Source: a virus. From it: a stretch of DNA of 30,892 bases. Both the position numbers and the translations under genes were made by a program. The notes under the pieces were generated by a model. That model saw nothing but the letters and a program-made list of their open reading frames with translations. It did no database searches and was not told the origin of the DNA. Below, one piece after another: positions 1 to 30,892 of this stretch. The stretch's first letter is position 1; every line of letters begins with the position of its first letter. The DNA lies in IMG/VR virus record IMGVR_UViG_3300044645_000245, positions 1-30,892 of that record. One strand, given 5' to 3'.

Positions 1-384
1 GGTAATATCTGCCCGAACTCCTGCTAATAGATCGGGAGTATCCTCAGTAAAGAAAGAAAGAGTAGCACTCAGTCCTTCATCGAACTCAAAAGTCTGTGAA
101 CGAAGTTGAGCGATAATATCCTGACAGACCTCTAACATATCACTAAGAACCTCAGTCTCGTTTGTCTCTTCGTGTAGCATCCTATCAAAGAAATACAGAG
201 AGAAATTCAGAACGACACTACGCTCTTGAATCTGACCACCTGTCAAATCAAAATAAAGGGAAGGATATACGTTATCCGTTCCCCGACTTAGGTAATCGGG
301 AAAGTCTCCGAAGTAAACGCTCTTTATCTGTTGGTGTGCGTTCGCTAAGTCCGTTATCGTTTTTACGATTTGATTGAGTGTCAT
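1..384 (-). CDS. Head-tail connector / tail-completion-like protein (3' end cut by window edge)
   Basis: The frame is open from an ATG at 384 to the window edge (128 codons), so the C-terminus is missing. The protein begins MTLNQIVKTITDLANAHQ and carries a later segment SDMLEVCQDIIAQLR followed by FFTEDTPDLLAGVRADI. This layout, with a short helical start, a beta-rich middle containing a GG turn and an acidic end, resembles small tail-terminator or neck proteins of Bacteroidetes siphophages. It follows the DUF6712-like gene after a 56-bp gap, which is where head-completion or tail-completion genes would be expected. The gap has a weak 6-bp inverted repeat (AAGAAG/CTTCTT) and no convincing promoter. 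The family is inferred from general pattern and position; existence of the gene is well supported. Confidence 0.72.
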   Translation of the reverse strand, partial: MTLNQIVKTITDLANAHQQIKSVYFGDFPDYLSRGTDNVYPSLYFDLTGGQIQERSVVLNFSLYFFDRMLHEETNETEVLSDMLEVCQDIIAQLRSQTFEFDEGLSATLSFFTEDTPDLLAGVRADIT

Positions 385-440
385 TTTCTTGCTTTTCTAA
401 GAAGACTTTTAGCTTCTTTTGGTTTTTAAGTGAGTAGGTT

Positions 441-1031
441 TTATTTGCCACAGCAACGAGTTATGTTACCTTGGTATTTTTCTTCAAAAGATTTACCTGC
501 ACAGCAGTCATCATCTCCAAGCCAAATAGAAGTAGTGTAGGCTTCGTTATCAGGTACGATAACATCGTAGCCATTCCCTGGGTTATTGTAAAGAGGGAAC
601 ATATTAGTACCTGACTTCTCTTTAAGATACTTAACGAGTCTTTGCTTATAGAACTCTGCTCTCGACTTATACCTATCTGCTACATCTATCATATCGGAAG
701 CACTCGGATTCTCCTGTCCTTCTCCGCTTTTACGGATCATTCCTTTGTTGTAGAACTGATAAGATAACCCCATCGGAAGCTCTGACATAACAAAATAAAC
801 CAAACAAGGAGTAATATAAGTATCCAAAAGAGTCGCTTCATCATTGGTTAAGTCTTGGTCTTGAATACCTGTTTGTAAACGCTCGTAGAGTCCTGTACCT
901 AACGCAGGTAGAATATACATATCCTGAGCAGTCAAAATCTCAGGGTTAATCAGTTTATCATCTACGTTATTGTGCAGACCTGTTCTGTCCTTAATAGTCT
1001 GTACTGATATGAAAAGTATGTTTCTGCTCAT
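441..1031 (-). CDS. DUF6712-like head-completion (connector) protein
   Basis: This 196-aa protein starts two bases after the portal stop, so it is almost certainly co-translated with it. It is mainly helical, with the segment ILTAQDMYILPALGTGLY near residues 32-50, YKSRAEFYKQRLVKYLKE near 121-138, and a C-terminal tail holding two cysteine pairs (DDDCCAG and RCCGK). The pattern matches the DUF6712-type proteins found next to portal genes in Bacteroidetes phages, thought to act as head-tail adaptor subunits like HK97 gp6. The paired cysteines could bind metal or form disulfides, but this is untested. The family call is from memory of the pattern; the adaptor role is inferred from position. Confidence 0.7.
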   Translation of the reverse strand: MSRNILFISVQTIKDRTGLHNNVDDKLINPEILTAQDMYILPALGTGLYERLQTGIQDQDLTNDEATLLDTYITPCLVYFVMSELPMGLSYQFYNKGMIRKSGEGQENPSASDMIDVADRYKSRAEFYKQRLVKYLKEKSGTNMFPLYNNPGNGYDVIVPDNEAYTTSIWLGDDDCCAGKSFEEKYQGNITRCCGK

Positions 1032-1032
1032 T

Positions 1033-3018
1033 TTATTTATCTTTCTTAATTACAACCTTACTTACCCATTGATGTCTGCAAGAAGGAGAGTTTACTCCAT
1101 CTCCCATATTCCACCATCCACCGCCCCTGTCGAATACTGAGTAACCCAATCTCCGAGAAATAGACTCAATCTCAGAACGAGAATAAAGCCTATCTAAACT
1201 CATCAGCTTAGCACAGAATGGGCGAGAAGGATGAGCGGAGGTATTTCTTTCGCTCGTAGGTACGATAGACTTCCATTCGTACGAATAGCGGACAAGAAAC
1301 GAAGTCTTAACAGGTTTATCGATAATCTCAGATAGAGGCTTGGTGAGGCTCCTAACACCCTTAGGATTGATTTTAAGAATGTCCAACTCCTGAAGTTTAC
1401 CGATACGCTCTTTAACGACTACCAAATCCTCTTTAACCGCCTTAGCGATATCCTCATCGGAAATCCCTTTGTTCTTAGCGATTACATCCAGAATCTTTTT
1501 ATCGAGAGTATCATCGATTACCTCATCCCGAAAAGCCAATTCTTCCTGCTCCAAATCCTTACCGAATACCTGTCGAGTCATCAAAGTCTTATAGTTATCA
1601 ACCGATTCTCCGTACTCAGAGAATACCTGAATAACCGCGTCCATATCATTTGAGAACTCATCCGCACCTAACCAAGTAGCTAACTCTTCTTCTCCGAGTC
1701 CGTAAGCACTCTTCAACATCTGAGATGCTTGCTCACGAGTTATCTTCCCTTTGTTATATTCACGAATGATTCGTTGGAAGTTCTGCCACTCTCTTCCCTT
1801 CATACCTTTGAGATGCTCGTTAATCATCGCCTGAGAAGGCTCAGGAGTAACCGCAGTAGGCTCTGGCTGATACTTAGTCATATCAACACCAATCTTTTCT
1901 AAAATCCATTCTTTAGGAGCAAACTGAGCGATAATACTTTCACTAAACTCGTAGCTAATAGGTTCAACAGGCTTAATCGTAAGCTCTGAAGTAACCCCTC
2001 TCTGCTTAGCTAAGTTGTTAAATATACCTTCGATAAACTGCTGCTTATCGTTAACGTAAGTATTCTTGAAAATCTCGTAAGCATCCCGAATCTGAGAGCG
2101 TGAACCTAAAGCACCAGGAGTAGAGATACCGAACAAATCAGGAGCAGTAATCTGATGCCCTGCAAAAATGTTCTGTTGAATCATCTCATCGACACGACCG
2201 AAATCTTCTTTAGTCAAATCACTCGCCCCTAAATCTTCTACGATAGGCTTGCGTGCTGAATCCTGTACGAAAGAGAGAATAAATTTCTTACCATCAGAAC
2301 CGCTGAAGCGATCCGTAAACCTACGCTCGATATTCCGCTTCTCATCGGGAGAAGGCTCTCCGTTAGGAAGGGTAATAAGTTTACTTGCAGAAAACCCTGT
2401 TTGTGCGTTACCTAAAACGTGCTTAGATACTTCTACATCGCTCTCGATATAATTCAGAGAACCCATATAGCCAGGAAGTGCGTATGTATCCAAACCTGGG
2501 CGGTACTCTTTAATGTACATTATCTGTTTACCTACTCGGTTTTGAGTATTGTAAGCAGGAATAACCTTAGGCTCTTCTTTTCTATCTGACCAATCCTGTT
2601 TATACCAGAACTGCGTATTATCTTTATTAGAACGAATCTTAGTGTAGTCGATATGGCAAATCTCAGCCAACATTCCACCGACCTTACTCCAAATAACTTC
2701 CAAGTAAGCACCTCCGAAAATCTCAACATCGCTTGATACTTTGCGAGTAATATCGATAAGACTCTCGTAAGGATTCGGAGCTTTGATGAATAATTCTGCC
2801 TGAGCATCTACCTCATCACTTTGCCAACCATTCCCGATGATGTAGTTAACTTTACCTCGCACGATAGCATTATGCTTCGCACTCTTATTGTAAAGACCCA
2901 AGAGATAAGTAGGGTAGTCGTTCTTATCACCAAATTCAATATACCCCACACCCTTTTTCTCTCGGTACTCAGGCTGCTTCGCCTCAGCGAAACTTAATAT
3001 CACAATGTTGTCCATCAT
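1033..3018 (-). CDS. Portal protein fused to a C-terminal MuF-like head-morphogenesis region
   Basis: This 661-aa protein forms the dodecameric ring at the head vertex through which DNA passes. The N-terminal half looks like a phage portal: GDKNDYPTYLLGLYNKSAKHN near residues 31-51, KVNYIIGNGW near 57-66, and the later segment NIFAGHQITAPDLFGI. It is longer than a typical 400-500 aa portal. Around residues 505-550 there is a winged-helix-like stretch (ILDVIAKNKGISDEDIAKAV followed by LQELDILKI). The last ~68 residues (SRPFCAKL, LGYSVFDRGGGWWNMGD, CRHQW) match the end of Mu gpF-like minor head proteins. The start overlaps the preceding 67-aa gene by ATGA. A portal plus MuF fusion is inferred, as no separate MuF gene is visible in the window. 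Confidence 0.88.
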   Translation of the reverse strand: MMDNIVILSFAEAKQPEYREKKGVGYIEFGDKNDYPTYLLGLYNKSAKHNAIVRGKVNYIIGNGWQSDEVDAQAELFIKAPNPYESLIDITRKVSSDVEIFGGAYLEVIWSKVGGMLAEICHIDYTKIRSNKDNTQFWYKQDWSDRKEEPKVIPAYNTQNRVGKQIMYIKEYRPGLDTYALPGYMGSLNYIESDVEVSKHVLGNAQTGFSASKLITLPNGEPSPDEKRNIERRFTDRFSGSDGKKFILSFVQDSARKPIVEDLGASDLTKEDFGRVDEMIQQNIFAGHQITAPDLFGISTPGALGSRSQIRDAYEIFKNTYVNDKQQFIEGIFNNLAKQRGVTSELTIKPVEPISYEFSESIIAQFAPKEWILEKIGVDMTKYQPEPTAVTPEPSQAMINEHLKGMKGREWQNFQRIIREYNKGKITREQASQMLKSAYGLGEEELATWLGADEFSNDMDAVIQVFSEYGESVDNYKTLMTRQVFGKDLEQEELAFRDEVIDDTLDKKILDVIAKNKGISDEDIAKAVKEDLVVVKERIGKLQELDILKINPKGVRSLTKPLSEIIDKPVKTSFLVRYSYEWKSIVPTSERNTSAHPSRPFCAKLMSLDRLYSRSEIESISRRLGYSVFDRGGGWWNMGDGVNSPSCRHQWVSKVVIKKDK

Positions 3019-3218
3019 AAAGTTGTATAAGTATTATCTGTATTGTAAGATGTAAAGGAATTATCTACATCGCTATAAACATTGAAAGAGCTATTCGTAT
3101 TTAAGATAGTAAACCCTGAAGGCTGAGTAGCACGAACTACAAAGCCATTATCAGGGTTATGCTTAATGAACCCATCGAAATTCTCATCGCTAATTATCAA
3201 AGCACTTTCAGGATTCAT
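3015..3218 (-). CDS. Small hypothetical virion-module protein, 67 aa
   Basis: A short Asn/Ser/Thr-rich protein with no recognisable catalytic motif. It begins MNPESALIISDENFDGF and ends in a polar tail (SFTSYNTDNTYTTL). It sits between a 124-aa structural-looking protein and the portal, overlapping the portal start by 4 nt (ATGA) and starting one base after the upstream stop. This tight coupling supports a real gene. The composition would suit a small decoration or fibre-like part, but no function can be assigned. Confidence 0.6.
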   Translation of the reverse strand: MNPESALIISDENFDGFIKHNPDNGFVVRATQPSGFTILNTNSSFNVYSDVDNSFTSYNTDNTYTTL

Positions 3219-3219
3219 C

Positions 3220-3594
3220 TTAGTTATTTAAGTACACGTTATTGTAAACATTTACATTCAGAAGGTTACTCAAGTTATTCAGTCGCATAATTCCATCTTC
3301 TACAAGTCCTGTCGCTAAATCGGGGTCAGTATTAGTAGTAGATGTCTGCTCGTAAATCTTATACTCCCAATCCCCTTCAGGAGAATCCTCAAAGTAATCA
3401 TTAACATCTATATCGAACTCGTTATATCTTTCCTTGTGCGGACTCAAATCACCTGCGTTTAATACCACAAAAGAGACTATCTGATTGGTTCCACGACTCT
3501 TAAACCAAAACAAATAGTTCGGAGTAGTAAGAGTCTGCTTCTCTGTCAGAGTCAGTATAATCGTAGAAGTAGAGTTCTTAGTAAAGTGAATCAT
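3220..3594 (-). CDS. Hypothetical beta-rich structural protein, 124 aa
   Basis: The protein is short and beta-rich (STSTIILTLTEKQTLTTPNY, YLFWFKSRGTNQIVSFVVLN), then an acidic region (DIDVNDYFEDSPEGDWEYKI) and an Asn-rich end. I recall similar proteins between capsid and tail-tube genes in Bacteroidetes phages, without known function. A small Ig-like or neck-associated part is plausible. It has the ATCTATTTA-N5-ATG leader shared with other late genes and lies just downstream of a terminator, so it may be expressed separately from the tail-tube candidate. Confidence 0.65.
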   Translation of the reverse strand: MIHFTKNSTSTIILTLTEKQTLTTPNYLFWFKSRGTNQIVSFVVLNAGDLSPHKERYNEFDIDVNDYFEDSPEGDWEYKIYEQTSTTNTDPDLATGLVEDGIMRLNNLSNLLNVNVYNNVYLNN

Positions 3595-3599
3595 ACTAC

Positions 3600-3608
3600 T
3601 AAATAGAT
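3600..3608 (-). promoter_or_regulatory. Late leader motif ATCTATTTA, 5 nt before the start codon
   Basis: On the minus strand the 9-mer ATCTATTTA ends exactly 5 nt before the ATG at 3594. Identical 9-mers occur before the starts at 6803 and 13366 with the same 5-nt spacing, and at 29103-29111. It may be a translation-initiation element or part of a late promoter. Confidence 0.5.
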
Positions 3609-3630
3609 AAATTCTGTTTTTTTCCCAAAA

Positions 3631-3657
3631 AGAAAAACCGCCTCCGAAGAGACGGTT
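3631..3657 (-). terminator. Rho-independent terminator with UUCG tetraloop
   Basis: On the minus strand the RNA would fold as AACCGUCUC-UUCG-GAGGCGGUU: 9 pairs with one G-U wobble, closed by the very stable C(UUCG)G tetraloop and followed by UUUUUC. It lies 33 bases past the tail-tube candidate stop and before the 124-aa gene, so it would limit read-through from the abundant tail gene into the minor genes. Confidence 0.85.
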
Positions 3658-3689
3658 AATCTACCTACCTATAACGAGCCACGAAAGCA

Positions 3690-4202
3690 TTAAGTAGTAA
3701 GACCTGCAATGATACCACTTGCAACCTCAGGAGCGAGTTGTTTTTCGCTACCTGTGATAGTCAAAGTGTAACCACTACGGTCTCCCTGAGCAGTACCAGT
3801 TGCAGCAGTACCGCCTGTAACATCACAACCCTGTGTGCGACCCAAGAGCCAATACTTATCGTTAGCATCTTGAACAACAACCAACAAAGTGTTCTGAGCG
3901 AGAAGCAGAATCTCATTACGAGTATTCGCTTGGAGTTTATTAAGAACGATGCTGAGTTCCTGAGCGTAGAATACTGTTCCGTTTTCTACAGAAGCAGTAA
4001 TAGTCTCAGTCAAAGCACCTGTATTCTTAACTAACTCATATTTACGGAATACCTTACCTGCTGATTTTGTGATAGCAGAAACGATACCAGAAGCTTCGGT
4101 GATTGCAGTTACGTTACCTGATTCAATCATCCATACCGCTTTGATACCACCCAAACTATCCTTACAATCTAAGGTGTATCCCTGAGTTAAAGCACAAGGC
4201 AT
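3690..4202 (-). CDS. Probable major tail tube protein
   Basis: A 170-aa protein starting MPCALTQGYTLDCKDSLGG, with KVFRKYELVKNTGALTET near residues 50-67, and ending in the beta hairpin GYTLTITGSEKQLAPEV. The segment in which a strand is followed by TGSEKQ and an APEV end resembles single-domain siphophage tail tube proteins, which polymerise around the tape measure. Two Cys near the N-terminus and one at TQGCDV may be structural. Strong terminators lie on both sides (4223-4248 and 3631-3657), so it forms a single-gene unit, as expected for a highly expressed virion protein. The tape measure gene is over 2 kb away, which is unusual. Alternative: a capsid decoration protein. Confidence 0.6.
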   Translation of the reverse strand: MPCALTQGYTLDCKDSLGGIKAVWMIESGNVTAITEASGIVSAITKSAGKVFRKYELVKNTGALTETITASVENGTVFYAQELSIVLNKLQANTRNEILLLAQNTLLVVVQDANDKYWLLGRTQGCDVTGGTAATGTAQGDRSGYTLTITGSEKQLAPEVASGIIAGLTT

Positions 4203-4222
4203 ATTATTGAATTTATTAAGTT

Positions 4223-4248
4223 AAAAAGTGGGGGGTGATTAGCCCCCC
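4223..4248 (-). terminator. Strong terminator after the major capsid gene
   Basis: On the minus strand GGGGGG-CTAATCA-CCCCCC is followed by AC and TTTTT. It starts six bases after the capsid stop codon. The 6-bp all-GC stem plus U-tract is a textbook intrinsic terminator, and it separates the capsid gene from the tail-tube candidate. Confidence 0.88.
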
Positions 4249-4254
4249 GATTTA

Positions 4255-5196
4255 TTAGATGATGAAAGAAGCAACCTCATCGAGGAAGGCTACGTTTACA
4301 CCGAGTTTGAACTCAGCTACAAAACGAACCTCATCAGCTTCTTTAGCGTAGAACAACTCGTAACGCTCTTCTTCGTTCAGAAGGTCTGTACCGAGGAAAG
4401 CATTGCTCAAACGCATAGCATACAGCTTGCTAACACCATTCAGACCTGGAGTAGATACTACTTTGATAGAAGTACCTGGCAGAACGAACTCGCTATCAGC
4501 TTTACCATCGAAAGAGTAGTTGAACATATTAGCGTTCTTCAGAGCGATGGTGTAAGTGCGGAATACATCCTGAGACATAAAGATAGTCATATCATCTTTA
4601 GCTACAACCTGAGCAGGAATAGCACGATACAGAGCATCTACAATCGCAACTACGTTAGCAGCAGTGATAGAAGTAGCAGGAGTTCCGTAGTAAGTTGTGT
4701 TGTTAGCTTCAACAGCAGAAGAACCAATCAGCTTAACAAAACCATCAAACTTGTTCAGGTTTACGTTAGCAGAAGCGGTATCACCTTGCCACAAAGCAGT
4801 CTCCAACTGAGCAGCGATACGAGCAGACTTCTTGTCGTTGTACTCAGCAGCGAAAGCGATAGAATCGTAGCGGCTTCCTTCAGGAAGAGCCTTTTGCAGA
4901 TACTTGCTCTCAAGAGATTTAGGACACAGAGACTCGTTTACTTTGATCTTACCAACAGTCACAGTACGTTGTGTGAAAGTAGTAGTACCAGAAGCGTTGA
5001 ATCCGCAAGTACCACCTGCTTGGAAGATAGCATCGGTATCCATAATGTTGATTTTCTCAGAGGATTTAACCCCTACCATTACGTTACCTTGTGCCTTAAT
5101 CAGAGAAGCGGTTTTTGCACCGAGTACAGAACTCGTAACCAAGAGTGCTTCATTCTCTTTGGTATAGTTGGTTAGTGCGGTTACATCAAATGCCAT
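4255..5196 (-). CDS. Major capsid protein (HK97-fold type)
   Basis: A 313-aa protein starting MAFDVTALTNYTKENEALL. Features include the N-terminal helix, the segment TQRTVTVGKIKVNESLCPKS (residues ~76-95), the central ALWQGD, and the C-terminal beta-rich end (VRFVAEFKLGVNVAFLDEV). This arrangement is typical of Bacteroidetes phage major capsid proteins with the HK97 fold. It forms the icosahedral shell, assembled around the scaffold encoded just upstream (26-bp gap) and probably processed by the upstream protease. The gene is followed directly by a strong terminator. The leader reads ATTTA-CAACA-ATG, matching the 5-nt spacing of the late leader motif although the 9-mer itself is degenerate. 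Confidence 0.88.
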   Translation of the reverse strand: MAFDVTALTNYTKENEALLVTSSVLGAKTASLIKAQGNVMVGVKSSEKINIMDTDAIFQAGGTCGFNASGTTTFTQRTVTVGKIKVNESLCPKSLESKYLQKALPEGSRYDSIAFAAEYNDKKSARIAAQLETALWQGDTASANVNLNKFDGFVKLIGSSAVEANNTTYYGTPATSITAANVVAIVDALYRAIPAQVVAKDDMTIFMSQDVFRTYTIALKNANMFNYSFDGKADSEFVLPGTSIKVVSTPGLNGVSKLYAMRLSNAFLGTDLLNEEERYELFYAKEADEVRFVAEFKLGVNVAFLDEVASFII

Positions 5197-5222
5197 TGTT
5201 GTAAATTTTAGATTTTAGATTT

Positions 5223-5804
5223 TTATTTTGCGTATTTACTCAAAAAGTTATTAATACGAGCGTCTTTGCTCGGTACTACTTTGTTGAATGTTTGCTTAGG
5301 TTTCTCGGTAGCATCGGCAGAAGGAGTCTGAATCAGTTGCAAAACAACATCAGTAAGTTCTTTGATAGCAGCCGAAAACTTTGCTTCTGCTTCTGCCATC
5401 TTAACTTCTTGTGCTTTTTTGCCCTTCTTCATATCCTCGATTTGAGCTTCCATCTCTGCGATTTTCTTACTCAACTCCTCATCTACTACTTCTTCAACAG
5501 GAGCAGCTTCAGGTTGTTTGATTTCAGTAATCACAGAATTCTCATCAAGTACGATAACCATTCCATCAGCGAGTTCGTGTTCGCCAGCAGGAGCAGGACT
5601 TTCTTGACCTGCATCATCTACGAGCATAACCTTACCACCGACTTCGAGCTTATCCATCTTGATCTTCGCTCCGTTCTTGAGTACGTATTCTTTGTACTCA
5701 GGAGCAGCAGGCTCGATTGATACCTCAATCTCCTGTGCTTGGACAGGCTGAGGAACTTCAGCGAACATCTGCTTGATTTGCAAGAGTGCTTCTAAAGGGG
5801 TCAT
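5223..5804 (-). CDS. Probable capsid scaffolding protein
   Basis: I chose the ATG at 5804 (MTPLEALLQIKQMFAEVP, 193 aa). The frame is open up to 5891, but that extension would run through the terminator hairpin at 5854-5879 and add an unlikely hydrophobic leader. The protein is acidic and Ala/Glu/Pro-rich, with a small beta domain (EYVLKNGAKIKMDKLEVGGK) around residues 37-90, a coiled coil (LSKKIAEMEAQIEDMKKG) near 112-129, and a basic C-terminal end (PSKDARINNFLSKYAK) suited to binding capsid. Position between protease and capsid genes, coiled coil and composition all fit a scaffold. It would be expected to leave the head during maturation. Confidence 0.75.
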   Translation of the reverse strand: MTPLEALLQIKQMFAEVPQPVQAQEIEVSIEPAAPEYKEYVLKNGAKIKMDKLEVGGKVMLVDDAGQESPAPAGEHELADGMVIVLDENSVITEIKQPEAAPVEEVVDEELSKKIAEMEAQIEDMKKGKKAQEVKMAEAEAKFSAAIKELTDVVLQLIQTPSADATEKPKQTFNKVVPSKDARINNFLSKYAK

Positions 5805-5853
5805 AAAATAATTTAACCATAAATAGGCTAAGGTGCTGAATGTTACCACATAG

Positions 5854-5879
5854 AAAAGGGGAGCGTAGAAACGCCCCCC
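5854..5879 (-). terminator. Terminator between protease and scaffold genes
   Basis: On the minus strand GGGGGGCGT-TTCT-ACGCTCCCC forms a 9-bp stem with one mismatch, followed by TTTTCT. It lies about 33 bases after the protease stop and about 50 bases before the preferred scaffold start. It argues that the scaffold/capsid pair is transcribed partly apart from the upstream tail genes. Confidence 0.8.
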
Positions 5880-5912
5880 GATTTTAACCAAAAACTAAAC
5901 GCTATGAGACTA

Positions 5913-6803
5913 CTAAGATACTTGATGTAAGATATCTATAATATCCTGCATCATTTTCTGTGGATTACTTATTCCGCTCTTCGAATAGTTAAAGACCCCC
6001 TCAACTGAGAAGCCTTTTAGTTTACCTTCTTTAACGAGTTCCCATACATCCTCATTCTCGACTTTGAACGAACCGAACCAAGAGCCATCCTTTACATCTT
6101 CAAATCCCTTCATCGCTTTGATCCCTCGCTTTTCATCGACTATCCAACTCTCAAACATTGTTACTCCTTCCACTGTCATTCCGTTATCGTGCATCAGATT
6201 TACGTTCGACTGATAACCCTTCTTGAAATACTTCTGAGCGATTTTCTTGATAGTGTCTGCGGTGAATACAACGTAATATTCGCCGCTTGAATCGTATCGG
6301 TAGATAGGAGTATCTGCTAACATCAACGGTCCAGAGATAATTCTTTCCTCTTCATCCTGAATCTCAAAGCTCATCTTCTCCGATTGGCGAATCTTAGACT
6401 CAGCCCAACTTAAAGCAGATTTACCACCCCACGCATCGTACATCAACTGACCGCAGCCATCTCCGTAGCCTTTAGACTTATCTGCGTTGGCTTCGTGCCT
6501 ACTCAGGAAAGAATACATACGCTTAATAGTTTCTAAAGAGATAGGCTCTCCGTTCGCTAATTGATTGGCTCGGAGTTTACCGACAGGAGTACCACACGAA
6601 CCCCATCCGTTTTCTTCTACCCATTTCAGAGCGTTCTTTGCGTTGTTCTTAACCGACTCAGGATAATCACTATACGAGTCAGCGAAAGCCAAAAATGACC
6701 GCTCTATCGCAGGTCTATCTACTAAAGCCACGAAGTCCACCTCTACGTTGGATTCTTCGTCTTCGTTTATATCGAGTCTGTAAATTGGTAATTCCTTTTC
6801 CAT
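5913..6803 (-). CDS. XkdF-like prohead protease with an inserted domain
   Basis: A 296-aa protein. The N-terminal strand (VDFVALVDRPAIERSFLAF, residues ~22-40) and the C-terminal half (GPLMLADTPIYR, LMHDNGMTVEGVTMFESWIV, GSWFGSFKVENEDVWELV, LKGFSVEGVF) fit the XkdF-like putative serine protease family, which matures phage heads. Between them, around residues 46-140, lies a separate module (WVEENGWGSCGTPVGKLRA, LETIKRMYSFLSRHEA, GYGDGCGQLMYDAWGGKSAL) seen in other phage head proteins. The likely active-site His is in LMHDNG and the likely Ser in GFSVEG, but assignment is tentative. It starts with the ATCTATTTA-N5-ATG leader right after the tape measure stop. Confidence 0.75.
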   Translation of the reverse strand: MEKELPIYRLDINEDEESNVEVDFVALVDRPAIERSFLAFADSYSDYPESVKNNAKNALKWVEENGWGSCGTPVGKLRANQLANGEPISLETIKRMYSFLSRHEANADKSKGYGDGCGQLMYDAWGGKSALSWAESKIRQSEKMSFEIQDEEERIISGPLMLADTPIYRYDSSGEYYVVFTADTIKKIAQKYFKKGYQSNVNLMHDNGMTVEGVTMFESWIVDEKRGIKAMKGFEDVKDGSWFGSFKVENEDVWELVKEGKLKGFSVEGVFNYSKSGISNPQKMMQDIIDILHQVS

Positions 6804-6808
6804 ATTCT

Positions 6809-6817
6809 TAAATAGAT
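6809..6817 (-). promoter_or_regulatory. Late leader motif ATCTATTTA before the protease gene
   Basis: ATCTATTTA on the minus strand begins right after the tape measure stop TAA and an extra A, and ends 5 nt before the ATG at 6803. The very short gap makes a full promoter less likely here and favours a translational role. Confidence 0.5.
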
Positions 6818-6818
6818 T

Positions 6819-8702
6819 TTAGTTTAATCTTGCTGCTCTGTTAATACGAGTGATTCTTTCCTGAGAGTTACTTACATCTGATTCCAATACATAAGAGCGA
6901 TTTGTAGCAGAACCTAATTGATTAATAGACCTCTGATCTAATTGGGTTACTGTATTCTGAATCGGAGCTTGAGGAGAAATCGGAGCAGCACCGCCACCAA
7001 CTGAAGCCGAAGGGATGGCAGGAGTACCACCACCGCCTCCAGGTACTTTTACCGCAGCAATAGCCTTTACTGATTTAATACCTGAAGCAATAATAGCTGC
7101 TACGTTAATAGCTTTAGCTACGAAGTCAAACGGAGAAGGCAGAACGGACTTTTGTCTGAGTGCTTCGGTAGCACCTGAATAAGTATTAATCAAAGCCTGA
7201 GCGATACCGAGAGCCTTACCTGCTGCGGTTTGCTGACCAACTATCTCACCGAGTTTACCTAAAGCATCTCCAACCTCTGAAAATTGCTGCTTTCTAAAGT
7301 CTGCTTTTTGCTTCTCTATCTCCTTCTGAGCTTCGGCTGCTGCTGCTTCCGCTTTAGTTTCTGCATCTAACTGAGCAAATAAATCATCGAACTCTTTTTG
7401 ATTAGCATCTGCTATTCTTTTCTTTTCTATTTCTTCTAACTCCTGTTCTCTTTCTAATCTCGCAAAAATAGCATCGAACTCAGCCTGAACTGCTGCTGCT
7501 TTCGCCTCTGCTATGGCTTGATCTCTTAGCTTTTGTTCTTCTACTAATAGCTGAGTCTTTAGCTTTTCACTCGCCTTCAGCTCCTCTATTTCTAACTTCC
7601 TATTCTCGAAGTTTATCTCAGCTTGTCGAATCCTTCTTTGATTCTCATCTGTAATAGCATTTAACTCAGCTTCCTGACGTGCTTTCCTAATATCTTCTTC
7701 AGCTTGCTTATTAGCAGCTACACGCTCCTGAGCTGCTGCTTTATTCTTTTCTGCTGCCTCTTTATTCTTAGCATCTTGTTTATCCTTAGCTTCTTTATCT
7801 ATCTTATTTAATCTATTCTGCTCTTCGATGTCTAAAACTTCCTTCTGAGTTTTTAGGTCACGAAACTTTTTCAGCTCATCAAGAGTAAGTTCACCCTTTG
7901 CTTTTGCAGATGTACGAAGAACATTTAATTCATTATCTATCTGCTGCTTTTTAAGTGCTAAGATTTCCTTCTCTTTATTACCTACCGCAGTTAAAACATC
8001 TATCTGATTCTGAAGGCTTGCATTAACTACTTCATTTTGTTCTGCGAGTTTCTTCTGAGCCTCTGCTGCTTTCTCACTTGTTGAAGTCCATTCAGATATC
8101 TTGCCAATAAGAGTAGTTAAACCTACTACGAGAAGTCCGATACCTGTAGCAGCGATAGCACCCTTTAGAATTGTAAACGCTCGACCTGTACCAACAGTCG
8201 CTACCCCGAAAGCCTTTTGCAAAGTGATAGCTATCGCAGTCGCAGCGTTATTCGCCTTCTGAAAGATAGCAGTAGATTGAATAATAGCATTTAATCTCTG
8301 AAAGTCTTTAGCCGAATCCCTAATCGTACTCAACCCCTGAGACAAAGCGAGAGCAGACTGAACTTTCAATAAAGCCTGTTCTACTTGCTTACCCTCTGCA
8401 CCCAATAAACCGAACGCACCTTGTACAGCACTTATCCCACCTGCAACAGAACTAAGAACCCCCGTAAAGGCTTGGAATTTTTTACCTGGGTCGAATAGAT
8501 CAGCAGTCTCTTTAGCTTCTTGAATTGAATCTTTTAGACCTGCTACTTTCTGAGCAGCAGCGATAGCCTCTTTAGAGTATTCTCCGAAATTCTTTTGAGC
8601 TTGTATTAATGCAAGATTGGCTTCCTTCAAATCTTTTTTAAGGTTGCCAATAGTTTCCCCGCCTTGTACTTCTATTTTTATACCTACTGTTTCCTGTGCC
8701 AT
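6819..8702 (-). CDS. Tail tape measure protein
   Basis: A 627-aa protein starting MAQETVGIKIEVQGGETIGN. It has an N-terminal alpha-helical region (LKKDLKEANLALIQAQKNFG), a hydrophobic segment near residues 180-200 (AATGIGLLVVGLTTLIG), a long Lys/Glu/Ala/Gln-rich coiled-coil core (residues ~210-460), a second hydrophobic stretch, and a Gly-rich linker (VPGGGGGTPAIPSASVGGG). Two copies of a ~26-residue unit (EFDAIFARLE, then EFDDLFAQLD) lie near residues 405-435. It sets tail length and helps DNA entry; the size suggests a short-to-medium siphovirus tail. Its ATG shares one base with the stop of the 689-aa gene. Confidence 0.9.
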   Translation of the reverse strand: MAQETVGIKIEVQGGETIGNLKKDLKEANLALIQAQKNFGEYSKEAIAAAQKVAGLKDSIQEAKETADLFDPGKKFQAFTGVLSSVAGGISAVQGAFGLLGAEGKQVEQALLKVQSALALSQGLSTIRDSAKDFQRLNAIIQSTAIFQKANNAATAIAITLQKAFGVATVGTGRAFTILKGAIAATGIGLLVVGLTTLIGKISEWTSTSEKAAEAQKKLAEQNEVVNASLQNQIDVLTAVGNKEKEILALKKQQIDNELNVLRTSAKAKGELTLDELKKFRDLKTQKEVLDIEEQNRLNKIDKEAKDKQDAKNKEAAEKNKAAAQERVAANKQAEEDIRKARQEAELNAITDENQRRIRQAEINFENRKLEIEELKASEKLKTQLLVEEQKLRDQAIAEAKAAAVQAEFDAIFARLEREQELEEIEKKRIADANQKEFDDLFAQLDAETKAEAAAAEAQKEIEKQKADFRKQQFSEVGDALGKLGEIVGQQTAAGKALGIAQALINTYSGATEALRQKSVLPSPFDFVAKAINVAAIIASGIKSVKAIAAVKVPGGGGGTPAIPSASVGGGAAPISPQAPIQNTVTQLDQRSINQLGSATNRSYVLESDVSNSQERITRINRAARLN

Positions 8703-10771
8703 TATGCGTATGTTGTTTCTATTACTTTAATAAATTCACACTTAGTAGTATCTTCTACCATTGGGTTATAGTCCATAACCTTATTCAATCTCCATAGTGA
8801 ACCATCTATCCAGATAGGTCGAGAGAAATCAAGATTGTAGATATCGATATCCGTTAACCGCACGTTACAGGTAAGTAGCTTAGAATCTTTATCGGAAATC
8901 TCAGCAACGTAATCTCCCCAATATCCGTTAAATAAATTAGCGGAAGGATAAGGGTTACTGAGAGTAAAATAAATCTCTTTAGGAGCACCGAAGTTAATAT
9001 CCGCAGTAGGAGTGTAAGGGTCGTTTAAGTGTCCACCATATCCGTAGGTAGTAGTGTTTAGTAGGTTACTTGTGCCATCCTCAATCTTGTATGAAGCAAC
9101 TCCTGTTATCTTCTTAACCTGAAGGATACGGATAACGCTATCCATCTTATCTTCTGATGGGTTATTGCTTTGAGTATTGCTTCGCTTTAGAATAATAGAA
9201 TGGACTTTATCATCTCCTGCGTAAAGAATCAAAGGAGTAGCTGCGAATACTATCTCAGCAGTTTGTCTTTCATTAGCAAACTCGTAACCTGTATCCTCTA
9301 TGAAATCTCCATATCCTTCGTTGTATTTCTTAAAGTAATTCTCATTATAGAAATCAGCATCCTGCTTGTATTTGTACTCAAAGAACCTTCCGTTAAGTTC
9401 GCTCATCGGCTTTAGTCTAAAAGGCTTAGACCTATCAATCTTTATACTCCAATCTATTGTATCATTGAAATCGTAATAGTCGATGTAAGGAGAAATAATA
9501 AGATGCTTTGTCTTATCTGTGCTTTCTGTTACATACAGGTTAAACATCTTCACAATCGAAGAGAAGAAGTCTTTTTGAAATACGCCTCTTGGAATTGTTT
9601 TATTTATCTGTATTGTTTCTCCAAGGTTCAAAACAACGGCTTGCGTTACATCAGTATTTAACTCGATGTTACCGCTATTTATGAATATGCGATAATCTAA
9701 AGCGTTATTCTGTCGAATGGCTATAACCTCAAAGTAATCATTGGTAGCGAATGTACCTGTACCGCTAAAAGTAAAATCAAAACTATCGTATAGATTTTCA
9801 ACAGATGGGGAAGTAGCTATATCAGTAGTTCCATTTTTTCTAACTACGAAATACATTGTTTCTGCACTATCCTCGTATGAACCGTTAAGAGTAGCAGTTA
9901 CAGTAATCGAAATAGTCGAAGCACCTGTATAAGTGAATCGAGTATTGCTAAGAGATGCAGTAAAGCTACCTGCTATTGAAGGAGATGGATACTCTAACTT
10001 GATATTAGAGCCAGCAGCAGCGTAATAATCGGTAGTATCGAACTTAGGTAAAACATCAGATTTGAAAGCAGTAGTAGAATACGCACTCAAGTCCTTCTGA
10101 TTGTTAGGGATTACTAACCTCTTGAATAAGTTAGTATTGAAGAACGAACTCTCCCACGTATAGCCTGCTCCTGTGATAATCTTATCGATGTACTCACGAA
10201 CGAACAAAGCAGGTCGGAAAGCCTTATACTGCCAATCCTTTTTACCTACTGAAACCTGACCATAGTCAATAAGCGGATAGAAGTAACCGCTACCATCTAC
10301 TTGATTCCAAGAGTTAGTTATATTGGTTACATTCCAAACGTGATTATACGCAGAGAAATCTAAATCCTCTATTTTACCATTTGCAATAGCAGAAACGAAT
10401 CCACCAAGCTCACCGAATACAGCACACTCGTACTCTATGCTTCCGTTATCGATAATTATCTCAAGCAGTCGGATAATCCCTTTGAAGATTTGTATCTTAT
10501 CTACATAGACAACACAAGCAGCAGACTTGGCTGCGTTGAAGTTGTAACCCACGTTATCGGCTGTAGGATTGTAGAAGTTACTATTACCGAACTCGAAGAT
10601 ATGCCCGAATAGTTTGTTATTAGTTGCATTACCTGGGATTACTATTGTTTTGGAAAAGTTGGTATTCCGAGAAGAGAAGTCCTTAACATCATCGATATTA
10701 TAGGTAAACTCTGCTGAGATATCCTTGTAAAGGTCGAGGCTTTGATTCTCTATGTAGATTTCAGTTCTCAT
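8702..10771 (-). CDS. Large tail-tip / baseplate hub-like protein
   Basis: A 689-aa, beta-rich protein beginning MRTEIYIENQSLDLYKDISA, with the motif DVKDFSSRNTNFSKTIVIPG near residues 29-48. I recognise this opening from Bacteroidetes siphophages, where the protein lies next to the tape measure and is called only structural. The middle (residues ~260-350) is rich in Ser/Thr and looks like an Ig-type carbohydrate-binding insert (SFTASLSNTRFTYTGAST). Late segments (PYPSANLFNGYWGDY, RPIWIDGSLWRLNKVMDYNP) fit a hub that carries the tail tip. It overlaps its neighbours by 4 nt and 1 nt. Position suggests distal tail or receptor-contact roles; no enzymatic motif was seen. Confidence 0.72.
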   Translation of the reverse strand: MRTEIYIENQSLDLYKDISAEFTYNIDDVKDFSSRNTNFSKTIVIPGNATNNKLFGHIFEFGNSNFYNPTADNVGYNFNAAKSAACVVYVDKIQIFKGIIRLLEIIIDNGSIEYECAVFGELGGFVSAIANGKIEDLDFSAYNHVWNVTNITNSWNQVDGSGYFYPLIDYGQVSVGKKDWQYKAFRPALFVREYIDKIITGAGYTWESSFFNTNLFKRLVIPNNQKDLSAYSTTAFKSDVLPKFDTTDYYAAAGSNIKLEYPSPSIAGSFTASLSNTRFTYTGASTISITVTATLNGSYEDSAETMYFVVRKNGTTDIATSPSVENLYDSFDFTFSGTGTFATNDYFEVIAIRQNNALDYRIFINSGNIELNTDVTQAVVLNLGETIQINKTIPRGVFQKDFFSSIVKMFNLYVTESTDKTKHLIISPYIDYYDFNDTIDWSIKIDRSKPFRLKPMSELNGRFFEYKYKQDADFYNENYFKKYNEGYGDFIEDTGYEFANERQTAEIVFAATPLILYAGDDKVHSIILKRSNTQSNNPSEDKMDSVIRILQVKKITGVASYKIEDGTSNLLNTTTYGYGGHLNDPYTPTADINFGAPKEIYFTLSNPYPSANLFNGYWGDYVAEISDKDSKLLTCNVRLTDIDIYNLDFSRPIWIDGSLWRLNKVMDYNPMVEDTTKCEFIKVIETTYA

Positions 10772-11952
10772 CGGTATTGGCTAAATTCTTTACTACCAAA
10801 TTCAATGTCCAACTCAAGGTTATATACCTTATCAACGTAGCGGTTTTTCTGAGTCCATTGGCTTGTACTAATCTTAACAGGAATAAACGTACCTCCATTC
10901 TCCATATACACTTCAGGAGATGCTATAAGGTCTCTTATCCAAGTGTAATCGGTAAGACTAAGCCAATCACTCGTTAGCTTGTAAGTGATTGTGTGCTGAG
11001 TATTAAACTGCACCGAGCCTCCGTTAAATACGTTGTACTGATTCCATCTGAACATATCTGAAGATCGATACTGCCACTCCGCTTGCTCGAAGGATTTGCG
11101 TTCTATGTTTCTACTCTCACGATTAACCAGAGTGAATATCATCGTATCGTATCCACCTACTGAGTTAAGGAAGTGCAGGGGAATATGTGTATGTCGAGGC
11201 TGACAAATCTTTGTAACTGTTACCTCATCCGTATAATCTCCTATAGTATCGTTGAATGTTCTTACTATGTATGATTCTGTAGCTGATGTGATAAACGAAG
11301 AGCCTAAGTAGGTATTAAGTGCAGTAGGTGAAATATCCAAAACAGATATATCACTAACAGAAATAATACCTCCAATAGATGTAGTACCTCCGTTGCTTCT
11401 CGTTACTTCTATTTGCCAATCTACAGGAGTATTAATGTCTGTATTCTGTAGAGTAATAAATAACCTATTCCCTGTCTGATTCGTTTGCAGTTGTGTTTTA
11501 TCTCGCTTGGTTAATAAGTATCCTAAGTACTGACCTTGATACCAAGTACCATCGAAAGCAGCTTTACCTGTTGTGATATTCGGATAGTAGTTAAACGCAT
11601 CTCGCTCATCCTCTCCTAAGTTAGTGTATAAAGTACCTCCGTACTCTTCTCCGAATTGAATAGTATAAGTAACTCGATTTCCTGATCCTAAGTAATTAAA
11701 CGCAGTCTGAGAAGTTGCAGGCTGAAAGTAACTCGCCCAATAGTTACGGATTATCGGTGCTACGTTGAATAATCCTTTGTTGGTAGTAGGCTGAGGGAAT
11801 GATTTTATTCTCGCTACCAATACTGAATTAATATACACATCAAAGACGTACTTAAAGTTACTCTGTCCTGTGTTCGTTGAACTCGCTACATACCACATAT
11901 CCTCGTGAAAGGATTGGTAATTGTTAGGAGCGTTATCTAATGTTATTGCCAT
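10768..11952 (-). CDS. Tail-tip structural protein
   Basis: A 394-aa beta-rich protein starting MAITLDNAPNNYQSFHEDMW. Features are YVFDVYINSVLVARIKSFPQ near residues 34-53, an Asn/Thr-rich centre, the segment ICQPRHTHIPLHFLNSVGGY (~252-271), and RYVDKVYNLELDIEFGSKEF near the end. The RHTHIPLHFLN core and the ending recur in Bacteroidetes phage tail proteins next to the larger hub protein. It overlaps the neck-like gene by 20 nt and the 689-aa gene by 4 nt. It probably forms part of the tail tip; no catalytic motif is visible. Confidence 0.68.
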   Translation of the reverse strand: MAITLDNAPNNYQSFHEDMWYVASSTNTGQSNFKYVFDVYINSVLVARIKSFPQPTTNKGLFNVAPIIRNYWASYFQPATSQTAFNYLGSGNRVTYTIQFGEEYGGTLYTNLGEDERDAFNYYPNITTGKAAFDGTWYQGQYLGYLLTKRDKTQLQTNQTGNRLFITLQNTDINTPVDWQIEVTRSNGGTTSIGGIISVSDISVLDISPTALNTYLGSSFITSATESYIVRTFNDTIGDYTDEVTVTKICQPRHTHIPLHFLNSVGGYDTMIFTLVNRESRNIERKSFEQAEWQYRSSDMFRWNQYNVFNGGSVQFNTQHTITYKLTSDWLSLTDYTWIRDLIASPEVYMENGGTFIPVKISTSQWTQKNRYVDKVYNLELDIEFGSKEFSQYR

Positions 11953-12619
11953 TTCTTATGTTTATTACTACTTCTCTTCCTATTATTTTAGCTACTGCAT
12001 CATTAAACTCTTTTCCGAAAGCGAACTGAGCTGCTTTATCAATGAAGCCTGTCTTTTTAAGACCCTTCCTCTTGATAGAAACAGAGACCGCATACGCAAG
12101 AGATTTAATTCTACTGCTTTCACTTACCATCTTAGATAGACGCTTCCGCTTTCTTTGTACTGGGGATAGATTCTTTTTTTGATCCTCGTTCCTCGATGCT
12201 ATGTTATTTCGCTTCAGCCATCCTTCGATAGCGTTCCGTAAACCGCCTACACGCTCATTCTTAAACGAATATGGACTATCCGATGGACTACCTGAGCGAG
12301 TACCTTTAACTCCCTTATTAACGAAGTCGTAGTATTTAGCTGCTTTAGACTCAGCAGGATAACCGACTGTGATACTTACCGACCCTCCACCTGTTACTAC
12401 ATCTCCGCTTTCGATGTCGCTTGCCAAAGCACCTGTATCTACTCGACCAGATTGGTTGAGATTCTCTTGTACCTTCAAAATAAAATTAGCTGCACTTAAT
12501 ACGAGCAGCTTCTCAACACCTTGTAACTTATTTACATCCTCGAACGCAGCTTTGCTTTGACCCTGTGAGTCTAAGTAACTCAGTACCTCATCCTGTAATT
12601 GTTTAACGGACTTTGCCAT
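11933..12619 (-). CDS. HK97 gp10-like neck / tail-completion protein
   Basis: A 228-aa basic protein. The segment LNQSGRVDTGALASDI (residues ~54-69) and the following strand VSITVGYPAESKAAKYYDFV, with KGVKGTRSG near 98-106, match the layout of HK97 gp10-type proteins, in which a V-D-T-G-L/A element and a Y-E-F-like element are typical. These sit at the head-tail interface or tail end. The C-terminal part is Lys/Arg-rich (SPVQRKRKRLSKMVSESS) and could touch DNA. It overlaps the -1 frame of the chaperone-like gene by 17 nt. Confidence 0.66.
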   Translation of the reverse strand: MAKSVKQLQDEVLSYLDSQGQSKAAFEDVNKLQGVEKLLVLSAANFILKVQENLNQSGRVDTGALASDIESGDVVTGGGSVSITVGYPAESKAAKYYDFVNKGVKGTRSGSPSDSPYSFKNERVGGLRNAIEGWLKRNNIASRNEDQKKNLSPVQRKRKRLSKMVSESSRIKSLAYAVSVSIKRKGLKKTGFIDKAAQFAFGKEFNDAVAKIIGREVVINIRNGNNIR

Positions 12620-12887
12620 TGGCTTTCTTTAACTGCTCTGCTTCGTACTCGTTTTTCGCTTTGAGGTAAGAAAGGTCGTTAAGGAATTGGATTGTAGGAA
12701 TATCGTAAACCTCTTCCATCGTGATTCTCTCGAACTCAGCCACCAATGAGGCTTGATAAATCCATCCAAAGTCTCGCATAAAGTTTGATACAGAACCTCT
12801 GCTTGGTACTTCGTCAAGCTCTTCTCCATCATCTCTGCTACCAAATAATCCTTCGAAGCCTTTATCCAATTCCTGTAAACGAGACAA
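12603..12887 (-). CDS. -1 frame extension of the tail assembly chaperone-like protein (GT-type part)
   Basis: This frame has no ATG at its head; it opens at a run of nine T on the minus strand with TTG TCT CGT (L S R). It encodes a protein-like 94-residue segment (LQELDKGFEGLFGSRDDGEE, DFGWIYQASLVAEFERITME, IPTIQFLNDLSYLKAKNEYE) that looks like the true C-terminal half of the upstream gene. A -1 slip on T TTT TTT (12893-12887) joins 160 residues of the upstream frame to this one, giving a 254-aa fusion like lambda G/GT. The TTG could serve as a weak separate start, but there is no good leader. A base missing from the homopolymer in the assembly would look the same. Confidence 0.72.
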   Translation of the reverse strand: MSRLQELDKGFEGLFGSRDDGEELDEVPSRGSVSNFMRDFGWIYQASLVAEFERITMEEVYDIPTIQFLNDLSYLKAKNEYEAEQLKKANGKVR

Positions 12888-13366
12888 AAAAAAACCACGC
12901 TTCCGAGTACCGCAGTTATAGGAGCTTCCAACAAATCCTGAGCGTAGTCCTCGTGCTTGCTCGCATCGTACTTATCTACCTTCCACCCGAAAAGAGTTTT
13001 CTTCATAGGCATAACCATACAAGCACCGATCCTATGTAGGTTAGCGTTCACATCTTTAGCGAAGTACTTGCTCTCGATATAACGAGCAGCAGGAATTTTA
13101 CGGACATCGTAGATACACTTGTAGCGTTTCTTACCTACCTTAATAAACTTCTGAGGCTCAGGCTTTATCTCTTCGTGAATGAAATCGATAGACTTGAGAA
13201 GTGGGTTTAACTCACCGAGAGGCATAGAATCTATCTGATACTCAGTCATTCCCTTGAGGATAGCCACGCACTTAACCGCTAAATCTAATTCAGTTACGTC
13301 TTTAGACTTCGTGAACAAATCCACGATTTGCTGCCATTGAAATACGTTTACGTTTTTCCAAGTCAT
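12629..13366 (-). CDS. Tail assembly chaperone-like protein, zero-frame product
   Basis: I use the second ATG (13366, MTWKNVNVFQWQQIVDLF) because it is placed 5 nt after ATCTATTTA like other late starts; the ATG at 13372 is the alternative. The first 160 residues look like a genuine folded domain (DLAVKCVAILKGMTEYQIDS, YKCIYDVRKIPAARYIESKY). Past residue 160 the zero frame continues 85 codons with Trp/Ser-rich, unconvincing sequence (KPHWWLSSRESRWKRF), while the -1 frame is protein-like. Position at the start of the tail block fits a chaperone that wraps the tape measure during assembly. The family is inferred from frameshift and position, not from a recognised motif. Confidence 0.65.
   Translation of the reverse strand: MTWKNVNVFQWQQIVDLFTKSKDVTELDLAVKCVAILKGMTEYQIDSMPLGELNPLLKSIDFIHEEIKPEPQKFIKVGKKRYKCIYDVRKIPAARYIESKYFAKDVNANLHRIGACMVMPMKKTLFGWKVDKYDASKHEDYAQDLLEAPITAVLGSVVFFCLVYRNWIKASKDYLVAEMMEKSLTKYQAEVLYQTLCETLDGFIKPHWWLSSRESRWKRFTIFLQSNSLTTFLTSKRKTSTKQSS
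12887..12893 (-). other. Putative -1 ribosomal frameshift site T TTT TTT
   Basis: The minus strand reads GTG GTT TTT TTT TGT CTC in the zero frame, containing T9 (12886-12894). The heptamer T TTT TTT fits the X XXY YYZ rule. A slip of one base back makes the next codon TTG at 12887 and enters the protein-like 94-residue frame. I could not establish a convincing downstream stem by eye. Confidence 0.65.
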
Positions 13367-13371
13367 ACTCA

Positions 13372-13380
13372 TAAATAGAT
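13372..13380 (-). promoter_or_regulatory. Late leader motif ATCTATTTA before the chaperone-like gene
   Basis: ATCTATTTA on the minus strand ends 5 nt before the ATG at 13366. The ~100 bp upstream (13381-13480) separates this gene from the HNH gene and holds a near -7 match, CATATTTG on the minus strand, within an imperfect palindrome GTAAACATATTTGCTTAC. That may be a tail-operon promoter, but no good -33 element was seen. Confidence 0.45.
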
Positions 13381-13480
13381 ATTTTTAGAGTTGTGTCCTA
13401 TGCGTCTTATAGTAAGCAAATATGTTTACTTTTGAGCCGAATAAGTAACATTATCAGCTCACGTTCGCTGTTTGCAAACC

Positions 13481-13948
13481 TCAAGCAAACGAACTATATT
13501 GACCATTCAATTCTAATGATTTAGAGATATAAGCATTTTTAGCCTCTTCTATTGTTTTATATGTACCTAATCTAATCTGCTTATTATTAACCATAATTCG
13601 AGCTGTATAATTATTCCCATTCATAGAAACTCCTTTTGGTAAACTCTTATTCCTCCATCCAGAAGAATTAGCCATATTTTGCATCACAGTACAGGCTCTT
13701 AAATTTTCTATTCTGTTATCGTGTCTATTCCTGTTTATGTGATCTACATATTTTGGCATATATCCATTATGAAGAAGGAATACTATCCTATGAACATAGT
13801 ATAGTTTATTTTTGTGCTTTAATTGAAGATAGTTTCTTTTAGTTGATGGAGATACAGGCTTACCACTATAGTTGTGATTTGTATCACTTTTCCAATACAA
13901 GGTATCGTTCTTGTATTCAAATAATTGTTTTGCTATTTCGTATGTCAT
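13481..13948 (-). CDS. HNH homing-type endonuclease with C-terminal AP2 domain
   Basis: The ATG at 13948 (MTYEIAKQLFEYKNDTLYWK) is preferred: it has the CTATTTA-N5-ATG leader, while the longer frame needs a TTG at 13972. The protein has a small N-terminal module (TLYWK), an HNH core (YYVHRIVFLLHNGYMP, VDHINRNRHDNRIENLR) and a C-terminal AP2-like DNA-binding domain (YTARIMVNNKQIRLGTYKTI followed by EEAKNAY). This is the standard layout of free-standing phage HNH-AP2 endonucleases. It lies between terL and the tail operon, a common landing place. By hand count G+C is 33/120 (28%) at 13501-13620 against 28/60 (47%) in adjacent terL, so recent acquisition is likely. Confidence 0.88.
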   Translation of the reverse strand: MTYEIAKQLFEYKNDTLYWKSDTNHNYSGKPVSPSTKRNYLQLKHKNKLYYVHRIVFLLHNGYMPKYVDHINRNRHDNRIENLRACTVMQNMANSSGWRNKSLPKGVSMNGNNYTARIMVNNKQIRLGTYKTIEEAKNAYISKSLELNGQYSSFA

Positions 13949-13953
13949 ATACA

Positions 13954-13960
13954 TAAATAG
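13954..13960 (-). promoter_or_regulatory. Late leader motif CTATTTA before the HNH gene
   Basis: CTATTTA on the minus strand (GCTATTTA rather than the full ATCTATTTA) ends 5 nt before the ATG at 13948. This makes the HNH gene share the late-gene leader even though its base composition differs. Confidence 0.4.
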
Positions 13961-13981
13961 CAGAATACGCAATTATGTACC

Positions 13982-15133
13982 TTATAGGAAACTATACCTA
14001 CCCTGTCCTGAGTTACGAGTATAGTGATGCCAAGCGAGAGCCAAACTCATAACGCAGTCATCGTGAAACCCAGGAGGAGCAGAATATCTTACTCCTGTTG
14101 CGGTGTACTGATACTCAAAAACCTCTAACTCGTTTACGATATTCCCTTCAGGATAGGTTATCTTTCTTTGCTGAATCGCTGATGATAATCCCTCCATTAG
14201 CTGCTGCTTACTCGTAGAACTGAATTTGAAGCCATTTATAGCCAATCCTTCGCGTTGTAAATCTTCGAAGATAGGATCGCCTACCCCTGTGCTATCTATC
14301 AAAATTGGGGCTTTATTTAGGCTCAGGATAGTTTGCTTTGTTTGTCTCCAATCCTTCTGGAATCTATCGAAATGACAGACAGAGCCATTCCTATCGAGTC
14401 CGATTATCACAGTCCAATCCACCGCCTTAGCTAAGTCCACTCCGTACACTATCGCAGGTTCGGGAGATATGGGGAAAGTACATTGCTTGATGTATGAAGA
14501 ACCGAATGGGTTAGATGAGTTCTCAGCAGGGTTAGCCATATACTCCTGCTCAAAGACCACCTCAGGGAGTTGAGTGCGTGCATCATCTATCTCTCCCTTA
14601 TCGATATAAGGGTTATCGTAGGTAGTAAATCGGAAAGCCTCCCAATCTGGTTCTCCTCCCTTTAAGAAGAGAGAGTAAAAGAAGTTCTTTCCCTTAGGAG
14701 TAGATAGGAATATCGCTCGACCTTTGTAATCGGTTAAGGTAGGGCGGATAGAGTTAAGCCACCCATCTTCGAGATTAGGAATAAAGGAAGCCTCATCCAC
14801 TACAACGAGGTGAAACTTTCTACCTCGCAGGTTATCGAGTCTCTCACCTGTAAAGAAATCTACCGAGCCTGCGTTCGGGAACTTAATAGTGAGTTCTGAT
14901 TTATTGGATTCGAATGGTACTGCTTGAATAAGTCTCTCGAAGAACACACGAGCGAGCTGATAAGTTGGAGTGATATAAGCGACTGACTTACCAAGTAAAG
15001 CATTTGAGATGATTTCTATCTGGCTGAGTTCTGACTTCCCGAATCTTCGACCGCACATAACCACCCTGAACCTTGCTTCGCTGTCAAGTATTCTCTGTTG
15101 GTTAATATGCGGTTCAGGAAGTTCAAGCCTCAT
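13982..15133 (-). CDS. terL: Terminase large subunit
   Basis: A 383-aa DNA-packaging motor. Walker A is CGRRFGKSE near residue 27, Walker B is LVVVDEAS near residue 110, followed by a coupling-like motif FLSTPKGKNFF near 142. The RNase-H-like nuclease domain shows GVDLAKAVDWT (~220), IDSTGVGDP (~277) and HDDCVMSLALA near the end, supplying the usual acidic metal ligands. At 383 aa it is a compact terminase with no extra domains. Its start overlaps terS by 4 nt, so the two subunits are translationally coupled. Together with the portal it pumps DNA into the prohead and cuts it. Confidence 0.95.
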   Translation of the reverse strand: MRLELPEPHINQQRILDSEARFRVVMCGRRFGKSELSQIEIISNALLGKSVAYITPTYQLARVFFERLIQAVPFESNKSELTIKFPNAGSVDFFTGERLDNLRGRKFHLVVVDEASFIPNLEDGWLNSIRPTLTDYKGRAIFLSTPKGKNFFYSLFLKGGEPDWEAFRFTTYDNPYIDKGEIDDARTQLPEVVFEQEYMANPAENSSNPFGSSYIKQCTFPISPEPAIVYGVDLAKAVDWTVIIGLDRNGSVCHFDRFQKDWRQTKQTILSLNKAPILIDSTGVGDPIFEDLQREGLAINGFKFSSTSKQQLMEGLSSAIQQRKITYPEGNIVNELEVFEYQYTATGVRYSAPPGFHDDCVMSLALAWHHYTRNSGQGRYSFL

Positions 15134-15492
15134 AGAATTGTTTTACCCTTCACGAATACCACCTCGATTCGTGAGTCTGTACTAACCTGCTGCGTTTCTT
15201 TTGGCTTTCCATATACACGAGTCAAGAGCGTTTCAACCGAATACAGGCTACCTTTCTCCAGGCTTTTCTTCATTGCGTTGGCTATGGTCTTTTCCAAGAT
15301 TGTAGCCTTCGGGTTATCCCAAACTTCTTTCAGTTCGTCCAAGTCCATCTGAAGCATTGTCTGGATGGTATCGTTGATCTCGGATAGCTTATACCCCTGC
15401 TCTTTGAGTAGAGTAACGTACTTTTTAGGTCTCCCGTTAGGGTTTAACGTAGTACCCTTCTGTATTTTATTTCCATCGTGAGGGAATGCCAT
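15130..15492 (-). CDS. terS: Terminase small subunit
   Basis: A 120-aa basic protein immediately upstream of terL with a 4-nt overlap. The N-terminal TTLNPNGRPKKYVTLLKEQG (residues ~14-33) has an AT-hook-like GRPKK followed by a helical region, and the middle (ILEKTIANAMKKSLEKG) looks like an oligomerisation helix. This layout is typical of small terminase-like DNA-recognition subunits in Bacteroidetes phages. It probably binds the packaging site and recruits TerL. The call relies on position and general pattern. Confidence 0.8.
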   Translation of the reverse strand: MAFPHDGNKIQKGTTLNPNGRPKKYVTLLKEQGYKLSEINDTIQTMLQMDLDELKEVWDNPKATILEKTIANAMKKSLEKGSLYSVETLLTRVYGKPKETQQVSTDSRIEVVFVKGKTIL

Positions 15493-15511
15493 AGTGTCTG
15501 TTTATCGTCTG

Positions 15512-16696
15512 TTATTCAATAGGTAACCCATTGCGTTTGATTACCAAAGTCGGGTCAAGTTTCTTCATCCTGTCCACAATCACTTGGCAATACTTAGGGT
15601 CAAATTCCATTAACCTTGCCTTACGATTTAATTGTGCTGCTGCAACCATTGTGCTTCCGCTTCCACCAAAAAGGTCTAAAACAATATCATTTTTTTTGCT
15701 ACTATTTTTCATTGCTCGTTCTGGTAACTCAACAGGTTTTTGTGTAGGGTGGTATTCATTTTTACTATCCTTCTTTAATTCCCATACACTTTTTTCATCA
15801 CTTGGACCAAACCATTGAGGACTTTTACCTTTCTTAAATGCATATATAAATGGTTCAAAGTTTGGTATATATTGAGCCATAAAAGCACCTAATCCGCTTT
15901 TTACTTTATACCAACATAAAACTGCTCTTACTTGAAAATTAAGATTAGCAAAAGAATTAAATGTTTCTACTGATTTATTTGTACTATACCATATATAAAA
16001 TGCACAATGGTCGTGTGTAAATATATCTGCATTCATTAAAGCTTCATAAAATAGGTCTGTTAAATTTTCGCCTTGTAGCTTATCATTCTCAATCATTACT
16101 CTTTGATATTTAGGGTCGTGACCTCCTGTATAACTTACACCATACGGAGGATCAGTAAATACCATATCAGCCTTCTCTCCATTCATCAGCTTTGCTACTT
16201 GGTCGCTATCCGTTGAATCTCCACAAAGCAAACGATGCTCTCCTATCTCAAACAAATCTCCTAATACGATATCCGTTTCGATTCCTCCTTCTGGTGCTGC
16301 GAAATCATCTTCCTCTGCTTCTAATACTTCTGCTTCAAACCCAGGTATATCCAAACCCCACTCTTGTAGCTTTTCTGTCTCCCAATTATTCGCAAGGTCG
16401 TTCCAATCCCACTCCCCAAAGCCTACGTTATCCTTAATGATAAACTCCTTCTGTTGTTCTTCCGTTAGGTTGCTTGCTTTGATAACAGGTACTTTATCAA
16501 GTCCTGCTTCCTTACAGGCTTTCAGTCGCATATTCCCACCGAGTACAACCATATCCTCATTAACTACGATAGGTCTAAGCTCAAGCATCTCAGGGAACTC
16601 CTTAATGCTTTGTACGAGCTTCTTAAATTTATCATCCTTAATTATCCTCGGATTATTCGGGTTCGCTTTTACTTGATTAATAGGTAGCTTTATCAT
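15512..16696 (-). CDS. ParB-like domain fused to beta-class DNA methyltransferase
   Basis: I chose the ATG at 16696 because it gives the ATGA overlap with the glycosyltransferase stop (16702 is the alternative). Residues ~1-95 are ParB/sulfiredoxin-like (NPRIIKDDKF, VVLGGNMRLKACKEAG). The methyltransferase has DPPY near residue 182-185 (motif IV) before FGGSGST near 343-349 (motif I), the beta-class order, so it is an N6-adenine or N4-cytosine enzyme. The recognition region between them is unusually AT-rich. It probably protects phage DNA from host restriction or marks it for packaging, given that terS follows directly. No partner restriction enzyme is seen, so it is an orphan enzyme. Confidence 0.92.
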   Translation of the reverse strand: MIKLPINQVKANPNNPRIIKDDKFKKLVQSIKEFPEMLELRPIVVNEDMVVLGGNMRLKACKEAGLDKVPVIKASNLTEEQQKEFIIKDNVGFGEWDWNDLANNWETEKLQEWGLDIPGFEAEVLEAEEDDFAAPEGGIETDIVLGDLFEIGEHRLLCGDSTDSDQVAKLMNGEKADMVFTDPPYGVSYTGGHDPKYQRVMIENDKLQGENLTDLFYEALMNADIFTHDHCAFYIWYSTNKSVETFNSFANLNFQVRAVLCWYKVKSGLGAFMAQYIPNFEPFIYAFKKGKSPQWFGPSDEKSVWELKKDSKNEYHPTQKPVELPERAMKNSSKKNDIVLDLFGGSGSTMVAAAQLNRKARLMEFDPKYCQVIVDRMKKLDPTLVIKRNGLPIE

Positions 16697-17331
16697 AGCC
16701 ATTCTGTTTGATAGATAGTGTAGTTATTTTCTTCTTGATATTTTCCTGTCTCTCTCGCCCATAGATAATCGCACTTGCTTAGTCCTTCATCCTTCATCCT
16801 TCGGTAAGGTGTATCTTGTCCTACATCGTGTCCAATATGTTCTGCTCGCAGTCCGCTTAGATAGTAATTCAGGTGTCCTGTCATTTGTAAGCGGTAAGAG
16901 TAATCTCTATCCTGCATTCCGTATGGATCGTAGGCTTCATTAAAGTAACCTATTTTGTCTATGGCTTTCATCGGTATAAGAACATTCCCGAAGGCTGCTT
17001 CTTGTATGTGTACTTGGAGTCCGTTGATTGTGGTAGGCTCTGAGATACTTTCGACTGTGTGAATCCCTATCATACCAGAATTAGGAATAGTTATCATCGC
17101 TTGTACCATTCTTTCGAGCCAACTATTAGGCATAAGGATATCATTAGCCATTGTAACTACCGCATCGTATGTCCTCGATTGAAAGATTCCGTAGTTAATA
17201 GCTTTAGAGATTCCTTTCATATCGACTATGGTAAAGTCGAAAGGATACCCTGCGTTATTGAAGTTCACATCCTTTACCCGTTGAGTATAGTCGTGCCTAT
17301 CGTAGTCTAAGAGTATGACATTTATGTTCAT
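16693..17331 (-). CDS. GT2-like glycosyltransferase
   Basis: Start at 17331 (MNINVILLDYDRHD) is preferred because it gives an ATGA overlap with the acyltransferase stop; 17340 is the alternative. About 212 aa. The fold shows an N-terminal strand, TYDAVVTMANDILMPNSWLE near residues 54-73 with a D-I-L element where the metal-binding DxD of GT-A enzymes usually sits, and EAYDPYGMQDRDYSYRLQMT near 140 containing the acidic DRDYSYR motif of family 2 enzymes. It likely transfers a sugar to a glycan or virion protein. Donor and acceptor cannot be read from sequence. It is the last gene of the glycan cassette. Confidence 0.82.
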   Translation of the reverse strand: MNINVILLDYDRHDYTQRVKDVNFNNAGYPFDFTIVDMKGISKAINYGIFQSRTYDAVVTMANDILMPNSWLERMVQAMITIPNSGMIGIHTVESISEPTTINGLQVHIQEAAFGNVLIPMKAIDKIGYFNEAYDPYGMQDRDYSYRLQMTGHLNYYLSGLRAEHIGHDVGQDTPYRRMKDEGLSKCDYLWARETGKYQEENNYTIYQTEWL

Positions 17332-17816
17332 CGATTCCATCCTAAATCTTTTACAGGTACTCCTGCGTATTTATGAAATGGTTGTAATTCTGATTTCTTA
17401 CCTACGAAAGCGGAAGCACCTATCATACATCCTTCTGGTATTACTACCTTCTGATGTATAACTGCATTCAGTCCTATGTTAGTATTCTGATGGATAATCG
17501 AATGACCTCCGATTTTCGCACCGCAGCTTATCGTAACTCCATCCTGAATTATCGCATCGTGTCCTACGTGAGAGTGTTTCATCAAGTAGCAGTTCTCTCC
17601 GATGGTTGTATTCTGATGCGTTCCTGAATCGACAGTTACTAATCCTGTGAGCCTTGCTCCTTTCTTGATAATCACTTTACCTACGTTATCCTCTTTACCT
17701 TTCCACTCAGCAGGACCACCGATAATGCAAAGAGGTCCGACATAGACATTATCTTCGATTACTACTCCATCGTAGATTACCGCAGTCGGATGTATGTAAG
17801 CTGATTCGTGTATCAT
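17328..17816 (-). CDS. LpxA-like left-handed beta-helix acyltransferase
   Basis: A 162-aa protein made of hexapeptide repeats (YIHPTAVIYDGVVIEDNVYV, VTISCGAKIGGHSIIHQNTN) typical of left-handed beta-helix acyl- and acetyltransferases. The segment LMKHSHVGHDAIIQDGV (residues ~78-94) matches the LpxA active-site region, where a His acts as general base, followed by the GGH and IGLNAVIHQ repeats. It is shorter than LpxA (~260 aa) because the C-terminal helical domain is missing. It may acylate or acetylate a nucleotide-activated sugar for the flanking glycosyltransferases. Substrate is unknown. It starts 27 bases after the stop of the 66-aa gene. Confidence 0.82.
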   Translation of the reverse strand: MIHESAYIHPTAVIYDGVVIEDNVYVGPLCIIGGPAEWKGKEDNVGKVIIKKGARLTGLVTVDSGTHQNTTIGENCYLMKHSHVGHDAIIQDGVTISCGAKIGGHSIIHQNTNIGLNAVIHQKVVIPEGCMIGASAFVGKKSELQPFHKYAGVPVKDLGWNR

Positions 17817-17843
17817 CTTCCTTGACCTCTGTAATTTCTTTCT

Positions 17844-18044
17844 TTACGATTGTTTTTGTTTCGGCTCTTCTGAGCTTTTCCCCCCTTCCGTTTCCCAAAG
17901 GTTACTTTGTTTGTTGTTAACTTTGCCATATTGTCCTGATGCTAAAATTGCTTTCCATACTTCCATAGCCTTCTCTTTTGTATCATACTGACATTCTCCT
18001 GTACCGATTTTCCACTTTCCGTTCTTACATTGAGTTACTGGCAT
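17844..18044 (-). CDS. Small Lys/Gly-rich hypothetical protein, 66 aa
   Basis: Begins MPVTQCKNGKWKIGTGECQY, where C-x-NGKWKIGTGEC suggests a small beta hairpin with two Cys, followed by a helix (TKEKAMEVWKAILASGQYG) and a polar tail. Short proteins or domains of this form recur in phage genomes, sometimes attached to head proteins. It overlaps the GT4-like gene by 10 nt and precedes the acyltransferase. It could be a small accessory of the cassette, but no function can be assigned. Confidence 0.65.
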   Translation of the reverse strand: MPVTQCKNGKWKIGTGECQYDTKEKAMEVWKAILASGQYGKVNNKQSNLWETEGGKSSEEPKQKQS

Positions 18045-19042
18045 ATAGATTCAAATAATTGTTTTCTAAGGATGTTTACTTTGTGCAGATTAAAGTTCTC
18101 GTTACACCACTCGTAATTTGCTTCTCCGAGTTCTTTTCTATAAATAGCATCCTCGGTTATTTTTTTAATCGCAGGATACCACTCAGTCTGTTTATCTATC
18201 TTGATAACGTGAGGTGCATCATCGTATGGAGGTACGTTAGAAATGATAACAGGAATCTTCTTACACGCAGCCTCTAAGATTTTTAGGTTACTCTTCATTG
18301 AGTTAAACTTCGAATGAACGAGAGGGACTATCGTAGCATCTGCGTTATTGTAGAAGTTCATATACTCGGTTACCTTCTTATTCCTTTCGATATCTCCGAG
18401 CTTCAACCCACAAGTAAAGTAATGAATCATCTTATGCCATACCGCTTCTGAATATCTATTCGGGTTATCGAATCCACACAAACGGAAGTGAACCTTCGAT
18501 TTAAGTACCGAGTCAGATGCTACTTTCTTTAGTGGGTTCTGTAATAGCTGAAGGTCTTTCTCGTGAGTGATTGAACCTGCGTAGATGAAACGAACTTTGT
18601 CGCTATTTGTTACAACATCGGTAAACTGATCCTCTCCATAAGGCAAAGCGTTTGGAACTATTGCTACGTTTGAGTTTATTAGTCTTATCTCATTCCATAG
18701 CCTATCAGTAGTAGTAGTAACCAGGTCTGCTATTTTGATATGGTCGATTACCGCCTGAGTAGGATAAACATCTTTAAGAATGTGCCATTGGTCTAAATGC
18801 CAATAATCATCGATATCGATTACTAACTTGAATCCGTACCTCTCTTTGAAATCTTCTAAGACTGAGATATGAATAGCAGGTATGAATCGATTAATGTAAA
18901 CAATATCCCATCCTTCTTTCAAAGTTTCCTCGCTAAGTACATCAGTTATCAAAGCATAAGCCTTCGGGAGAAAGTGAACAGGAAGCATTAAGCGATGGTA
19001 TCCTACTCCTGAGTTCTGCTGAGTAATTACGAGTATTCTCAT
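18035..19042 (-). CDS. GT4-like (GT-B fold) glycosyltransferase
   Basis: A 335-aa protein. The N-terminal Rossmann half contains MRILVITQQNSGVGYHRLML and, near residue 92, FKLVIDIDDYWHLDQWHILK. The C-terminal half has VRFIYAGSITHEKDLQLLQN (~170) and later ADATIVPLVHSKFNSMKSNL (~235), followed by KILEAACKKIPVIISNV, the usual ExxAxxxPVI donor-site pattern of GT-B enzymes. The NSMKSNLKILEA arrangement is a known variant. It likely uses a nucleotide-sugar donor to modify a glycan; the acceptor is unknown. Its start has a 4-nt overlap with the 92-aa gene, so it belongs to the sigma-headed operon. Confidence 0.88.
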   Translation of the reverse strand: MRILVITQQNSGVGYHRLMLPVHFLPKAYALITDVLSEETLKEGWDIVYINRFIPAIHISVLEDFKERYGFKLVIDIDDYWHLDQWHILKDVYPTQAVIDHIKIADLVTTTTDRLWNEIRLINSNVAIVPNALPYGEDQFTDVVTNSDKVRFIYAGSITHEKDLQLLQNPLKKVASDSVLKSKVHFRLCGFDNPNRYSEAVWHKMIHYFTCGLKLGDIERNKKVTEYMNFYNNADATIVPLVHSKFNSMKSNLKILEAACKKIPVIISNVPPYDDAPHVIKIDKQTEWYPAIKKITEDAIYRKELGEANYEWCNENFNLHKVNILRKQLFESICQ

Positions 19043-19317
19043 TTTTTAGGTCTCCCTCTCTTTTTAACTTCCGTTACAGGATTAATTGCCTTAATGTACT
19101 CATCTTGACTTTCGCAGTATCTAATCAATCTTTCAAGCATATCAAACACACAAGCTCCGCACCAATGGGTAAGAATAAACTGACCATCCAAATACTTCCG
19201 ATAGAGTTGCTCATACTGACCAAGTACATCGAATGGAATGTTTCTCGTAAATCCGAGTTTTACTGAATCGAAGTTTAACTTATGCTGAATAAGAAAATCT
19301 ACCTCTGCCTTTGTCAT
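19039..19317 (-). CDS. Small protein with C-terminal AT-hook-like tail
   Basis: A 92-aa protein with a helical body, a HWCGACVFDMLERLI segment (residues ~52-66) and a basic C-terminus KKRGRPKK. The RGRP core is a minor-groove AT-hook motif, so DNA binding is possible. It sits between a membrane protein and the GT4-like gene with 4-nt overlaps on both sides. No family is recognised. The AT-hook is seen directly; the function is not. Confidence 0.65.
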   Translation of the reverse strand: MTKAEVDFLIQHKLNFDSVKLGFTRNIPFDVLGQYEQLYRKYLDGQFILTHWCGACVFDMLERLIRYCESQDEYIKAINPVTEVKKRGRPKK

Positions 19318-19568
19318 TGGAATTTATTGTAGATGTTGATAAGGAAGTTCTTAAAGTACGGAGCGAATACCCCAGAGCCAAACATCGCCAAAGTTCCGTA
19401 GGTAACGAAATCAGGTAATAGGAACAAAGCAAGACCTATCCAAGCGGTTAAACACAGAGGGCAAGTAAACGGCTTAAAGTTCCATCCCCACTTCTCGAAT
19501 AAACGAGACTGAGTAATCGCATAGAACGTAAATAGGTTAGCAGCTAAGATGATACTAATCGTGTGCAT
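19314..19568 (-). CDS. Small membrane protein, DUF1360-like
   Basis: An 84-aa protein with an N-terminal hydrophobic helix (ISIILAANLFTFYAI), then FKPFTCPLCLTAWIG (residues ~32-46) and further hydrophobic stretches. The CPLCLTAW element resembles the CxxC-x3-W pattern of DUF1360-type membrane proteins. Overlaps of 14 nt with the sigma-like gene and 4 nt with the next gene tie it to this operon. It presumably lies in the inner membrane; its role is unknown. Confidence 0.65.
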   Translation of the reverse strand: MHTISIILAANLFTFYAITQSRLFEKWGWNFKPFTCPLCLTAWIGLALFLLPDFVTYGTLAMFGSGVFAPYFKNFLINIYNKFQ

Positions 19569-20073
19569 TTCGTATTTTGTATTTGAGTAAAGTCTTTACT
19601 TTCTTAATGGTTTTTAGAAGCGACCTATACGGAATCTTCGTATCTCTTGAAACCTGTAGGAGATTACCTGTCTCAGAGAATAGCCTAAAGATTTCTTTCT
19701 CGTACCAGTGGAGTATTTCCATTGAAGCATTCAGCTTCTCGGTTATAGATTCATCGTAAGGTTCTACTGATCCTAAATCGCCCACCTCTTCGTAAACCTT
19801 GCGGAATGTCCGAGCGAAATTACTTCGGTCACTCTTAGCCATATTCACGATTGTACGGACTACAAAATACTTCAGATATCCATCCTTGTACATCTTCAGT
19901 AAACGCTCCTCATCCATCTCGCACAACACAAGGAAAACTTCTTGCAATAAATCCCCTTGCAGTTCGTAGGGTTTCATCTTACCGATAGCTTCGTTGATGT
20001 CCTTCGATAGGTACAGTTCCGTTATAATGTCCGTTCGGTTCACGATTCGAATGTAACCGATGTAATGTTTCAA
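19555..20073 (-). CDS. Sigma-70-like transcription regulator
   Basis: A 172-aa protein. Residues ~38-80 (QGDLLQEVFLVLCEMDEERL, YLKYFVVRTIVNMAKSDRSN) look like sigma region 2, and ~125-165 (YEKEIFRLFSETGNLLQVSR, then TKIPYRSLLKTIKKVKTLLK) look like a region-4 helix-turn-helix. The size fits an ECF-type sigma factor. The start is a TTG at 20073 with AAGGAG 6 nt upstream; an in-frame TAA 18 nt upstream excludes a longer start. It is the first gene of the long minus-strand late operon and diverges from the early operon, so it is the natural candidate for late-gene activation. Loss of promoter specificity or an anti-sigma role cannot be ruled out. Confidence 0.78.
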   Translation of the reverse strand: MKHYIGYIRIVNRTDIITELYLSKDINEAIGKMKPYELQGDLLQEVFLVLCEMDEERLLKMYKDGYLKYFVVRTIVNMAKSDRSNFARTFRKVYEEVGDLGSVEPYDESITEKLNASMEILHWYEKEIFRLFSETGNLLQVSRDTKIPYRSLLKTIKKVKTLLKYKIRNAHD

Positions 20074-20138
20074 AAATGCTCCTTGTCCTTATCTTCTTAT
20101 TCTACTTTATATTATACTTCTTATTCTTATTATGCTTA

Positions 20139-20157
20139 TAGGGTACTGGATACCCTA
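20139..20157. repeat. Inverted repeat IR1 (7-5-7)
   Basis: TAGGGTA-CTGGA-TACCCTA, perfect 7-bp arms with a 5-nt spacer, in the 5' leader of the sigma-like gene. Could be an operator half-site pair or an RNA hairpin in the leader. Confidence 0.7.
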
Positions 20158-20161
20158 CTAC

Positions 20162-20180
20162 ATACCTATTAAATAGGTAT
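20162..20180. repeat. Inverted repeat IR2 (9-1-9)
   Basis: ATACCTATT-A-AATAGGTAT, perfect 9-bp arms around a single A, four bases after IR1. Near-continuous dyad symmetry of this kind suits a dimeric repressor operator. Confidence 0.75.
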
Positions 20181-20191
20181 TAAAATACTAT

Positions 20192-20210
20192 TTTCAAAAA
20201 TACTTTGAAA
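20192..20210. repeat. Inverted repeat IR3 (7-5-7) over a -7-like element
   Basis: TTTCAAA-AATAC-TTTGAAA, perfect 7-bp arms and 5-nt spacer, the same geometry as IR1. It covers the minus-strand TATTTTTG at 20195-20202, so a bound protein would block that promoter. Confidence 0.7.
20195..20202 (-). promoter_or_regulatory. Possible minus-strand promoter (-7 TATTTTTG) for the sigma-headed operon
   Basis: TATTTTTG on the minus strand matches the Bacteroidetes -7 consensus TAnnTTTG. No good TTTG was found 19-20 nt upstream, so the promoter may need an activator. It would start transcription near 20188 and leave a leader of about 115 nt holding IR2 and IR1. Confidence 0.45.
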
Positions 20211-20247
20211 CCTAAATGCTTGATTTTCAGTAAAATACGCTGATTTC

Positions 20248-20273
20248 GGCAACTTTCTTAAAAAATAGTTGCC
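20248..20273. repeat. Inverted repeat IR4 (7-12-7)
   Basis: GGCAACT and AGTTGCC are perfect 7-bp arms separated by an A/T-rich 12-nt loop. It lies just upstream of the early promoter -33 element (20280-20283), where an activator or repressor could act. It has no U-tract, so it is not a simple terminator. Confidence 0.65.
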
Positions 20274-20279
20274 CAAAAA

Positions 20280-20311
20280 TTTGGAATTGTGTACAAGTCG
20301 CTTTATATTTG
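20280..20311 (+). promoter_or_regulatory. Early plus-strand promoter (Bacteroidetes -33/-7 type)
   Basis: TTTG at 20280-20283 and TATATTTG at 20304-20311, separated by 20 nt, match the Bacteroidetes consensus TTTG / TAnnTTTG read by the primary sigma factor. Transcription would begin near 20318, about 30 nt before the first small early gene. It is the clearest promoter in the window and drives the early operon. Confidence 0.78.
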
Positions 20312-20349
20312 TTCTATCAATAACGGCGAAAGCCACTAAAACTAAACCA

Positions 20350-20439
20350 ATGAAAAAGCAAAAAGACCTACACCCAGGACTGTTCCTACTCATTCTCGCA
20401 GTAATCTTATTCCTAACCTCTAAACTTGAGCAGCTATGA
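20350..20439 (+). CDS. 29-aa predicted membrane micropeptide
   Basis: Open frame of 29 codons from ATG 20350: a basic N-terminus (MKKQKDLHPG) followed by one transmembrane helix (LFLLILAVILFLTSKLEQL). It is the first reading frame after the early promoter, and its TGA overlaps the next ATG (ATGA). The topology (positive inside, single helix) would put it in the inner membrane. No homologue is recognised. The coupling and promoter position are the reasons to call it. Confidence 0.6.
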   Translation: MKKQKDLHPGLFLLILAVILFLTSKLEQL

Positions 20440-20591
20440 AAGAGATTCTAATCTACTCAGTTATTTTGCTTATCTTCGGATTCTACCTCAAGATTCTTTA
20501 CGAGATATGGACTATCCGACAAGAGGATAAAAAGGAATGGGAAAACTATTGGAACGAAGTATTTAATAACGCTAAAAACCAAAAACAATGA
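20436..20591 (+). CDS. 51-aa membrane-anchored protein
   Basis: A 51-aa frame, 4-nt overlaps with genes on both sides. It has an N-terminal hydrophobic helix (EILIYSVILLIFGFYLKIL) and a charged, Trp-rich cytoplasmic-looking tail (EDKKEWENYWNEVFNNAKNQ). One possible role is early host takeover or superinfection exclusion, but nothing in the sequence proves it. It is below the length limits of many gene finders and may be missed in routine annotation. Confidence 0.65.
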   Translation: MKEILIYSVILLIFGFYLKILYEIWTIRQEDKKEWENYWNEVFNNAKNQKQ

Positions 20592-20833
20592 CTATCAAAA
20601 TTCCTGTCGCATCGACTGAAAGAGCAAAGCACATTCAGAATTACAATTTCGCTTTCATTAAAATCAATTCAGTTACTCAAAGACAAAGTGGAGATATGTA
20701 TGATGTAGAGATTGAATATCCAGATAGTTTCGGTGCTGAGAAGTTAGCATCGGATTTATTCGGGTGTGGTGTATCTTTTGGTCTTGATCTTCAATACTCA
20801 AGCTATGGAACAGAACCAGAGAGAGTGCGATAA
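20588..20833 (+). CDS. Hypothetical early protein, 81 aa
   Basis: Starts MTIKIPVASTERAKHIQNYN and overlaps the upstream gene by ATGA. The middle (RQSGDMYDVEIEYPDSFGAE) and end (FGCGVSFGLDLQYSSYGTEP) are mixed alpha/beta without a known motif. It forms the third unit in a coupled run of small early genes. No function is assigned. Confidence 0.6.
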   Translation: MTIKIPVASTERAKHIQNYNFAFIKINSVTQRQSGDMYDVEIEYPDSFGAEKLASDLFGCGVSFGLDLQYSSYGTEPERVR

Positions 20834-20969
20834 GTTCAACGCTTGGATGCGATATATCCACCGAGATAAACTAATCAAGATAAAGGCTCAACCAAAAATA
20901 AACGAGCCTAAGAACTTCTCGGAATGGTTACTATACATCCATCAACAAAGAAATAGACCATCTCGCTGA
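20805..20969 (+). CDS. Hypothetical early protein, 54 aa
   Basis: I chose the ATG at 20805 (MEQNQRECDKFNAWMRYIHR); the frame is open from further upstream but that part lies wholly inside the 81-aa gene. The 54-aa product is basic (RDKLIKIKAQPKIN, YIHQQRNRPSR) and may bind nucleic acid. It overlaps the 81-aa gene by 29 nt. No family is recognised, and it is the least certain of the early genes. Confidence 0.5.
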   Translation: MEQNQRECDKFNAWMRYIHRDKLIKIKAQPKINEPKNFSEWLLYIHQQRNRPSR

Positions 20970-20992
20970 GGTCGTTAATCTGAGGCGAGACA

Positions 20993-21045
20993 GGAGGTGG
21001 GAGTTTTTTGAATGTTCTGGTTTGGTCTCCCCCTCCTTATTTTTT
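20993..21045 (+). terminator. Terminator or attenuator before the ERF gene
   Basis: GGAGG-T-GGGAG (20993-21003) pairs with CTCCC-CCTCC (21027-21036): a 10-bp stem with one bulged T and a 23-nt loop, followed by TTATTTTTT. A second stem, TCTCGC/GCGAGA (20961-20966 / 20985-20990), lies just upstream. No promoter is seen between this structure and ERF, so it is probably partial or regulated. Confidence 0.6.
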
Positions 21046-21064
21046 CAAATATCAATCTACCTAT

Positions 21065-21661
21065 ATGTTAGCAAAAATTCAATCTTTAATCAAAGCACCG
21101 AAGGGACAATTTAATTCATTCGGCAAGTACAAGTATCGCTCCTGTGAGGATATCGTAGAGGCAGTAAAGCCAATAATCAATCCGCTTGGATTCTACCTCA
21201 CTCTCACCGATGAAGTAGTCGTATTAGGCAACCGCTTTTATATCAAAGCCACCGCTAAGATATCTAACGGAACAGAGACCTATGAGTCTGTAGCCTACGC
21301 AAGAGAAGAAGAAGTTAAGAAAGGAATGGATGGATCACAGGTAACAGGAGCAGCATCTTCCTATGCTCGGAAGTATGCTTTGAATGGTCTTTTCGCCATC
21401 GATGATACTGCCGACTCTGACGCTACAAATAAGCACGAAGTACCTACCGATTCAGAAAAGCAGATACTACGTAACTTAGTATTTAGGACATCATTAACCG
21501 AAGAGCAGAGAGATTCAGCTTTCGAATCTATCGAGAAGTGCGTTAACTATGAAACTTACCAAAAGATTCAGTTCAGGCTTGAAGATTTACAGCTACCTTT
21601 AGACCAGGTAACTAACCCAACGCAAAAAGAAATATCTAACCACATCAAAAAACTAAAATGA
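21065..21661 (+). CDS. erf: ERF-family single-strand annealing protein
   Basis: I chose the ATG at 21065 (MLAKIQSLIKAPKGQFNSFG, 198 aa); an upstream extension would read through the terminator. Family features: KGQFNSFGKYKYRSCEDIVE (residues ~13-32), the beta-strand core with LTLTDEVVVLGNRFYIKATA, and DGSQVTGAASSYARKYALNG followed by LFAIDDTADSD (~101-132), which is the most conserved ERF segment. It binds single-stranded DNA and promotes annealing-based recombination, probably with the SSB-tip protein and NinG encoded downstream. The next gene overlaps by 4 nt. Confidence 0.93.
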   Translation: MLAKIQSLIKAPKGQFNSFGKYKYRSCEDIVEAVKPIINPLGFYLTLTDEVVVLGNRFYIKATAKISNGTETYESVAYAREEEVKKGMDGSQVTGAASSYARKYALNGLFAIDDTADSDATNKHEVPTDSEKQILRNLVFRTSLTEEQRDSAFESIEKCVNYETYQKIQFRLEDLQLPLDQVTNPTQKEISNHIKKLK

Positions 21662-21927
21662 GAAAGCTAAACATCACAGTCGAACTATGGGATGAGCAGG
21701 AAGATGGAACAGAAGTCTGCACTCCTTACGATTTATTAGTCGAAGTAGATTGGGAAGATTCTGAACCTGCAAGCCTTCACCACATACCGCATCAAGGATT
21801 TTTCCGATTAGATGTTCTGAATTGGAACGGAGTCGATAAAGATTCTGACCTCGCTAAACGAATTTTGAAAGAAGCTTACGAACTTGATTGGGATGAAATC
21901 CTATCAGAAGATGAAGATATTTACTGA
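21658..21927 (+). CDS. Acidic hypothetical protein, 89 aa
   Basis: Very acidic (VEVDWEDSEP, LDWDEILSEDEDIY at the C-terminus) with a beta-rich centre (HHIPHQGFFRLDVLNWNGVD). It is coupled to ERF by an ATGA overlap, so a role near recombination or as a DNA mimic is possible but speculative. No family recognised. Confidence 0.65.
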   Translation: MRKLNITVELWDEQEDGTEVCTPYDLLVEVDWEDSEPASLHHIPHQGFFRLDVLNWNGVDKDSDLAKRILKEAYELDWDEILSEDEDIY

Positions 21928-21953
21928 TTTTCTTAACCCCTAAAGCCTAAACT

Positions 21954-22103
21954 ATGGCAAGCACCACTTACCGCAGCGTAGCTGCGAACATCTCGAAAGA
22001 CGGAAACTCATACCGAGTACGTCTTAAAGTAAAAGGAAAGCAGATTTCTAAGAACTTCGCCACGAAGAAAGCTGCTCTCGAATTTAGAGCGAAGTACCGC
22101 TAA
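21954..22103 (+). CDS. Free-standing AP2-like DNA-binding protein, 49 aa
   Basis: ATG 21954 to TAA 22101-22103. The whole protein is one small domain: YRSVAANISKDGNSYRVRLK then KGKQISKNFATKKAALEFRA. The pattern Y-R-V-R-L-x-V-x-G-K, then F-A-T-K-x-A-A-x-E-F matches the three-strand plus helix AP2/integrase-arm fold, also seen fused to the HNH gene in this window. It is too short for most gene finders. It sits 26 nt after the 89-aa gene and is closed by a terminator six bases on. It likely binds DNA as a regulator or architectural protein. Confidence 0.75.
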   Translation: MASTTYRSVAANISKDGNSYRVRLKVKGKQISKNFATKKAALEFRAKYR

Positions 22104-22109
22104 ACTAAA

Positions 22110-22134
22110 GGGGGTGAAAGTCCCCCAACTTTTT
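22110..22134 (+). terminator. Terminator after the AP2-like gene
   Basis: GGGGG-TGAAAGT-CCCCC-AAC-TTTTT on the plus strand, directly after the 49-aa gene stop. It lies inside the early operon with only ~20 nt before the next ATG and no promoter between, so it is likely leaky or antiterminated. Confidence 0.85.
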
Positions 22135-22154
22135 AATCAATCAATCAAAATAAA

Positions 22155-22388
22155 ATGGAAAAGAAACCTAAAATCTACTGCGGAAGCGGTAAAAAGAAAA
22201 ACGACACTTGGCTTCAAATCACTATCAATCCTGACAAGATTAAGGATTACATCCAAGAGTACAATGGATCAAAGTTCATTAAGCTAAACATCAACCTGCT
22301 TAATGAGCCAGATAAGTTCGGTAAAGACGTTCAGGTCTCAGTTGATACCTATGAGCCGAAAGAAAAGAAATCTGATTTACCCTTTTAA
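22155..22388 (+). CDS. Small protein with SSB-like acidic C-terminal tip
   Basis: A 77-aa protein ending EPKEKKSDLPF. The DLPF end matches the C-terminal tip by which bacterial SSB recruits replication and repair proteins. The body (WLQITINPDKIKDYIQEYNG, FIKLNINLLNEPDKFGKDVQ) is a run of beta strands too short for a full OB fold. Position right after the recombination genes supports a mini-SSB or an SSB-tip mimic. Whether it binds single-stranded DNA is inference. Confidence 0.72.
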   Translation: MEKKPKIYCGSGKKKNDTWLQITINPDKIKDYIQEYNGSKFIKLNINLLNEPDKFGKDVQVSVDTYEPKEKKSDLPF

Positions 22389-22618
22389 TGTATCTAACTG
22401 AGGACATAATAGGAGCAGCTTCTCGAATAGTCTATGGTCGCAAAGGCGATAAGGTAGAAGTAATCAGAAAAGAACTCGACTTATGTTTTGTAAACAATCA
22501 AGGAAACCGTTTCTTTGTACGCTATGAAAAACTCTCCGAAGAAAAAGTTAACCCCGCTCCCGAAGCTATTAAAGAAAGCACAGGAAAAGTTCAACGCTCA
22601 CGTTCGAGAAAGAGATAA
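22388..22618 (+). CDS. Hypothetical protein, 76 aa, overlapping NinG
   Basis: Its ATG shares one base with the upstream TAA. The N-terminal part (GRKGDKVEVIRKELDLCFVN) looks like a small SH3/KOW-like beta domain; the C-terminal end (STGKVQRSRSRKR) is basic and is encoded over 95 nt that also encode the N-terminus of NinG in another frame. It could be an RNA- or DNA-binding helper. The overlap is long, so either dual coding is real or this frame ends with a non-functional tail. Confidence 0.6.
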   Translation: MYLTEDIIGAASRIVYGRKGDKVEVIRKELDLCFVNNQGNRFFVRYEKLSEEKVNPAPEAIKESTGKVQRSRSRKR

Positions 22619-22916
22619 AGACTTTGGATGTATATCTTGCGGATCAGAGATTCAGCAAGCAGGACACTATCATTCACAAGGTCAACATAGCGGACTAAGA
22701 TTCGGTCTCCCTGATTCGTTAGCATACTACAACACGAATGGTCAATGTATCAGGTGCAATATGTTCCTCTCAGGTAATCTTATTAGATACCGCTTAGGAC
22801 TTGTATCGAGATACGGAGAAGAGTTCGTAAAGGAGTTAGAAGAATATGCTTTAGATAATCCATTAAAGAAATGGACACGAAGCGAACTTGAAGAAATAAT
22901 AAACCACTACAAATGA
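22524..22916 (+). CDS. ninG: NinG/Rap-like recombination nuclease
   Basis: I chose the ATG at 22524 (MKNSPKKKLTPLPKLLKKAQ). The protein shows the NinG pattern: KAQEKFNAHVRERDK, CISCG (first Cys pair), QAGHYHSQGQHSGLRF, NTNGQCIRCNMFLSGN (second Cys pair plus HNH-like ending) and RYRLGLVSRYG. In lambda, NinG/Rap acts on recombination intermediates. It is encoded with ERF and the SSB-tip protein, forming a recombination set. It is 130 aa, within the usual range for minimal family members, and overlaps the next gene by 4 nt. Confidence 0.9.
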   Translation: MKNSPKKKLTPLPKLLKKAQEKFNAHVRERDKDFGCISCGSEIQQAGHYHSQGQHSGLRFGLPDSLAYYNTNGQCIRCNMFLSGNLIRYRLGLVSRYGEEFVKELEEYALDNPLKKWTRSELEEIINHYK

Positions 22917-23311
22917 ACCAAGAACAAACTAAACAACTAATCGAACTCGTAGATAAATACTGCGAGTCTTATGGAATCACTCGCAAAGATTTATTCGTAA
23001 CATCAGGAGGCAAGAAAAGAAAAGTAATAGGGCCAGTAAGTCTATCAACTATGCGGATGGCTCTCGGACATTACATATATCATAATTACCCTGTAACTTT
23101 AACTCAAATAGCAAGGCTTATCGGATATAACGATCACTCCGTAATAAGCTACCACTACACCAAAATAAAGAACTACATTAAGAATAATGATATAGTCTTT
23201 ATGAGTTACTATAACAATCTTCTCGAAGTAGCTAAACAATATCCACCACACATTAAGATTCAACGAGTGCCATATAAAAACTTTATCGTATTACCTAAAT
23301 CAAACGTATGA
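22913..23311 (+). CDS. DnaA domain-IV-like DNA-binding protein
   Basis: A 132-aa protein. Residues ~45-85 (STMRMALGHYIYHNYPVTLT, QIARLIGYNDHSVISYHYTK) follow the pattern of the C-terminal DnaA domain, in which a helix-turn-helix is followed by a D-H-S/T-V element that reads DnaA boxes. The rest of DnaA (AAA+ ATPase) is absent. Similar stand-alone proteins occur in phages and might bind the phage origin or host DnaA boxes. The segment is also AT-rich by eye. Function in replication is inferred from the domain and its position next to replication genes. Confidence 0.78.
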   Translation: MNQEQTKQLIELVDKYCESYGITRKDLFVTSGGKKRKVIGPVSLSTMRMALGHYIYHNYPVTLTQIARLIGYNDHSVISYHYTKIKNYIKNNDIVFMSYYNNLLEVAKQYPPHIKIQRVPYKNFIVLPKSNV

Positions 23312-23547
23312 AACAAACTATATGTACTTGGATGCTTAGTGAATTAACTAAGATACATTCATCCGCAGATATAAAATCTTTAGATGATTCAGTTAAAGAT
23401 GTTGAGTATATTTTGAAAACCGCCCTAAGTCTTGAGCAAGAACAATTAAAAGAGGCTTGGAATGATGGATATAAAAAAGCTCAGCAGGATATAGTTACGA
23501 ATAGTTTTTCTACCTTTGAACAATACCAAAATGAAAAAAATGGCTAA
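23308..23547 (+). CDS. Hypothetical helical protein, 79 aa
   Basis: Mostly helical, with SLDDSVKDVEYILKTALSLE and EQLKEAWNDGYKKAQQDIVT (residues ~24-62). The EAWNDGYKKAQ pattern is common in small Bacteroidetes phage proteins without known role. It is coupled to the DnaA-like gene by a 4-nt overlap and overlaps the following gene start by 17 nt. AT-rich by hand count (16/60 G+C at 23341-23400). Confidence 0.65.
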   Translation: MKQTICTWMLSELTKIHSSADIKSLDDSVKDVEYILKTALSLEQEQLKEAWNDGYKKAQQDIVTNSFSTFEQYQNEKNG

Positions 23548-24160
23548 ACGATTTACTGATACCGAGATATGGGATAAGTCTTGGTTTATGTCTCTATCCC
23601 CTAAGATGAAATGCTTTGTAAAGTACGTTAGAGATAAGTGCGACATAGCAGGTCTATGGCATCCGAATTATACTCTCGCTTCCGTTTATATCGGAGAGCA
23701 AGTAGATGAAGATGATCTACTCTTAGTCGATGATGGAGAACAGTTCGAGAAGCTATCCGATGGAAAGATTCTCTGCAAAGGATTTATAGACTTCCAATAC
23801 GGAGGTAAGTTAAATCCTACAAGTCCGATTCACGCTAAAGTGATTTCGATTCTTGAGAAGTATAACCTACCTATCGAAGTTAAGAAAGTATCTCAAAGCT
23901 TCAACGCACCGAGTTATACCGATGTCTATAACGAAATGAAGGAGAAGTTAAGCGATGCTCAAAAGTGTAAAATCGAAGCAGAGAAATTCATAAACTACTA
24001 CGAGTCTAACGGATGGATGATAGGCAGAAATAAGATGAAGTCTTGGAGAGCATCTGTAAGCACCTGGCTTAATCGAATCAAACCTGAATCTAAAGTACGC
24101 AGCGAATCAATCAAAGAGAAACTAAACGAAATTCAGAACCGAAAATTTACTGAGATATGA
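23531..24160 (+). CDS. Putative replisome organizer / replication initiator
   Basis: I chose the ATG at 23531 (MKKMAKRFTDTEIWDKSWFM); a TTG at 23516 is the other possibility. The N-terminal part (DTEIWDKSWFMSLSPKMKCF, YVRDKCDIAGLWHPN) resembles the winged-helix start of phage replication proteins, and the C-terminal stretch EAEKFINYYESNGWMIGRNK then MKSWRASVSTWLNR (residues ~150-185) matches the DnaT/DnaD-like loader-interacting motif of phage replisome organizers. It probably recruits a helicase loader to the origin. Start codons overlap the 79-aa gene. Confidence 0.75.
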   Translation: MKKMAKRFTDTEIWDKSWFMSLSPKMKCFVKYVRDKCDIAGLWHPNYTLASVYIGEQVDEDDLLLVDDGEQFEKLSDGKILCKGFIDFQYGGKLNPTSPIHAKVISILEKYNLPIEVKKVSQSFNAPSYTDVYNEMKEKLSDAQKCKIEAEKFINYYESNGWMIGRNKMKSWRASVSTWLNRIKPESKVRSESIKEKLNEIQNRKFTEI

Positions 24161-24693
24161 GCAACGCAGCCTTTGACTATTTAAGAACATTCAAGCAAGT
24201 AAGCGAAGAGACCGAGGATTTAGTTATCCGTAAAATAAGAACTCGCTATCCAGAACTCACAATGAAGCAGGTAATAGAGTGCTTTGAGAATGGAGTATGC
24301 GGAGACTACGGAGATTACTACTCGCTTGATCCTCGCACTTTACTAAGTTGGGTTAGTAAGTTTACTAACAATAACTCGCAAAGCGACAGATATCTGAATC
24401 AGCATCTCGTTAATCCGAGCCTACAAATAACAGACATCGGATATCCTACAAGTCCTGAGCAATGGATGAGAGAGACTAATAAGGCTTATGTAAACTATCT
24501 GAATAATGGAGATGTAACTCTATTCCATCCTGACATTTACGATAGGTTAAGCCTCGACCAACGAATCGACAGAGATTCCTGTACTCCTTACATAGCCAAG
24601 AACTATCACGTACCCTATGCAAAACAAACCGCAGTAGGTAATTACTTCAAGGCTTGCAAAGAAAACGGAGTTAGTTTAATCTATACGCTATGA
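24157..24693 (+). CDS. Hypothetical replication-module protein, 178 aa
   Basis: Starts MSNAAFDYLRTFKQVSEETE and overlaps the replisome-organizer gene by 4 nt. Features: RTRYPELTMKQVIECFENGV (residues ~28-47), DYYSLDPRTLLSWVSKF, SPEQWMRETNKAYVNYLNNG and YAKQTAVGNYFKACKENGVS. The last parts resemble small phage proteins that follow replication initiators. No Walker motif is visible, so it is not a helicase. A helper role in replication is inferred from position only. Confidence 0.65.
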   Translation: MSNAAFDYLRTFKQVSEETEDLVIRKIRTRYPELTMKQVIECFENGVCGDYGDYYSLDPRTLLSWVSKFTNNNSQSDRYLNQHLVNPSLQITDIGYPTSPEQWMRETNKAYVNYLNNGDVTLFHPDIYDRLSLDQRIDRDSCTPYIAKNYHVPYAKQTAVGNYFKACKENGVSLIYTL

Positions 24694-24962
24694 CATACGA
24701 GCAGCATCTAATTAACCTGAGCTTCTACTACGCTAACGAGTATCAAAAGGATGGAAAGAACTTCCTTAATACGTACAGAAAGTTTAAGTCTATACGTACA
24801 GTCTGCGAAGCAATAATCGCTGCCTACAAAAGTCAGGGAGCGTATCAAGAAATGGATCAAGAGCAAATAAACTTCAAGCCTTACGCATACAAATACTACG
24901 AAGGCAAAGAGGCTCAGAACTTAGCGGACATTCTTTTAATCATCTATAATTTAACCAAATGA
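24690..24962 (+). CDS. Hypothetical helical protein, 90 aa
   Basis: Tyr- and Lys-rich helical protein (LINLSFYYANEYQKDGKNFL, IRTVCEAIIAAYKSQGAYQE). It is coupled to its neighbours by 4-nt overlaps on both sides. No family recognised. Confidence 0.6.
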   Translation: MTYEQHLINLSFYYANEYQKDGKNFLNTYRKFKSIRTVCEAIIAAYKSQGAYQEMDQEQINFKPYAYKYYEGKEAQNLADILLIIYNLTK

Positions 24963-25153
24963 AAAAATGCACTATCTGTAAGCAGAATAAACACTCAGGA
25001 GATTTTTACTTTATCAAGAGTGGTAACTACTACTCTCCCCATTGTATTCAATGCGAAAAAGTAAAAGCAAAAGAAAGAAGGAATAGTAACCCCGATGGAT
25101 GGATAGGAGTTATCTGCGGTACTGATAATTGGTTCAAACACTACTTCCAATGA
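24959..25153 (+). CDS. Small zinc-finger-like protein, 64 aa
   Basis: Has two CxxC pairs, CTIC (residues 4-7) and CIQC (29-32), with HSGDFYFIKSGNYYSPH between them, a typical zinc-binding knuckle, followed by a basic helix (KVKAKERRNSN). Such proteins in phages are often nucleic-acid-binding or HNH-related. The rest of an HNH nuclease is missing. The gene overlaps the next one by ATGA. Confidence 0.72.
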   Translation: MKKCTICKQNKHSGDFYFIKSGNYYSPHCIQCEKVKAKERRNSNPDGWIGVICGTDNWFKHYFQ

Positions 25154-25533
25154 ACGAAGAAATACTCTTTAACCTAATCAAGTCAGTAATACCCGACCTG
25201 CAAAAGACTGACCAATTCAGCTACCGAGATGCTTACTCTCCTAAGTACGATTTAACGATAGAACTGAAGTGCAGACATAAGCACTACACTACTCTTTTAA
25301 TCGAGAAAATCAAATGGGATAAGCTGATAAAATGTAACAAAGTTTACTACATCAACTCCACTCCGATAGGTATATTTTTATTTGACCTGCACAAAGTAAA
25401 AGAACCAGAATTTTACTCAAGGGAAATGCCACATACTACCGAGTTCGAGGATACTCAAAAAATACCCAAATTAGTAGGGATGTTGTTTATCGAGGATGCT
25501 GAAGATATCTCACACCTTCTCAGACGCATTTAG
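25150..25533 (+). CDS. PD-(D/E)XK-like nuclease
   Basis: I chose the ATG at 25150 (MNEEILFNLIKSVIPDLQKT, 127 aa), which gives ATGA coupling to the zinc-finger gene. The segment SPKYDLTIELKCRHKHYTTL (residues ~31-50) carries the core D...(D/E)xK arrangement (D then E-L-K), followed by the strand-rich VYYINSTPIGIFLFDLHKV. Small PD-(D/E)XK proteins of this size act as Holliday-junction resolvases or other recombination nucleases. It is the last gene of the early operon and meets the minus-strand block tail to tail, with a 15-bp gap. Confidence 0.7.
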   Translation: MNEEILFNLIKSVIPDLQKTDQFSYRDAYSPKYDLTIELKCRHKHYTTLLIEKIKWDKLIKCNKVYYINSTPIGIFLFDLHKVKEPEFYSREMPHTTEFEDTQKIPKLVGMLFIEDAEDISHLLRRI

Positions 25534-25548
25534 AGGCGATTTAAGAGC

Positions 25549-25806
25549 CTATTTAAGGTCAACGTACCGAAACCCCATATCCCACAAGAAACGAGCCGTT
25601 TTAGAGCTTTCCTGCCTTATCTTGGTTTCTGACCAGTCGGGATGCTTTAGGTGGAAATGTTCGTGTAATGCGTAGAGCATATACCGATATCCAGTTAATC
25701 GCTCATCTAACTCCATTATGTTATCTTCTGTGTGGGCGAGTCCGTAGGCTCTCTCCTTCCCTAACTTCCGATGGATTACCTTATGCGGATTCTTCTTCTG
25801 TGTCAT
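25549..25806 (-). CDS. Small HExxH metalloprotease-like protein
   Basis: I chose the ATG at 25806 (MTQKKNPHKVIHRKLGKERA); 25830 is possible. The motif HEHFH (HExxH) lies in LYALHEHFHLKHPDWSETKI, followed by acidic residues that may give a third zinc ligand. The following FLWDMGFRYVDL helix is similar to ends of small SprT/ImmA-like phage proteins. It overlaps the 74-aa gene by 26 nt. Catalysis is likely but the third ligand is not certain. It is the last gene of the right-hand minus-strand block. Confidence 0.7.
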   Translation of the reverse strand: MTQKKNPHKVIHRKLGKERAYGLAHTEDNIMELDERLTGYRYMLYALHEHFHLKHPDWSETKIRQESSKTARFLWDMGFRYVDLK

Positions 25807-26005
25807 AGAAGTTACTTTTATAGATTTCACGCATACCGATATGGATAATATAGAGAGCCATTAACTTAATCTCCTTAAGAATCATTCGCTCTTCTTCATC
25901 GCATAAACCCATATCATATTCGGATATAGCATTAATTGCATTGAAGGCTGCTCCTATATCTTCGTGCGGAGTGGTAAAGTTTGGTATTTGCTCATCTACT
26001 TCCAT
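25781..26005 (-). CDS. Acidic hypothetical protein, 74 aa
   Basis: A helical, acidic protein (MEVDEQIPNFTTPHEDIGAA, CDEEERMILKEIKLMALYII). Its ATG shares a base with the stop of the 64-aa gene and its 3' end overlaps the HExxH gene. No family recognised. It may be a small regulator or an interaction partner of the protease-like protein, but this is only positional. Confidence 0.55.
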   Translation of the reverse strand: MEVDEQIPNFTTPHEDIGAAFNAINAISEYDMGLCDEEERMILKEIKLMALYIIHIGMREIYKSNFYDTEEESA

Positions 26006-26199
26006 CAGTAATCAGTTTTAATTCGTGGTATTCCTTTTCTTGTTTTGAACTCTCGAAGGTCTTTCTCGATGTTCTGTCGGCTTTCTTTTCTATACTTCTC
26101 ACACAGAGGCTCAAGGATTGATAATCTCTCCGCTGCTTCGAGCTTGCTCAACATTTCCTGAATTTGCTTCTTGAGAATCGGTGTGTCTTTGTGTCCCAT
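26005..26199 (-). CDS. Hypothetical helical protein, 64 aa
   Basis: Predicted helical, charge-rich (ILKKQIQEMLSKLEAAERLS, YRKESRQNIEKDLREFKTRK). The first part overlaps the 3' end of the MazG-like gene in another frame by 89 nt. A shorter start at 26154 would reduce that overlap. No function recognised. Confidence 0.5.
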   Translation of the reverse strand: MGHKDTPILKKQIQEMLSKLEAAERLSILEPLCEKYRKESRQNIEKDLREFKTRKGIPRIKTDY

Positions 26200-26377
26200 T
26201 TTGTAGTGTTTGTATTTTCTTCAAATATAAAATAGCGTCTTGTAATTCTTCTATTAAATGTTGTATCCACTCGTGAGAAAGCAAATCATCACGATCCATA
26301 GTAACTCCGTATTTCTTAAATCCTCTCTCTTCTCGATTACGGAAGTCCTGAATAACCTCATCTAATATCTTACTCAT
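26111..26377 (-). CDS. MazG-like nucleotide pyrophosphohydrolase candidate
   Basis: An 88-aa protein. Residues ~1-55 (SKILDEVIQDFRNREERGFK, KYGVTMDRDDLLSHEWIQHL, IEELQDAILYLKKI) match the pattern of small phage MazG/dUTPase-like proteins, with an E-E-L-Q-D-A-x-x-Y element where metal-binding acids sit. The last ~30 residues overlap the 64-aa frame and look unconserved. It follows the exonuclease gene by a 4-nt overlap. A role in nucleotide pool control or host stress signalling is inferred. Confidence 0.6.
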   Translation of the reverse strand: MSKILDEVIQDFRNREERGFKKYGVTMDRDDLLSHEWIQHLIEELQDAILYLKKIQTLQNGTQRHTDSQEANSGNVEQARSSGEIINP

Positions 26378-27108
26378 TTGTCGGTTTTATCGTGATAGTG
26401 ATGACAGACTTTACACTTATACTGAATCTTTTTAAGTCCAGAAGCGTTCGTTCTGCGTTTGTAAATTACTAACTCATCAGAACCGCACTCAGGACAAGAC
26501 CCTCTATCTTGACCGAAGATAACTCCGTAATGGGTCTTTCTATCAATGTGAGTGGATAATTTTTTATGCACCTGCTCCAAAAGACTTACATCCATCTTGC
26601 AATATTTGACCATATAATTAAGAGCCTTTTGGTCTTTATGCAGTACGATGTTCTTCCACAGATTAAAGTCGGTCTTAATCTTGTGTCCGATTCCTAAGTA
26701 TTTAGCTATGTAGTCTAACCGATTAGAGTTAAATCGGAACTTACTACGAGCCACTTTTAAGGTATCGATAGTAACGTACTTCGGGAACATCGAGATTTGA
26801 TGGAACAAACACCGAGTACGAATCCAAGCAAGGTCGAACTTATCTCCGTTGTGTCCTACTAATTCATCGGCTTGGTTTGCTATCTCGATAAACTTTTCGA
26901 GCATAGCTTTATCATCTTGGTTTTCATCCCACGTTAAGCCGTGAACCTGGCGGTCATCTTCCCACTTGTAACAGATGCAGATTATCGCTCTCTCCTTAAT
27001 GATATTGGAGTAGTCGATGTTTTGTTTGTAGCCTGCACTCCAAAACATTCCGATATTCGGAGATGTTTCTATATCGAAGTACAGTCTCCTTCTTTTAGAT
27101 TGCAACAT
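26374..27108 (-). CDS. DEDD-type 3'-5' exonuclease with C-terminal zinc ribbon
   Basis: A 244-aa protein. YFDIETSPN (residues ~10-18) is the DEDD exo-I motif, ELVGHNGDKFDLAWI (~82-96) is exo-II, and NYMVKYCKMDVSLLEQVHKK (~165-184) is exo-III with Y-x-x-x-D, the DEDDy form. The C-terminus has a four-cysteine zinc ribbon (CPECGSDELV, then YKCKVCHHYH). It is a DnaQ/RNase-H-like nuclease without polymerase domain. It overlaps the spanin gene by 14 nt. Possible jobs are DNA repair, editing or host DNA breakdown. Confidence 0.86.
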   Translation of the reverse strand: MLQSKRRRLYFDIETSPNIGMFWSAGYKQNIDYSNIIKERAIICICYKWEDDRQVHGLTWDENQDDKAMLEKFIEIANQADELVGHNGDKFDLAWIRTRCLFHQISMFPKYVTIDTLKVARSKFRFNSNRLDYIAKYLGIGHKIKTDFNLWKNIVLHKDQKALNYMVKYCKMDVSLLEQVHKKLSTHIDRKTHYGVIFGQDRGSCPECGSDELVIYKRRTNASGLKKIQYKCKVCHHYHDKTDK

Positions 27109-27625
27109 TTATTAGCTTTAAGATAGGTTTGCGTAGAATGTAGATACTGAATAAAATAATCAGACCCCAAAGATTCCACCATCTTTTCTTAGCTAATTCT
27201 TTCCAATGTAATAACTCTTCTTTCAGTTCGTAGGTAGATTCTTTGTAGGCGTTTATTTCTTTTTGCAGAAGATTGATTCGAGCATTATCAACCACCACAT
27301 TTTTAATCGTATCACGAATAGTGATAGTTCGAGTGATAACTTTCGGAATACGGATGTACTGCGTGTCTCTTTTTTCATTGATCTCTATTTTAGTTTCGTA
27401 AGTAGTATCGTGCAAAATAGTAGTATCGCTCTTCGTAATTATCGTAGTATCGTTCGCACAATAGCCAGACTTAACTACTACTTCAGCGACTTTGTCGAGC
27501 TTCTCCTTATCCTTTAGAACCTGCTTAACAGGATTGCAAGAGCAGAGACAAATCAATGCACAAAGTATAAAAATTATGTATCCGAATAGGATAACATTTG
27601 TGGCATCGTTTTTCCAATTTCTCAT
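27095..27625 (-). CDS. Unimolecular spanin candidate
   Basis: A 176-aa protein with an N-terminal signal of lipoprotein type (YIIFILCALICLCSC, lipobox LCSC, Cys30) and a C-terminal transmembrane segment (WWNLWGLIILFSIYILRKP, residues ~149-167). The middle is Thr/Ile-rich and likely beta, then a helical stretch (KEINAYKESTYELKEELLHW). Outer-membrane lipid anchor plus inner-membrane helix in one chain is the layout of u-spanins such as phage T1 gp11, which fuse the two membranes at the end of lysis. It overlaps the amidase gene by 4 nt. Supports a Gram-negative host. Confidence 0.75.
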   Translation of the reverse strand: MRNWKNDATNVILFGYIIFILCALICLCSCNPVKQVLKDKEKLDKVAEVVVKSGYCANDTTIITKSDTTILHDTTYETKIEINEKRDTQYIRIPKVITRTITIRDTIKNVVVDNARINLLQKEINAYKESTYELKEELLHWKELAKKRWWNLWGLIILFSIYILRKPILKLINVAI

Positions 27626-28266
27626 AAGCTTTTCAGCATTTGAATCATCTTAGGATGAGGATAGATATCTATCTTATCTGCTCTCACAGAGTTATGAGTA
27701 AAGACTCCTGCCTCTCCTCTTAATGCTCTCTGAGTAACAGTCCATATATCTTCGTTGTACTTCAAAGGTATATTATACCGCTGATTCCATAATACCAATA
27801 ACTGACGCACGCTCTCTATCTGAGCATCAGTATAGTTATGGAAGTAGATATGTCGCTTATACGGAACATCTAATTTGATAACCTCCTTCTCAGGAACTTC
27901 TCCTCCTACATAGTTGTAGAACTTACCACCTGTGAAAGATAACTGACCCCAATTACAAATTTCAATACCGATAGAATACTTATCTAAATTAGTATAAGGA
28001 ACTCCGTAAGCATCGAATACAGAACGCTTGATCCCTAAATGATAAGCCCAATACTTAGAGGAAAAACCTTGTACGATTTGCCCATCTACTGCACCGAGTC
28101 CAGAGATACAAACGCACGTAGCTACCCTCTCAGGATTGGATGCCCACCACTTAAAGGTATTCTCTCCATTAGACCTACCTGCGGTATGATGCAGGTAAAT
28201 TTGCTTCTTAGGATGCTCTTCTCTAAGATACTGAGTGATAGGAAAATCAATCTGCTTGAGGTTCAT
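27622..28266 (-). CDS. Endolysin: N-acetylmuramoyl-L-alanine amidase
   Basis: A 214-aa Amidase_2-type endolysin. Zinc-binding and catalytic signals include IYLHHTAGRS (His 26-27), SIGIEICNWG (residues ~98-107) and THNSVRADKIDIYPHPKM near 190-207, whose final His and acid complete the site. It cuts the amide bond between MurNAc and the stem peptide. There is no signal peptide, so it needs a holin. It lies after the two holin candidates and before the spanin candidate. Confidence 0.92.
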   Translation of the reverse strand: MNLKQIDFPITQYLREEHPKKQIYLHHTAGRSNGENTFKWWASNPERVATCVCISGLGAVDGQIVQGFSSKYWAYHLGIKRSVFDAYGVPYTNLDKYSIGIEICNWGQLSFTGGKFYNYVGGEVPEKEVIKLDVPYKRHIYFHNYTDAQIESVRQLLVLWNQRYNIPLKYNEDIWTVTQRALRGEAGVFTHNSVRADKIDIYPHPKMIQMLKSL

Positions 28267-28459
28267 CGGTAAAAAAGTTTGAGATGAATTTACCTACTAC
28301 CGCTAAACACATTACAATAGTACCCAAAATCGGGTGACCACTCAAAACAATTATCCCTGCTCCGAATGTACCAGAGGCTGCTAACGAATCTCCGAGGACT
28401 CTCATCCTCTTAGGAGTAGGCTTGAAGTAGTGCTTCCAACCAAAAGATAGTTTGCTCAT
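28247..28459 (-). CDS. Holin candidate with two membrane segments
   Basis: A 70-aa protein. A basic, aromatic N-terminus (KLSFGWKHYFKPTPKRMRVL) is followed by two hydrophobic stretches (GTFGAGIIVLSGHPILGTIV and VMCLAVVGKFISNFF) and a short acidic tail. This size and two-segment layout fit a class II holin. It overlaps the amidase start by 20 nt and the 72-aa gene by 4 nt. Confidence 0.7.
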   Translation of the reverse strand: MSKLSFGWKHYFKPTPKRMRVLGDSLAASGTFGAGIIVLSGHPILGTIVMCLAVVGKFISNFFTDEPQAD

Positions 28460-28674
28460 TCTCTGTCTTTTTTGTTTTGTAATTGAATAGCGATGTTGTT
28501 AATCGCTCTCTCAATCTTATCGAGTTTCTGATTGATGTAGTCATCCTCTTTTTCAATCATAGTTACTCTAATCTCTAACTCTTTAAGTTTAAGAGTAATC
28601 TTCGTGTAAATAGTAATCAAGCCAACTAATATAGCGATGGCTTGACCTACTAAAAACAATACTAAATCTGTCAT
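28456..28674 (-). CDS. Membrane coiled-coil protein, second holin candidate (BhlA-like layout)
   Basis: A 72-aa protein with one N-terminal helix in the membrane (VLFLVGQAIAILVGLITIYT) followed by a coiled coil (LKLKELEIRVTMIEKEDDYI, NQKLDKIERAINNIAIQLQN). One membrane helix plus a coiled coil is the layout of BhlA-type holins, but it also fits an antiholin or a virion protein. It directly precedes the other holin candidate with a 4-nt overlap. Confidence 0.6.
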   Translation of the reverse strand: MTDLVLFLVGQAIAILVGLITIYTKITLKLKELEIRVTMIEKEDDYINQKLDKIERAINNIAIQLQNKKDRE

Positions 28675-29087
28675 TTCTTACTATCTATCAAGTCAAATAA
28701 TTGAGGATAGAATTCATCAGTCTCGATAGTTTCCAATGCCTCTAAAGTCAGGTCAGTGCCCCACAGAGTAGATACATCGATGCTCTTCTCTGCGGTCAGT
28801 AAATCGAAATGCTCTTGATTGAACGACTCGATACTTTCAGCAGGGATAAACATAGAATCCCCTTCCTGCTTTCCGTACTTTTCGAATAGTTCTTTTTTAG
28901 TATCCTCGTAGATTTTAACCTCATCGGATACTACTTTGTTCAATCTTTGCAGATAGACCTTACTCTTTAAGGACATTTTCTGTTTCAGGATACCGAGGCT
29001 AACTACTTCGCTTCCCTCTTTTGTTTGCTTCGTTACTCCGTTAAGTTCGTAGTAGAGATTGATTACTTCGTGCAGTTTGAGTGTCAT
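28671..29087 (-). CDS. Hypothetical helical protein, 138 aa
   Basis: Starts MTLKLHEVINLYYELNGVTK, contains a central coiled stretch (VYLQRLNKVVSDEVKIYEDT) and ends with acidic segments (LEALETIETDEFYPQLFDLI). Proteins of this form are frequent next to fibre and lysis genes in Bacteroidetes phages and may be chaperones or tail parts, but none is proven. Its upstream region has the ATCTATTTA motif 15 nt before the ATG rather than 5 nt. Confidence 0.62.
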   Translation of the reverse strand: MTLKLHEVINLYYELNGVTKQTKEGSEVVSLGILKQKMSLKSKVYLQRLNKVVSDEVKIYEDTKKELFEKYGKQEGDSMFIPAESIESFNQEHFDLLTAEKSIDVSTLWGTDLTLEALETIETDEFYPQLFDLIDSKK

Positions 29088-29102
29088 ATTAGGTATTTTT
29101 AG

Positions 29103-29111
29103 TAAATAGAT
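29103..29111 (-). promoter_or_regulatory. Late motif ATCTATTTA, 15 nt before start codon
   Basis: Exact copy of ATCTATTTA on the minus strand, 15 nt before the ATG at 29087. The scaffold gene has a partial CTATTTA (5820-5827 region) also 15 nt before its ATG. Confidence 0.4.
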
Positions 29112-29115
29112 AAAC

Positions 29116-29391
29116 TTAGATAATTGTCAGGCTCAACTGATTTGCACCCCAAATATAGGCAGCATCATTTGAACCATCCCAATCAAGATAAGAATCTGCT
29201 TCCAAAGACAGGTTACCCTGAGCGACCTGAGTCAGAACTTCATTACCTTCTGCATCTTCACTTACTGAAAGAAGTTCGTAGTAAAAAGAAGCGGAGCTTT
29301 CCAGATTGTCAAAAACAGAGTTCATATTGAACTTAGTTGCAGATTTTACTTCTCCGTTGACCCATACGTTTACTGATTGAATTGTTTTCAT
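29116..29391 (-). CDS. Small fibre-associated hypothetical protein, 91 aa
   Basis: A beta-rich protein (IQSVNVWVNGEVKSATKFNM, FYYELLSVSEDAEGNEVLTQ, ending ADSYLDWDGSNDAAYIWGAN). It directly follows the fibre gene (19-bp gap). Similar small proteins often follow tail fibres in Bacteroidetes phages. It may cap the fibre or help it fold; no motif shows which. Confidence 0.66.
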   Translation of the reverse strand: MKTIQSVNVWVNGEVKSATKFNMNSVFDNLESSASFYYELLSVSEDAEGNEVLTQVAQGNLSLEADSYLDWDGSNDAAYIWGANQLSLTII

Positions 29392-29410
29392 TTTATTTTA
29401 GTTTAAGAGA

Positions 29411-30892
29411 TTATAAACTTGTTACTGTTTCCCAAGCGGTAGTATAAACGCATAGTTTATTTAATGTTGTATCATATACAACAAGCCCTGCTGCGGGAGA
29501 AGAGATAGCGTTCTTTTGCGTTGTAGTCATTCTCGGAGGTAGGAAACCTTTTGTGGTGCTTGATAGTTCTAAAATAGAAGAAGCTACTGCCGCAGTATTG
29601 CTTTTACCTATACTTAATGAACCACCTGTATCTAATCTTGCCAATGTAGCACTACCCGAAATTGCTGATTTGAACAAATGACCATTCGCAGCAGATAAAC
29701 TATAGGCATCATTGCTTGATATTTGTAAATTTATGCTTCCACCAGCATTCCAAATCATTGCAGTTCCTGACCTATATAACCGATAACCAGTTGGGTCACC
29801 CGAAAAAAATCTGATTTCGGGAGTATTGGAATAAAGGTTTATCACTCCTGTTGTTGCATTATTCAAACGCAATTCAGTTCCGCCTATTAGTGTAGTTCCG
29901 TTGACAAAGAAATTATATCCTTGGTCAATGTTTGTTCCAACGTTTATGTTTCCGTTAGAAAAAACACTCATCCTTGTTGTGGTAGGTGTTGCACCCGCAG
30001 CTCCATATTGAAGCTCCAACATATTCGCTCCAGTGTAATCATTTGCCCAACGATATCTTCCGCCACCAGTTTTTCCAGTTTCCAAATATCCGCTTCCGGA
30101 ACTCTCGACACGAATACCATCTACGTTACCTGTTACAACGTGAAGTTTGCTTGATGGGGAAGTAGTACCAATTCCTACCTCTCCAATGTTATCAATATAC
30201 AACCTCTGATTCCCTTGTCCATCTGCTAATATGATTGTATTGGAGAGGGAAGAGGAGAGACCTGAAACTTGACCTCCAATAATTGTATTATTGCTTCCTG
30301 TGGTTATTCCACGCCCTGTATTGTAACCAACTATTGTATTAAATTCTCCTGTTGTTACGTCATATCCTGCACCATCTCCAATAGCATTATTATAGTTCCC
30401 CGATGTTGTTCCGTTTAATGATTCATAACCGATAGCAACATTTCTATTCCCTCCTGCTAAGTTAAATAATGAAAAATAACCAACGCCTGTATTTCTTGTT
30501 CCTGTTGTAATTAAGCGACCTGATTGATTTCCAATAGAAGTATTTCCTGCCCCTGATGTTAGTGAAAATAATGCTCTATAACCTACTGCCGTATTTGTTG
30601 CTCCTGTTGCAGTTGCATTGATTGCCTCAACTCCTACCGCAGTATTTGTTGAAACGCTTCCCCCTCCTTTACCTACTGTCAATCCGTTTATTCTGGCATC
30701 TAAGGTAGAACGGATATCACCCACTACATCAAGCTCAAAAGTTGATTCGGTAGTTGTTCCCAAAAGTAAGCGACCTGCAGCGGTAAGTCTTGCTTTTTCT
30801 GTATTATTGGTAGTAAATAAAAAAGGATGATTTGTTTCTGTTCCAACATACCCCCATCCGCTGGCATTATTACTTAAAATAGTTGTTACAGT
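29411..30892 (-). CDS. Tail fibre / adhesin with trimeric-autotransporter-like head repeats (N-terminus cut by window edge)
   Basis: The frame is open to the window edge, so at least 493 aa are present and the N-terminus is missing; an internal TTG at 30763 is not a likely start. Residues read ASGWGYVGTETNHPFLF then TNNTEKARLTAAGRLLLG, the standard lead-in of Flavobacteria fibre-like proteins. Repeats such as NTAVGYRALFSLTSGAGNTS and NVAIGYESLNGTTSGNYNNA match head repeats of trimeric adhesins, followed by VGIGTTSPSSKLHVVTGN. The C-terminus (SSTTKGFLPPRMTTTQKNAI, then GLVVYDTTLNKL) is the common end of such fibres. It probably binds the host receptor. Confidence 0.85.
   Translation of the reverse strand, partial: TVTTILSNNASGWGYVGTETNHPFLFTTNNTEKARLTAAGRLLLGTTTESTFELDVVGDIRSTLDARINGLTVGKGGGSVSTNTAVGVEAINATATGATNTAVGYRALFSLTSGAGNTSIGNQSGRLITTGTRNTGVGYFSLFNLAGGNRNVAIGYESLNGTTSGNYNNAIGDGAGYDVTTGEFNTIVGYNTGRGITTGSNNTIIGGQVSGLSSSLSNTIILADGQGNQRLYIDNIGEVGIGTTSPSSKLHVVTGNVDGIRVESSGSGYLETGKTGGGRYRWANDYTGANMLELQYGAAGATPTTTRMSVFSNGNINVGTNIDQGYNFFVNGTTLIGGTELRLNNATTGVINLYSNTPEIRFFSGDPTGYRLYRSGTAMIWNAGGSINLQISSNDAYSLSAANGHLFKSAISGSATLARLDTGGSLSIGKSNTAAVASSILELSSTTKGFLPPRMTTTQKNAISSPAAGLVVYDTTLNKLCVYTTAWETVTSL

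Follow-up and report, generated by a model that had tools for sequence, protein, structure and literature searches.

A conserved run of nine T residues as the site of a programmed frame change, possibly transcriptional, in a putative tail-chaperone gene of uncultured phages

Introduction

How does a phage gene come to hold two overlapping reading frames that meet exactly at a run of nine T residues and both stay open beyond it, and is the run a decoding signal, a sequencing error or the boundary of a separate gene? The question is raised by a stretch of 30,892 nucleotides from an uncultured tailed phage (IMG/VR record IMGVR_UViG_3300044645_000245, positions 1-30,892), called the window here. 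On its minus strand, positions 12898-12881 read GTG GTT TTT TTT TGT CTC, a sequence with one occurrence in the record. A sequence-only reading of this locus had proposed a programmed -1 slip on the heptamer T TTT TTT in a tail chaperone-like gene, had found it unusual that the zero frame stays open, and had noted that one T missing from the assembly would look the same. The junction sequence, the run, the heptamer coordinates and the frame lengths that it gave are all correct when compared with the letters and with the list of open reading frames.

Frame changes in tail chaperones are textbook ribosomal recoding. In phages of the lambda type, gpG and gpGT are made in a set ratio, G binding the tape measure and T recruiting tail tube subunits (as described in the review PMC5009743). 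In this work, we ask whether the window gene encodes such a pair, what its unusually long unslipped end is, and by which process the frame would be changed.

Results

The gene and its junction

The features on which the analysis is based are the following (window coordinates):

12629-13372, minus strand: zero-frame open reading frame, predicted short G-like product (open reading frame list, relatives, AlphaFold2, below AF2)
12886-12894, minus strand: T9 run, the frame-change site (T9 or T10 in 251 of 256 distinct relatives and 9 of 9 P12024S-type loci)
12887-12893, minus strand: heptamer T TTT TTT inside the run, in phase, the site of the ribosomal alternative (sequence)
12603-12887, minus strand: -1 extension of 94 residues, putative T-like C-terminal domain of the fusion, a helical hairpin (open reading frame list, AF2, in-frame clade)
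12632-12885, minus strand: region read in both frames (synonymous-shuffle test, drop in -1 synonymous divergence)

The zero-frame product has 247 residues counted from the ATG at 13372 and 245 from the ATG at 13366, which is the start kept in relatives (MTW/MNW). Beyond the VFF at the run, this frame continues for 85 further codons (the number counted earlier) up to its stop at 12629, and the -1 frame, which opens at the run, ends at 12603. From ATG 13366, a slip would give a fusion of 160 + 94 = 254 residues, in agreement with the length previously proposed.

Conservation of the run among relatives

Loci were gathered by protein similarity to the N-terminal domain or to the -1 domain separately, with no T run required. 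Relatives are encoded in more than 500 IMG/VR stretches, of which the 80 best for each query were retrieved; the census comprises 256 distinct junctions. Nine Ts are present in 234 of them and ten in another 17, with the -1 offset in all 251. The remaining five are a clade of four with a single-frame fusion and one indel-ridden contig (L064), which shows five Ts and indels throughout its N-domain and was set aside. L064 excepted, every member of the census that bears the offset has a run of at least nine. Compared for a conserved U run against a single frame, as the sequence-only reading had suggested, the relatives keep the run in 251 of the 256 cases and have a fusion without it in four. The idea that decoding moves to the -1 frame in a programmed way and would yield a G/GT-like pair of products is supported by the run and offset kept in these 251, by constraint on both frames and by the clade with the fusion in one frame.

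Homopolymers are error-prone and L064 shows how a run may appear as T5, so one could suppose that a T was lost in sequencing or assembly, or that the gene has decayed. Nevertheless, 234 T9 and 17 T10 junctions among 256 distinct relatives, together with the T9 run of a cultured phage whose genome record is complete, reduce this explanation to a negligible probability; exact conservation across hundreds of contigs excludes the missing-T artefact mentioned at the outset, and a pseudogene with it. We regard a programmed frame change at the T9 run as nearly certain.

In one locus (L388, 3460-3640), the T9 run is whole, much of the overlap is missing and the zero frame stops after 9 codons, which is either a deletion or a chimeric assembly just past the run. 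Regarding the hosts, the sole match in a cellular genome comes from a Chitinophagaceae MAG contig and the cultured relative, P12024S, infects a Persicivirga strain, so that the hosts of these relatives are probably Bacteroidota.

Fused relatives and cultured phages

In the four-member clade (L307, L310, L312 and L313), the N-domain and the -1 domain share a single frame and the T run is missing (the fusion has 239 residues in L307 and 240 in L310), and a zero-frame tail is absent. A tblastn search of INPHARED found no relatives of the window gene; the link to P12024S came instead from a structure search followed by profile comparison, in which the profiles of the P12024S group match the window family in both domains, with E values of 6e-8 and 1e-5. 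In Nonlabens phage P12024S, the homologous gene lies directly after that of the large terminase subunit (TerL) and has T9 and an 81-codon -1 extension, the final 55 codons of which carry a gene annotation of their own. The T9 run is present in all nine P12024S-type loci (P12024S and eight further ones), and the zero-frame tail of this group reaches only 16-25 codons beyond it. In record JQ823122 (L273, 23570-23830), the annotation of P12024S_39 starts at an internal ATG (23663) and the homologous -1 extension begins at the T9 run, so that a frameshift product is probably missing from the record. Flavobacterium phage 6H, a weak structural match, has T6 followed by C and a -1 frame that is closed immediately past the would-be slip, and was for these reasons not counted as support.

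The annotation of P12024S_39 also represents a different reading of the whole family, according to which the -1 open reading frame is a separate gene with an internal start and not part of a fusion. Against this, the -1 frame followed upstream from the junction meets a stop within 12-84 nt in 60 of the 61 representatives and at 210 nt in the remaining one, no Met is conserved near the start of the -1 extensions, and one clade has the fusion in a single frame. The upstream stops and the fused clade rule out an internally started gene, leaving this reading highly improbable. The -1 domain itself is predicted by AF2 to be a helical hairpin, with pLDDT above 90 in the hairpin.

Selection on the zero-frame end

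All but one of 217 complete loci have 49-85 open zero-frame codons beyond the run. When the -1 frame of the window was shuffled synonymously, the zero frame stayed open to its observed length in 0.2% of the shuffles and, in 41 representatives, the observed openness was matched in 0-9% of the trials for each (p 0.000-0.09). Additionally, the synonymous divergence of the -1 frame drops about two-fold in the overlap, from 0.36 to 0.19 for pairs with at least 75% identity and from 0.53 to 0.31 and 0.58 to 0.30 in two other identity bands. In the closest band, bins fall to 0.08-0.14 within the first 30 overlap codons, and divergence recovers about 50 codons past the junction, towards the gene end. 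The AF2 model of the zero-frame product has pLDDT 85-95 in most blocks up to about residue 190, and the first ~40 residues exclusive to this frame are mostly confident helices.

The extension could still be non-functional, its openness being a by-product of composition or of the conservation of the -1 protein. Such a view draws on the far zero-frame end, which is variable and poorly predicted (pLDDT about 50), and on the relatives of P12024S and the L307 clade, with only 16-25 extra residues and none, respectively. It is contradicted by the shuffle results in each of the 41 representatives, by the reduced -1 synonymous divergence and by the confident fold of the first ~40 residues, and we find it very unlikely. 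Given this variable, poorly predicted far end and the short tail of the P12024S group, we place the constraint mainly on the first 40-55 zero-frame codons, roughly the portion over which it is clear in the window (about 12720-12885). Over this portion, the zero-frame end is very likely under selection as a second C-terminus, and the 85 codons that seemed unusual are better described as a selected and folded end.

Transcriptional or ribosomal slippage

The heptamer U_UUU_UUU is in phase in all T9/T10 members and is a good ribosomal slip site. A purely ribosomal -1 slippage on it, as in lambda G/GT and without transcript heterogeneity, would also yield two products, and the tail-chaperone cases documented in PMC5009743 are ribosomal. 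Against this, the run is never cut to 7 or 8 in offset-bearing members. Its 8th T ends the second Phe codon, which is TTT in 217 of 217 sequences, and in 207 of these a T>C change would be synonymous in both frames (Phe stays Phe, Leu TTR becomes Leu CTR) and would keep the heptamer form, as U_UUU_UUC. Even so, this position has 0 changes on a tree of 216 sequences, against 11-37 at other two-fold sites upstream, and well-conserved upstream Phe columns have TTC in about 40% of 61 representatives. It may be that U_UUU_UUC slips worse in these hosts, which could preserve the 8th T on the ribosomal account. The 9th T of the T10 clade lies outside the heptamer, where T>C would alter neither protein, and is invariant, with 21 of 25 two-fold columns varying in the same sequences; this argument comes from a single clade of 14 sequences.

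A conserved downstream stimulatory structure, which is common but not obligatory in ribosomal -1 frameshifting, was not found: RNAalifold on the 110 nt downstream in 61 sequences gave a consensus energy of 0.0, and the mean z of downstream structure was +0.4 relative to windows of the same gene. Long runs are also rare elsewhere. In the other open reading frames of the 61 representative loci, A9+ runs on the sense strand occur once against 13.4 expected, an about 13-fold depletion that 0 of 100 synonymous shuffles equalled, with a sharp step between eight and nine; T9+ runs occur once against 2.8 expected, which is not significant alone. This avoidance of long A/T runs may, however, reflect replication slippage, a caveat to the run-length argument.

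According to Baranov et al. 2005 (PMC1088944), a conserved 9A or 9T length among homologs very likely indicates purposeful transcriptional slippage. Judged from sequence comparison, the length of the run itself appears to be selected, and RNA-polymerase slippage is favoured because the run is never shorter than nine and because the 8th T and, in the T10 clade, the 9th T are invariant. We consider transcriptional slippage to be probably a main contributor to the frame change, and the purely ribosomal alternative to be possible, if rather doubtful. The slip proposed initially holds as a frame change; its ribosomal mode needs refinement, as run-length conservation points at least equally to transcription.

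Genomic neighbourhood and putative function

The neighbouring genes with profile matches are:

13982-15133, minus strand: terminase large subunit, upstream (phrog_2, PF03237)
11933-12619, minus strand: HK97-gp10-like tail/neck protein (PF04883 just over the cut-off; phrog_29822, E 0.001)
6819-8702, minus strand: tape measure protein (phrog_9483, phrog_339, phrog_3336)

With the HK97-gp10-like and tape measure genes downstream, the gene heads the tail block, as had been stated from the sequence; no gene was recognised as that of the tail tube. The family phrog_29822 is that of a P12024S gene located shortly downstream of the frameshift gene of that phage. The first 17 nt of the HK97-gp10-like gene, its ATG included, are also the last 17 nt of the -1 open reading frame (12603-12619, minus strand), an arrangement that could tie translation of the HK97-gp10-like gene to the frameshifted mRNA. 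Over positions 441-15133 of the minus strand, the window has an unusual order: terminase, frameshift gene, tail genes, tape measure, protease, probable capsid and probable portal, the last of these being long (661 residues, judged by eye). Also judged by eye, an HNH-endonuclease-like open reading frame (13481-13972, minus strand) lies between TerL and the frameshift gene, where P12024S has none, and glycosyltransferase-like and acyltransferase-like open reading frames adjoin a ParB/DNA-methyltransferase-like one at 15512-19042 (minus strand).

Pfam and PHROG searches gave nothing significant for the two products of the window, and fold and sequence searches of the PDB gave no match. Among the members, Phage_TAC_7 is matched weakly in 11 of 61 (best E 4.5e-4), the two alignments examined covering residues 4-60 below the curated cut-off, and phrog_166 ('tail protein') is matched weakly in several. 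We take the Phage_TAC_7 matches as a lead and not as membership, and claim no named Pfam TAC family. The layout, the position and these sub-threshold matches make a tail-chaperone role for the two products likely. The two-product gene might instead encode another morphogenesis factor, acting for example with the terminase or the neck: it adjoins TerL in P12024S (with one open reading frame between in the window), three genes separate it from the downstream tape measure gene, and the TAC matches examined as alignments are below the cut-off. Since the layout is typical of G/GT and weak Phage_TAC_7 and phrog_166 matches recur in several members, we think this unlikely.

Discussion

A model for the two products

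In the model proposed here, the two products and their ratio, their chaperone role and the identity of the slipping machine are all inferred. Two proteins would share an N-terminal domain of ~160 residues. Unslipped decoding would give a protein of ~245 residues, with extra C-terminal helices from the zero frame, and a fraction of decoding would enter the -1 frame at the T9 run, giving the 254-residue fusion with the helical-hairpin domain. RNA polymerase would slip on the T9 template and add one U, translation then being normal, and ribosomal -1 slippage on the in-phase U_UUU_UUU may add to the frame change. As in a gpG/gpGT-like pair, the common part and the short form would serve the tape measure as chaperone; recruitment of tail-tube subunits would, to judge from the layout, fall to the -1 domain.

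Overall, we moderately favour a G/GT-like two-product gene whose frame change is largely transcriptional. The complete version of this model, in which both chaperone forms arise by RNA-polymerase slippage on the strictly conserved T9/T10 run and the dual-coded region gives each of them a selected C-terminus, is one that we prefer by a narrow measure. These results suggest that a large phage group may have shifted the slip to transcription, or may rely on both processes. About 50-85 codons would encode two proteins, the unslipped product having its own selected end. A direct test is feasible in cultured P12024S, and the clade with a single-frame fusion and no run is a natural control. The run also provides an annotation rule for hundreds of contigs in which the gene would be split.

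Comparison with known systems

We found no case of transcriptional slippage in phage tail genes in the literature searched, a search outside which most subscription journals fell, and no significant sequence relationship between the window gene and lambda G/GT or other tail chaperones. Most of the window-family protein lies outside the match to PF10109, Phage_TAC_7 (tail assembly chaperone proteins E, 41 or 14). Among the closest known systems are P12024S and P12024L (Inhavirus; phrog_32199, phrog_38404), which share with the window family the homologous N-domain and -1 domain, the T9 run and the place after TerL, but differ in an identity of about 20-26% and a zero-frame tail of 16-25 codons; there, the gene is annotated as two hypothetical genes.

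The resemblance to lambda gpG/gpGT (Xu, Hendrix and Duda 2004, as reported in the review PMC5009743) consists of the shared N-terminus, the -1 change and the location ahead of the tape measure gene. In lambda, the shift occurs near the 3' end of G, whereas 49-85 selected zero-frame codons follow it in the window family; for comparison, the average distance from slip site to in-frame stop (N) in the SEA-PHAGES training data of PRFect is 26 nt (PMC10885494). Unlike lambda G/GT, the window family has an invariant T9/T10 run that goes beyond the heptamer alone.

Shigella mxiE and other T9/A9 slippage genes, as far as they are covered in the accessible texts of PMC1088944 and PMC5009743, resemble the window gene in having overlapping open reading frames joined at a T or A run; one added nucleotide joins the frames, and conserved run length is the recommended sign. 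The cases described there are bacterial or IS genes, whereas the window gene is a putative phage morphogenesis gene and, unlike them, its unslipped product very likely also has a selected C-terminus.
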